From NCBI GenBank assembly GCA_017440575.1, contig JAFSGY010000114.1, positions 1 through 47,179 of the forward strand: a stretch of DNA of 47,179 nucleotides, read 5' to 3'. The notes beneath the pieces are model-generated. The model ran no database searches. It was not told where the DNA came from and worked only from the letters and a program-made list of their open reading frames with translations. The DNA is from Lachnospiraceae bacterium (GTDB lineage: Bacteria; Bacillota; Clostridia; Lachnospirales; Lachnospiraceae). Positions within the stretch are counted from its first letter, which is position 1. Each line of letters begins with the position of its first letter. The position numbers and the translations under genes are program-made. Below are positions 1 through 47,179 of the stretch, piece after piece.

Positions 1-174
1 AACTTAGACAACGTTGTTGAGAATACAACAGCAGCTGAATCTGCAATCCGTGATACAGATATGGCAGAAGAGATGGTTAAGTACTCTAACGCTAATATCC
101 TTTCACAGGCAGGTCAGTCAATGCTCGCACAGGCTAACCAGTCTAACCAGAGCGTACTTTCAATCTTAGGATAA
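1..174 (+). CDS. Flagellin, C-terminal end only (gene cut by window start)
   Basis: Frame 1 is open from the first base to a TAA at 172-174. It encodes the last 57 residues of a flagellin: the conserved C-terminal D1/D0 helix with motifs such as [16 protein letters not shown] and [11 protein letters not shown]. It ends in LSILG, whereas the three complete flagellins downstream all end in LSLLQ, so it is a distinct member of the array. Flagellin is exported through the flagellar type III apparatus and polymerises into the filament. Its start, length and promoter lie outside the window. A strong terminator follows at 232-264, so it is not co-transcribed with the next flagellin. Confidence 0.95.
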   Translation, partial: NLDNVVENTTAAESAIRDTDMAEEMVKYSNANILSQAGQSMLAQANQSNQSVLSILG

Positions 175-231
175 GATTTTCTTAGAATAAGAAAGAGTTC
201 TTAAGCATATAAGACTAATAAGTAATAATAT

Positions 232-264
232 AGAAGAAGTCGGTTTTACCGGCTTCTTCTTTTT
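232..264 (+). terminator. Rho-independent terminator after the first flagellin
   Basis: A 13-bp stem (AGAAGAAGTCGGT at 232-244 with ACCGGCTTCTTCT at 248-260, one G-T pair) closes a TTT loop and runs straight into a T tract. It ends the transcript of the partial flagellin gene. Confidence 0.9.
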
Positions 265-385
265 GTGTGATAGGAAATAGCTGTTACGCACTATTTTTAT
301 GCGCCTAGTGGTGCACATTTTCATACGTCATATTATGTAAAAAGATTATTTACACAAATTATTTGAAAAAAATATGTAAATCTAT

Positions 386-412
386 TAATTTTCAGAAAAC
401 AAGTGCCGATAT
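386..412 (+). promoter_or_regulatory. Sigma-28 (SigD/FliA-type) promoter of flagellin 1
   Basis: The -10 element GCCGATAT (405-412) matches the sigma-28 consensus exactly. A TAAT at 386-389, one base off the TAAA -35 core, lies 15 bases upstream. About 35 bases just upstream (358-393) are almost identical to the sequence upstream of the second flagellin (2374-2411), which supports a duplicated regulatory unit. The predicted leader to the ATG at 544 is about 125 nt. Confidence 0.75.
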
Positions 413-461
413 ATATTTCGTAAAAGAATTACATAAGAAAAATTAATAATTTTTTTACATA

Positions 462-535
462 ACATACCAAAAGGGGATGTAGCAAATAATTATGAATACG
501 CCCGGCGGACTAGTCGCAGGGAGTTATGAGGAGGA
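462..535 (+). promoter_or_regulatory. Flagellin 1 leader with CsrA-like GGA sites
   Basis: The leader contains AAGGGGATGT (471-480), close to the known CsrA consensus core ARGGAUGU. It sits between short complementary arms TACAT and ATGTA. Further GGA triplets occur at 507-509, between GCG and CGC arms, and twice within the ribosome site GAGGAGGA (528-535). In other Firmicutes CsrA represses flagellin translation by binding such leader sites and is antagonised by FliW. Neither gene is in this window, so the assignment is inference from sequence pattern. Confidence 0.4.
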
Positions 536-543
536 CAAGACGT

Positions 544-2310
544 ATGGTAGTACAACACAATTTACAGGCAATGAATGCAAACAGAATGCTTGGCGTTACA
601 CAGAAATCAGTAGCGACTTCTACAGAAAAGCTTTCCAGCGGTTATCGTATCAACCGAGCAGCAGATGATGCAGCAGGACTTTCTATTTCTGAGAAGATGA
701 GAAAGCAGATTAGAGGTCTGGATCAGGCATCTGCCAATGCAGAAGATGGTATTTCCTGTGTACAGACAGCAGAAGGTGCTCTTGCAGAAGTGCAGGATAT
801 GCTACAGAGAATGAATGAATTAGCAGTACAGGCTGCTAATGGAACTAATTCTGAGACTGACCGTCAGTATATTCAGGATGAAATCGACCAGTTAGTAAGC
901 GAGGTTGACCGTGTTTCCCAGACAACCAAATTCAATGAAATCTATCTGCTCAAGGGTGATGAAGCAGCAGAGACAACCAAGAGCTATATTACGAACTATT
1001 CTGTAACCTATACGAAGAATACCGTTAGCAATGCGATTGCGAATGCTACTACATATAAAGTAAATTATACAGGAACCAACAATGTATTAATTGTATCTGC
1101 TTCCGTAAAATCTTCCAGCTCAAGTATCGCTCATAGTGCCAATAAGATTGGAACCGGCAATGATATCACAGAATATATGGTGAAGGATGATGATGCAACA
1201 AATAAGGCAAAGGCGACCTTGAGCACATCGTATGTTGCATTTATCAATGTAGAATTGAATTCTAATGTTGCCAAAGCTGATGCAACACAGACACAGGATA
1301 ATGGACTTGGAGGACTGACCGATTCGACAGGTGATAAGAAGATTGATCTTGCTTATGATACAACCTCTTCCGTTGTTAAGGCAAGTAGAGAGCTTTATGT
1401 ATATAATACCGATACAGGCTGCGTAACCAGACTGACTCGTGGTACCGAGATGACGGATTATCTGGATAGTGACAATACTATGAAGGATAATTATCGTTTG
1501 GTTGATATTTTATATGATGAGAGCCAGGCTGATGCGGATAAGACATCCACAAGAGTAAAAGATACCGTAACGGGAACTGACGGTTTCAAGTGGGAAGACA
1601 AATATCTGGAAATTGATCAGTCAGAGAAGGAATTATATGATGCGGATGGTAATAAGGTATCCGGAATGGCATTACATAAATACTTCGATGAGAATGGTAA
1701 TTATAAGGGTGGTTTATACTCTACCGCTCAGGCAAGAGCTGTTGATGAGGTATTTGCAAACAGTGATAATGTCCGCTTCAAGGCAATGAAGGAGCTGGCA
1801 GAGGATGCGATTGCAAATGGTGAAGTAGGAACCATGCCAACGACCATTGGTGAATATATTACACAGTCATCTTCTGAGGTAGCTGGAACTCTTAGCTTTA
1901 CCCTTCATGTAGGTGCCGATTCTGACAGAACCAATAAGATGACAGCTTCTCTTGATACGATTTCTTCATCAGGACTTGGTATTGATAAGTTAGCAAGCCA
2001 TAATATTGGTATTGTAGATAAGACTGGTGATAATGCGACAGATGCCATCGATATTATCGCAGCAGCATTGCAGAAGGTATCTACACAGCGTTCCGCACTT
2101 GGTGCAGTACAGAACCGTTTAGAGCATACGATTAAGAATCTCGATAATATCGTTGAGAATACAACAGCAGCAGAATCTGCAATTCGTGATACGGATATGG
2201 CAGATGAAATGGTTGCATATTCGAATGGTAATGTATTACAGCAGGCAGGCCAGTCAATGCTTGCGCAGGCAAATCAGGCAAATCAGGGAATTTTATCTCT
2301 GTTACAGTAA
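544..2310 (+). CDS. Flagellin 1 (588 aa)
   Basis: Filament subunit. The N-terminal D0/D1 region (about residues 1-140) carries [17 protein letters not shown] and [17 protein letters not shown]. The C-terminal D1/D0 (about 490-588) carries IRDTDMADEMV and ends LSLLQ. The central 350 residues form the variable surface domain, rich in Ser, Thr, Asp and Tyr. The start is placed at 544, not the in-frame ATG at 526, because GAGGAGGA (528-535) sits 8 nt upstream of 544 and the protein then begins like its two paralogs. Cys72 in the D1 helix (motif [15 protein letters not shown]) is conserved in all three flagellins, which is uncommon because flagellins usually lack Cys. A second Cys lies in the central domain. 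The gene is monocistronic between a sigma-28-type promoter and a terminator. Confidence 0.97.
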   Translation: MVVQHNLQAMNANRMLGVTQKSVATSTEKLSSGYRINRAADDAAGLSISEKMRKQIRGLDQASANAEDGISCVQTAEGALAEVQDMLQRMNELAVQAANGTNSETDRQYIQDEIDQLVSEVDRVSQTTKFNEIYLLKGDEAAETTKSYITNYSVTYTKNTVSNAIANATTYKVNYTGTNNVLIVSASVKSSSSSIAHSANKIGTGNDITEYMVKDDDATNKAKATLSTSYVAFINVELNSNVAKADATQTQDNGLGGLTDSTGDKKIDLAYDTTSSVVKASRELYVYNTDTGCVTRLTRGTEMTDYLDSDNTMKDNYRLVDILYDESQADADKTSTRVKDTVTGTDGFKWEDKYLEIDQSEKELYDADGNKVSGMALHKYFDENGNYKGGLYSTAQARAVDEVFANSDNVRFKAMKELAEDAIANGEVGTMPTTIGEYITQSSSEVAGTLSFTLHVGADSDRTNKMTASLDTISSSGLGIDKLASHNIGIVDKTGDNATDAIDIIAAALQKVSTQRSALGAVQNRLEHTIKNLDNIVENTTAAESAIRDTDMADEMVAYSNGNVLQQAGQSMLAQANQANQGILSLLQ

Positions 2311-2317
2311 GTATGAT

Positions 2318-2352
2318 AACCCCATGTGACATAAAGTCACATGGGGTTTTTT
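2318..2352 (+). terminator. Rho-independent terminator after flagellin 1
   Basis: A perfect 13-bp stem (AACCCCATGTGAC at 2318-2330 with GTCACATGGGGTT from 2336) encloses the loop ATAAA and ends in a T6 tract, eight bases after the stop codon. Confidence 0.93.
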
Positions 2353-2403
2353 ATGTAATTTTTTTATTTTAACAAATTATTTAAAAAAAATATGTAAATC
2401 TAT

Positions 2404-2429
2404 TAATTTTCGGAATATTTAGACGATAT
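2404..2429 (+). promoter_or_regulatory. Sigma-28-type promoter of flagellin 2
   Basis: GACGATAT (2422-2429) matches the sigma-28 -10 at seven of eight positions. TAAT (2404-2407) lies 14 bases upstream. The block from 2374 to 2411 repeats the flagellin 1 upstream region with one or two changes. The sequence after the -10 (ATATATCGTAAAAG) is also shared, so the promoter was duplicated with the gene. Confidence 0.72.
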
Positions 2430-2489
2430 ATATATCGTAAAAGCATTAACATAAAGAGTTTATGCAAGATAGAAACATAAAGCAGGAGA

Positions 2490-2538
2490 TAACACGGACA
2501 GAAAAAGACATATCGTGTTAGCTGACAAAAGAGGGGAG
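2490..2538 (+). promoter_or_regulatory. Flagellin 2 leader hairpin with CsrA-like sites
   Basis: A 7-bp stem TAACACG (2490-2496) / CGTGTTA (2514-2520) has a GGA at its 5' loop junction (ACACGGACA), resembling a CsrA binding site. A second GGGGA is part of the ribosome site at 2531-2538. Two GGA sites, one over the Shine-Dalgarno sequence, is the known arrangement in CsrA-repressed hag leaders. The regulatory role here is inferred. Confidence 0.4.
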
Positions 2539-2546
2539 TATAGAAC

Positions 2547-4265
2547 ATGGTAGTACAACACAATTTACAGGCAATGAATGCTAACAGAATGCTGGGAATT
2601 ACAACAAAACAGAATGCAGGCTCTACAGAGAAGTTATCGAGTGGATATCGAATTAACAGAGCAGCGGATGATGCAGCCGGACTTGCTATTTCTGAGAAGA
2701 TGAGAAAGCAGATTCGTGGTCTGGATCAGGCATCAGCCAATGCAGAGGATGGTATCTCCTGTGTACAGACAGCAGAAGGTGCATTAGCAGAAGTTCAGGA
2801 CATGCTACAGAGAATGAATGAATTAGCAGTACAGGCTGCAAACGGAACAAATTCCGAAACAGACCGTCAGTATATTCAGGACGAGTTTGATCAGTTGATT
2901 TCTGAAATTGACCGAGTTGCAGAGACAACCAAGTTCAATGAAACATACTTATTAAAGGGTGACGAGACAAAACCAACCAAAAATATGTACATCACCAATT
3001 ATTCGGTAACTTATACAAAGAACAATTTGCCAAATAACATCGATGGAATCGATTATAAGGCTAATTATATCGGAACAAATAATATCTATATCGTATCAGC
3101 ATCCGTATATAACAGCAGCTCCAACCTTGCTCTGACAGCAAATAAGATTCAGACAGGTGATGATATTACACCATATATGAAGAAAGAGGAAGGTGTCAAT
3201 AAGGCAGATGCAAATCTGAATACAGCATCTTATGTAGCCTTTGTAAATGTGGAACTGGATTCTGATGTTCAGAATGGAACCAATGGAGAAGTGGAAGGTG
3301 TTGCTAATCCAACAACTAAGAAAGATCTTTCTACCGATGGAACATCTTCAACCGTACGTGCAAACAGAGATTTATTTATCTATAATACAGCAAATGGCAC
3401 AGTAACCAGGGTTACTGCAGGAACTGAGATGACCAAGTATCTGAATAGCGATAATACCATGAATGACCAGTATCGACTGGTAGACGTATTATATGGTGAT
3501 GCAGCAGAGGTTGACAGTGGTACGGTAACCTCAACACGAGTAACAGATAGTGTTACCGGTGACGAATTTGCGTGGAGTGATAATTATATAGAGAAGGATG
3601 TATCCATGAAGCAGTTATATAATGCAGATGGACAGGTAGTATCCGGTGTAGCACTCAATAAGTATTTTGATGAGAATGGTAATTATACAGGTGGTCTGTA
3701 TACAACTTCGCAGGCGAGAGCTATTGATGAAGTATTCTCAAGTGAGACAGAAGCAAGTCAGAAGCTCAAGGATATTAATGGAGCAGTAACCGGAGCAACC
3801 ATTGGTATGTATATTACACAGTCCTCCACTCAGGTAACATCCAGTCTGGATGTAAATCTTCAGGCAGGTGCTGACTCTGATAGAGCTAATAAGATTAATA
3901 TTACACTTGATACGCTGACTTCAGCAGGTTTAGGTGTGGATAAGCTTGCAAGCTATAACATTGGTATTGTGGATAAGACCGGTGACAATGCGACAGATGC
4001 GATTGATATCATTGGAGATGCTATTTCCATGGTATCAAGACAAAGAGCAGCACTTGGTGCGGTTCAAAATCGTTTAGACCACACAATCAAGAACTTAGAT
4101 AATATCGTAGAAAATACAACAGCCGCAGAATCACAGATTCGTGATACGGATATGGCAGAAGAAATGGTAGCATATTCAAATGCCAATATTCTGCAGCAGG
4201 CAGGTCAGTCAATGCTTGCACAGGCTAACTCAGCTAATGAAGGAGTACTGAGTTTATTACAGTAA
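2547..4265 (+). CDS. Flagellin 2 (572 aa)
   Basis: Filament subunit and close paralog of flagellin 1. The first ~140 and last ~85 residues are nearly the same as flagellin 1. The central domain is diverged but shares landmarks such as [24 protein letters not shown] and [10 protein letters not shown]. Cys72 is conserved in the D1 helix. The ATG at 2547 is preceded by GAGGGGAG at a normal distance. It has its own sigma-28-type promoter and is probably co-transcribed with flagellin 3, because the 75-nt gap to that gene holds a hairpin without a T tract and no visible sigma-28 promoter. Confidence 0.97.
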
Positions 4266-4275
4266 TATTTAGAGT

Positions 4276-4315
4276 AATTAACGCCAGTCACCGTTATGTG
4301 TGATTGGCGTTAATT
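4276..4315 (+). other. Long intercistronic hairpin without T tract
   Basis: A 16-bp stem (4276-4291 with 4300-4315, one G-T pair) encloses an 8-nt loop between flagellin 2 and flagellin 3. It is followed by GTAAGAG rather than a run of T, so it is not a standard intrinsic terminator. It could stabilise the upstream mRNA, mark a processing site or give partial attenuation, lowering flagellin 3 relative to flagellin 2. Confidence 0.6.
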
Positions 4316-4340
4316 GTAAGAGAATGAGGGGAGAGACATA

Positions 4341-6032
4341 ATGGTAGTACAACATAATCTAATGGCAATGAATGCCAATCGTATGCTTGGACTTACGACA
4401 AAAACAGTTTCTACATCTACGGAAAAGCTTTCCAGTGGATATCAGATTAACAGAGCAGCGGATGATGCAGCCGGATTGGCAATCTCTGAAAAAATGCGTA
4501 AGCAGGTAAGGGGGCTTACACAGGCAGCATCCAATGCGGAAGATGGAATCTCTTGCGTGCAGACTGCAGAAGGAGCCTTGGCAGAGGTGCAGGATATGCT
4601 GCAGAGAATGAATGAACTATGTGTACAGGCGGCAAATGGAACAAATTCCGGAACAGACCGCCAGTATATTCAGGACGAACTGGATCAGCTTGTATCTGAA
4701 ATCGATAGAATTGCAGAAACGACGAAATTCAATGAGACGTTTTTACTGAAAGGTGATCCGACAGGCGCAACTACCAGTGTCTATATAACCAATTATTCGA
4801 CAACATATACAGAGAATATGATACCGACTTCCTTACGAAATGGAACAATAGAGCCTACAACATACTGCATGAACTATATTGGTAATAACAATATGTATGT
4901 GGTGGATCAGGAGGTTCTTACATCAGGACCTAGCATAGCGATGGGAGCGAAGAAGCTTGGAACCGGTGACGATATGACGGAATATCTGTGCAAAGACGAG
5001 AATGCACAGAATAAAGGCTTGGCAGTTTTGAATACATCATCCTATGTAGCGTTTATTAATGTAGAACTGGATTCAACGGTTGGTAATTCCATAGATGCGA
5101 CAACAGGAAAAGATCTGGCAACAGATGGAACTTCATCTACTGTGCGTGCGAATCGGGATTTATATATCTATAATACTGCGAATGGAACAATTACTCATAT
5201 TACAGCAGGTACGGCAATGACTCCTTATCTGAAGGATGATAATACGATAGAAGACCAGTATAGACTTGTGGATATTTTGGATGGTCCAAATGGTACTAGT
5301 GAAAGAGTGAAGAAACAAGTACTGGATAATAATCAGTTTGAATGGACGGATTCCTATCTGGAAATTGATGAGAGTATACAGCGGTTATATGATGCTGATG
5401 GTCTGGAAGTATCCGGTATAGCGCTTTACAAATATTTTGATGAAAATGGTAATTATACAGGAGGATTATACTCTACTTCGCAGGCGCGCGCTATCGATGA
5501 AGTGTTTGCAACTACATTAGCCAGAGGCTATCAGAATATTGTGAATGCGGGAGGTACAGCGGTTACGATTGGTAAATATATTACGCAGTCATCCCAGCAG
5601 GTAGCAGAAGGCTTGACTTTTAATCTGCATGTAGGAGCACAGAGCGACCGGAAAAATAAGATTTCAGCAGTGATTGAGACATTGACATCAGCTGGAATCG
5701 GAATTGATAAGCTTGCAAGCTATAATATTGGTATTGTGGACGAGACAGGAAATAATGCAACAGATGCAATAGATGTCATTGATGAGGCATTACAAAAAAT
5801 ATCAAGGCAGCGTTCGGCTTTGGGTGCGGTGCAGAATCGACTGGATCATACAATACGTAATTTGGATAATATTGTTGAAAATACCACAGCAGCTGAGTCT
5901 GCAATCAGAGATACGGATATGGCGGAGGAAATGGTTCGTTATGCGAATTCGAATATTCTGCAACAGGCAGGTCAGTCAATGCTTGCACAGGCTAATTCAG
6001 CTAATGAAGGTGTCTTATCGTTATTACAATAA
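4341..6032 (+). CDS. Flagellin 3 (563 aa)
   Basis: Third complete filament subunit, starting [17 protein letters not shown] and ending GVLSLLQ. The ATG at 4341 follows GGGGAGAG. Terminal domains are conserved. The central domain aligns with flagellins 1 and 2 at [20 protein letters not shown] but is otherwise diverged. It has more cysteines than its paralogs: Cys72, one in [13 protein letters not shown], and others in the central domain ([17 protein letters not shown]). No sigma-28 promoter precedes it, so it is probably read through from flagellin 2. A strong terminator follows at 6048. Confidence 0.97.
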
Positions 6033-6047
6033 ATAAAGGATAAAATA

Positions 6048-6096
6048 TTTGCGTATACAGTTTGTATAAGAATACCTGTATACGCAAAGTTTTTTT
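6048..6096 (+). terminator. Rho-independent terminator ending the flagellin array
   Basis: TTTGCGTATACAG (6048-6060) pairs perfectly with CTGTATACGCAAA (6076-6088) and is followed by GTTTTTTT. It separates the flagellins from the glycosyltransferase operon. Confidence 0.92.
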
Positions 6097-6115
6097 AGAA
6101 AAGCAAATTAAAACA

Positions 6116-6143
6116 TTGTTATTTTCAGAAAATATGATACAAT
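6116..6143 (+). promoter_or_regulatory. SigA-type promoter of the glycosyltransferase operon
   Basis: TTGTTA (6116-6121), 16-nt spacer, TACAAT (6138-6143), with TG one base upstream of the -10 (extended -10). It lies just after the flagellin terminator and about 48 nt before the first glycosyltransferase. The glycosyltransferases thus appear to be under the housekeeping sigma factor rather than sigma-28. Confidence 0.5.
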
Positions 6144-6190
6144 TTAAGAAAGAGTTACATAATATTTTGACGTAAATGAGGGGGATGAAA

Positions 6191-7261
6191 ATGTCTAAAG
6201 TACCGATTAGCGTTTGTATTATTGCGAAAAATGAAGAGAAACATATTGAGGAGTGTTTAAAAAGATTACAGCCATATGGTTTTGAAATTATTGTGACAGA
6301 TACTGGTTCGACTGACCGTACCAAGGAAATAGCGGCTAAATATGCAGATAAGGTTTTGGATTTTGAATGGATTGATGATTTTAGTGCGGCCAGAAATTTT
6401 GGAGTTGCTCATGCATCCAATAACTGGATTATGTCTTTGGACTGTGATGAATATGTCAACAGCATTGATATGAGAGTGCTTAGAATGCTGATGCAAAAAT
6501 TCCCAAAGTATACTGGTATTATTCGTTTAAAGAATCTTGTAAGAACACCTGAAGGACAGATGGGATATGGAACGGATGATGTTACCCGTTTTTATAATAA
6601 AAATTATTATAAATTTGATTATCCTATACATGAACAAGTATGCTCAATTAATATGTCTCAGAGAGAAGAAATGATGAAATGCTTCCTGATGCCGATGGAG
6701 GTGGTGCATCATGGTTATGCAATATCTAAGGAAGAGATGGAGCTGAAACAGAAGAGAAATCTGGAACTTCTATATAAGAGTCTGGAAAAGGGAAACACAG
6801 ATTCCTATACCTATTTCCAGATTGCTCAGTCAGAATTTATTATGGGAAATACCGAAAAATCGGTGGAGTTCTATGAAAAAGGTCTGGAACCGGAGCCATC
6901 TACAGAGTTTTTGTATGTGCAGATGATGATTATGTCACTGGCTAAGGCTTATGTGAAGGTAGGAAGGGCAGAGGATGCCTTAAAGCTCATGGATAAATAT
7001 TCGGAGCAGTGTAAGAGCGCAAAATTTGTGTTCACACATGCAGGAGTGCTGCTGGATAACAACCAGAGATTAAAAGCGTTACTGTTATATGTAAAGGCTA
7101 CCATGTGCCCGGATGTGGATACCTTGGGGGAGAATCTGCTTCATTGCTATGAACATATCATTGAACTATATCTCGAGATGGGAAATGAGGAAATGGCAGC
7201 TGTATTTAAAGATAAATATGAGGCATGCAAAAAGGAAAGAGAACGTGTTATGAACAGCTGA
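6191..7261 (+). CDS. GT2 glycosyltransferase with C-terminal TPR region, SunS-like; probable flagellin glycosyltransferase
   Basis: The N-terminal GT-A domain (about residues 1-200) has PISVCIIAKNEEKHI, DTGSTDRT, DFSAARNF and the metal-binding DCDEY, then VHHGY. The C-terminal ~150 residues are helical TPR-like repeats (IAQSEFIMGNTEKSVEFYEKGL). This order matches the SunS family, whose founder attaches glucose to a peptide cysteine, and many flagellin-linked transferases of clostridia. The start is set at 6191 because AGGGGG (6178-6183) lies 7 nt upstream; ATGs at 6176 and 6185 overlap or abut that site. It is first of a three-gene operon directly behind three flagellins, so cytosolic flagellin glycosylation is the likely role. 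Donor sugar and acceptor residue are unknown. Confidence 0.85.
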   Translation: MSKVPISVCIIAKNEEKHIEECLKRLQPYGFEIIVTDTGSTDRTKEIAAKYADKVLDFEWIDDFSAARNFGVAHASNNWIMSLDCDEYVNSIDMRVLRMLMQKFPKYTGIIRLKNLVRTPEGQMGYGTDDVTRFYNKNYYKFDYPIHEQVCSINMSQREEMMKCFLMPMEVVHHGYAISKEEMELKQKRNLELLYKSLEKGNTDSYTYFQIAQSEFIMGNTEKSVEFYEKGLEPEPSTEFLYVQMMIMSLAKAYVKVGRAEDALKLMDKYSEQCKSAKFVFTHAGVLLDNNQRLKALLLYVKATMCPDVDTLGENLLHCYEHIIELYLEMGNEEMAAVFKDKYEACKKERERVMNS

Positions 7262-7283
7262 TGCTGGAAGAAAAGAGGTAGCT

Positions 7284-8375
7284 ATGGAAAGAAAAGTATT
7301 AGTTTCCGTTATTGTTCCTTGCTACAATGCTGAAAAATATATAGATAGATGTGTACAGTCAATTATTCAGCAAACAATAGGGCTAGAACAGATGCAAATT
7401 ATTTTAGTGGACGATGCTTCGACAGACCGAACATTAGAGAAAATATGCAATTGGCAGTTGCAATATTATGAAACCATACAGATTATGCATAATTATAAAA
7501 ACCGAAGACAGGGAACCTGTAGAAATATGGGGATGCAGCAGGCTGTTGGTAAATACATTGCTTTTGTAGATGCAGATGACTGGATAGAGCCGGATATGTA
7601 TGAGCGGATGATAGCTATTGCAGAGGCTGGAGAATGTGATGTAGTACAGTGTGCTAGCAGCAGAGATTATGAGTATTACTGTTATGATAGTATTACACAG
7701 AGACAGACTGGTAAACAAGACAGAATTATTAAGATAACCAATCGGGAAGAGAGAGGACGTCTCGTTGCATCCAATTTACTGGGAACATATGTTGTAACGA
7801 AGCTATATAGAAAAGATTTTCTGGAAGTCAGTGTAATAAAATTTCCGGAGGATTTGATATATGAAGATGTATATTGGATGGGATTACTGAATTGTTATGT
7901 TAAGAGAATTGGTTTCCTAGAAGAGAAAATGTATCATTATTATATCAATCCTGTATCAGTTTCCCAAAGCAGAAATGCGTTACAGCATAGAGACATTATT
8001 GAAGTAAACAGGAAGTTATGGGAGGAATATCAGACAAGAGGTTTTTTCCTTACTGAATTAAAGGAAGCTTTGGAATATGATATGCTATGCAGTTATTATT
8101 TAACGGCGCTTAAGATGATATGTCTTCGATTTGATACTGTTCCATACGAAATGTTTTATGAGATACAGCAGGATATTAGAAAAATGATACCGAATCATGC
8201 TGCAAATTCTTATATAGCTGAATATACGAAACCTTTTCATATATTGCTGCTAGGGCTCATTGACAAGACTTTAAAACCGGATGATATTCAAATAATTGCA
8301 AAAGGGATGAGACAATTAGTAAAGCCTTTTAATTATGCGTACCCGAAGGAGCTGAACAGTTACGAAGCGGTATAG
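7284..8375 (+). CDS. GT2 family glycosyltransferase
   Basis: A 363-aa GT-A transferase with VSVIVPCYNAEKYIDRC at the N-terminus, VDDASTDRT (nucleotide-binding) and FVDADDWIEPDMYE (DxD-type metal site). The C-terminal 150 residues are helical with no clear motif. AGAGG precedes the ATG at normal spacing. It sits between two SunS-like paralogs in one operon, which suggests it extends a glycan begun by one of them. There is no membrane segment, so it acts in the cytosol. Sugar specificity cannot be read from the sequence. Confidence 0.85.
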   Translation: MERKVLVSVIVPCYNAEKYIDRCVQSIIQQTIGLEQMQIILVDDASTDRTLEKICNWQLQYYETIQIMHNYKNRRQGTCRNMGMQQAVGKYIAFVDADDWIEPDMYERMIAIAEAGECDVVQCASSRDYEYYCYDSITQRQTGKQDRIIKITNREERGRLVASNLLGTYVVTKLYRKDFLEVSVIKFPEDLIYEDVYWMGLLNCYVKRIGFLEEKMYHYYINPVSVSQSRNALQHRDIIEVNRKLWEEYQTRGFFLTELKEALEYDMLCSYYLTALKMICLRFDTVPYEMFYEIQQDIRKMIPNHAANSYIAEYTKPFHILLLGLIDKTLKPDDIQIIAKGMRQLVKPFNYAYPKELNSYEAV

Positions 8376-8391
8376 AATCAAGGGGGATGAC

Positions 8392-9468
8392 ATGGCAAAG
8401 CTACCAATTAGTGTATGTATTATTGCGAAGAATGAAGAAAAATATATAGAACAATGTCTTAGACACCTATTACCATATGAAATGGAAATTGTTGTAGTTG
8501 ACACTGGTTCGACAGACAGAACGAAGGAGATTGCATTAAAGTATACAGATAAAGTATATGATTTTGCATGGATTAATGATTTTAGCGCAGCCAGAAATTT
8601 TGCAGCATCTAAGGCAAAAAATAATTGGATTCTGGTGGTGGATTGTGATGAGTATTTAAAAGAACTAGATATGCAGGCAGTCAGAATCTGTATGCAGAAG
8701 CATGTTCATCAGGTGGGAATGATGAAGATAAAAAATATTCATACCCAGTCAAATGGAAATCAGACATATCATATTGATGAAGTACCTAGATTGTATAATC
8801 GTAATTTTTATGAGTATCGATTCCGAATTCATGAGCAGGTTACACCTAAGGATGTTGCTCTGAATGACAAGGTGGTATTGTATACTTTTAAAATGCCTGT
8901 TATGGTAGAGCATCATGGTTATGATTTGCCACAGGAGGAGATGTTGCTTAAGCAGGAACGTAACCTGGAGTTATTACAGTCTGCACTTGGCGAAAATGCC
9001 TATGATGATTATTTGTATTTCCAGATTGCACAGTCCAATTATATCCTGCAACGGTATGAAGAGGCAGCAGATGCCATTGAGAAGTGCTTTGCAATGAATC
9101 CTGATGTGGAAAAGGGATATATGAAGATAGCCATTCCGGCGTATGCAAAAATCATGAGTAAGGTAAAGAGAAGTCAAGAGGCTCTAACTCATCTTATTAA
9201 GTATCAAGAGTGTATAAAAACCGCAGAAATGAGCTATTTACTAGGCTGCTGTTATCAGGAGTGTGGTGAGAATCTAAAGGCGCTTCTGACTTTTGTAAAG
9301 GTGACACAGATGTCGGATATTGATATGCTTGGCGAAGATGCTTATGATGTCTACGTACGAATTATGATGCTGCATAGCATGTCCGGTAATCAGGAAGGAG
9401 TCGTATTTTTTAAGCAGAGATTAGAGGAATATGGACTTTCTCATGGAAGAAAGATTGTATTTCAATAG
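8392..9468 (+). CDS. GT2-TPR glycosyltransferase, paralog of the 6191 gene
   Basis: A 358-aa protein with the same plan as the 6191 product: PISVCIIAKNEEKYIEQC, VVDTGSTDRTKEIA, NDFSAARNF, VVDCDEYL, MVEHHGYD, then TPR-like helices (YFQIAQSNYILQRYEEAADAI). Even the upstream GGGGGATGA segment is shared, so the two arose by duplication. GGGGG lies 8 nt before the ATG. It is the last gene of the operon and a terminator follows within 10 nt. Two paralogs could serve different acceptor sites or different flagellins. Confidence 0.85.
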   Translation: MAKLPISVCIIAKNEEKYIEQCLRHLLPYEMEIVVVDTGSTDRTKEIALKYTDKVYDFAWINDFSAARNFAASKAKNNWILVVDCDEYLKELDMQAVRICMQKHVHQVGMMKIKNIHTQSNGNQTYHIDEVPRLYNRNFYEYRFRIHEQVTPKDVALNDKVVLYTFKMPVMVEHHGYDLPQEEMLLKQERNLELLQSALGENAYDDYLYFQIAQSNYILQRYEEAADAIEKCFAMNPDVEKGYMKIAIPAYAKIMSKVKRSQEALTHLIKYQECIKTAEMSYLLGCCYQECGENLKALLTFVKVTQMSDIDMLGEDAYDVYVRIMMLHSMSGNQEGVVFFKQRLEEYGLSHGRKIVFQ

Positions 9469-9474
9469 AAAAAT

Positions 9475-9527
9475 AAAGGGTTGATTTTAAAACGTGTTGA
9501 AAAACAGTTTAAAATCAACCCTTTTCT
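9475..9527 (+). terminator. Rho-independent terminator of the glycosyltransferase operon
   Basis: GGGTTGATTTT (9478-9488) pairs with AAAATCAACCC (9511-9521), extended inward by AAAC/GTTT around one bulged A and outward by A-T pairs. It is followed by TTTTCTATTT. Confidence 0.85.
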
Positions 9528-9674
9528 ATTTATATCTTTTTAAAAGATTTCTTCCGATTTTAAAAGAATTCTAAAAGCTGTTGCGTGTGGTTCAAAAGTA
9601 CTATAAGATTCTGGCTGTCTGAGCGGCGGGAATCGGTCAGAGAATGAAGTTTATAGTTAGTAATATATTTGCAA

Positions 9675-9701
9675 GTAACTATGAAGGCACTAAATAGTTA
9701 C
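9675..9701 (+). repeat. Short palindromic repeat, copy 1 (terminal hairpin only)
   Basis: GTAACTAT / ATAGTTAC arms enclose the 11-nt core GAAGGCACTAA. The same unit occurs at 13981-14007 and, with paired changes in both arms, at 46888-46914. Here it lies directly before the ribosome site of the surface-protein gene, so it may affect that leader RNA. Confidence 0.75.
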
Positions 9702-9714
9702 GTTTTGAGGAGAA

Positions 9715-12700
9715 ATGATGAAAGGAAGAATAGAGAAAAGTGGACTTGTAGCAATCAATCGTTCTTTGACAGGAATCCTTGCGGCAGCGATTGTTATGAG
9801 TCAGCTATCAGGGACCGGGTTGGTAGTGCGAGCGGCCGAGATAGAACCGGTAGGAGAACATGAGTTGAAGGCGGAGTGCGAAGTGGTGGTTAGAGAAGAA
9901 ATCATCTCAGAGGAAGTCTCGACGGAACAAGGACAGACAGAGGGAGATAGTTCGCTTGAGCCGGAAGCAGAGATACAGACAGAAGGATTAACAAACGAAG
10001 ATACAGTAGTAGAAATAAGTACAGAAATGGAAACAGAGCCGGAAGAAACTGTGGCAGAAGAAAGTACACTAGAGGAAGTGTTAACAAAGGAAATAATAGG
10101 TGAAGAAGCTCTGTTTGCAAGTGTTTATCTGCAATTTCATGCCAATGGTGGAAAATGTGATATTTCCATGATAGAGCTTACGCCTGAGAATATGAATCTA
10201 GTTATGCCTACCCCTCAGAAAGCAGGTTATCGTTTTAACGGTTGGTATATGGATGAAGCATGTACCATTGCATATGATGAGGGCGATATTGTCTGGGAGG
10301 CAGGAAGTACCTATGTATTGTATGCAGGATATGAACAACTTGCGCTTGAAGAGATTGAGCTGACAAAGCGAACGCTTCAACAAAGTGTAAATGGTGTTTC
10401 GATTGCGGTAGAAGGACAGATGCCAAAGGAGGCAACACTAGAAGTAAGAGCAGAAGTGCTATCTGAGGAAGAACAGATGAGAATTGCTACGGAGTCAGAT
10501 ATGATTGATTCTCATGAAGAACTGGATTCAGAAGAGAACACCTGTTATAGCTATGATATTTCGATATGCTATCAGGATGTGGAATATGAACCATACCTTT
10601 TTGATGAGAAGATGGAGGTAACCTTTTCTTTTGCTGATGCACAAGAACTGCAGAATGCTGACCAAATGGAGGTTTTCCATATTGATGATAACGAAAATGT
10701 GGAGAAGATAGAGATTACGGATGTAACGGAGAATGAGGTCAGCTTTGAGGCAGATGCTTTTTCAACATATATTCTGATTACCAAGGTTGAATATACAGGA
10801 AATAAGAACTGGACTTATAACTTTACAGGAGATGTCCAAAGCTTTACTGCGCCTGTTTCGGGGCAGTATATTTTTGAGTGCTATGGAGCAGGAATCAGTA
10901 CCAGCAAGGGAAGCTTTGCCAAGGGAACAATAGGGCTGGAAAAGGATGAAACAGTATACATTTATGTAGGTGGTCAGAACAATACCTTTAATGGAGGTGG
11001 AGCAGGTGGTGCTGTATGGCATTCTGCGTCCAATAGTGAAGGTAGCTTTCATCAGAATATTTATTCAGATCCAGGGTGCGGAGCAACAGACGTACGTGTA
11101 GGGACTGAACTTGATGGAAGATTGATTGTTGCCGGAGGGGGAGGTGGTAATGGTCATGAAGGCGGTGTATGGTATAGCTATAATGGCTCCTATTCAACCG
11201 GAGGACCAGGATATAACTCTATCAGTGCATATAATTCAGTAAACAGCAACCAGATATTAGGGCTAGGAGAAGCTTATAGCACGGATGTGAATGCCGGAGA
11301 TTGGGGCTGGGGAGATAGTTATCCTACTCATGGAACCTATAGCATCAGAACAGTCAGAGGCGGTGGTGGTGGTGGCTACTATGGTGGAAAAGCCGGATAC
11401 GCTGGAACCTCCAAGGTAGTCTCAGAAATAACAAACGGTGGAAAAGTGTATCAAGCAACAGACAGCGTAGTGGAAAATCTGGTGCATACAGGAAATGGTA
11501 AGTGCCTTGTTTCGTTGTATTCTTTGGAAGCAGATGTAATCACCTATTACAACTACAATATGACATCCTTAGGAGAGGCAGCAGGATTGACTGGAACAAC
11601 AGTGAGCTTTCCTATACTTTCAGCAAGACCGGAAAGGACAAGTGATACAAAATATGACTATACCTTTTTGGGTTGGGATGATATGGCAACAGATGTAATA
11701 GAAGCTTATACAGATGCCCAGACTGTTGCTGCAGCAATGAATGGAGACAGAAATTATATCGCAGCATATGAATGTGTGGGAAAGAGCTATACCGTTGTGC
11801 TTGATAGTGCGGATGCAGAGAATCCGGGAACAACAGGAATTATGGCGACATACCATACTGTGCTACCTGACATTGTAATACCGCTAAAGGAAGGCTCTGT
11901 ATTTGAAGGATATTTTACAGGACAGAATGGAACAGGAACAAAGGTATATTCAGCCGAGGGAAAAGGTGTAGGAGTGTCAGAAATAGAGGAAGAGACTACT
12001 CTATATGCGCATTGGGTACAACCAATTGTGCAAGTGGTGAATCCTGAAAATAAAGAAGTAATTGCAGGCTATGCAGGAGTTATACTCAGTACAGAAGTTG
12101 AATTATGTCAACCAACAGGCTATTCCGTAGCATATCAGTGGTATATGAGTCATGATAATCAAGTAGGTGATGATGTACTGATTGAGGCAGCAGATGCAAG
12201 AAAGCTGATTATTCCACAGGGATTTCAGCCGGGAGAGTATTATTTTTATTGCCTTATAACAGCGACAAATGTACTGAATGGACAAGCAGTCACAGAATAT
12301 ACCATACCAGCTCAATTGTTAGTAGAAAAAGGCATAATAGGTATGGAGCAGGTAGAATTGGAAACAGCATATTCTATTTATGATGCCACACCTAAGGCAT
12401 TAAAGGTGGCTATTAACAGTAGCAACCCATATACCATTTACTATAGTGAAGAGCCTTTGACAGCACAGAATTACCAGACAAAAGGAAAGACAGAGCCAAA
12501 TAGCTATACGGATGCAGGAGAATATACCAATTATATCTATGTGACAGGAACGGACTTTGCAGAGTTTTCAGGAAGTATCAGCATGACGATTGATAAGGCA
12601 GAGCCAAGTGTATATTTGCCGAGTAAGAATACTGCTTACAACGGGCAGATACAGAGTATAGATTATGCAAAGGTATATGACGTGAATGATAAGGAAATGG

Positions 12701-13941
12701 AGATGCTGGTTGCGTATGTGTACTTTATGGATGAAGCTTGCACGAAAAAAACAGATGCAAGCTGTGGTGCTTTAACAGAAGGCGGCGCTCCTTCGGCAGT
12801 AGGCACCTACTATGTGCATGCCGTAACACAGGAAACAATCAATTATCATGATGTGGCAACGAAGATACCTGCTATGTTCAATATTCTGGGAACACATGTG
12901 AAATACAGCATTTCCGGTTATCATGGTAAATATGATGGAAAACCGCATGGATTGCAGATCGTGAATGAGGATGAGGAAAATGCCACAATCTATTTTTCGG
13001 ATAATGTAGAATTGACAAAAGACAATTATCACATGGCAGGAACGGTAATTCCGTATGAATACACAGCGGTTGGAAAGTATCCGATTTATTATATTGTGGT
13101 AACGAAGGTTGCTGGTGGAATAGAACAGTATGAAAACGGAATGGCAGAAGTAATCATAGAGGAAGCAAAGCAGAATACAGATGGAAACGAAGGCGGAAGC
13201 AACAATGGAAATCATAATGGTGGTTCATCAGGTGGCACAGGAAATGTTACAAAACCAGAAGTATCACAGACTCACAAGCATAATTATGAGCTGATATCTT
13301 TTGAGCAGCCAACAGCAACAGAAGAGGGAAAGGCTGTTTATCGCTGTGCTGAGTGTGGACACGAGCTTGTAGTTACCTACCCGGCAAGTGGAAATGTTGA
13401 AGACGATGGAAAAACAGATAGCTCATCGCAAGAAGACAAGGAAGAAAACAATTCAGATAAGGATGCTCAAGAAGATGATAAGAAGGAAAATACGAAGAAA
13501 GAACCGATTAGTCTTTCTGATAAGGAATCGGATGAAAACAGTACCGAGGAAATGACAGAAGAATTGAGAAAAGCTCTAACAGAAGCAGAGCTACTCAGAA
13601 TGGCAGAAGCCTTAAAAAGCCTTACCGAAGCAGAAATAAGAGACTTGTATCGAAAAGGATTCTTGAATCTGTCAGAGGAAGAATTAGAAAGATTGCTTTC
13701 TATGATTCGTACGCAGGTCATTATTGATGAAGAGAAGGTAAGCCTTTCTGATAAACTTCCTACAGAGGATGAGGAGATGGCAAAGAAACAGACAGCAAAG
13801 CAGTGGAGCGTTCTGTGGGCATTTTTGTTAGGGGCAATCATTATGTTTCTTATAAGAGAACTTATGCAGAAACGCAAGAAGAAAGGAGCGGTTAAGCAAG
13901 AAACAGATAGACAGACAGCAGTAACAAGAAAGCTGAAATAA
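9715..13941 (+). CDS. Large secreted surface protein with InlB-type repeats, Gly-rich domain and C-terminal membrane anchor (1408 aa)
   Basis: A signal peptide covers about residues 1-40: basic start, a hydrophobic run with ILAAAIVMSQL, likely cut near VRA-A. Then come a Glu/Thr-rich linker (45-135), a Flg_new/InlB B-type repeat (about 136-208, FNGWY motif), a glycine-rich ALK-like domain (about 360-600, with GGGGG runs), two more B-type repeats ending FLGWDD and LYAHWVQ, Ig/MBG-like segments to about 1145, a module with YRCAECGHE that resembles a zinc-ribbon-like decoration, an acidic low-complexity stretch, and one transmembrane helix (about 1364-1380) followed by QKRKKK. No LPXTG is present, so it is held by the membrane helix. 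GAGGAG (9707-9712) is only 2 nt from the ATG at 9715 and 5 nt from the next at 9718; either may be used. Role: adhesion or cell-surface structure, inferred. Confidence 0.85.
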   Translation: MMKGRIEKSGLVAINRSLTGILAAAIVMSQLSGTGLVVRAAEIEPVGEHELKAECEVVVREEIISEEVSTEQGQTEGDSSLEPEAEIQTEGLTNEDTVVEISTEMETEPEETVAEESTLEEVLTKEIIGEEALFASVYLQFHANGGKCDISMIELTPENMNLVMPTPQKAGYRFNGWYMDEACTIAYDEGDIVWEAGSTYVLYAGYEQLALEEIELTKRTLQQSVNGVSIAVEGQMPKEATLEVRAEVLSEEEQMRIATESDMIDSHEELDSEENTCYSYDISICYQDVEYEPYLFDEKMEVTFSFADAQELQNADQMEVFHIDDNENVEKIEITDVTENEVSFEADAFSTYILITKVEYTGNKNWTYNFTGDVQSFTAPVSGQYIFECYGAGISTSKGSFAKGTIGLEKDETVYIYVGGQNNTFNGGGAGGAVWHSASNSEGSFHQNIYSDPGCGATDVRVGTELDGRLIVAGGGGGNGHEGGVWYSYNGSYSTGGPGYNSISAYNSVNSNQILGLGEAYSTDVNAGDWGWGDSYPTHGTYSIRTVRGGGGGGYYGGKAGYAGTSKVVSEITNGGKVYQATDSVVENLVHTGNGKCLVSLYSLEADVITYYNYNMTSLGEAAGLTGTTVSFPILSARPERTSDTKYDYTFLGWDDMATDVIEAYTDAQTVAAAMNGDRNYIAAYECVGKSYTVVLDSADAENPGTTGIMATYHTVLPDIVIPLKEGSVFEGYFTGQNGTGTKVYSAEGKGVGVSEIEEETTLYAHWVQPIVQVVNPENKEVIAGYAGVILSTEVELCQPTGYSVAYQWYMSHDNQVGDDVLIEAADARKLIIPQGFQPGEYYFYCLITATNVLNGQAVTEYTIPAQLLVEKGIIGMEQVELETAYSIYDATPKALKVAINSSNPYTIYYSEEPLTAQNYQTKGKTEPNSYTDAGEYTNYIYVTGTDFAEFSGSISMTIDKAEPSVYLPSKNTAYNGQIQSIDYAKVYDVNDKEMEMLVAYVYFMDEACTKKTDASCGALTEGGAPSAVGTYYVHAVTQETINYHDVATKIPAMFNILGTHVKYSISGYHGKYDGKPHGLQIVNEDEENATIYFSDNVELTKDNYHMAGTVIPYEYTAVGKYPIYYIVVTKVAGGIEQYENGMAEVIIEEAKQNTDGNEGGSNNGNHNGGSSGGTGNVTKPEVSQTHKHNYELISFEQPTATEEGKAVYRCAECGHELVVTYPASGNVEDDGKTDSSSQEDKEENNSDKDAQEDDKKENTKKEPISLSDKESDENSTEEMTEELRKALTEAELLRMAEALKSLTEAEIRDLYRKGFLNLSEEELERLLSMIRTQVIIDEEKVSLSDKLPTEDEEMAKKQTAKQWSVLWAFLLGAIIMFLIRELMQKRKKKGAVKQETDRQTAVTRKLK

Positions 13942-13950
13942 AATATATTT

Positions 13951-14024
13951 AGGTAGGTCGAAGCATTTACTGCTGGGATCGTAACTATGAAGGTACTGAA
14001 TAGTTACAGGAACTGAATAATTAC
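13951..14024 (+). repeat. Dispersed palindromic element, copy 2
   Basis: The segment AGGTAGGTCGAAGCATTTAC and its continuation (13951-13975) match copy 3 at 46792-46816 exactly for 25 bases. It is followed directly by the hairpin GTAACTAT / ATAGTTAC (13981-14007). A further partial unit GGAACTGAATAATTAC (14009-14024) repeats the right end of copy 3. The left terminal repeat seen in copy 3 is degenerate here. It fills much of the 219-nt gap between the surface protein and the regulator, where I see no separate terminator. Confidence 0.7.
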
Positions 14025-14160
14025 GGAACAATAGGTATAGTATCAGACTAGTAAAAACATACAGTAAAAGCTACATAGGCATGAAAAAATAATAGTAAAG
14101 AAGCTTCATATCGACAGGTTCCCGCCGCTGATATGAGAGAAGTAAAAGAGAGGTGTTATT

Positions 14161-14928
14161 GTGGTTGATGTTATGAATGGACTAAATGATACTGCCAATG
14201 GCAGTATACTCTTCATCATCAAGGATGATGGCAGAGATTTGAAGTATGAAAATGCATGCAGAATGTGGAAAATGGATGCTGTCATCGAACATGCATCTCA
14301 AAAAGGCTTAAAAAAAGCAATTGAAGAAGATTATGACATGATTGTCGTAGATGACTATCTGGGTGATAAGTCTGGCTATACCATATCGGTTGAAATTCTG
14401 AATCGTAAAAATGTCTTGCTGTATCTGTTAGGAAATGACAAGGATGATATCAGTGTAATCGGTGCATTTCGTGCCGGAATTACCGATTACATACGTTCAG
14501 ATGTGTCAGCTATACAGCTGGCTGCGCGGTGCAATACAACGATTATGCGCAGTCAGTTGGTGTATGGAGGTAATCGCCAGAGAGGTAAGGAAGAAGATAA
14601 AATTATTATTGAGGACTTCGTACTTGATATTTGGAACTGCTGTGTAGAAGTAAATGGTGAAAGAGTCATGCTGAATAAGATGGAGATGGAGGTTCTGCAG
14701 GTTCTCATGGAACATCCGGAGCGTGTTTTTACCAAACAGGAAATCTATGAAAAGGCATGGAAGGCACGTTATGTTTCAGGAGAAAACAGCGTGGCAACTC
14801 ATATGCATAAGATAAGAAAACGACTGGAAAAGGTAGGAGCAGAGGGACATATTGAGACAAAGTGGGGAATTGGTTACCGATTTCGTGTAAAGGCAGGAGG
14901 GAGGAAAGAAAAACGGAGTGAATCGTAA
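14161..14928 (+). CDS. OmpR/PhoB-type response regulator with atypical receiver
   Basis: A 255-aa two-domain regulator. Residues ~10-125 form a receiver-like domain with IVVDDYLG (Asp64/Asp65 as candidate phosphoacceptor), but the N-terminal acidic pair is weak (IIKDDG) and no clean K-P motif is seen, so phosphorylation is uncertain. Residues ~150-250 form a winged helix with MLNKMEMEVLQVLMEHP, FTKQEIYEKAW and GIGYRFRV. The GTG at 14161 is taken as the start because AGAGG lies about 7 nt upstream; the ATG at 14173 is too far from it. No histidine kinase is adjacent, so it is an orphan. It could control the surface-protein gene or the downstream island, but no operator was identified. Confidence 0.85.
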   Translation: MVDVMNGLNDTANGSILFIIKDDGRDLKYENACRMWKMDAVIEHASQKGLKKAIEEDYDMIVVDDYLGDKSGYTISVEILNRKNVLLYLLGNDKDDISVIGAFRAGITDYIRSDVSAIQLAARCNTTIMRSQLVYGGNRQRGKEEDKIIIEDFVLDIWNCCVEVNGERVMLNKMEMEVLQVLMEHPERVFTKQEIYEKAWKARYVSGENSVATHMHKIRKRLEKVGAEGHIETKWGIGYRFRVKAGGRKEKRSES

Positions 14929-14977
14929 TGCGAAAACCATGATGCAAAGGAAGGAAAATGTGATATACTAAAATTAA

Positions 14978-15496
14978 GATGCAAAAGAAGTATATATACC
15001 GAATAATGAAGTAAGGCAGGTATTTATTAATTGTGTAGCGGTATCTGACTGGGGCGAAGTATCAAAAGCACTGAAAAATTCAGCAGAAACACTGCAAGCT
15101 ATCTGGCAGAACAGTCCCAATCAAGTATCGCTTGGCATAGAACAGGCTCATTTTGAGACCTCTCATATACAGTATCATGATGAAAATGCATTGAGCTATA
15201 CCATATCATTAGCTCTTTTTGCCGCACGCAATTTTTATACCGTATATCGAGAACTGCCAACTGGAAAAGGTTTTGCAGATATGGTATATCTGCCAAGAAA
15301 GAAATTCTCAGATAAGCCCGCACTTGTCGTGGAATTAAAGTGGAATCATTCAGCAGAAGGTGCCATAGACCAGATAAAGAAGAAACAGTATGTAAAAAGT
15401 CTCGAAGACTATGAAGGAAATATTCTGCTCGTTGGAATTAATTATGATAAGGCGACGAAGGAGCATGAGTGCGTGATAGAGGAGTGGGAGAAGTAG
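14978..15496 (+). pseudogene. 5'-truncated relic of an AAA / PD-(D/E)XK nuclease-domain gene
   Basis: An open frame without a credible start begins after a TAA at 14975. It encodes only the C-terminal part of the Lachnospiraceae AAA-ATPase-like/PDDEXK_9 family: YIPNNEV, DENALSYTISLALFAARNF, ELPTGKGFADMVYLP, then VVELKWNH (the E-x-K half of the nuclease site) and GNILLVGINYD. The N-terminal ATPase domain (roughly 300+ residues) is missing. A protein from the internal ATG at 15191 (101 aa) could still be made, but has no evident ribosome site. Its TAG stop abuts the ATG of the next gene, which has the same general architecture. Confidence 0.8.
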
Positions 15497-17074
15497 ATGG
15501 TAAGATATTTTAATGTGACCGGAGCATGTTATCCGGATGAACATTATATGGTAAAACTGGATAAGCGATTACAAGCCATTAAAACTATGGTGGAACAAGG
15601 AAAATATATAACCATTAATCGTGCAAGACAGTATGGAAAAACTACAACACTTTGGGCGCTTCATGCTTATTTGCAAGAAGAATATGCAGTAGTACTTATG
15701 GACTTTCAAAGGATGAGTACTGCGATTTTTCGGGATGAATATACTTTTTCAAAAGCATTTATGAAGGATTTTTTGAAGGTGGTTCGCAATAGAAATATGC
15801 AGATTACAGGATTGCCTGAGCCGGTTCTGATGGAGTTGGAAATGCATGCTGCAAAGGAAAATTACAATCTAAGAGAGCTTTTCGAAGATTTGAGTGATTT
15901 ATGCTATAAAGCCGAAAAGAAAGTTGTACTTGTTATTGATGAAGTAGATAGTGCATCAAATAATGAGGTCTTTTTGGATTTTCTTTCTCAGTTACGTGAT
16001 ATGTACTTGCAAAAACGTGTGAAAACCACATTTCAGTCGGTAATTCTTGCAGGGGTATATGATGTTAAAAACTTAAAAAGCAAGATTAGAGGAGAAGAAA
16101 AAGGAAATCGATTAAATAGTCCTTGGAATGTAGCAGTGGATTTAAAAACAGATATGAGCTTTGGAATAGAAGATATTAAGGAAATGCTTTCGGAGTATGA
16201 AGGTGAGCATAAAACAGGAATGGATATTTCAAAGATAGCTACCTTAATCTATGATTATACATCGGGTTATCCGTTTCTCGTATCACGTATCTGTAAAATT
16301 ATGGATGAAGAATTAGGTGAGCAGGCGAATTGGACTGATGCAGGCGTGAAAACTGCTGTCAAGGAACTTCTGAAGGAAGCCAATACACTGTTTGATGATA
16401 TGCGTAAAAAGATTGTGGATGATGAGAAGCTGAAAAAGATGTTATATGAAATTCTTTTTCTTGGAAAAACGTATGCATACAATCCGGATAGTGAACAGAT
16501 TGATAAAGGCAGAATGTTTGGATTTATCAAAGAGGAAAATGGAAATGCTGTGATTGCAAACCGCATCTATGAAACACGCCTTTATAATATGTTTTTGTCA
16601 GAAGAAATGTTGAATAGTGATACCTATGAAGCAGCACTGATTGGAAAGAATCAGTTTGTTCAAGATGGTAAATTGAATATGAACTTAGTAATGAAGAAGT
16701 TCGTAGAACACTTTAGTGAAGTATATGCAGATGAAGAAGAGAAATTCATAGAAGAAAATGGAAGAAGACTTTTCTTATTATATTTAAAGCCAATTATCAA
16801 CGGAACAGGTAATTATTATATCGAAGCCAGAACCAGAAATATGCAGAGAACAGATGTGATTATTGATTACTGTGGAAAACAGTATATTGTGGAACTCAAA
16901 ATCTGGCGGGGTAATGCATATAATGAGCAGGGAGAGCAACAATTGCTGGAGTATATGGATGCGTATCATTTGGATAGAGGATATTTACTCAGTTTTTGCT
17001 TCAATAAAGACAAAGAAGTTGGGGTAAGAGAAGTGAAGTATGAAGACAAGACGCTGGTGGAGGCAGTTGTGTAG
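15497..17074 (+). CDS. AAA-like ATPase with C-terminal PD-(D/E)XK nuclease domain (525 aa)
   Basis: Residues ~20-330 form an AAA-like P-loop domain with Walker A INRARQYGKTTT (about 39-50) and Walker B KKVVLVIDEVDSA (about 141-153). The C-terminus (about 440-500) has a PD-(D/E)XK fold signature: RTDVIIDYCGKQYIVELK, supplying Asp and E-x-K, then a GEQQLLEYMDAY helix. This architecture is widespread and multi-copy in Lachnospiraceae and Bacteroidetes. Its function is not established, and roles in mobile elements or defence are speculated. The ATG immediately follows the TAG of the truncated relic with GGAGTGGGAG upstream. Compared with the usual R-P-R-R-x-G-K-S P-loop it has RARQYGKTT, a distinct subfamily. 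Confidence 0.82.
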   Translation: MVRYFNVTGACYPDEHYMVKLDKRLQAIKTMVEQGKYITINRARQYGKTTTLWALHAYLQEEYAVVLMDFQRMSTAIFRDEYTFSKAFMKDFLKVVRNRNMQITGLPEPVLMELEMHAAKENYNLRELFEDLSDLCYKAEKKVVLVIDEVDSASNNEVFLDFLSQLRDMYLQKRVKTTFQSVILAGVYDVKNLKSKIRGEEKGNRLNSPWNVAVDLKTDMSFGIEDIKEMLSEYEGEHKTGMDISKIATLIYDYTSGYPFLVSRICKIMDEELGEQANWTDAGVKTAVKELLKEANTLFDDMRKKIVDDEKLKKMLYEILFLGKTYAYNPDSEQIDKGRMFGFIKEENGNAVIANRIYETRLYNMFLSEEMLNSDTYEAALIGKNQFVQDGKLNMNLVMKKFVEHFSEVYADEEEKFIEENGRRLFLLYLKPIINGTGNYYIEARTRNMQRTDVIIDYCGKQYIVELKIWRGNAYNEQGEQQLLEYMDAYHLDRGYLLSFCFNKDKEVGVREVKYEDKTLVEAVV

Positions 17075-17490
17075 GACAAGGTAAATAATCAGAAAAAAAT
17101 AAAAAAACTCACAAATTCTATAGCAATTCATACAAAACTGTGTTACACTATATGTAAACATAAAAGGCTTGCATAATATAGAAGCAGGCACACAGGGAAG
17201 GTTCCGGATGATAGTGCATCATCCAATATACTGGGGAGTAATACTTATTAGATAAGTGTAAAGGAATACTGCTGTTAAATGTTTGTATAGTGTAAAAGGC
17301 ATAATAGAAAGCCTCGGCAGAGAAGACTTTATATGAATTGCATCAGCTGTAAAGGCAGCGTGTTTTTGTTATACAATAGTAAGTGTAATACGACTGGATA
17401 TATAAATGGAAGTGACCTGTGAAAATGGGGCACTTTTTGCTTTCAAGGAAAGCGTAAACACATTCTTTGTTTCAATTAAGAGGGGAATAT
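17075..17490 (+). other. 416-nt gap: probable promoter and structured leader for the island
   Basis: No gene is seen. A weak promoter is possible: TTCATA (17127-17132), 16-nt spacer, TATATG (17149-17154). Downstream lie two small perfect hairpins, GGATGAT/ATCATCC (17206-17224) and ACTTAT/ATAAGT (17243-17257), and an inverted pair TTACACTATA (17143-17152) / TATAGTGTAA (17286-17295). The motifs AAAAGGC and CATAATA recur near 17162 and 17294. A second promoter-like TGTTATACAAT lies at 17367-17377. This fits a long leader for the 29-kb island, but I recognise no known riboswitch in it. Confidence 0.35.
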
Positions 17491-20010
17491 ATGAGAAAAC
17501 AGGGAAAACAACTGGCGTTAGAAATCGTACAGATATTACATCAGACACATGAAAAGATAAAGAAAGCAATCGAAAATAGAGAAATAGCTTATGCGCAAAA
17601 TCTGTTAACAGAGTGCCAGCAGGGAATGATACAGTTAGGAAATTCCATTGAGGAAACAGAGGGAGAGGGCTTTGTAACCGTTGGATACATTGAGGAGTAT
17701 TGCGAAAGAGCTTACCAGTATTTTGAAGAATTGGAAAAAGAACAGAATGGCAATGCTAACAAAATATATAAGGTATTGCGTAAATATCTGATTCAGGTGG
17801 AAAGCAGCATTAAAAATGATATTCCAGTGAAATTGGAAATGGTTTTTTTACCATATAAAGCCTCTATGTGGGATTCTTTGGAAAGTGTTTGGAAGGCAGC
17901 AGATGCAGACGAAAACTGCGATGCCTATGTAATACCGATTCCATATTATGATAAGAATCTCGACGGCAGCTTTAAGCAGGAGCATTGGGAAGGGAATCAA
18001 TATCCGGCAGATGTGCCGATTACAAGATATGACCAATATGATTTTGAGAAAAGAAAACCCGATGTGATTTTTATTCATAATCCATACGATGACTGGAACA
18101 CAGTAACCAGTGTACATCCATTTTTCTTTTCGAAGAATCTGAAACAGTTTACAGACTGTCTGGTATATATTCCTTACTTTGCAACAGCAGGAGGTATGAG
18201 TGAGGGACAGTCTCTTTGCCCGGCGTATATTCATGCGGACTATATTGTAATTCAGTCAGAAAAATATAGAAAATATTATGATCCAAGAATACCGGATAAG
18301 AAGTTTCTAGCATTTGGCTCTCCGAAATTCGACAGTGTGATTCATAAGTGTCAGAATCCACCGGAACCACCCGAAGAGTGGAAAGAGAAAATGCAGGGAA
18401 AGAAGGTATACTTCTATAACACCAGTATAGCAGGAATGTTGCAACATACGGAGAATTTCCTGAAAAAGATGGAGTATGTATTCAATACTTTTCAGGGAAG
18501 AGAGGATGCTTGTTTACTATGGAGACCACATCCGCTTTTGGAATCAACCTTTGATTCTATGAGAAAGCAGTATAAGCCTATGTATGAAGCATTGAAGAGA
18601 CGATTTGTAGAGGAGAAAATTGGTATCTTAGATATGACCCCAGACATTGAAAGTACCATAGCACTCTGCGACGCATATATCGGAGATGCAGGAACGAGTG
18701 TAACTTCGTTATTTGGAGTTGCAGGTAAACCGATATTTATTTTGAATAACAATATTCATGCATTACCACAGGAGAATGACTGGAGAGGGGAAATAATCAG
18801 AGGTTTTTACCCGGATGGGAATAACCAGTGGTATGTGACACAGGGGAATAAGTTGTATTACTCTCCCGATAATGATTTTCATTATGAGTATTTCTGCGAT
18901 TTGTGTGAATATGCGGGTGGTGGGTACTATGGCAAAGCGATAGAGTTTGAAGATAAAGTATATGTATGCCCGCAGAATGCACAGGACATTTTAATCGTGT
19001 CGAAGGATAAGAGTATTAAGAAGATTGAGCTGAATAAGCATGTGGAACAGGTGGGAGCGTTTTTTAATACTTGGCAAATTGGAGAATGTTTATTCGTGCT
19101 TCCGGACCGATATCCGTTTTTGGTTCGGCTGAATATGAAAACGCAAGAGATTCATTATTTATCGGGTATCAGAGATATTTATGTAACTATGGCAGCAGGT
19201 GAAAGACGCATTGGTGGATCTGATGTATGGGGAGATAAATTAGTACTTGGATCTGCGGATGGGAAGAAGCTGCTAATGATAGATGCGGTTACTTTGAAAG
19301 TGGACATTGTAGATGTTGATTTTGAGGGTGGTATCTTAGCTGTCAAACTGGATAAGGATAAAATATGGCTGTTACCATATGAAGGTACTACGATTGGTTG
19401 CTGGGATGTAACAACAGGAAAAATGGAAAAATATGATGCTATGGTGGAAGGTTTGGAGTGTACCCAAAGACCGTTGGGAATGAAATGTATGTCGAGACCA
19501 TTTGGAATGCCGGCTATGTGCGATAAAAAACTTATATTAACACCTTGTTGGGGCAATAAGATGGTGTGCTTTGATAAAGAAAGTGGTAGAGCAGAGGAAT
19601 GGGTACCACCATTTGTATTGAAAATGCAAAGCGAGAATGGTTATGTACCAATAAGGAGTGTAGGATATTTTGTGGAGCAGATAGATGAAGTGGTATACAG
19701 GTATTATGATAGTGCATTCAGAAAGATGTATGATATCAATATCGAAACAAAGGAATGGCAGGAAGTAGAGGTTGCATTTGATAAGAAGGATATGGAAGTG
19801 AATGCGGCCAGCTTTGCAGAACAGTCTCAGTGGATGCAGTATTGCTGTAATGAGAATGCGTTCCGTACGTTGAAGGATTTCTTGGATGATAATATTACAG
19901 GAGCTTCGTATGATGAGAAAAAACAGATAGAAGCTTTTTCAAAGATAAATGCAAGTATTAATGGGAATTGCGGTGAGAAGGTATACCGCTTTGTAATGGA
20001 GAATGTGTAA
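17491..20010 (+). CDS. CDP-glycerol glycerophosphotransferase-like protein fused to a beta-propeller-like domain (839 aa)
   Basis: Start at the ATG at 17491, 6 nt after AGGGG; a TTG at 17467 lacks a site. Residues 1-110 are helical with coiled-coil character. Residues ~113-420 resemble the GT-B-fold glycerophosphotransferase (TagF/TagB) family: IPYFATAGGMSEGQ, LLWRPHPLLESTF (about 343-355), and DAGTSVTSLFGVAGKPIF (about 396-413), corresponding to the R-x-HP and D-x-SS sites. Residues ~430-760 are repeated beta strands with Trp/Gly blades (ENRIG-type, YVCPQNAQDILIV, KLVLGSADGKKLLMID), likely a propeller. The last 70 residues are helical. It overlaps the next gene by 1 nt (TAATG), and that gene would supply CDP-glycerol or a related donor. 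The propeller is not part of classic TagF and may bind glycan or protein acceptor. Confidence 0.72.
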   Translation: MRKQGKQLALEIVQILHQTHEKIKKAIENREIAYAQNLLTECQQGMIQLGNSIEETEGEGFVTVGYIEEYCERAYQYFEELEKEQNGNANKIYKVLRKYLIQVESSIKNDIPVKLEMVFLPYKASMWDSLESVWKAADADENCDAYVIPIPYYDKNLDGSFKQEHWEGNQYPADVPITRYDQYDFEKRKPDVIFIHNPYDDWNTVTSVHPFFFSKNLKQFTDCLVYIPYFATAGGMSEGQSLCPAYIHADYIVIQSEKYRKYYDPRIPDKKFLAFGSPKFDSVIHKCQNPPEPPEEWKEKMQGKKVYFYNTSIAGMLQHTENFLKKMEYVFNTFQGREDACLLWRPHPLLESTFDSMRKQYKPMYEALKRRFVEEKIGILDMTPDIESTIALCDAYIGDAGTSVTSLFGVAGKPIFILNNNIHALPQENDWRGEIIRGFYPDGNNQWYVTQGNKLYYSPDNDFHYEYFCDLCEYAGGGYYGKAIEFEDKVYVCPQNAQDILIVSKDKSIKKIELNKHVEQVGAFFNTWQIGECLFVLPDRYPFLVRLNMKTQEIHYLSGIRDIYVTMAAGERRIGGSDVWGDKLVLGSADGKKLLMIDAVTLKVDIVDVDFEGGILAVKLDKDKIWLLPYEGTTIGCWDVTTGKMEKYDAMVEGLECTQRPLGMKCMSRPFGMPAMCDKKLILTPCWGNKMVCFDKESGRAEEWVPPFVLKMQSENGYVPIRSVGYFVEQIDEVVYRYYDSAFRKMYDINIETKEWQEVEVAFDKKDMEVNAASFAEQSQWMQYCCNENAFRTLKDFLDDNITGASYDEKKQIEAFSKINASINGNCGEKVYRFVMENV

Positions 20011-21347
20011 TGACAAAAGTGATAACATATGGAACCTTTGATTTGTTTCATGAAGGACATTACCGCCTTCTACAAAGGGCGAAGGCACTCGGAGATTATT
20101 TAATTGTAGGTGTTACGACAGAGAACTATGACCAGGCGAGAGGAAAACTTAATGTAGTAGATTCCTTAATGACAAGAATTGAAAATGTGAAGAAAACTGG
20201 CTTTGCCGATGAAGTTATCATAGAGGAATCCATAGGACAAAAGGTAAGTGATGTCAAAAAGTATAAGGTAGATATCTTTACGGTAGGCTCTGACTGGATA
20301 GGCCACTTTGACTATATGGCAGAGTACTGTAAGGTGGTGTATCTGGAAAGAACCAAGGATGTCTCCAGTACGATGCTTCGCAATCAGAACTTTAAGATTC
20401 AGAGGATTGGTATCATAGGAACAGGACGAATCACTGGAAGATTTCTTATGGAGTCTAAGAGTGTTAGCGGCGTAAGTGTGCAAGGGGTATATAATCCTCA
20501 TGTGGAGAGTGCAAAACGCTTTGCAAAGAAATATGGTATTGAAGTATATGAAACAAAAGAGCGATTTTTTGAAAATACAGATGTCATTTATGTGGCATCA
20601 CCGCATGAGACACATTATGAGTATGTAAAGGAAGCGCTTCTACATGACAAGCATGTGCTTTGTGAAAAGCCTTTTACACTACAAAAAGAACAGGCAGAAG
20701 AGCTTTTTGCGATTGCAAAGGAAAGAAATCGTATTCTGTTTGAGGGTATTAAGACAGCGTATTGTCCGGGATTTAACAAGCTTATTGATATTGCCTGCAG
20801 TGGTTTGATTGGTAATATACGTTATATTGATGTCTGCTTTACTAAGCTGGAAAATAAAAATACAAGAGAACTTACTGATACGATGTATGGTGGAAGTTTT
20901 CTGGAACTTGGAAGCTATTGCCTACTGCCGGTGTTCAAACTTTTTGGTTGGGAATATGAGGATGTTGATTTTGAAAGTATCTATGGTACGGGAAAGATTG
21001 ATCTTTTTACCAAAGCATCCTTCAAGTTCGAGAAAGGTCTGGCAACGGTTACTTGTGGTTTGGGTGTAAAGAGCGAAGGCAGGCTATTAATAGCAGGCAC
21101 GAAGGGATATATCGTAGTAGATGCTCCGTGGTGGAAAACAACATATTTTGAAGTGCATTTTGAGGATACAACAAGAGTGGAAAAGTATTCCGATAGATTC
21201 CTAGGTGATGGACTTCGATATGAGATTAGCGATATGCTGAACCAGATTAATGGAAATAATAAAAGTGAATTCAAATTGACAAGAAAAGAAAGTGTTGCAA
21301 TGGCTGGAGTAATGGAAGCATTTCTTAATAAAGAAGGCAAAGGATAA
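20010..21347 (+). CDS. TagD-like cytidylyltransferase fused to Gfo/Idh/MocA oxidoreductase (445 aa)
   Basis: Residues 1-125 are a glycerol-3-phosphate cytidylyltransferase-like domain: TYGTFDLFHEGHY (HxGH-type site) and RTKDVSSTMLR (matching the R-T-x-x-x-S-T signature). Residues ~131-445 are an NAD(P)-dependent oxidoreductase: IGIIGTGRITGRF Rossmann loop, VIYVASPHETHYEYV, and VLCEKPFTL with the EKP motif of this family. The first half would make CDP-glycerol or another CDP-polyol. The second half would oxidise or reduce a sugar or polyol, perhaps the precursor of the CDP product. It is coupled to the preceding transferase by a TAATG overlap. Confidence 0.85.
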   Translation: MTKVITYGTFDLFHEGHYRLLQRAKALGDYLIVGVTTENYDQARGKLNVVDSLMTRIENVKKTGFADEVIIEESIGQKVSDVKKYKVDIFTVGSDWIGHFDYMAEYCKVVYLERTKDVSSTMLRNQNFKIQRIGIIGTGRITGRFLMESKSVSGVSVQGVYNPHVESAKRFAKKYGIEVYETKERFFENTDVIYVASPHETHYEYVKEALLHDKHVLCEKPFTLQKEQAEELFAIAKERNRILFEGIKTAYCPGFNKLIDIACSGLIGNIRYIDVCFTKLENKNTRELTDTMYGGSFLELGSYCLLPVFKLFGWEYEDVDFESIYGTGKIDLFTKASFKFEKGLATVTCGLGVKSEGRLLIAGTKGYIVVDAPWWKTTYFEVHFEDTTRVEKYSDRFLGDGLRYEISDMLNQINGNNKSEFKLTRKESVAMAGVMEAFLNKEGKG

Positions 21348-21351
21348 TAAA

Positions 21352-22038
21352 ATGAAAATTTGGGCACATAGAGGGTGGAGCCAAAGGCATCCGTAGAATG
21401 CCTTGCTGGAATTTGAAAAGGCAATACAGATAGAAAAGCTGACAGGCATAGAGCTTGATATACAGCTTAAAAAGGATGGTCGACTAGTGGTTATACATGA
21501 TGAAAGAATGGATTGTACTACAGAAGGTATAGGTTATGTAAGGGATTATACATTGTCATAACTAAAAAGATTACACATCTATGCAGATGATAATTCGACG
21601 CAGCAGATACCGACTATGGAGGAAGTCTTTGATTTAGTCGACAATAGATTGAACCAAGGTATGAAACTTAATATAGAACTCAAAAACAGAGTATATCCAT
21701 ATCCTGGAATGGAAGAAAAGATAGTAGAGTTGGTGGCGAGAAGGGGATACACAGATAGTGTATTCAAGCTTCTATGCAAAGTCTATAGAAAAAATAAAAC
21801 ATGGAAGTAAAATCCGAACTTGCTATATTGGATAGTAAGGTGTCAGATTGCATGTATAAGCTAAAGGGAGGTTGTGGAGCTACGGCGATTCATCCGTTCT
21901 GATGACAAATGGACTTGCCTAAGAAAGTTTTGGAGGGGTATACAGTCAGAACATGGATGGGGTTCATTTCTTTTTTTAGAAATACTAAGATACATGAAAT
22001 GTGTAGAATATATACTAACGAGAAGGAAGTACTACTAT
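21352..22038 (+). pseudogene. Glycerophosphodiester phosphodiesterase (GDPD) pseudogene
   Basis: From ATG 21352 the frame reads KIWAHRGWSQRHP-stop-NALLEFEKAI, GIELDIQLKKDG and VVIHDERMD, the HRG, E-x-D and H-D-E landmarks of GDPD. TAG at 21394-21396 replaces the Glu of the usual PEN motif. TAA at 21559-21561 interrupts LS-x-LKRL. A frameshift near 21765 moves the SFYAKSIEKIKHGSKIRT segment into another frame, and later pieces (KGGCGATAIHP, DLPKKVLEGYTVRTW) are in yet another frame. GDPD cleaves glycerophosphodiesters, so it probably once trimmed or recycled the glycerophosphate handled by the two genes before it. At least four disabling changes make function very unlikely. Confidence 0.88.
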
Positions 22039-22103
22039 AAATATTTAAAAAGATAGGACTATGGCTCATAAAGCGTACTAAAAAATGTAAGAAGGTTTTG
22101 GTA

Positions 22104-22928
22104 ATGGTTAAGTTAGATGATAAGATGCTGCGACAGCTTCAATTGATACAATTGGAAATGCTGATAGAAGTAGATAGGATTTGCAAAAAGTGTGGAATAA
22201 AATACAACATTATTGCTGGAACGTTATTAGGTGCAATTCGCCATGGCGGATATATTCCTTGGGATGATGATGCAGATGTTGCTTTATTAAGACCGGAATA
22301 TGAAAAATTTCGCAAGGCAGTTAAGACGGAATTAGATACAACTAGGTTTTATTTTCAAGATCATCGTAGTACAAGAGGATATCGTTGGGGATATGGCAAA
22401 TTACGATATAAGAATACCCTATTTTTGCGAGAACATCAGGAGCACATGCCTTATCAACAAGGAATATTTATTGATATTTTTCCACTAGATCATGTGTCAG
22501 ACAACTATCTGCTACGATGTCTACAGAATTTTGAATGTTTTTGCGTTCGAAAAGTCTTATGGTCTAAAGTAGGGCAAGTGGCAGAACGAAATATCTCGCT
22601 GCAGATGTGCTATAAGCTATTGGCTCTTATTCCGGAAAAAGTAATTTGGAAGTATTATCATCGTATGGTAAAAAGAACAAATCAAAAAGAAACAAAGTGG
22701 GTTAGAATACTGATGTTTCCAACGCCGAATCGGTCGTATGGCTATGTTAAGAGATGGTATCAATATAGCCAAAAAGTGATGTTTGAAGGCATATTATTTG
22801 ATGGAATTAAGGAATATGATGCATATTTATCCTTCAAGTTTGGTAACTATATGGAATTACCGTCACCAGAAAAGCGAAAGGTGCATCCGGTTAGTAAGTT
22901 GATAATACAGGACATACAATATGAATAA
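22104..22928 (+). CDS. LicD family phosphotransferase (275 aa)
   Basis: The nucleotidyltransferase-fold signature of LicD/fukutin proteins is clear at residues ~35-55: GTLLGAIRHGGYIPWDDDAD, with the Asp cluster that binds metal. Family members transfer phosphocholine or other phospho-alcohols from CDP-activated donors onto glycans. Here a CDP-glycerol-type donor is equally possible, since TagD- and TagF-like genes lie upstream and no choline kinase or uptake gene is seen. ATG 22104 is preceded by GAAGG at 8 nt, preferred over TTG 22098. The 3' end overlaps the next gene by 8 nt within TATGAATA, indicating translational coupling. Confidence 0.88.
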   Translation: MVKLDDKMLRQLQLIQLEMLIEVDRICKKCGIKYNIIAGTLLGAIRHGGYIPWDDDADVALLRPEYEKFRKAVKTELDTTRFYFQDHRSTRGYRWGYGKLRYKNTLFLREHQEHMPYQQGIFIDIFPLDHVSDNYLLRCLQNFECFCVRKVLWSKVGQVAERNISLQMCYKLLALIPEKVIWKYYHRMVKRTNQKETKWVRILMFPTPNRSYGYVKRWYQYSQKVMFEGILFDGIKEYDAYLSFKFGNYMELPSPEKRKVHPVSKLIIQDIQYE

Positions 22929-23340
22929 TATAAAAAACGAAGAAAATCGTAAGTGCATTATACAAGCGATTGAGAAGTGTATAAACTTAGGTAGAAATAA
23001 ATTTGTAATCTATACCTATGGTGATTTGGGAAAATATACGGAGAAGATATTAAGAGAAGAGTATCATCTTTTGCCGGAATATAGAATTGATAATTATAAA
23101 AGTGATGGGAAAAGTATTCTAACGTTAGATGAAGCAGCAGAACAGAAAAATCACGAGGTGGTCTTTTTGATTTGTAGCGATAACAGAAAAGTATTTTACG
23201 AGATTAGAAGTGCAATTTATTCTAAAATGAGAGAAATGTTTATTGTAGATATATTTGAAGATAGAGCGACAAATATATTCGCATTGGAAGATGCACTGCA
23301 GAAGATTAATACGTATGTGGGGGAATTAGAATATGAATAG
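22921..23340 (+). CDS. Small stand-alone Rossmann-like protein (139 aa), function unknown
   Basis: Not a recognised enzyme. After an N-terminal helix it has FVIYTYGDLGKYTEKIL (strand, Gly loop, helix; residues about 28-44), YRIDNYKSDGK (strand ending D-N), and VVFLICSDNRKVFYEIR. This is the same strand-Gly loop-helix / D-N / (I/V)xxxxxD pattern seen as a fused domain in many proteins of this island, but here the first Gly is replaced by Tyr. It overlaps LicD by 8 nt upstream and the glycyl radical enzyme by 8 nt downstream, both inside an almost identical TATGAATA. It is therefore made together with them and may be an accessory subunit. This is inference. Confidence 0.7.
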   Translation: MNNIKNEENRKCIIQAIEKCINLGRNKFVIYTYGDLGKYTEKILREEYHLLPEYRIDNYKSDGKSILTLDEAAEQKNHEVVFLICSDNRKVFYEIRSAIYSKMREMFIVDIFEDRATNIFALEDALQKINTYVGELEYE

Positions 23341-25486
23341 ACAGGAGGCATTGTCTACAGAAAGATTAGATACTATATATTATTTGAATCATGTAGAGAA
23401 TGCTAATCATGTAGAGAAAAAAGCGTATTCTATGGCGTTACATATGCATATTAAAAACATCAGTCAACAAAAAAGTAAAATGATATATGGAAGCAGAAGC
23501 AGACAGATTACGATAAATATGTATCCAACCTTGGATGAAGAGTTGAAATTGATTACGCAGATGGAGGAAGAAGAAAAAGCGAATATAAAGATTGCCCAAG
23601 CAATTGGATTGCTTAATAGAGCGCCAGGTGCGCATTTGATTCCAGCGTATGATGTGCTCTTACAGGAAGGAATTCAAACGAGATTAGATAGCATAAAAGA
23701 GCTTTATCGAAGTAGTTTGCATGATGCAAAGAAAGAGTATTATAAAACAGCGTATATTTTACTAAAAAGCTTTCAACAATTGATTAATCGTTACGGCAAG
23801 CAGGCGCAAGAAGAAATGAAACAAGCCACAGGTAAAGAAAAATTACAATTACTGCGTATTGTGGAAGCGTGTAATCATATTAAGAAAAAGAAACCGAGAA
23901 CTTTTTTTGAAGCGGTGCAATTAGTAAGCTTTACACATGAGTGTATAGTAGATGAAGCAGGTTCGGGTAGCATATCCTTTGGAAGGATCGACCAGTATCT
24001 ATATCCATATTACAAGGAAGATATAGAGAATGGCAGATTACAACAGGCAGAAGCACAGGCAATTGTAGTAGCCTTCTTTGAAAAGATTGCAGAGCATGCA
24101 GGAGGATGGCAAAACATTACATTAGGTGGCAAAGCAAAAGATGGAACTGATTTATGTAACGAACTTACGATAATGTGTTTAAAGGCTTCTGCAATTGTAA
24201 AGAAAGACCAGCCACAGATTTCATTGCGTGTGCATGATAACATGTCAGAAAGGGTATGGAATGAAGCTTTGCAACTTGTGAAAACAGGAATGGGATTTCC
24301 AGCATTTTATAACGATGATGTGGCTGTAAGTGCAAAGCAAAGCGTTGGAGTATCAGAAGAAGATGCATGGAATTATGGAATAGTTGGTTGTGTAGAAATT
24401 ACTTCAGGTGGTAATGAATATTCACATGCAGAAGGAATACGCATTAATTGGCTTAAGTTGTTAGAGCTGATGCTACACAATGGGCAATGTCTGTTGACGA
24501 AAAAAAAAGTTGTGTTACAGCAAGTGTATGAAGAAGATGCATTAGATACCATAGAATCTTTTGAGATATTTTATGAATGGTATAAAAAAGAACTTGTGGA
24601 GTTAACGAAAAAAATAGCATATTTCATAGATGAGGCCTGCATAGCGTATTCGTTGCAATGGCCAGTTCCTTTTACTAGTATTTTTATGAATCAATGTCTG
24701 GAAAAAGGGTGTGATGTCACTAATAATGGCACAAAATATAATAATTTAACCATGAATTGCGTCGGGATTGCCAGTACAATCGATGCGTTGCAAGTGATAG
24801 AAGAATTGGTATTCGAACAAAAGAAAATCAGATTGTCTCAATTGGCGAAGGCACTCAAACATAATTTTGAGGGAGAGTATGAGAGTATTCGACAAGCTTG
24901 TATATTGTGTAAAAAATATGGCAATAACGAAGATGCGGTAGATCAAAAAGCAGCAGAATTAATCGCTTTATTTTGTAAAACCTTAGAAGAAATACAACCA
25001 CAACATGTCACAGGAAAATATCAGGCTGGATTTTATACATCACATTTTCATGCGACGATGGGACAGCTAACAGGAGCATCTGCAGATGGAAGACGAGCTG
25101 CGGAACCAATGTCGGCATCACTTTCTCCAGCAGCAGGTAAAGATAAAAACGGCTATTTGGCAGTATTAAATTCTGCCAATAAGATTAAGATGAATTGTTT
25201 TGCCAATGGTACAGTATTAGATGCAAAATTTTTGCCTTCTTTTTTTGAAGATGCGAGAAATATAGAAGGATTGAAGCAAAGTATATTAACCTATTTTCAA
25301 CGGGGGGGCATGGAAATTCAATTTAATGTAGTAGATAAAGCAACCTTAGTGAAAGCGCAACAGCATCCGGAAGAATATGCAGATTTGATGGTGCGGGTAT
25401 CTGGATATAGTGCATATTTTGTAGATTTGAGTAGAAGCTTGCAAGATGAGATTATGATGAGAATAGAGAATTCTTACTGTACATAG
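23333..25486 (+). CDS. Glycyl radical enzyme of the PFL / glycerol-dehydratase type (717 aa), substrate unknown
   Basis: The catalytic core is complete. YGIVGCVEITSGGNEYSHAEG places the thiyl Cys at residue 353 with Glu355 two residues on, the C-x-E arrangement of dehydratases and lyases (glycerol dehydratase, CutC) rather than the Cys-Cys of pyruvate formate-lyase. RVSGYSAYFVDL places the radical Gly at 691, 26 residues from the end, as in PFL. FGRIDQYLYPYY and FYNDD are other family landmarks. The N-terminus is roughly 80 residues shorter than in glycerol dehydratase, and carries a duplicated NHVEN/NHVEK (14-bp repeat at 23387 and 23405). No canonical GRE activase is adjacent. Context (LicD, CDP-polyol genes, two radical SAM genes) suggests a glycan- or polyol-linked substrate. 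The enzyme would be oxygen-sensitive. Confidence 0.88.
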   Translation: MNRQEALSTERLDTIYYLNHVENANHVEKKAYSMALHMHIKNISQQKSKMIYGSRSRQITINMYPTLDEELKLITQMEEEEKANIKIAQAIGLLNRAPGAHLIPAYDVLLQEGIQTRLDSIKELYRSSLHDAKKEYYKTAYILLKSFQQLINRYGKQAQEEMKQATGKEKLQLLRIVEACNHIKKKKPRTFFEAVQLVSFTHECIVDEAGSGSISFGRIDQYLYPYYKEDIENGRLQQAEAQAIVVAFFEKIAEHAGGWQNITLGGKAKDGTDLCNELTIMCLKASAIVKKDQPQISLRVHDNMSERVWNEALQLVKTGMGFPAFYNDDVAVSAKQSVGVSEEDAWNYGIVGCVEITSGGNEYSHAEGIRINWLKLLELMLHNGQCLLTKKKVVLQQVYEEDALDTIESFEIFYEWYKKELVELTKKIAYFIDEACIAYSLQWPVPFTSIFMNQCLEKGCDVTNNGTKYNNLTMNCVGIASTIDALQVIEELVFEQKKIRLSQLAKALKHNFEGEYESIRQACILCKKYGNNEDAVDQKAAELIALFCKTLEEIQPQHVTGKYQAGFYTSHFHATMGQLTGASADGRRAAEPMSASLSPAAGKDKNGYLAVLNSANKIKMNCFANGTVLDAKFLPSFFEDARNIEGLKQSILTYFQRGGMEIQFNVVDKATLVKAQQHPEEYADLMVRVSGYSAYFVDLSRSLQDEIMMRIENSYCT

Positions 25487-25552
25487 GGGATATTCTAAAA
25501 AATGGCTAAAATAAGCGAATATTCATAGCCTGATATAAAGGAGAACTAACTA

Positions 25553-26794
25553 ATGGAAAGAAGGATAATGGACAAACCGTTGATTAGTGTGATTGTGACT
25601 GTGTATAACTTAGAAAAATATCTAGACAAGTGTGTAAAAAGCATCGTTGCACAAACTTATTCCAATCTGGAAATTATTTTGGTAAATGATGGTTCACAAG
25701 ATAATTCGGGAAAAATGTGTGAAGCATACGCAAAAGAAGACGCACGAATTAAAGTGTTGCATAAAAGCAATGGTGGAGCAGTTAGTGCTAGAAAAGCAGG
25801 CATTGAAGTAGCAACAGGAGATTATATTGGTTTTGTGGATGGAGATGATTGGATAGAGGATTGCATGTATGAGTCTATGGCTCGCATGTGTATGGAGGAA
25901 GCGGTAGATATTGTTTCTATAGAAGATGTTCGTGAATATGCAGATGGAAGAAAACAGTGTGAGTATATACGATTGCAAGAGGGAGTATATAAAGGTGAAG
26001 CGTTTGAGACCTATATATTGTCTAATATTATCGATACCAATCACTTTTTTCAATGGAATATACCCATGCATGGATGGCAGCACATATATAGACGAGAATT
26101 AATGAAAAAATGTTTTGAACAAATCGATACACGTATACGAAGAGGCGAAGATATGATGTTTGCCTTATCCTGCTATTTAGAGGCTAATTCGGTAGCCTTG
26201 ATTAAGAAGCCTTTTTATCATTACAGACAGGTCATGAACTCGGCTAGAGGGACAGGTACCAAGAAGAACCTGGAAGGACTGCTATACTTGTCGCAAAGAT
26301 TACATGAAATGGCGCAGAAAAATGAAAGGCAGAAGGTAGCAGTACAGGAACAAATAAGACAATGTATCTTCTATACAATACTATGGTCTGCGTATGAGGT
26401 ATTTCTTAGTAAAGAGGATGATGAATTATTTCCGTATGGTGTGAAAAAAGGGAGGAAAATAGCACTTGTTGGTGCAGGAGCATTTGGTAAAAGAGTTTAT
26501 CACCGAATGCAAGAGTTTGGACTGTGCAGGATAGAAGCATGGGTAGACAATGGATGGGAATTATATGCAGAACAAGGATTACCGGTGCAATCGATGAAAG
26601 TCTTACAGGAAGTAGATATTGATTATGCGGTGATTGCTGTATTAAGTCAGGATGCACAAAAACAACTAGTGGAACAAATCGAAAGAAAAGGTATAGAAAA
26701 AAATAAGATTAAAGTAATTAATCAAAAAGATATGACAGAAGATAAAATGCAGGTTTTGTTGGAGCGTTTAGAAGAAGCATTAAGAAGCGTATAG
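25553..26794 (+). CDS. GT2 glycosyltransferase with C-terminal Rossmann-like module (413 aa)
   Basis: The GT-A domain at residues ~8-230 has ISVIVTVYNLEKYLDKC, LVNDGSQDNSG, GGAVSARKAGI and FVDGDDWIEDCMYE (DxD-type). The C-terminal part (about 299-395) is a separate Rossmann-like module: KIALVGAGAFGKRVYHRM, WVDNGWELY, YAVIAVLSQDAQKQLV. The start at 25553 follows AAGGAG with 9-10 nt spacing; the in-frame ATG at 25568 is possible. It is cytosolic with no membrane helix. It lies between the glycyl radical enzyme and the first radical SAM gene. Confidence 0.85.
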   Translation: MERRIMDKPLISVIVTVYNLEKYLDKCVKSIVAQTYSNLEIILVNDGSQDNSGKMCEAYAKEDARIKVLHKSNGGAVSARKAGIEVATGDYIGFVDGDDWIEDCMYESMARMCMEEAVDIVSIEDVREYADGRKQCEYIRLQEGVYKGEAFETYILSNIIDTNHFFQWNIPMHGWQHIYRRELMKKCFEQIDTRIRRGEDMMFALSCYLEANSVALIKKPFYHYRQVMNSARGTGTKKNLEGLLYLSQRLHEMAQKNERQKVAVQEQIRQCIFYTILWSAYEVFLSKEDDELFPYGVKKGRKIALVGAGAFGKRVYHRMQEFGLCRIEAWVDNGWELYAEQGLPVQSMKVLQEVDIDYAVIAVLSQDAQKQLVEQIERKGIEKNKIKVINQKDMTEDKMQVLLERLEEALRSV

Positions 26795-26816
26795 AAGCAT
26801 TAGGGGGACGAAAAAC

Positions 26817-28013
26817 ATGATTAAGAATATGGCAGATTTTCAAAAAGTGGTAAGGGAAAATGAAAAGATATATTTTGTGTATGTGGATGATGTTTGTGAA
26901 GGAACCATTGATTTATTAGTCCAAAGTGGAGAGGGATATAAACTGAAGGCTTGTGTGACTTCGGGCACGTTTATGGATTGTGAGATACGAGGATATGAAG
27001 TAAAAAGTATAGAACATCTAGAACAAGATGCTTGTGTATTATTGACCTGTAATACTAGACAAGACGAAATGGTTGCTCAGTTGGAGAAAAAAGAGATTAA
27101 GAAAGTGGAATTCTTGGAGGAGAATTTCAAGTTTTTTGCTTTAAAAAGGTTGAAAAACAGAAGACGTGGTGAAGATACTGAATTTTTAATCAATAAAATG
27201 CGTGATCAGATGCTAAAATTTGTACCAAAGCCGTATATGGAGTATTTGGTGTTTAATATCTTGGACCATTGCAATTTGAGGTGTAAAGGATGTGACCATT
27301 TCGCATGTGTAGCAGATGAATATATTATTCCGCATGAAAGACTTCATAAGGATATTGTAAGAATGTCAGAGATATTACATGGAGATAATGTAATGAAAAT
27401 CGCTGTTATGGGAGGAGAACCGTTGTTGCATCCGGAGTTATTGGAGATATTAAAGGATGTAAGAAAGCATTTTCCATATGCGATTATTAGACTGACAACA
27501 AATGGATTATTATTATTACAACAAAACGAAGAATTTTGGAAAACTTGTCGTGAGTATGATATTACGATAGTGAATACAAAATATCCAATTCAGCTAGATT
27601 ATGCAAAAATGAAAGAAGTAGCAAAGGAGCAAGGAGTTAAGTTCCAATATTTTGAAGGTACGGGAGATGATACTGTTAAAACGAGTTCTAAAAAAACCAT
27701 TACATTAGATGGAACGAATGATCCCGTGAAAAGCTTTGCACAGTGCTATATTTCTAATTACGGAAACTTTGTAATGGAAGGAAAATTTTATGGTTGCCCA
27801 TTTTCCTGTCAGTCCTATCGTATTTTCAATCAAAAATTTGGTAAAAATCTGCGCATGACAGAGAAAGATTATTTAGATATTTATCAAGTGAAGGATATGC
27901 AGGAACTTTTTGAGTTCTCTGCTAAGCCAAGACCATATTGCAGATATTGTAGTGGTATAGACAGATGGCATGAATGGGAGCGTAGTAAAAAGGATATTTC
28001 TGAGTGGGTGTAA
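26817..28013 (+). CDS. Radical SAM protein with extra C-terminal Cys cluster and N-terminal Rossmann-like module (398 aa)
   Basis: Residues ~15-105 are a degenerate copy of the island's Rossmann-like module. The radical SAM barrel starts at DHCNLRCKGCDHF, giving C152-x3-C156-x2-C159 for the 4Fe-4S cluster, then MGGEPLLHPELLE (GGE motif) and RLTTNGLLLL. Further Cys (AQCY, GCPFSC, CRYC near the end) suggest a SPASM-like auxiliary cluster. Its last ~30 residues (PYCRYC...HEWE.SK) match those of the next gene, so the pair are paralogs. It lacks the DGPGxR-type motif of GRE activases. The substrate is unknown; oxidation or rearrangement of a sugar or of flagellin is possible. Confidence 0.85.
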   Translation: MIKNMADFQKVVRENEKIYFVYVDDVCEGTIDLLVQSGEGYKLKACVTSGTFMDCEIRGYEVKSIEHLEQDACVLLTCNTRQDEMVAQLEKKEIKKVEFLEENFKFFALKRLKNRRRGEDTEFLINKMRDQMLKFVPKPYMEYLVFNILDHCNLRCKGCDHFACVADEYIIPHERLHKDIVRMSEILHGDNVMKIAVMGGEPLLHPELLEILKDVRKHFPYAIIRLTTNGLLLLQQNEEFWKTCREYDITIVNTKYPIQLDYAKMKEVAKEQGVKFQYFEGTGDDTVKTSSKKTITLDGTNDPVKSFAQCYISNYGNFVMEGKFYGCPFSCQSYRIFNQKFGKNLRMTEKDYLDIYQVKDMQELFEFSAKPRPYCRYCSGIDRWHEWERSKKDISEWV

Positions 28014-28027
28014 AATGGAGGAATAAG

Positions 28028-28882
28028 ATGGGGTTAGCATATGATTTGCAGGTAGAGGCGGAAAGAAGAAAATTAAATCTAGAACAATCTAGAACGATAG
28101 AAGTAAGAAAAAAATTAAAATTCGAAATACATATTACAGAGCATTGTAATTTGAATTGTAAGTATTGTAATCATTTTTCGCCACTAGCTAAGAATACATT
28201 TTTGGATGTGGAAGAATATGAGCGTGATGTCAAAAGATTATCGGAATTATTTGGTGGAGAAATGCAACAGATAAAGTTACTTGGCGGGGAGCCTTTGTTA
28301 CATCCACAGATAAATGAGTTTATTTATTTGACTAGAAAATATTTTCCGATCGGGACAATTAAAATACTGACCAATGGTACTCTATTGCCGAGGATGAAAG
28401 ATGAATTTTGGAAAGTTTGTCAGGATACGAATACCATCGTGTATTATACCAAATATCCGATTGCGCTTGATGTGGAGAAAATAAATGAGCAGGCTAAAAA
28501 GTATCAGGTACCACTAGAAGTATTTAATATGGAAGATAATATAAAAACGTTGATTCATGAACCAATTGATTTGAGTGGTAAGCAAAATGCTAAGAAGAAT
28601 TTCTATGATTGCTATCGACCTAATTATTGCATTACATTAAAGCATGGTGTGATTTATACCTGTCATAGGGCAGCGCATATACATTTGCTAAATGAGTATT
28701 TTGGTGAAAATATACCGCTTAGTGCTAAAAATGGAATCAATATTTATGAAGCAAAGAGTGGCCAGGAGATTTTAGAATATCTGATTAAACCGATTCCTAT
28801 GTGCGCTTATTGTGATAGAGAGCATATTACAACAGATCATGAATGGGAGATTAGTAAAAGAGAACGAAGTGAATTTATATAG
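28028..28882 (+). CDS. Radical SAM protein, shorter paralog (284 aa)
   Basis: The start is set at ATG 28028, 6 nt after GGAGG (28017-28021); the upstream in-frame GTG at 28004 has no site. TEHCNLNCKYCNHFSPLA gives C40-x3-C44-x2-C47, then LLGGEPLLHP and KILTNGTLLP. The C-terminal Cys set (YDCY, NYC, YTCHRA, MCAYC) suggests an auxiliary cluster, and the end (CAYC...HEWEISK) matches the preceding protein. It lacks that protein's N-terminal module. Its size is near that of GRE activases but the diagnostic GPG segment before the cluster is missing, so activation of the nearby glycyl radical enzyme is only a hypothesis. Confidence 0.85.
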   Translation: MGLAYDLQVEAERRKLNLEQSRTIEVRKKLKFEIHITEHCNLNCKYCNHFSPLAKNTFLDVEEYERDVKRLSELFGGEMQQIKLLGGEPLLHPQINEFIYLTRKYFPIGTIKILTNGTLLPRMKDEFWKVCQDTNTIVYYTKYPIALDVEKINEQAKKYQVPLEVFNMEDNIKTLIHEPIDLSGKQNAKKNFYDCYRPNYCITLKHGVIYTCHRAAHIHLLNEYFGENIPLSAKNGINIYEAKSGQEILEYLIKPIPMCAYCDREHITTDHEWEISKRERSEFI

Positions 28883-28894
28883 GGGAGAATATCG

Positions 28895-30742
28895 ATGTGT
28901 GGGATTTGTGGATTTGTGACCAAAAAAAGAATAGATATTAATGTATTAAAGGCAATGAATCATACGTTAATACATAGAGGACCTGATGATTGTGGAGAAG
29001 AGATCTATGCGATAAAAAATGAATGGCAGGTAGGATTTGGTCATAGAAGGCTCTCTATTATGGATTTATCAGAAAGAGGACATCAGCCTATGCATTCGAT
29101 AGATGGCAAAATTAGTGTGATTTTTAATGGAGAAATCTATAATTTTGAAGAGATAAAGGAGATGCTAAGAGATTATCCGTTTCGGACAAAGTGCGATACA
29201 GAAGTTATTCTAGCTGCGTATGTAAAGTGGGGTAGTCAATTTATCAATAAGCTAAACGGCATGTTTGCAATAGCACTACTAGATCGGGAAGAGAATGCTG
29301 TTTATTTGTATCGGGATAGAATAGGGAAAAAACCATTGTTTTATCATACAGATACAATGGGCAATCTAGTATTTGGCTCTGAAATCAAAGCAATTTTGCA
29401 GTTTCCTGATATAAAAAAAGAAGTAAATACCCAAGTAGTAGGCAGATATTTGAGTAGAAGGTATGTTGTAGCACCTGACACTATGTATCGAGAAATTCAA
29501 AAATTAGAACCAGGTTCTTTTTTGAGATTTCATGAGGGAATGATTACGACGCATAAGTATTGGAGTGTCGTTGAGCAATACAGTGCGTATAAGACCCAAC
29601 AGATTATAAGTTATGAAGAAGCTAAGAAAGGATTAGAAAATGAAATTCATAAGGCGATTTCAACTCGTTTAATCGCAGATGTTCCAGTTGGCGCTTTTAT
29701 TAGTGGAGGATATGATTCATCGGCAGTATGTGCGCTTGCACAAAGTCAAATGAATAAACCGCTTAGTACGTTTTGCATTGGTTTTGAAAATGAAGCGTAT
29801 GATGAAGCTATCTATGCAAGAAAAATTGCGCAACATATTGGTTCTAATCATACAGAGATGTATATCACAGAGCAGGACGTATTGAATCTGGTAGATAGTA
29901 TTCCTGTATATTATGACGAACCGTTTGCAGATCCATCTTTATTACCAACCATGTTTGTATGTGAATTGGCTAAAAAAAATGTTTCCGTTGTACTAACTGG
30001 GGATGGCGGAGATGAATTATTTGGTGGATATGATATTTATACAATTTTGCAAAAGGCGCAGGCATTCAAGGAGAGCGGAGTTGATTATACTACCATAAAT
30101 CCAAAATCAGTAGAATATCGTGTATTGACAGAAGACGTACGACCAGAGAATAAGACACAGGCAGGTATTTTATGGTATGTAGATCATATCAATAGAATAT
30201 TATTGCAGCCTGTAGATAATTTTTACTATGAATATGAGTCGAAATATCAGGAATCCAGATATGATGTTACACGTATGTTATTAGATACTGAGACGAGATT
30301 AGTGGATTATATCTTAGTAAAAGTAGACAGAGCATCTATGAAATATGCATTAGAATGTAGGTGTCCGTTATTGGATAAGAATGTGGTGGAATATACATAT
30401 CGAATTCCAGCAGATTATAAGAATGATCATGGACATACCAAGAGAATTTTAAAGGATATCGCGCATGATTATATTCCTAAGGAATTACTTGACAGACCAA
30501 AGAAAGGTTTTGGACCACCGATTGACCAATGGTTAAGGGGAGCTTTGAAAAATCAATTATTGGATTATGTGGATTTGAATTTCTTGCGTAACCAAGGTAT
30601 TTTCAAACCGGAAGAAACCAAAAATGTGGTGGAGCAGTATTTGCAAAATGGAGATACAGGTAAGTGGAGTGGAAAAAATTTCTCCAAGATTGTATGGCCG
30701 TATTTTACATTTCAACAGTGGTATTGTAGGTATATGAATTAA
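28895..30742 (+). CDS. Asparagine synthase (glutamine-hydrolysing) family amidotransferase (615 aa)
   Basis: MCGICGF puts the class II glutaminase nucleophile at Cys2. HRGPDD, FNGEIYNFEE and the ATP-pyrophosphatase loop ISGGYDSSAV (about 268-277) follow, then VVLTGDGGDELFGGYD and KVDRASM. Length and domain order fit AsnB (about 600 aa). In surface-glycan loci members of this family amidate sugar carboxylates or make unusual amides, so a role in amidating a glycan component is likelier here than free asparagine synthesis. It is tightly spaced between a radical SAM gene (12 nt) and a GT4 gene (17 nt). Confidence 0.9.
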   Translation: MCGICGFVTKKRIDINVLKAMNHTLIHRGPDDCGEEIYAIKNEWQVGFGHRRLSIMDLSERGHQPMHSIDGKISVIFNGEIYNFEEIKEMLRDYPFRTKCDTEVILAAYVKWGSQFINKLNGMFAIALLDREENAVYLYRDRIGKKPLFYHTDTMGNLVFGSEIKAILQFPDIKKEVNTQVVGRYLSRRYVVAPDTMYREIQKLEPGSFLRFHEGMITTHKYWSVVEQYSAYKTQQIISYEEAKKGLENEIHKAISTRLIADVPVGAFISGGYDSSAVCALAQSQMNKPLSTFCIGFENEAYDEAIYARKIAQHIGSNHTEMYITEQDVLNLVDSIPVYYDEPFADPSLLPTMFVCELAKKNVSVVLTGDGGDELFGGYDIYTILQKAQAFKESGVDYTTINPKSVEYRVLTEDVRPENKTQAGILWYVDHINRILLQPVDNFYYEYESKYQESRYDVTRMLLDTETRLVDYILVKVDRASMKYALECRCPLLDKNVVEYTYRIPADYKNDHGHTKRILKDIAHDYIPKELLDRPKKGFGPPIDQWLRGALKNQLLDYVDLNFLRNQGIFKPEETKNVVEQYLQNGDTGKWSGKNFSKIVWPYFTFQQWYCRYMN

Positions 30743-30759
30743 TTATGGGGGATTGAGAT

Positions 30760-31989
30760 ATGTACGTTGTTTTTTTGGCGCATACGTTTCTGGGGGAAGG
30801 AGTATGCCCAAGTGGAGTATCGAATTATGTGGCCAATATGGCACAGGCATTAATAGAACATGGGCACAGAGTAACTGTGATTACTGAGGGAAAAGAGGAG
30901 AAAGAGTACCAGTGGAATCGGGTGAAGGTGTATCAGATTAGGGCCACTGGTAATATGAAGGATACTGGTCGTAAAATGACGGTTTCTCAGAAGGTGTATA
31001 AGAATCTTTTAAGGACTTATTATTACAATAAGAAAGTGGAAGAACTACATAGATTGGATAAGGTTGATTTGGTACAATGTGTTAATTCGTATGGAATTGG
31101 AATCTTGAGAAGTAAAAAAATGCCTTATTTGGTTCGAATATCAGACTATGGGCCGTTATGGGGAGGCGCCAGACAACAAGAATATGATATGCAAAAGTGC
31201 CTGCGTTCTCACCGTTTAGATGAAGAGATGCAACTCATTGCTTTGAAGAGGGCTAATAGGGTAATTGCACCAAGTAAGTTAATTAGTGAAATCGTTGGAA
31301 AGAGAATCCACAAGGAAATAGGTGTAGTGGAAAGTCCTGTATCCATAGATGCAGCACAGATTAGGGATGTGAAATACAACGAGAGCTTAGGAATTACTTC
31401 AGGAAAATACTGGATTACTTTTGGCGGCATGACGCATAGAAAAAGCATTTATATGCTTGCACAAATCATAGATCAGTTATTAGATTGCTATCCAGATATG
31501 AAATACGTAATGGTGGGAAAAGATAGGGAAAATGTATGCGATGGAGAATATATGAGAGCATCTAAGCTATTCGAAAAATATATTGTAAAGAATAGAGACC
31601 GTTTTATTTTTACTGGAGAAATTTCGGATAGACCGTATTTATTTGAATTAGTAAAAAATGCAAAATTTTGTATTTTACCTACGCGAGTGGATAATTTTCC
31701 TAATGCTGTGATAGAAGCGATGGCGTTAGGGAAGATTGTGATTAGTTCAGATAAAACAAGTGTGGAGCAGATTATTACAGATGGATATAATGGATTTTTA
31801 ACACAAATAGATGATGGAGATGAATTGTTTGCGCGTATAAGATATGTGATGGATTTATCAAATGAAGAGATGTCATGTATCGAGGCGAAAGCCAAAGAGC
31901 GAGTAATCGAATTAGCACCTGAAAAGGTATATGAAAAAATGATTGCTGTTTATGAAGAGACAATCAAGCGATATCATAACAAGTCATAA
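30760..31989 (+). CDS. GT4 family (GT-B fold) glycosyltransferase (409 aa)
   Basis: The N-terminal half has VVFLAHTFLGEGVCPSGVSN (Gly-rich acceptor loop) and MAQALIEHGHRVTVIT. The C-terminal half has YWITFGGMTHRKSIYMLAQI and the E-x7-E-type donor site LPTRVDNFPNAVIEAMALGK, typical of GT4. No membrane segment is present. GGGGG lies about 10 nt before the ATG. It transfers a sugar from a nucleotide donor; specificity is not readable. Confidence 0.88.
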   Translation: MYVVFLAHTFLGEGVCPSGVSNYVANMAQALIEHGHRVTVITEGKEEKEYQWNRVKVYQIRATGNMKDTGRKMTVSQKVYKNLLRTYYYNKKVEELHRLDKVDLVQCVNSYGIGILRSKKMPYLVRISDYGPLWGGARQQEYDMQKCLRSHRLDEEMQLIALKRANRVIAPSKLISEIVGKRIHKEIGVVESPVSIDAAQIRDVKYNESLGITSGKYWITFGGMTHRKSIYMLAQIIDQLLDCYPDMKYVMVGKDRENVCDGEYMRASKLFEKYIVKNRDRFIFTGEISDRPYLFELVKNAKFCILPTRVDNFPNAVIEAMALGKIVISSDKTSVEQIITDGYNGFLTQIDDGDELFARIRYVMDLSNEEMSCIEAKAKERVIELAPEKVYEKMIAVYEETIKRYHNKS

Positions 31990-32012
31990 GTTTGAAAAAG
32001 GGGAATGAGCAG

Positions 32013-33263
32013 ATGGATGCAGCATATATGGATAGACTAGAGAAAACGAGGAAAGTAATGGAACTATTTCGGGAAAGTGATATGCTTTCGAAGCAAATAC
32101 TAAGCAGATGGACGCATACGTATTTGACGAGAGATGGAGACTTTTTTAGGGATTTGTGGAAGTGTTGTAATGTCCCAGAGGAATTAAAAGTAATAGCTGG
32201 ATTCTGTGAGGAAGTTCTTGGGAAAAAGGAAAGCGTATTAGTAGAAGACGATTTGGAAACAGTACATAAGTATATGCAGTGGAAAGATTGTGCTTTAGAA
32301 GCGGTAAGAGAACAGGTTGCGAAGATGATTGCACAAAGGACAAGCGAGCAAGTGGTGATTATCTATGGGTGTGGTAATAATGGAGAAGTCTTGATAAGGT
32401 ATTTATCTAAGTATGCTGTTAATCGTGACAATATCCTTTTTTGTGATCAGAGAGCAGAACAGATGCAATATATTTTCCATGAGTATAAGGTGATTGCACC
32501 ACAGACACTGGTGGAGAAATACAAAGGGTGTGTAGTCTATCAGACACTTTCAGATAAGACGGTGTTAGAAAAAGTAAGAGCATGGGCTTGCAATCATAGT
32601 ATTTTTTTCATACCGATTCCATGTTATGAAAATAATTATACGGGAGACAATACGGATTTTTATTTTAATATTGAAGAGCAATATTTTGACAAAGAGCTTA
32701 TGAAGGCAACAGAGGGAGAAGTGTTTGTAGACGCAGGCTTTTTTGATGGAACGACAAGTGAGTTTTTTTGTAAATGGTGTGAAGGTAAGTATTCGAAGAT
32801 TTATGCTTTGGAAGCCAATGATAAAAATTGTAGTAATTATCTAAATAGGAAGAATAGAATACAAGATATTCAGTTGATTGAAGCAGCTGCATGGTCAGAA
32901 GATGGTGAGCTTAGATTTGCAAGTCAGGAAAAGACAAGAGGAAAGATGACTACTGGTAGAGTAGCAGATGAAGGCGAAGAAGTCATCAAAGCTAGAAGCA
33001 TCGACAGTATTTTACAAGGTGAGAGATGTACCTTTATCAAAATGGATATAGAAGGTGCAGAATTAAGTGCGTTAAAAGGAGCTGCCAATACGATTAGGCA
33101 GTATAAACCTAAGTTAGCGATTTCGGTATATCACAAATTAGAAGATATTGTTGAGATACCACTTTATATTCATAGCTTATGTGGTGAGTATGAATTCTTC
33201 TTACGACATTATGCAAGTGGTGCATCAGAGACGATTTTATATGCAAGGGTGAAGGATAGTTAA
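32013..33263 (+). CDS. FkbM family methyltransferase with internal Rossmann-like module (416 aa)
   Basis: The start is set at ATG 32013, 9 nt after AAGGGG; a TTG at 31992 is unlikely. Residues 1-105 are helical and unrecognised. Residues ~112-205 form the island's Rossmann-like module (VVIIYGCGNNGEVLIRYL, FCDQRAEQM, CVVYQTLSD). Residues ~235-416 are an FkbM SAM-dependent methyltransferase: VFVDAGFFDGTTSEFF, IYALEAND, FIKMDIEGAELSALKGA, KPKLAISVYHK. FkbM enzymes O-methylate sugars and similar hydroxyls. This would methylate the island's glycan in the cytosol. Confidence 0.87.
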   Translation: MDAAYMDRLEKTRKVMELFRESDMLSKQILSRWTHTYLTRDGDFFRDLWKCCNVPEELKVIAGFCEEVLGKKESVLVEDDLETVHKYMQWKDCALEAVREQVAKMIAQRTSEQVVIIYGCGNNGEVLIRYLSKYAVNRDNILFCDQRAEQMQYIFHEYKVIAPQTLVEKYKGCVVYQTLSDKTVLEKVRAWACNHSIFFIPIPCYENNYTGDNTDFYFNIEEQYFDKELMKATEGEVFVDAGFFDGTTSEFFCKWCEGKYSKIYALEANDKNCSNYLNRKNRIQDIQLIEAAAWSEDGELRFASQEKTRGKMTTGRVADEGEEVIKARSIDSILQGERCTFIKMDIEGAELSALKGAANTIRQYKPKLAISVYHKLEDIVEIPLYIHSLCGEYEFFLRHYASGASETILYARVKDS

Positions 33264-33299
33264 TAATCCAAAGACTGTAAATGTATTAATTGGGAAGGA

Positions 33300-34523
33300 A
33301 TGGCAAGAGAAGCGATGCATTATCAAGAGTTGGAAGAACTAGCGATGCAATGGAAGGGTAAAGTATGTATCGTTGGAGCAGGAATGATAGGGAAAACGTG
33401 GGGTTATGATTTGGTGACGGCAGCAGGTTTTGAAGTGGATTTTTATTACGATAATCATATTCCCGCTAATCGAGTAATTCTTCATGATATTAGCACGATA
33501 TCCTTTGAGGAAATGTTATCTTATCAAGATCATATATTGATTTGGGTTGCTGCATCAGAAAAGAATAAGTGGAGATTAGAGCTACAATTAAAGAATGCAG
33601 GTTTTACCAATATCATTATTTTGGACTATATATTATTACATGAGGTATGTGAAAGTGTACTAGAGACGAAAAATACATATGTACATACAAAGTATCAAAA
33701 TATAGTAGATGATACCATTTTTCTCAAACGGCAATTTGCATATAGAGTAGGATACCAATTGAATTTGGATGAGCCAAAGACATTGAATGAGAAATTACAA
33801 TGGCTTAAATTGTACGATAGAAAAGCAATTTATACCACCATGGTAGATAAATATGAGGTAAAAGATTATGTAGCGAATTTGATAGGAGAAGAATATATCA
33901 TTCCTACGATAGCAGTTTTGAATGATTTTGACAGTATTGATGTGAATCAGTTACCGCAACAATTTGTAATAAAATGTACACATGATTCAGGTAGTGTAAT
34001 TGTGTGCAAGGATAAAACTGATTTTGACTGGCATGGAGCAAGACAGAAAATAGAGAGAGCTTTAAAAAGAAATTTTTACTGGGTTGGAAGAGAGTGGCCG
34101 TATAAGAATGTAATACCAAGAATCATGATAGAACAATATCTGGCTGATTGTGAGTATGAAGTATTACCAGTATATAAGTTTTTTTGTTTTTCTGGAAAAC
34201 CAGAGCTCGTACAATTGATTCAAAACGATAAACAGTCAGATGAGTGTGTTGATTTTTATGACTTAGAGTGGAATAAGTTAGAATTACAACAAATATATCC
34301 CAATAGTAGTGGAATAGCCAATAAACCAGAGCAATTAGAGGAGATGATTCAGTTGGCTACAAGGCTTTCAGCTGGATATTCTTTTATAAGAATTGATTTT
34401 TATGTTGTGAATGGACAGGTAAAATTTTCTGAATATACATTTTATACAGATAGTGGATTTGGTAAGTTAAAACCTGAGGATTGGGATTGGAAGCTTGGTG
34501 AAAAGATTATGATTGGCGGTTGA
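33300..34523 (+). CDS. TupA-like ATP-grasp protein with N-terminal Rossmann-like module (407 aa)
   Basis: Residues ~18-110 carry KVCIVGAGMIGKTWGYDL, FYYDNHIP and ILIWVAASEKNKWRL, the island's Rossmann-like module. Residues ~130-400 match the TupA-type ATP-grasp family: LNEKLQWLKLYDRK, MVDKYEVKDYV, QFVIKCTHDSGSVIVCKDK (ATP loop), MIEQYL, VYKFFCFSGKPELVQ, IRIDFYVVNGQVKFSEYTF. TupA proteins occur in teichuronopeptide and capsule loci and are thought to ligate amino acids to glycans. The start is ambiguous: GGGAAGGA directly abuts ATG 33300, so ATG 33315 may be used instead. Confidence 0.82.
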   Translation: MAREAMHYQELEELAMQWKGKVCIVGAGMIGKTWGYDLVTAAGFEVDFYYDNHIPANRVILHDISTISFEEMLSYQDHILIWVAASEKNKWRLELQLKNAGFTNIIILDYILLHEVCESVLETKNTYVHTKYQNIVDDTIFLKRQFAYRVGYQLNLDEPKTLNEKLQWLKLYDRKAIYTTMVDKYEVKDYVANLIGEEYIIPTIAVLNDFDSIDVNQLPQQFVIKCTHDSGSVIVCKDKTDFDWHGARQKIERALKRNFYWVGREWPYKNVIPRIMIEQYLADCEYEVLPVYKFFCFSGKPELVQLIQNDKQSDECVDFYDLEWNKLELQQIYPNSSGIANKPEQLEEMIQLATRLSAGYSFIRIDFYVVNGQVKFSEYTFYTDSGFGKLKPEDWDWKLGEKIMIGG

Positions 34524-34539
34524 TTGGAGAAATACGAGA

Positions 34540-35466
34540 ATGGTAAAAAACGATTTAGTGACGGTATTATTACCAGTGTATAATGGAGAAAAATTTATAA
34601 TAGATATGTTGGATTCCATTGAACGACAAAATTATCGACCGATGCAGATTATTATTGGAGATGATGCTTCTAGTGATCGTTCAGTTGGATTATGCGAGCA
34701 ATGGAAATCTAAGAATGAGTCAGATGATTTACAAATCGTACATTTGATTCGTGAAGAAAATGTGGGATTATCTCAGAATATCGCGAATATGAGAACCAAG
34801 ATTAAGGGGAAATATGTTTTCTTGGCGGATCAGGATGATGTTTGGTTAGAACAAAAGGTAGAAAAGCAAGTCAATTATTTGAAACAACATCCAGAGTGTC
34901 AAATATGTTTATGTGATAGAAGTGTTGTAAATGAAAGGTGTAATTTGTTATTGTCCTCGGTTTATGAGTATAGTGGTTATCGTAAGACTATGATGTTGTT
35001 TGATGAGGTTGTAAATATGAGGGCGATATTTGCAGCTAATTGCATGGCAATACGTAATGGGGAGCATTTTCAGGAATATTTGAATATTCCAAAAGAACTT
35101 GTATCACACGATACGTTTATTGCATATATGGCTTCTTATTATGGCACGATTGATTTTATGTTTGAACCTCTTTTACTATATAGAATACATCCAAATAGTT
35201 TATCGGGTAATTATCAGGTAGAGGTATCTAAAAATGTAATAGAAGCTTTTCGATACTATTGGAGACATTATAAGCGGGTTTTGGAATGCGGTAGGAAAGA
35301 TGGATATATTTTAAAAGAAGAGATTGCTAAAAGGTATGGGATAGATTCGACACATGTAGCCAATAAGCTACTTTTGGACAAGACAACGCGATGTAGAATC
35401 GTATGGTCGATTAAGCAAACCAAGAAGGCGTTAGAAACTGGAAAGATTGGTAGATTTTTAAAATAA
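34540..35466 (+). CDS. GT2 family glycosyltransferase, rhamnosyltransferase-like (308 aa)
   Basis: VTVLLPVYNGEKFIIDMLDS, IIGDDASSDRS and FLADQDDVWLEQKVEKQV (D-Q-D-D) are typical of the GT2 subgroup that includes rhamnosyl- and related transferases. The ATG at 34540 has GGAGA 9 nt upstream and is preferred over TTG 34513, which would overlap the previous gene. There is no extra domain and no membrane helix. It ends with a basic helical tail. Confidence 0.85.
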   Translation: MVKNDLVTVLLPVYNGEKFIIDMLDSIERQNYRPMQIIIGDDASSDRSVGLCEQWKSKNESDDLQIVHLIREENVGLSQNIANMRTKIKGKYVFLADQDDVWLEQKVEKQVNYLKQHPECQICLCDRSVVNERCNLLLSSVYEYSGYRKTMMLFDEVVNMRAIFAANCMAIRNGEHFQEYLNIPKELVSHDTFIAYMASYYGTIDFMFEPLLLYRIHPNSLSGNYQVEVSKNVIEAFRYYWRHYKRVLECGRKDGYILKEEIAKRYGIDSTHVANKLLLDKTTRCRIVWSIKQTKKALETGKIGRFLK

Positions 35467-35503
35467 ATTCCGCGAGTACATATAAGAAAAGGGGAGGATT
35501 TGT

Positions 35504-37183
35504 ATGGAATTGGAAAAGCAAGAGAAAATAGGGAATGTGATATTGGATTATACGTATTATAAAGGTAAGGATTTATATTCAGATGGAGATATTGAAGATG
35601 AATTATTAGATTTGGTACAGGAGGATAATTGGAGAGAATGCGTAAAGTGGAATCAAAAGTGGCCTATTTTGTATCATTTATCCGATGTTAGACATAATTT
35701 GTTGGAATGGTATCCGATGCAAGGGGCAGATGTATTAGAGATCGGTTCCGGATGTGGTGGGGTAACAGGCGTGTTGAGTGAAAAGGCAAAATCCGTTACC
35801 TGCATAGAACTATCCAAAAGACGGTCGATGATTAATGCGTATCGAAATAAAGAAAAATCCAATATAAGAATCATGGTTGGCAATTTTCAAGACATTGTAG
35901 TGGATAAGAAATTTGATATTGTGACATTGATCGGTGTATGGGAATATTCAAAGCTTTATGTAAAAAGCAATAAACCATATCATGAAATGCTGAGTATTAT
36001 TCAAAAATATCTGAAACCCGATGGAAAAGTATTGATTGCTATAGAAAATAAAATGGGATTGAAATATTGGAATGGGGCAGCAGAAGACCATACAGGGGTC
36101 TGTTATAGTGGAATTAATGATTATGTAGAAGGTAAGAAAAATGTGAGAACCTTTTCTAAACCTGAAATAGAAAACATCTTACAAGAAAGTGGTTTTGAAA
36201 AGTATCAATTTTATTATCCGGTACCTGATTATAAGTTACCTAGTACTGTTTATAGCGATTTGCTACAACCGACTGTTAGCAAGGTGAGGTGTTATAAGGA
36301 TAATTATGATAATCCTAGAATGTACAATTTTTATGAGGCAGTTGCGTATGACCAAATCATAAGAGATAATATGTTTCCGTATTTTGCAAATTCTTTTTTA
36401 GTAGTTGCAGGCAAGGTACAGGAAGGGGTGGCTTTTGCAAAATATTGTAGAGAAAGAAGGGCGCAATTTAGGATTGCAACCTATATAGAGAAGCAAGAAG
36501 GGAAAAAGTGGGTTATAAAAAAACCTTTACACGAAAGCGCAAAAGATCATGTTCTGAAGATGAAATACAAGGAAGATGTATGGAAAAGGATTCTGCCGAA
36601 TCTGGAATGTGTGGTGGGAATGACAAAAGGAGATTGTTACTACTCGGAATATGTAGAAGGAATGGATGTAGATGCGTATTTGTATGATGACAGGTTGCAC
36701 ACAGACAGATTTATTGGTCAGATAAGAGCTTTTGTTGATAAATACCTAACTGCGCCACAAGAGGAAACGAGCGCATTTGTATGTACAAAGGAATTTGTAG
36801 AGATATTTGGAGAAGAATATCCGAAGAATGCGGTATCGCTAAGATGCACCAATATTGATTTGGCATTTTCTAATCTTAGAATGGCGCAGAATGGGAAGAT
36901 ATACTGTTTTGATTATGAATGGATTTTTGATTTTCCGATTCCATACGAATATGCACTTTGGCGTGCGTATATGCAATTATATAGTAAATATATTATTTAT
37001 TTGAAGGAGGAGAAATCTTTAGTTGATTTTCTGAAGGAATTGGGAATTGAAAGTGAAAATCATAAAATCTACACAAATATGGAAAAACATTTCTTGGAAT
37101 ATGTGCATGGAAAATATAAGCAAGAACAGTATTTAAGAAATTATCGAAAAGGTTCAATTGAACAGAAGATTAGAATGATGTAA
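35504..37183 (+). CDS. SAM methyltransferase fused to a kinase-like domain, WbdD-like plan (559 aa)
   Basis: Residues ~50-250 are a class I methyltransferase: VLEIGSGCGGVTGVL (about 76-90), CIELSKRRSMINA, FDIVTLIGVWEYS, LKPDGKVLIAIENKMGL. Residues ~290-540 look like a phosphotransferase fold: WVIKKPLHESA (candidate ATP Lys), YYSEYVEGMDVDAYL, NIDLAFSNL (about 449-457, compare the H-x-D-x4-N catalytic loop, His replaced by Asn) and IYCFDYEWIFDF (compare D-F-G/D-F-E). Methyltransferase plus kinase in one chain is the arrangement of WbdD, which caps O-antigen chains with a methyl phosphate. Capping the island's glycan is an inference. GGGGAGG lies before the ATG. Confidence 0.75.
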   Translation: MELEKQEKIGNVILDYTYYKGKDLYSDGDIEDELLDLVQEDNWRECVKWNQKWPILYHLSDVRHNLLEWYPMQGADVLEIGSGCGGVTGVLSEKAKSVTCIELSKRRSMINAYRNKEKSNIRIMVGNFQDIVVDKKFDIVTLIGVWEYSKLYVKSNKPYHEMLSIIQKYLKPDGKVLIAIENKMGLKYWNGAAEDHTGVCYSGINDYVEGKKNVRTFSKPEIENILQESGFEKYQFYYPVPDYKLPSTVYSDLLQPTVSKVRCYKDNYDNPRMYNFYEAVAYDQIIRDNMFPYFANSFLVVAGKVQEGVAFAKYCRERRAQFRIATYIEKQEGKKWVIKKPLHESAKDHVLKMKYKEDVWKRILPNLECVVGMTKGDCYYSEYVEGMDVDAYLYDDRLHTDRFIGQIRAFVDKYLTAPQEETSAFVCTKEFVEIFGEEYPKNAVSLRCTNIDLAFSNLRMAQNGKIYCFDYEWIFDFPIPYEYALWRAYMQLYSKYIIYLKEEKSLVDFLKELGIESENHKIYTNMEKHFLEYVHGKYKQEQYLRNYRKGSIEQKIRMM

Positions 37184-37207
37184 ATAGAATATCGCTGGGA
37201 GAACAGG

Positions 37208-38302
37208 ATGAAAATATCTATTATAACGGTTTGTTACAACAGTGCCAAAACCATAGAAAGAACCATTCAAAGTGTGATAGCGCAAAAGTATGAGAAGTTG
37301 GAATATATTGTCGTAGACGGTGGTTCGACAGATGGTACACTGGAGATATTACAGCAATATAGAGGATATATTGATGTGCTGATATCAGAACCTGACCAGG
37401 GAATCTATGATGCGATGAATAAGGGATTACAGCGGATAACCGGCGAGGTATTTGCCTTTTTAAATAGTGATGACTGGTATGCAGAAGGGGTTCTGCGGTC
37501 TGTAAGAGAGTATTTTCAAACAAATGATGTGGATATGATTAGTGGTAATCTATATCGGGTGGATGCGGAGGAGATAAAACCGATTATTGTAGACAGAGCG
37601 CATGCAGAAGATATCTACTATCGGGTATTGTATCAACATCCGGCATTATTTGCTCGAAAAGCTGTCTATGATAAATTGGGAGGATTCGATACCAGATATA
37701 AGATTGCAGCAGATACAGACTGGGTGATGCGATGCTGTGCCAAGGGATGTAAGGTCTTATGTGTAGAGGACTATTATACGTATTTTAGTGTGGGAGGTAT
37801 CAGCAATCAAAAGAAACAAGAAGCATATAGAGAGCAGGCGCAGGCTGCGATAGCACTTGTACAGACATTGGACAATCCGGAGTTGTTGGCAAAGGTGACA
37901 GCACACTATGCAAAAAATATAAATAGGATGCAAGCTATGGAAGTCATTGAAGAGATGATACAACAACCATACCAATATAAGAATCATCACTTGAAGCCAC
38001 GCTATGTAATATGGGGAGCTGGATTACGAGGACGAAAATGTATCGATATATTCGAAGCGTTGGAGATAGAAGTAGTTCAAGTGGTAGATGCCAAGTTGTA
38101 TGGAACGTATTGCGGTAAATATCGGGTAGACAAAACAGATGATTTGGTGCAGGATGAAGCGATTATCATTACCCCTAAGGGGCATGAATCAGATATTCAA
38201 GAAGCATTGTTGCAACGAGGAATCAAAGCATCGCAATGTGTACCCTACGATACATTGCTGGAACAAATCGTAAGTTTAAAGGAGCTTGAAGCGAAGAGGT
38301 AA
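37208..38302 (+). CDS. GT2 glycosyltransferase with C-terminal Rossmann-like module (364 aa)
   Basis: The GT-A domain (1-230) belongs to the WcaA/WcaE-like subgroup: MKISIITVCYNSAKTIERTI, VVDGGSTDGTLEIL, SEPDQGIYDAMNKGL and FLNSDDWY. HPALFARKAVYDKLGGFD is the usual acceptor-side motif. Residues ~264-350 form the Rossmann-like module: RYVIWGAGLRGRKCIDIF, VVDAKLYG, AIIITPKGHESDI. It ends 7 nt before the chosen start of the next gene. Confidence 0.87.
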   Translation: MKISIITVCYNSAKTIERTIQSVIAQKYEKLEYIVVDGGSTDGTLEILQQYRGYIDVLISEPDQGIYDAMNKGLQRITGEVFAFLNSDDWYAEGVLRSVREYFQTNDVDMISGNLYRVDAEEIKPIIVDRAHAEDIYYRVLYQHPALFARKAVYDKLGGFDTRYKIAADTDWVMRCCAKGCKVLCVEDYYTYFSVGGISNQKKQEAYREQAQAAIALVQTLDNPELLAKVTAHYAKNINRMQAMEVIEEMIQQPYQYKNHHLKPRYVIWGAGLRGRKCIDIFEALEIEVVQVVDAKLYGTYCGKYRVDKTDDLVQDEAIIITPKGHESDIQEALLQRGIKASQCVPYDTLLEQIVSLKELEAKR

Positions 38303-38309
38303 CGAGGAT

Positions 38310-39893
38310 ATGCAGTTATGTGGGAAAAAGATATTATATTTTATGGACAATTATACTAAGCTTGGTGGTGCGGCGCATACGACATTACGGCAGGCTATTT
38401 TGATGAAAAAAGCTGGACTGCAAGTAGAAGTCGTTGTGTCTGATTATGTGCGAGAGGTATGTAAAGACTATATACGTATCTGTGAAAAGTATCAGATTCC
38501 GATTCATATACAAACTTTTTCTGTTAGCAATCAGCCAGAAGGCATCGATGTGTGTGGGATATGGGAACATTATGAGACATTAGAGGCATTTGTGGCTGAA
38601 CAACAGCCGGATATCCTGCATTCTGTGCAGCTTAATCCTACGTTGGAATTGGTGAGCAGGAGGCTGGGCATTCCGCATGCGATGAATATTTATTATATTG
38701 AAAATTATTTTTGGAGGTTTTCCTATGAAGACGTATTTCCGAAGTATCATATTTGTGATTCACAATATTATGCCAATATATGGAAGGAATTGATAAATAC
38801 ACATTCGTATTGCGTTAGAACGGTGGTAGACTTTGCAACGGATAAGGTACTTAGGGAGAAAGAACTGGCGGGAAAGAAGCCCCTTCGCATTGTGGTAGTG
38901 GGGAATGTATGTGAAAGAAAGAATCAGTTGGAAGTAATCAAAGCTTTTCATAAATTAATAGCTGCAGGAAGCTTTGCAACTTTGGATTTGTACGGTAATA
39001 TCGCAAAGGAGTATGGAGAGAGATGTGAGGAGTATATCAAGGATAATACCTTGCAGGAGTATGTGCAATTAAAAGGGTTTTGTGAAGATATGCAAGCGGT
39101 TTATCAGAATTATGATGTTTTGATTTGTGGAAGTCGAATGGAATCTTATCCGAATGTAATATCGGAGGCATTGGCCAGTGCATTATTGATTGTATCTACA
39201 CCGGTTGCAGGCGTTCCGGAGATTATTATAAATAAGTATAATGGATATCTAACTAAGGGATACGAGGCACAAGACTTTTATGAGAGCTTGTGTGATTGTA
39301 TCGAAGATATCAAGTGTGGAAGGAGCAAGATAATCTCAGAAGAGGCATGGAACACCTATATGGCACACCATACACAGGAAGCAGTTACGAACAGCTTACT
39401 TGCATGCTATGAAGATATCATAAATCATTATCATGACAGCAAAGTCGCAAAGTCTTATGGGATAGAAGATTTTCGACAAGAATATAAACGTTGGTATCAG
39501 TGGTACAAAGAGAACCAAGAATACTTTGACAATCCCCAATTTGCTAAAAAGAGTTTGTGGAAAATAAAACATATTTATGAAAATATCATGAGTAAGCAAT
39601 CGGAGATAACAAAATATTATATCTGGGGGACTGGAAAGTATGGAACAATATATTGGACAACGCTAAAGCAGTTATTGCCGGATTGGGAATGTGCAGGTTT
39701 TATAGATAGCTATAAAACAGGACAAATGGAGGGGATTCGTATTTGCTCCTTTGCAGAGATTTGTGAGGAAAGAGAGCGTGCGATTATCTTTGTGGGAGTC
39801 ATCAATGGAATGCAGGATGTGATGGCCACCTTGGAAAAAGAAGGTTATGAATACAATAAGTCCTATTATATGTTACAACCAGTAGAGTGGTAG
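38310..39893 (+). CDS. GT4 glycosyltransferase with C-terminal Rossmann-like module (527 aa)
   Basis: The start is ATG 38310, 10 nt after AGAGG; a TTG at 38286 would overlap the previous gene. The GT-B core (1-370) has KILYFMDNYTKLGGAAHTTL at the N-terminus, LRIVVVGNVCERKNQLEVI, and the donor-site segment SRMESYPNVISEALASALLI. After a helical linker, residues ~433-520 form the Rossmann-like module: KYYIWGTGKYGTIYWTTL, FIDSYKTGQ, IIFVGVINGMQDV. It is cytosolic. Confidence 0.86.
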   Translation: MQLCGKKILYFMDNYTKLGGAAHTTLRQAILMKKAGLQVEVVVSDYVREVCKDYIRICEKYQIPIHIQTFSVSNQPEGIDVCGIWEHYETLEAFVAEQQPDILHSVQLNPTLELVSRRLGIPHAMNIYYIENYFWRFSYEDVFPKYHICDSQYYANIWKELINTHSYCVRTVVDFATDKVLREKELAGKKPLRIVVVGNVCERKNQLEVIKAFHKLIAAGSFATLDLYGNIAKEYGERCEEYIKDNTLQEYVQLKGFCEDMQAVYQNYDVLICGSRMESYPNVISEALASALLIVSTPVAGVPEIIINKYNGYLTKGYEAQDFYESLCDCIEDIKCGRSKIISEEAWNTYMAHHTQEAVTNSLLACYEDIINHYHDSKVAKSYGIEDFRQEYKRWYQWYKENQEYFDNPQFAKKSLWKIKHIYENIMSKQSEITKYYIWGTGKYGTIYWTTLKQLLPDWECAGFIDSYKTGQMEGIRICSFAEICEERERAIIFVGVINGMQDVMATLEKEGYEYNKSYYMLQPVEW

Positions 39894-39918
39894 CAAAATA
39901 TGGGAAGGGTTAAGAGAT

Positions 39919-41430
39919 ATGCAATGGAATGACTGGTTACAGGAATGTAGTGGAAAGCAAGTTGTACTATATGGATTAGGAGCAGGAAGCGGTAACTTTT
40001 TAAGTCGTATCGATGAGCGTGTCACTCTTGTGGGTGTCATAGATAACGATGAGCGAAAAGCCGGAATGTTACTGGGAGCATACAAAGCGGAGGCTTATCA
40101 AAGGGAAATAGGTAAGATATGTATCCGCAACTCGACTTATATTACACAATACGATAAAGAAGAAACCGTATTTGTCGTAGCTAGTGCAAAGAGATATACG
40201 GAAATCGTACAGGAATTACAAAGGAATGGATTTGAGCAGATTTATTCTATACAGGATGTGGGACTGGCACTAAGTGATAAAGACAGCTTAGAGCAGGAAC
40301 AGCAAAGGTGTGCAATAGCATATTGTGAAGAACCGATTCAACAGAATAAAATAATTTTTTATTGTTATGCCAATTATGCTGACCATGAAAAATATATTTC
40401 AGAAGCGTTGCAGCAGAAAAATCTAGAGTTGGATTTGGTATGGCTTGTCAATGATAATCAGGTTCAATTACCGTTAGGGACGAGAAAAGTATTAAAATCC
40501 AACTGGAAACAAGTGCTACATGAAGTAGAAACTGCCAAGATGTGGATAGCAGATGTAGCGGTTCCTATGATGTGGAAGAAGAGGACAGAACAAATCTATA
40601 TCCAGACAAAGCACTGGGCAAGTGTGACTTTGAAAAAATTTTATTTGGATGCAAATACGTTTGATACAGAGCAGGATAAGCTTCAACATTGGAAAAGGGA
40701 AAGTGAAATCATAGATTGCATTGTAATAGGGAGCGAATTTGATAGAGAATCCTGCAAAAGAGGATTTGCCTTTGATAAGGAATTTATTCTGGCTGGTTCG
40801 CCACGTTCGGATGGTTTGTTTCGTAAAGAAAATAAAGAGAAAGTATATCGGTATTATCATCTGGACGAAGGGGTAAAGGTTTGTATGTATGCGCCAACTT
40901 ATCGATTTAGCAAGGAGCAGGGTAAGAGTGTACACCAGTCTCGAGAGATTGCATTAGCGTATGATAAGTTGCAAAAGGCATTGGAAGTACGATTTGGTGG
41001 GAAGTGGATGATAGCACTTCGGTTACATCCTTCCGTACGATTGGCAGTGAAAGATATGCAGTTATCTAATGATGTGATAGATGTAAGTGATTATGAGGAT
41101 AGTGAAGAGCTAGTCGCAGCGTTTGCAGTTACGATATCAGATTATTCGAGTCTGATGTTTGAACCTGCGTTTGTTCGTAAACCGGTATTTTTATATGCGA
41201 CTGATTTGAAGGATTATCTTGAAAATGAATATGAATTATTGATTCCTTATCACCAGTTGCCATTTGATATTGCGCAGAATAGTGATGTATTATGCGATAA
41301 GATTAGGAATTTTGATACCTTGGAATATGAACGGCGTGTAGAGTCGTTTTTTAGGCAATATGGTGTAGATGAAGATGGTCATGCAAGTGAACGAGTCGCA
41401 GGTATTATTTGTGCGAAATTAGGGGGATAA
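39919..41430 (+). CDS. CDP-glycerol glycerophosphotransferase family protein with N-terminal Rossmann-like module (503 aa)
   Basis: Residues ~14-110 form the Rossmann-like module: KQVVLYGLGAGSGNFLSRI, VIDNDERKAG, TVFVVASAKRYTEIV. Residues ~145-500 match the Glyphos_transf (TagF/TarF) family: IIFYCYANYADHEKYI, QIYIQTKHWASVTLKKFY, AGSPRSDGLF, CMYAPTYRF, IALRLHPS, VTISDYSSLMFEPAF. These enzymes transfer glycerol phosphate (or ribitol phosphate) from CDP donors. Classic TagF is membrane-associated, but no hydrophobic or amphipathic anchor is evident here. A paralog without the N-terminal module lies at 43083. Confidence 0.87.
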   Translation: MQWNDWLQECSGKQVVLYGLGAGSGNFLSRIDERVTLVGVIDNDERKAGMLLGAYKAEAYQREIGKICIRNSTYITQYDKEETVFVVASAKRYTEIVQELQRNGFEQIYSIQDVGLALSDKDSLEQEQQRCAIAYCEEPIQQNKIIFYCYANYADHEKYISEALQQKNLELDLVWLVNDNQVQLPLGTRKVLKSNWKQVLHEVETAKMWIADVAVPMMWKKRTEQIYIQTKHWASVTLKKFYLDANTFDTEQDKLQHWKRESEIIDCIVIGSEFDRESCKRGFAFDKEFILAGSPRSDGLFRKENKEKVYRYYHLDEGVKVCMYAPTYRFSKEQGKSVHQSREIALAYDKLQKALEVRFGGKWMIALRLHPSVRLAVKDMQLSNDVIDVSDYEDSEELVAAFAVTISDYSSLMFEPAFVRKPVFLYATDLKDYLENEYELLIPYHQLPFDIAQNSDVLCDKIRNFDTLEYERRVESFFRQYGVDEDGHASERVAGIICAKLGG

Positions 41431-41431
41431 G

Positions 41432-42670
41432 ATGAAGCATATCTATTTGTGGGGGGCTGGGAAAGGCTGTAAAAAAGTTCTGAAAAATGTGAAAAAGAAG
41501 AAAGTACATATTATGGGAATTATCGATAATAATCCCAAGCTAATTGGAAATAGAATCGAACAGATTTCGGTGCTTTCCTATTCACAAATAAAACCGGAGT
41601 ATGATTATATTGTGATTACAGCAGTGAAATATGAACCGATTGCATATCAGTTAAAAAGAGAATCGGTGGGATTGGATAGGGTAATTTCCTATTATAATAT
41701 GGAAGATTGTAATAATAATAAAGGGCATATTTTCAAAGGCAAAGCATGGAAGATAGATTTATTAGAATACAAACTTGAGCAATTAGAAAAGACTATGGAT
41801 ATTCGAATGCGCAATATGGGATATGAGATTATAGACAGGTGGAATGGTGGAAAGTATCAATTGCCTGTGGTACGAGAAGCGGAAGAAGCTGTAAATAAGA
41901 TTGTTAATGAAAAGAAATCTTTATTACGCTTTGGGGATGGTGAGTTTGAGATTATTGCAGGGAAGAATAGAGCAGTTTTTCAGTCTTGTAATGAGCTACT
42001 ATCGGCAAGATTACGGGAAGCAATTATGACAGAGGATGATAGAATCCTAATTGCGATTGCCAATAATTATGGATCTTTGGCAGAATATACGGACGATGTG
42101 GCAGATGGCATTAGGAGATATATGTCGGAAGAAGTTCGTGGTCAGCATCAGGCAGTATTATCTGATAGGACTTATTATGATGCGTATCTTTTTAAAGGGT
42201 ATTTTCCGTATCGCGATAAGACATTGGCAAGACAACGGTATGACCTGGTAAAAAAGATATGGGATAAGCGACAGGTTGTATTAATTGAAGGAGATATGAC
42301 AAGAACTGGTTGTGGCAATGATTTACTGGATAATGCATTGGGTGTAGAAAGAATTTTGGGACCGACTACAGAAGCTTTTGCTTATTATCAAGATTTGTTA
42401 CAAGAAGTTCGTAAGTTGAGTAAAGATAAGTTGATATTAGTTGCGTTAGGACCTGCAGGGAAGGTACTAGGATATGACTTGATACAAGAGGGGTATCAAG
42501 TGGTAGATATTGGACAATTGGATATGGATTATGAGTGGTATCTAGCAGGGGCTGAATATAGAATTTCGAATCCTAATAAGTATGTGTCACAATTGCCGAC
42601 TGCCTATGTAGGGGATTGGGAAGAGGAAGCATATTACCACCAAATCCTTGCAAGAGTCGGTGTGAAGTAG
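41432..42670 (+). CDS. GT-D fold (DUF1792) glycosyltransferase with N-terminal Rossmann-like module (412 aa)
   Basis: Residues 2-95 form the Rossmann-like module (KHIYLWGAGKGCKKVLKNV, GIIDNNPKLIG, YIVITAVKYEPIAY). Residues ~150-410 match the GT-D/DUF1792 family: SLLRFGDGEFEIIAG (about 162-176), CNELLSARLREAI, LIEGDMTRTGCGNDLL, LILVALGPAGKVLGYDL, and a C-terminal QLDMDYEWYL. The founding GT-D enzyme acts in glycosylation of the streptococcal serine-rich adhesin Fap1, so protein glycosylation is a natural context. It starts one base after the previous stop codon. Confidence 0.87.
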   Translation: MKHIYLWGAGKGCKKVLKNVKKKKVHIMGIIDNNPKLIGNRIEQISVLSYSQIKPEYDYIVITAVKYEPIAYQLKRESVGLDRVISYYNMEDCNNNKGHIFKGKAWKIDLLEYKLEQLEKTMDIRMRNMGYEIIDRWNGGKYQLPVVREAEEAVNKIVNEKKSLLRFGDGEFEIIAGKNRAVFQSCNELLSARLREAIMTEDDRILIAIANNYGSLAEYTDDVADGIRRYMSEEVRGQHQAVLSDRTYYDAYLFKGYFPYRDKTLARQRYDLVKKIWDKRQVVLIEGDMTRTGCGNDLLDNALGVERILGPTTEAFAYYQDLLQEVRKLSKDKLILVALGPAGKVLGYDLIQEGYQVVDIGQLDMDYEWYLAGAEYRISNPNKYVSQLPTAYVGDWEEEAYYHQILARVGVK

Positions 42671-42688
42671 AGGAGGAGTATGACAAAT

Positions 42689-43147
42689 ATGAAACTGGAT
42701 GAGAACTTGGTGTTTGATAAATTTATTTCCTTGGGCTGTCAATGTACAACTGCAAAGTCGATGAAGCAGTGTGGTTTTAGAGAAGTGTCAGGGTCTTTTG
42801 ATTAGTTTATTTCCTCATTGTAAGGTGTTCCAATACATAAGAATACGTTTATTGATGAAAAGCACCAGTGTATATATCCTCATGAGATTCAAGATGATTT
42901 TCAAGCAGAGATTGACGGTGTGATATAGAATTATCGCAGAAGAATTGAAAGATTTTATCAATATGTTCAAAATCCTGTTTGTTTTATTCGAACGGTTTCC
43001 AACCAAAGAGAAATCCAATATATCTGTGAGCAAACAGAGCGTATTCAAAACATCGTTATGAAGTGGAACTCAAAAAGTTGCATTGTCTTTATCTTTTGTA
43101 AAGGGCAAGAGGCAGAAGAAATCGGAAGAAGCAATTTGTGTGGATGA
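42689..43147 (+). pseudogene. DUF1796 (papain-like cysteine peptidase family) pseudogene
   Basis: AGGAGGAG (42671-42678) precedes ATG 42680 (1 nt) and ATG 42689 (10 nt, better). The frame reads FISLGCQCTTAKSMKQCGFR, EVSGSFD-stop-FISSL-stop, YPHEIQDDF, RRRIERFYQYVQNPVCFIR. The conserved SLGxxC, S-x-x-F-D-W and R-R-x-x-R-F segments are those of DUF1796. TAG at 42803-42805 stands where Trp is expected. TAA at 42821 and TAG at 42926 are further in-frame stops. The intact family is ~200 aa or more and often sits in glycan loci. The 3' end overlaps, in another frame, the 5' end of the next gene. Confidence 0.82.
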
Positions 43148-44288
43148 TGATCAATATAAAAAATATATGAAACAATGTATGAAATATCCCATAGCAGAGC
43201 GAAAAATAGTATTTCGAACGTATGCCAATTATGCAGATCATGAGAAGTATATAACAGAAGCTTTGATAAAGCAAACGGATGAGTTAGATATTGTGTGGTT
43301 AGTATCAGATGCTCATACGATGGTTCTGCAAGGGGTGCGTTTGGTATATGCAGGGAATAGAAAACAGGTTATCTATGAAATGGTAACTGCGAAGATATGG
43401 GTATCTGATTTACCAATTTTCGAATATATTGAAAAGCGCATAGGACAAATTTATATACAAACAAAACATTGGGCGAGTATAACATTAAAAAAGTTTTATA
43501 TGGATACAAGAGCTTTTGATAATGAACCTAAAAAACTGGCTTTATGGAAACGTGAACAGCGAATGATAGATTATATCTTAGTGGGTTCCGAATTTGATAA
43601 GGAATCTTGCAGACGTGGATTCGGAAAAAATGATGGCTTTGTAGAGGTTGGTTCACCACGTTCAGATGCGATGTTTCAGCTAGAAGCATGTAGGAGTAAG
43701 GTATGTGAACAGTTTAAATTGGCAAGCACATGCAAAATATTGTTATATGCTCCAACTTATTGTTTTGATGCTGAGAAAGAGAACAGTGTACATCAATCAA
43801 AAAATATAGAAATGGATTTTGAAAGGGTAAGAATGGCATTGCAACATAGATTTGGCGGTGATTGGAATATATTGTTGAGACTTCATCCGTCAGTTCGAAA
43901 GGAAATTAGAAACATGAAGCTTCCTGATTTTATAATAGATGCTAGTGAATATGTGGATAGTCAAGAATTGGTAGCTGCAGCGGATATTACGGTATCAGAC
44001 TATTCTAGTATTATGTTTGAGCCTGCATTTGCATTGAAACCGGTATGCTTGTTTGCCACTGATATGAAAGAGTATATTGCTAATGAATTTGAATTACTGA
44101 TTGATTATGATACACTTCCATTTCCAATAGCGGAAACGAATGACGAGTTGGTTAGAAATATAGAAAATTTTGACAAGGAAGTTTATGAGCAGAATGTAAC
44201 ATTGTTTTTAGATAAGTATGGAGTTCATGAGGATGGCCATGCCAGCGAGCGAGCAGCACAATTTATATCAAGTTTAATAGGGGAGTAA
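43083..44288 (+). CDS. CDP-glycerol glycerophosphotransferase family protein, paralog of the 39919 gene (start uncertain)
   Basis: From about residue 40 it follows the 39919 product closely: KIVFRTYANYADHEKYITEA, QIYIQTKHWASITLKKFY, VGSPRSDAMF, LLYAPTYCF, ILLRLHPS, VSDYSSIMFEPAF and EDGHASERAA at the end. The N-terminal Rossmann-like module of the paralog is missing. The longest frame begins at TTG 43083, inside the DUF1796 pseudogene and without a good ribosome site. GTG 43140 (GGAAG 11 nt upstream) and ATG 43167 are alternatives. The true N-terminus may have been disturbed when the upstream gene decayed. Catalytic motifs are intact. Confidence 0.83.
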   Translation: MSLSFVKGKRQKKSEEAICVDDDQYKKYMKQCMKYPIAERKIVFRTYANYADHEKYITEALIKQTDELDIVWLVSDAHTMVLQGVRLVYAGNRKQVIYEMVTAKIWVSDLPIFEYIEKRIGQIYIQTKHWASITLKKFYMDTRAFDNEPKKLALWKREQRMIDYILVGSEFDKESCRRGFGKNDGFVEVGSPRSDAMFQLEACRSKVCEQFKLASTCKILLYAPTYCFDAEKENSVHQSKNIEMDFERVRMALQHRFGGDWNILLRLHPSVRKEIRNMKLPDFIIDASEYVDSQELVAAADITVSDYSSIMFEPAFALKPVCLFATDMKEYIANEFELLIDYDTLPFPIAETNDELVRNIENFDKEVYEQNVTLFLDKYGVHEDGHASERAAQFISSLIGE

Positions 44289-44293
44289 AAATT

Positions 44294-45619
44294 ATGCCGG
44301 AAATTACCGTAATTATGCCAGCATTAAATGTTGCAAAGTACATAAGACCTTGTATAGAGAGTGTCATAAATCAGTCCTTTACTGATTTGGAGATTCTTTT
44401 TATTGATGCTGGTTCTACAGATGGAACCTTAGAGATTATGCAGGAATATGCATCTAGGGATTCTCGTATTCAATTAATCCATTCAGATAAGAAAAGCTAT
44501 GGTTATCAGGTGAATCTGGGGATTTCTCTTGCACGGGGAAAGTACATAGGAGTAGTCGAAACAGATGATTATATCGAAGAGGATATGTATGAAGTGCTAT
44601 TTGAAAATGCTGTGTCAGGAGGCTATGATTATGTAAAGGGAACAGCACGTGCATTTAGAGATATATCGAAGGACATAGAAATCACCTTTGATATAAAAAG
44701 TGTTATCGGTGATCGTATAGAAATGAATGCAAGCATACATCCCCAGCTTTTTCCTACGGACAGATTTTTATGGCTTGGCTTATATAAAGCGGAATTTATT
44801 AAGAAGATTCGATTAAACGAGACACCTGGAGCAGCATATCAGGACATCGGTTTTATATATCAAGTTTTAAATCGTTCAACGAAAGCATTGTATTTGAATA
44901 AGCTGGTATATCATTATCGACAGGATAATATGAATGCATCAGGTTATAATCCAAAGGCATTTAAGTATCTGTTTGATGAGTATAAGCTCATATTAGATGA
45001 AACACCTGCTAAGAACTGGCTGCCATACATATATAAGAAGATGGCAGAGCAATGTATCAGTCGCTTTTACAATATGGCATTAAGTGGAAAGTATTGGGCT
45101 GACTATGCAGAAGAGATAGAGGTATTGCGAGGTTGGCTCCTTGTTGGAATGCAGAATGGCTATGTGACGGAGCAGCTGCTGGGTGAGCGTAATTGGAGTT
45201 TGTTGTTAATATGGAAGGAAAGCTCTGAACAGTTGTATTGGAAATGCATAGAAGCTTTTGAGGATAAGATGAATAGATTAAAAGAATGCTTGAAGAGTGT
45301 TGGAGATAAGCAGATTGTAATCTTCGGAGCCGGAAAGTACGGAAAGTTTTTTCATGCATTATGCGAAAATCGATATCCGGGTAAAGTAGTAGCATATTGT
45401 GATAATCAGGAAGAGTTGGATGGAACATGCTTGCAAGGTGTTTCTATATTGGAACCATCCAAGGCAGCTAAGCAATTTACAGATGCAGTATTTGTCATTT
45501 CCATAACAAAAGATGTGGAAAGCGTGTATAAGCAGCTTTTAAATCTGGGACTAGAACGGGAGCAGATTGTTACATATAGACCAGATTATAGTCATTTACT
45601 TTTCAATATAGAATATTAA
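44294..45619 (+). CDS. GT2 glycosyltransferase with C-terminal Rossmann-like module (441 aa)
   Basis: The GT-A domain has ITVIMPALNVAKYIRPCIES, FIDAGSTDGTLEIM, YGYQVNLGISLARGKYIGVV and the E-T-D-D variant (VVETDDYIEEDMYE) of the metal site. Residues ~338-430 form the Rossmann-like module: KQIVIFGAGKYGKFFHAL, AYCDNQEELDG, AVFVISITKDVESV. The C-terminal module is most like those at 25553 and 38310. It is separated by 5 nt from the previous gene with AGGGGAG before the ATG. Confidence 0.87.
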   Translation: MPEITVIMPALNVAKYIRPCIESVINQSFTDLEILFIDAGSTDGTLEIMQEYASRDSRIQLIHSDKKSYGYQVNLGISLARGKYIGVVETDDYIEEDMYEVLFENAVSGGYDYVKGTARAFRDISKDIEITFDIKSVIGDRIEMNASIHPQLFPTDRFLWLGLYKAEFIKKIRLNETPGAAYQDIGFIYQVLNRSTKALYLNKLVYHYRQDNMNASGYNPKAFKYLFDEYKLILDETPAKNWLPYIYKKMAEQCISRFYNMALSGKYWADYAEEIEVLRGWLLVGMQNGYVTEQLLGERNWSLLLIWKESSEQLYWKCIEAFEDKMNRLKECLKSVGDKQIVIFGAGKYGKFFHALCENRYPGKVVAYCDNQEELDGTCLQGVSILEPSKAAKQFTDAVFVISITKDVESVYKQLLNLGLEREQIVTYRPDYSHLLFNIEY

Positions 45620-45636
45620 GTGAATAGGTATAATAC

Positions 45637-46588
45637 GTGAACGGAAGAATAGCAGCAGAGAAAATTGCTTTCGAAGATATTGTCATCATTGTACATAGGT
45701 TTAAGGAATTGGATTTGTATCAAGAAGCTAAGAAAAGAAATATCAAGGGAATTTGTGATGAAGCACATCTGGAACTGGAGAATCCTATTGATAACATATT
45801 TAATTCTTTTAGTCATTGCAATCATGTGGTAAATCAAAAGATAGCGGAACGATTATTCAGAGACATAGAGAAGAGTCTTACACGAGATAAGAGCCCGGTA
45901 TTTCCACGAATAGCGTTACAGGATTGTTATATTTCATGGGATGCGGTAAAGTATTTTAGGAATTATTGCAATAAATACCAGTTGATAAAAGATGAAACGA
46001 TGAAGTGTGGTGCAATTGTCATGAACTGTAACCCTTTCACAAAGGGACATCGATATCTGATAGAGCAGGCAGCAGGGCAGGTTGATTTATTATACATATT
46101 TGTAGTGGAAGAGGATAAGTCGACTTTTAAGTTCGAGGATAGAATAGAGATGGTTCGAAGAGGTACGGCTGATTTTGACAAGGTAAAAGTGTTGCCATCA
46201 GGGAAGTATATTATATCAAAGGAAACCTTTTCACAATATTTTGAAAAAGATAATGTAGAACAGGTCGATGATATGGATTATGATGTGCGGATATTTGGTG
46301 AGGTAGTGGCTAAAGAGCTGGGAATATCTGTCCGTTTTGTGGGAGAAGAACCGTTTGATAAGGTTACGAGAAAATATAACGAGACAATGAAAACTATTCT
46401 GCCGGAATATGGTATTGAGGTAGTAGAGATACCAAGAGCTACGGTCGATGGGGGACAAACGATTAGTGCATCAGCCGTAAGAGGGGGATAGAGAGCTAGT
46501 AGAAAGCATGCTACCTGAAAGCACAATAGAGTACTTGAGGGAGAGCGAATATCATAAGTCGATAGAAGAAGTATATAAAATATATTAA
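45637..46588 (+). pseudogene. CitC-like nucleotidyltransferase, frameshifted near the 3' end
   Basis: Residues ~125-284 match the nucleotidyltransferase domain of citrate-lyase ligase (CitC) relatives: GAIVMNCNPFTKGHRYLIEQ (T-x-G-H site), FVVEEDKSTFKFEDRIEMV, LPSGKYIISKETFSQYF, DVRIFGEVVAKELGI, TVDGGQTISASAVR. The frame stops at 46491, but a run of five G (46483-46487) explains this. With four G the frame continues as RGDRELVESMLPESTIEYL to TAA 46586-46588, which fits the family. The N-terminus is also unusual: GTG 45637 lacks a clear ribosome site, and the first ~40 residues resemble the second half of the island's Rossmann-like module, so the gene may be 5'-truncated. A slightly shortened protein (284 aa) could still fold. 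No citrate lyase genes are near, so it probably activates a polyol or sugar phosphate. Confidence 0.72.
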
Positions 46589-46594
46589 TAATAA

Positions 46595-46623
46595 TTGACA
46601 AACATTTGTTCTGTTTATATAAT
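46595..46623 (+). promoter_or_regulatory. Consensus SigA promoter of the transposase-like gene
   Basis: TTGACA (46595-46600), 17-nt spacer, TATAAT (46618-46623): a perfect match to the vegetative consensus with ideal spacing. It lies 54 nt before the ATG of the interrupted PD-(D/E)XK transposase gene. Confidence 0.85.
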
Positions 46624-46773
46624 ATTCGTTACACAAAGCTTTGAAGTATGGAGTGAAGGAGTAATGGATTAACTCAATGAATATACAGAAGAATGATGTA
46701 TCGAGGAAGATTGATATAACGGATAAGAAAGCGCAATATGATGAGAATGTAAAGTATCTTCTGAGTAAAAGAT

Positions 46774-46922
46774 TATACTGGGTAACTATTCAGGTAGGTC
46801 GAAGCATTTACTGCTGAGACCGTAAGAAAATGATACAGTAAGCAAAAATCCTATCGCTGAAAGCGATTTTAAATGGATTTTTGCATAGTAATTATGAAGG
46901 TACTGAATAATTACTATACTGG
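46774..46922 (+). repeat. 8-bp target-site duplication flanking the MITE-like element
   Basis: TATACTGG occurs at 46774-46781 and 46915-46922, immediately outside the element's terminal repeats. The match is perfect and stops exactly at 8 bp on both sides. Confidence 0.88.
46782..46914 (+). mobile_element. 133-bp non-coding MITE-like element (copy 3 of the dispersed repeat)
   Basis: Terminal inverted repeats GTAACTATTCAG (46782-46793) and CTGAATAATTAC (46903-46914) match at 11 of 12 positions. Inside lie the shared AGGTAGGTCGAAGCATTTAC block (from 46792), a perfect 10-bp stem GCAAAAATCC (46842-46851) / GGATTTTTGC (46875-46884) enclosing a second stem ATCGCT/AGCGAT (46853-46867), and the right hairpin GTAATTAT/ATAATTAC (46888-46914). 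It has no coding capacity. With the 8-bp target duplication this is best read as a miniature inverted-repeat element moved in trans by a transposase not seen here. Confidence 0.82.
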
Positions 46923-47179
46923 CGCATATTTTGGTTTATGCTGTGAAGGAATATTCAGGAATGAGGCCGAAAGATGTTGTGGAGTTCATAGAAGGAACAC
47001 CACAGGTTTCTAAGGTGGCAGTGAATCGGGGTGAGAGTAATATGCCGGAGATTACTGGTGATAATGTGGAGAATACTATCCCGTATGAAGGGAAGATAAC
47101 TTACGATATTCGTTTTCGTGCACTGATACCGGAGCGAGATGAATGGATACAACTAATTATAGACGTGGAAGCACAGAAG

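Follow-up and report, generated by a model that had tools for sequence, protein, structure and literature searches.

To our knowledge, and within the parts of the literature available to us, the characterised glycyl radical enzymes (GREs) with a C-x-E motif serve the breakdown of small nutrients. The stretch of DNA analysed here (the window; 47,179 nucleotides from a Lachnospiraceae bacterium) raises the question of what such an oxygen-sensitive enzyme does in an island of flagellin and surface-glycan genes. The gene and its catalytic codons are as follows:

23333..25486, + strand, glycyl radical enzyme of 717 aa, with a PFL-like barrel and a C-terminal glycyl radical domain (ORF, Pfam)
24389..24397, + strand, Cys353-Val354-Glu355 codons, the C-x-E eliminase motif (position; aligned to glycerol dehydratase)
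25403..25405, + strand, codon of the radical Gly691, in RVSGYSA (position; alignment)

The product is an intact glycyl radical enzyme with all catalytic residues. Its reading frame is uninterrupted across 717 codons, and it matches PFL-like (PF02901; E 8.2e-120, 401.8 bits) and Gly_radical (PF01228; E 6.1e-30, 104.3 bits) far above the Pfam cut-offs, values that exclude chance as the source of the assignment. An earlier note on this DNA, written from the letters alone, had described a 717-aa GRE with thiyl Cys353, Glu355 and radical Gly691, and all three residues are found where it had placed them; the overlapping starts that it reported are also borne out by the coordinates, the LicD gene overlapping a 139-aa ORF by 8 bp and that ORF overlapping the GRE by 8 bp. 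The radical Gly lies in the RVxG[YF] pattern of the superfamily, in a column that is G in 102/102 GREs aligned, and the Cys loop carries Cys353-Val-Glu355, the motif by which GRE eliminases are defined in the available part of PMC8473560. The PFL-like RVSG loop was dropped as a special trait of this enzyme, as it is present in 25/102 GREs.

The surroundings of the gene are those of a flagellin and surface glycosylation island, which opens with three flagellins and contains many transferases. Relatives of several of these genes accompany a GRE in two further genomes, G025 (same genus) and Bacterium D16-56:

526-6032, three flagellin genes (matches to Flagellin_N)
17467..20010, + strand, 847-aa protein, judged TagF-like by eye, conserved across the three GRE islands
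20010..21347, + strand, glycerol-3-phosphate-cytidylyltransferase-like domain fused to a Gfo/Idh/MocA oxidoreductase, TagD::MocA (domain searches)
about 21350..22090, + strand, broken glycerophosphodiester phosphodiesterase (GDPD) gene, early in-frame stop by eye
22098..22928, + strand, LicD-family transferase (PF04991, E 3.6e-35)
22921..23340, + strand, 139-aa Rossmann-like domain ORF, its homologue fused to the GRE N-terminus in G025 and D16-56
25553..26794, + strand, glycosyltransferase family 2 with a C-terminal Rossmann-like (PglD_N-like) domain (family and domain searches)
26817..28013, + strand, radical SAM protein with an N-terminal Rossmann-like domain (family and domain searches)
28004..28882, + strand, radical SAM protein (family search)

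Two PF04464 (CDP-glycerol glycerophosphotransferase) genes, an FkbM methyltransferase and further glycosyltransferases complete the picture. Thus the gene list of the earlier note stands for the TagD-like/oxidoreductase fusion, LicD, the glycosyltransferases and the general surroundings; its TagF-like label does not have the same footing, because neither the 847-aa protein nor its D16-56 relative matches a Pfam family at E 0.001, and the name was given by eye alone. A scan of 17000-29000 for promoters and terminators found sites no more frequently than in shuffles.

The setting recurs. GRE orthologues in G025 (loci L034/L035) and D16-56 (L079) are 43% and 41% identical to the window GRE, and both lie downstream of TagF-like, TagD::MocA and LicD genes, as in the window. 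The order in these genomes is TagF, TagD::MocA, GDPD (in G025), LicD, GRE activase, GT2, radical SAM, GRE, PF01973, radical SAM/SPASM, FkbM, KdsB, KdsA and KdsD, the last two being separated by one additional ORF in G025. As the RpoB proteins of D16-56 and G025 are only 78% identical, the linkage has been kept across well separated genomes. Both islands carry an activase above the NCBIfam GRE-activase cut-off (TIGR02494; 246.4 and 239.2 bits, cut-off 174.35), and in each genome the only PF02901 proteins are the island GRE and a PFL-type one. The glycan-island setting proposed previously is thus found again in G025 and D16-56, each time with a dedicated activase, and the conserved neighbours are glycan genes; conservation with metabolic genes only, which had been named as counting against the proposal, was not seen. 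The link to flagellin is direct only in the window, whereas the flagellins found in G025 and D16-56 are on contigs other than the island's, although a PF01973 (MptE-like) gene adjoins the GRE in both. We take PF01973 to be the family of Maf flagellin transferases. The radical SAM, GT2 and FkbM proteins that accompany the GRE in G025 and D16-56 bear only a weak resemblance to those of the window, and the wider cargo is therefore not one conserved pathway; radical SAM was dropped as a conserved partner (23-32% identity over parts only). The lack of a ferredoxin-like CxxCxxCxxxC motif in the short activase was likewise rejected as a special trait, being found in 30 of the 54 loci that have an activase-like ORF, a count that includes both islands.

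The island GREs also share an N-terminal domain, which is a separate ORF in the window and is fused to the GRE in G025 and D16-56; none of the other 99 GREs in the comparison was seen to carry it. The 139-aa ORF matches the N-terminus of the G025 GRE at 25% identity (E 1e-10). A first HMM of the island's domains, with the GRE-linked domains in its training set, gave the latter 39-57 bits. When they were held out they scored 12-13 bits (E 4e-4 to 7e-4 among 69 proteins), just under the members and above every other protein (next 7.5 bits), and when only six window domains served as seed the E values were 1e-5 (G025 GRE domain) and no better than 0.05 and 0.2 (the remaining two). In profile-profile comparison the probability was 87% for the three GRE-linked domains jointly and 74-86% for each by itself; a generic NAD domain reached 72%, and eight further controls stayed <3%. 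The held-out HMM and profile-profile results indicate that the GRE-linked domain is likely Rossmann-like. Its membership of the island's own domain family is less certain, given the low held-out score and the closeness of the generic NAD domain.

If the enzyme belongs to a glycan island, from what did it arise? Loci (105) were searched for a GRE ORF of at least 400 aa, and the four that gave none were left out. The window, G025 and D16-56 GREs form one clade (support 99*), apart from the glycerol, propanediol and hydroxyproline dehydratases, CutC, PflD and YbiW, in a tree that placed 40 of the 102 GREs with PDB enzymes; IslA and HpsG are absent from the trees. The window GRE does not group with PDB 1r8w and 5i2a (B12-independent glycerol dehydratase and propane-1,2-diol dehydratase), its best two PDB matches (336.4 and 321.7 bits). 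It also scores under the NCBIfam cut-offs for the PFL2/glycerol dehydratase subfamily (TIGR01774; 468.3 bits, and 445 for D16-56, cut-off 678.2), 3-sulfopropanediol dehydratase (NF048009 and NF048011; 383 and 327.7 bits, cut-offs 1000) and pyruvate formate-lyase (TIGR01255; 101.3 bits, cut-off 994.2), and far under those for CutC (TIGR04394; 356.7 bits, cut-off 1050) and HypD (NF043068; 370.2 bits, cut-off 1100). This GRE therefore lies outside the characterised clades tested, in line with the earlier proposal of an undescribed system; placement inside one, which had been set as evidence to the contrary, was not seen.

The sisters of the island clade are four GREs from loci that look metabolic by eye: L036 and L080, with ABC transporter, PfkB-type kinase and ADP-ribosylglycohydrolase-like genes, L076 with a TRAP-type permease and L077 with aldo-keto-reductase-like genes (all names by eye). 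The island GRE is therefore likely to have descended from a metabolic enzyme. It could be argued from these sisters, and from the strong variation in content of islands of this kind, that a catabolic GRE has simply come to rest in one of them, its role remaining the fermentation of small molecules. We consider this distinctly unlikely, however, since the linkage between GRE and island is retained in three genomes, the island GRE carries the extra Rossmann-like domain described above, and no transporter, microcompartment shell or aldehyde dehydrogenase gene was recognised among the island ORFs by family search, partly by eye.

The active-site pocket bears on the substrate. Two further codons are needed here:

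24440..24442, + strand, Arg370 codon, in the column of CutC Tyr506, HypD Tyr450 and PFL Arg435 (alignments)
23633..23635, + strand, His101 codon, at the common beta-1 substrate site (alignments; HypD and CutC roles from the available part of PMC8473560)

According to the same part of that paper, HypD His160 and CutC Asp216 have roles at the beta-1 substrate site, and CutC Tyr506 and HypD Tyr450 are the substrate-facing tyrosine. In the alignment the His101 column holds both of the former together with glycerol dehydratase His164 (number counted on the alignment), and the Arg370 column is Phe in the glycerol and propane-1,2-diol dehydratases. His164 presumably has the same beta-1 role, and we assume the residue number and the role of PFL Arg435 in the Arg370 column. 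We further take the pocket of the glycerol and propanediol dehydratases to consist of His164, His281, Ser282 and Asp447. The window GRE retains the first as His101; the His281 column reads Gly/Lys/Lys and the Ser282 column Ser/Gly/Gly (window/G025/D16-56), and the Asp447 column is Glu in all three island GREs (Glu367 in the window), so that none has the full dehydratase pocket. Thus the window GRE resembles the glycerol and propane-1,2-diol dehydratases in fold family, C-x-E motif, beta-1 His and an acidic residue in the Asp447 column, but differs from them in clade, in the His281, Ser282 and Arg370 columns, and in having a glycan rather than a fermentation neighbourhood. Like CutC and HypD it has the form of a C-x-E GRE eliminase, sharing the beta-1 His with HypD, whereas CutC has Asp at that position and both have Tyr in place of Arg370. 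Pyruvate formate-lyase shares the Arg and the RVSG loop, which is not diagnostic, but carries Cys-Cys-x-Ser where the window GRE has a single Cys with Glu and no adjacent Cys-Cys. A pocket that keeps C-x-E and adds Arg370 suggests an anionic polyol or sugar as substrate; Arg370, and perhaps Arg96, suggests one that bears a phosphate or a carboxylate; a phosphorylated polyol, a sugar phosphate or a sugar acid would be examples.

The earlier note had proposed a CDP-polyol as substrate. In its fullest form the GRE would dehydrate glycerol 3-phosphate, CDP-glycerol or glycan-linked glycerol, the MocA domain would reduce the aldehyde, and TagF or LicD would transfer the deoxy polyol phosphate. The overlap of LicD, the 139-aa ORF and the GRE in the window, the position of the GRE downstream of TagF/TagD::MocA/LicD in 3/3 islands, the match of His101 and the C-x-E motif to glycerol dehydratase and the capacity of Arg370 to hold a phosphate are all consistent with this route, and there is a precedent in the C. 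jejuni capsule, where a cytidylyltransferase and a reductase make the CDP-polyol CDP-6-glucitol (PMC10918830, available part). The TagF, TagD::MocA and LicD of the three GRE islands, however, form no branches apart from those of GRE-less islands in the best trees, which are weakly supported, and so give no sign of a changed substrate in the CDP module; these genes may have a single origin. None of the 20 TagD::MocA loci examined from other genomes gave a GRE match, and the module therefore works without one. In addition, His281 and Ser282 of glycerol dehydratase are not kept in all three GREs, and a TagF-like enzyme in a flagellin island may carry something other than glycerol, CDP-threonine having been proposed for that of C. 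difficile (PMC10714395, available part). The CDP-polyol proposal is thus weakened, and the glycerol route as a whole is unlikely.

Genes for 3-deoxyulosonate synthesis offer another partner: in G025 and D16-56, KdsB, KdsA and KdsD are separated from the GRE by a distance of 4 to 7 genes, and the GRE might act on arabinose 5-phosphate or another 3-deoxyulosonate precursor to give a modified nonulosonate-like sugar for a Maf-type flagellin transferase. In D16-56, KdsB (TIGR00466) and KdsA (TIGR01362) pass equivalog models, while the candidate for KdsD fits the KpsF/GutQ subfamily model (TIGR00393) and fails the KdsD equivalog. The PF01973 gene adjoining the GRE would fit such a product, as a clostridial Maf can use Kdo on flagellin (PMC11339370, available part). 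Against this, KdsA and KdsD matches are present in the GRE-less locus L165 too, and no KdsA was found in the window's assembly, which is 78% complete and is also without an rpoB match; on its absence there the Kdo branch was dropped as a general GRE partner. We regard this route as highly improbable.

The reading we prefer, to which we assign a probability of about 50%, is that an eliminase-type GRE has been recruited from a metabolic lineage into a surface-glycan biosynthesis island, flagellin-associated in the window. As predicted from the protein's residues, an activase would install a radical on Gly691, which would pass to Cys353; the Cys353 thiyl would abstract hydrogen from an OH-bearing carbon, and Glu355, in the manner of known C-x-E enzymes, would aid loss of the neighbouring OH or another leaving group. 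This would yield a deoxy aldehyde or ketone unit, which island transferases would attach to the glycan after its reduction or some other modification. A more specific version, plausible but short of even odds, makes this the first GRE of bacterial glycan biosynthesis, a radical eliminase converting an anionic polyol or sugar precursor to a deoxy or aldehyde unit, as exchangeable cargo of flagellin or surface-glycan islands, with the corresponding part of the coat made only under anoxia. If so, radical deoxygenation would join the chemistry of flagellin and capsule sugars, oxygen-avoiding bacteria would gain a coat that aerobes cannot make in this way, and the gene would be a marker for locating the modified glycan. 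The type A flagellin glycan pathway of C. difficile (CD0240-CD0244) is alike in its TagF-like and CTP transferases, hypothesised to load a CDP-activated small molecule onto the glycan, but the available part of PMC10714395 mentions no GRE. A Geobacillus flagellin glycosylation island is similarly flagellin-linked, with a tagD gene in one strain, whereas 'radical' and 'formate' are absent from the available main text of PMC5109656. With a conserved set to work from (GRE, small activase, Arg370 pocket, three genomes), the question can be put to the test, and D16-56 is a named strain record.

The window's own copy could be idle, because no activase matched in the window, the GDPD gene is broken and the N-terminal domain is detached. 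The GDPD region, between TagD::MocA and LicD, holds no + strand ORF of at least 80 aa, and its intact relative in G025 matches by tblastn at 68% over 21352-21762 only. It could be argued that in this strain the GRE is a dying gene, the assembly offering only a PflA (TIGR02493; 300 bits, cut-off 231.75) besides a broken fragment whose type is uncertain. Its 717 codons are, however, uninterrupted with every catalytic residue present, its branch length (0.98) does not exceed that of the path from the same node to G025 (0.72 + 0.37), an activase may be missed in an incomplete assembly, and PflA might stand in. We therefore find the decay of the gene doubtful.

How widely GREs occur on such islands was surveyed by similarity. 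The 36 other genomes of the genus gave no further island GRE (E 1e-100). At 1e-110 there was a match in four of 397 family genomes. One is the window's own; the rest are G391, in a locus that looks metabolic by eye; G414, with its own activase and with mannose-1-phosphate guanylyltransferase- and GDP-fucose-synthase-like genes about 4 kb off (by eye), and with no TagF, TagD::MocA or LicD match in the locus; and G052, on a 5.9-kb contig too short for island context to be judged. Three of 392 order genomes matched at 1e-150, the two that are not the window's both lying outside islands, and none of 320 other class genomes did so at 1e-160; scoring at the family, order and class levels was limited to two or three candidates per genome. 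A first scan of genome contigs with a single protein found nothing. Among the best 80 of at least 476 relatives listed from genome contigs, where context was judged by island-gene matches at 1e-8 within 10 kb on each side, L112 had a KdsA-like match alone (32%) and one island GRE was present, that of D16-56. Three islands with a GRE were found in total, and the GRE looks like a rare cargo on a common island chassis.

Surface-glycan islands harbour a real and conserved clade of glycyl radical enzymes (GREs), whose function and substrate are putative. As far as the literature covered shows, the clade is undescribed. In the accessible parts of that literature, which was mostly open-access and spanned glycosylation, LicD, capsule, teichoic acid, deoxysugar and GRE neighbourhood topics, there was no description of a GRE in glycan biosynthesis. 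The portions available of a review of gut GRE activases (PMC11574389) likewise contained none, and the match for GREs with flagellin glycosylation was a study of C. difficile FliC regulation that, in the part available, presented no glycan-building GRE.

The window, which spans one entire contig, opens its island with three flagellins followed by glycosyltransferases. Mid-island the order is an 847-aa TagF-like gene, whose product was without a match in Pfam, a TagD-like cytidylyltransferase domain fused to a Gfo/Idh/MocA oxidoreductase (TagD::MocA), a broken glycerophosphodiester phosphodiesterase (GDPD) gene, LicD, a 139-aa ORF and the GRE:

21350-22090, broken GDPD gene, between TagD::MocA and LicD
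23333-25486, forward strand, GRE of 717 codons

Overlaps of 8 bp join LicD to the 139-aa ORF and the latter to the GRE, which suggests that translation of the three may be coupled. Transferases, radical SAM proteins, an asparagine-synthase-like amidotransferase, FkbM, a TupA-like ATP-grasp protein and two PF04464 genes lie 3' of the GRE. The flagellin genes (526-6032; 594, 572 and 563 aa) are long and in tandem, upstream of the glycan genes, and by eye differ in their central parts. The island ends with a citrate lyase ligase-like domain (45637-46491; PF08218, E 5.5e-58).

The assignment of the 717-aa protein as a GRE with Cys353, Glu355 and a radical Gly691, made in the earlier note, was borne out by a Pfam search (PFL-like, E 8.2e-120; Gly_radical, E 6.1e-30) and by the translated ORF, which contains Cys353-Val-Glu355 and, within RVSGYSA, Gly691. 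The enzyme passed none of the NCBIfam equivalog cut-offs, the top equivalog being (2S)-3-sulfopropanediol dehydratase (383 of 1000 bits); the HypD and CutC models gave 370.2 of 1100 and 356.7 of 1050 bits, respectively. The PFL2-3 model scored 468.3 bits against a cut-off of 678.2, matching from model position 133 (residue 77), and the closest PDB entry was glycerol dehydratase 1r8w (336.4 bits).

Of the 38 genomes of the genus searched, one besides the window's own, G025, encodes a closely related GRE (E 3.6e-165). The island around it has the TagF-like, TagD::MocA and LicD genes in the same order as in the window, with GDPD intact. A third island GRE was found in Bacterium D16-56. Gene order in these two genomes is collinear from LicD to KdsD, namely LicD - GRE activase - GT2 - radical SAM - GRE - PF01973 - radical SAM/SPASM - FkbM - KdsB - KdsA - KdsD (GT2 recognised by tblastn and by eye), except that in G025 an additional ORF separates KdsA from KdsD. 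Their GRE, GT2, radical SAM and FkbM proteins are 60-68% identical and their RpoB proteins 78%, compared with 82% between G025 and each of two genomes from other genera of its family (G391 and G059); thus D16-56 is no close relative of G025. The KdsB-, KdsA- and KdsD-like genes lie near the PF01973 (MptE-like) gene in both (L079:15507-18284 in D16-56; L034/L035 in G025), making flagellin glycosylation of the Kdo type a possibility for these hosts.

The block's two activases, of 244 and 253 aa, share 63% identity, and each passes TIGR02494, 'glycyl-radical enzyme activating protein'. Each genome has exactly two PF02901 proteins, the second of which (722 and 741 bits) we take, from its score and near full coverage, to be the canonical PFL. 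No GRE activase was found in the window; in its assembly the window GRE is the sole PF02901 match and the only full-length activase relative is PflA, on a 3.5-kb contig. This assembly is 78% complete and without an rpoB match, so its absences carry little weight.

GRE trees were built from 102 GREs and from 40 of these with nine PDB enzymes, IslA and HpsG being left out of both. The three island GREs formed one clade in both (starred branch, 99), and with four sisters a seven-member clade (starred, 99) that excludes glycerol dehydratase, propanediol dehydratase, HypD, CutC, PflD and YbiW. Two sisters (L036:10272-12542, from G391, and L080:7229-9520) occupy a conserved locus, labelled here an uncharacterised GRE pathway, together with genes for an ABC transporter and a PfkB-type kinase and a pair of ADP-ribosylglycohydrolase-like genes; the others adjoin a TRAP-type permease (L076) or lie near aldo-keto-reductase-like genes (L077), all named by eye, and the activases of these last two have ferredoxin-type cysteines. 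Given these neighbourhoods, the island GRE probably descended from a catabolic enzyme. Elsewhere, G414 (L037:8059-19824) carries, with its own activase, a GRE that belongs to a different clade close to PflD; genes resembling those for mannose-1-phosphate guanylyltransferase, phosphohexomutase and GDP-fucose synthase (named by eye) lie ~4 kb away in the same orientation.

The GRE alignment places His101 at the beta-1 site and Arg370 opposite CutC Tyr506 and HypD Tyr450. The Arg370 column holds Arg in 7/7 clade members (17 of the 102 GREs in total) and in all eight PFLs, where it is presumably Arg435, with its role towards pyruvate. Five positions ahead of His101, all three island GREs have an Arg (Arg96) and all four sisters a His. 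According to PMC8473560, an Arg (IslA Arg189, HypD Arg156) stands four residues ahead of the beta-1 site, so that the match to Arg96 is one residue off. Together these column comparisons favour an anionic substrate. A second clade with Arg in the Arg370 column (L085, L108, L118, L122, L125, L135, L141, L145, L151, L152) consists mostly of short GREs (703-725 aa; L145, 770 aa).

The earlier note had proposed a CDP-polyol or glycan-linked diol as the substrate. At E 1e-90, 52 of the 397 genomes of the family had a match to TagD::MocA, some matches covering the MocA part only. Setting the window's own genome aside leaves 51, and in the loci (10.6-19.9 kb each) of the top 20 of these by score, TagF-like (15/20), LicD (15/20), GDPD (13/20; ten matching the G025 gene at 71-76% identity, three more weakly) and flagellin (5/20) genes were detected at E 1e-6, weak matches included, and a GRE in none (0/20). 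In weakly supported trees of TagF (14 of these loci), TagD::MocA (20) and LicD (13) the GRE islands fell among GRE-less ones, with two, three and three label changes, respectively. The starred branches are compatible with a single origin of GRE islands in all three; the TagF tree joins G025 with D16-56 (95, starred) and gives the window no firm position. The simplest reading of the GRE-less loci and intermixed trees is that the GRE is cargo on a common chassis, its product not necessarily the CDP-activated polyol. The general idea of a glycan-island GRE stands and the specific CDP-polyol substrate is weakened.

The GREs of G025 and D16-56, and by HMM no others among the 102, begin with an additional domain of ~130 residues, whose homologue in the window is the separate 139-aa ORF (25% identity; E 1e-10 for G025). 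With a first HMM, a small Rossmann-like, PglD_N-like domain was found in 10 of 24 window ORFs, including this one, within these regions:

22921-23340, Rossmann-like (PglD_N-like) domain
25553-28013, the same
31992-34523, the same
37208-42670, the same
44294-45619, the same

It occurs at either end of GT2, GT4, GT-D, TupA, FkbM and radical SAM proteins and a PF04464 transferase, and in 34/271 ORFs outside the window (12 of 20 other loci), and may serve these enzymes as a common module for docking or carrier binding. In a held-out HMM test the GRE-linked domains scored 12-13 bits (E 4e-4 to 7e-4 in 69 proteins). Profile-profile probabilities were 74-86% for the GRE-linked domains taken singly and 72% for a generic NAD domain as control. 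Together these results take the comparison as far as Rossmann-like and probably related to the island domains. In the G025 island, a single chain of 746 aa (L034:6856-9096) combines a methyltransferase with two further domains, one Rossmann-like and the other a second domain of cytidylyltransferase-like type.
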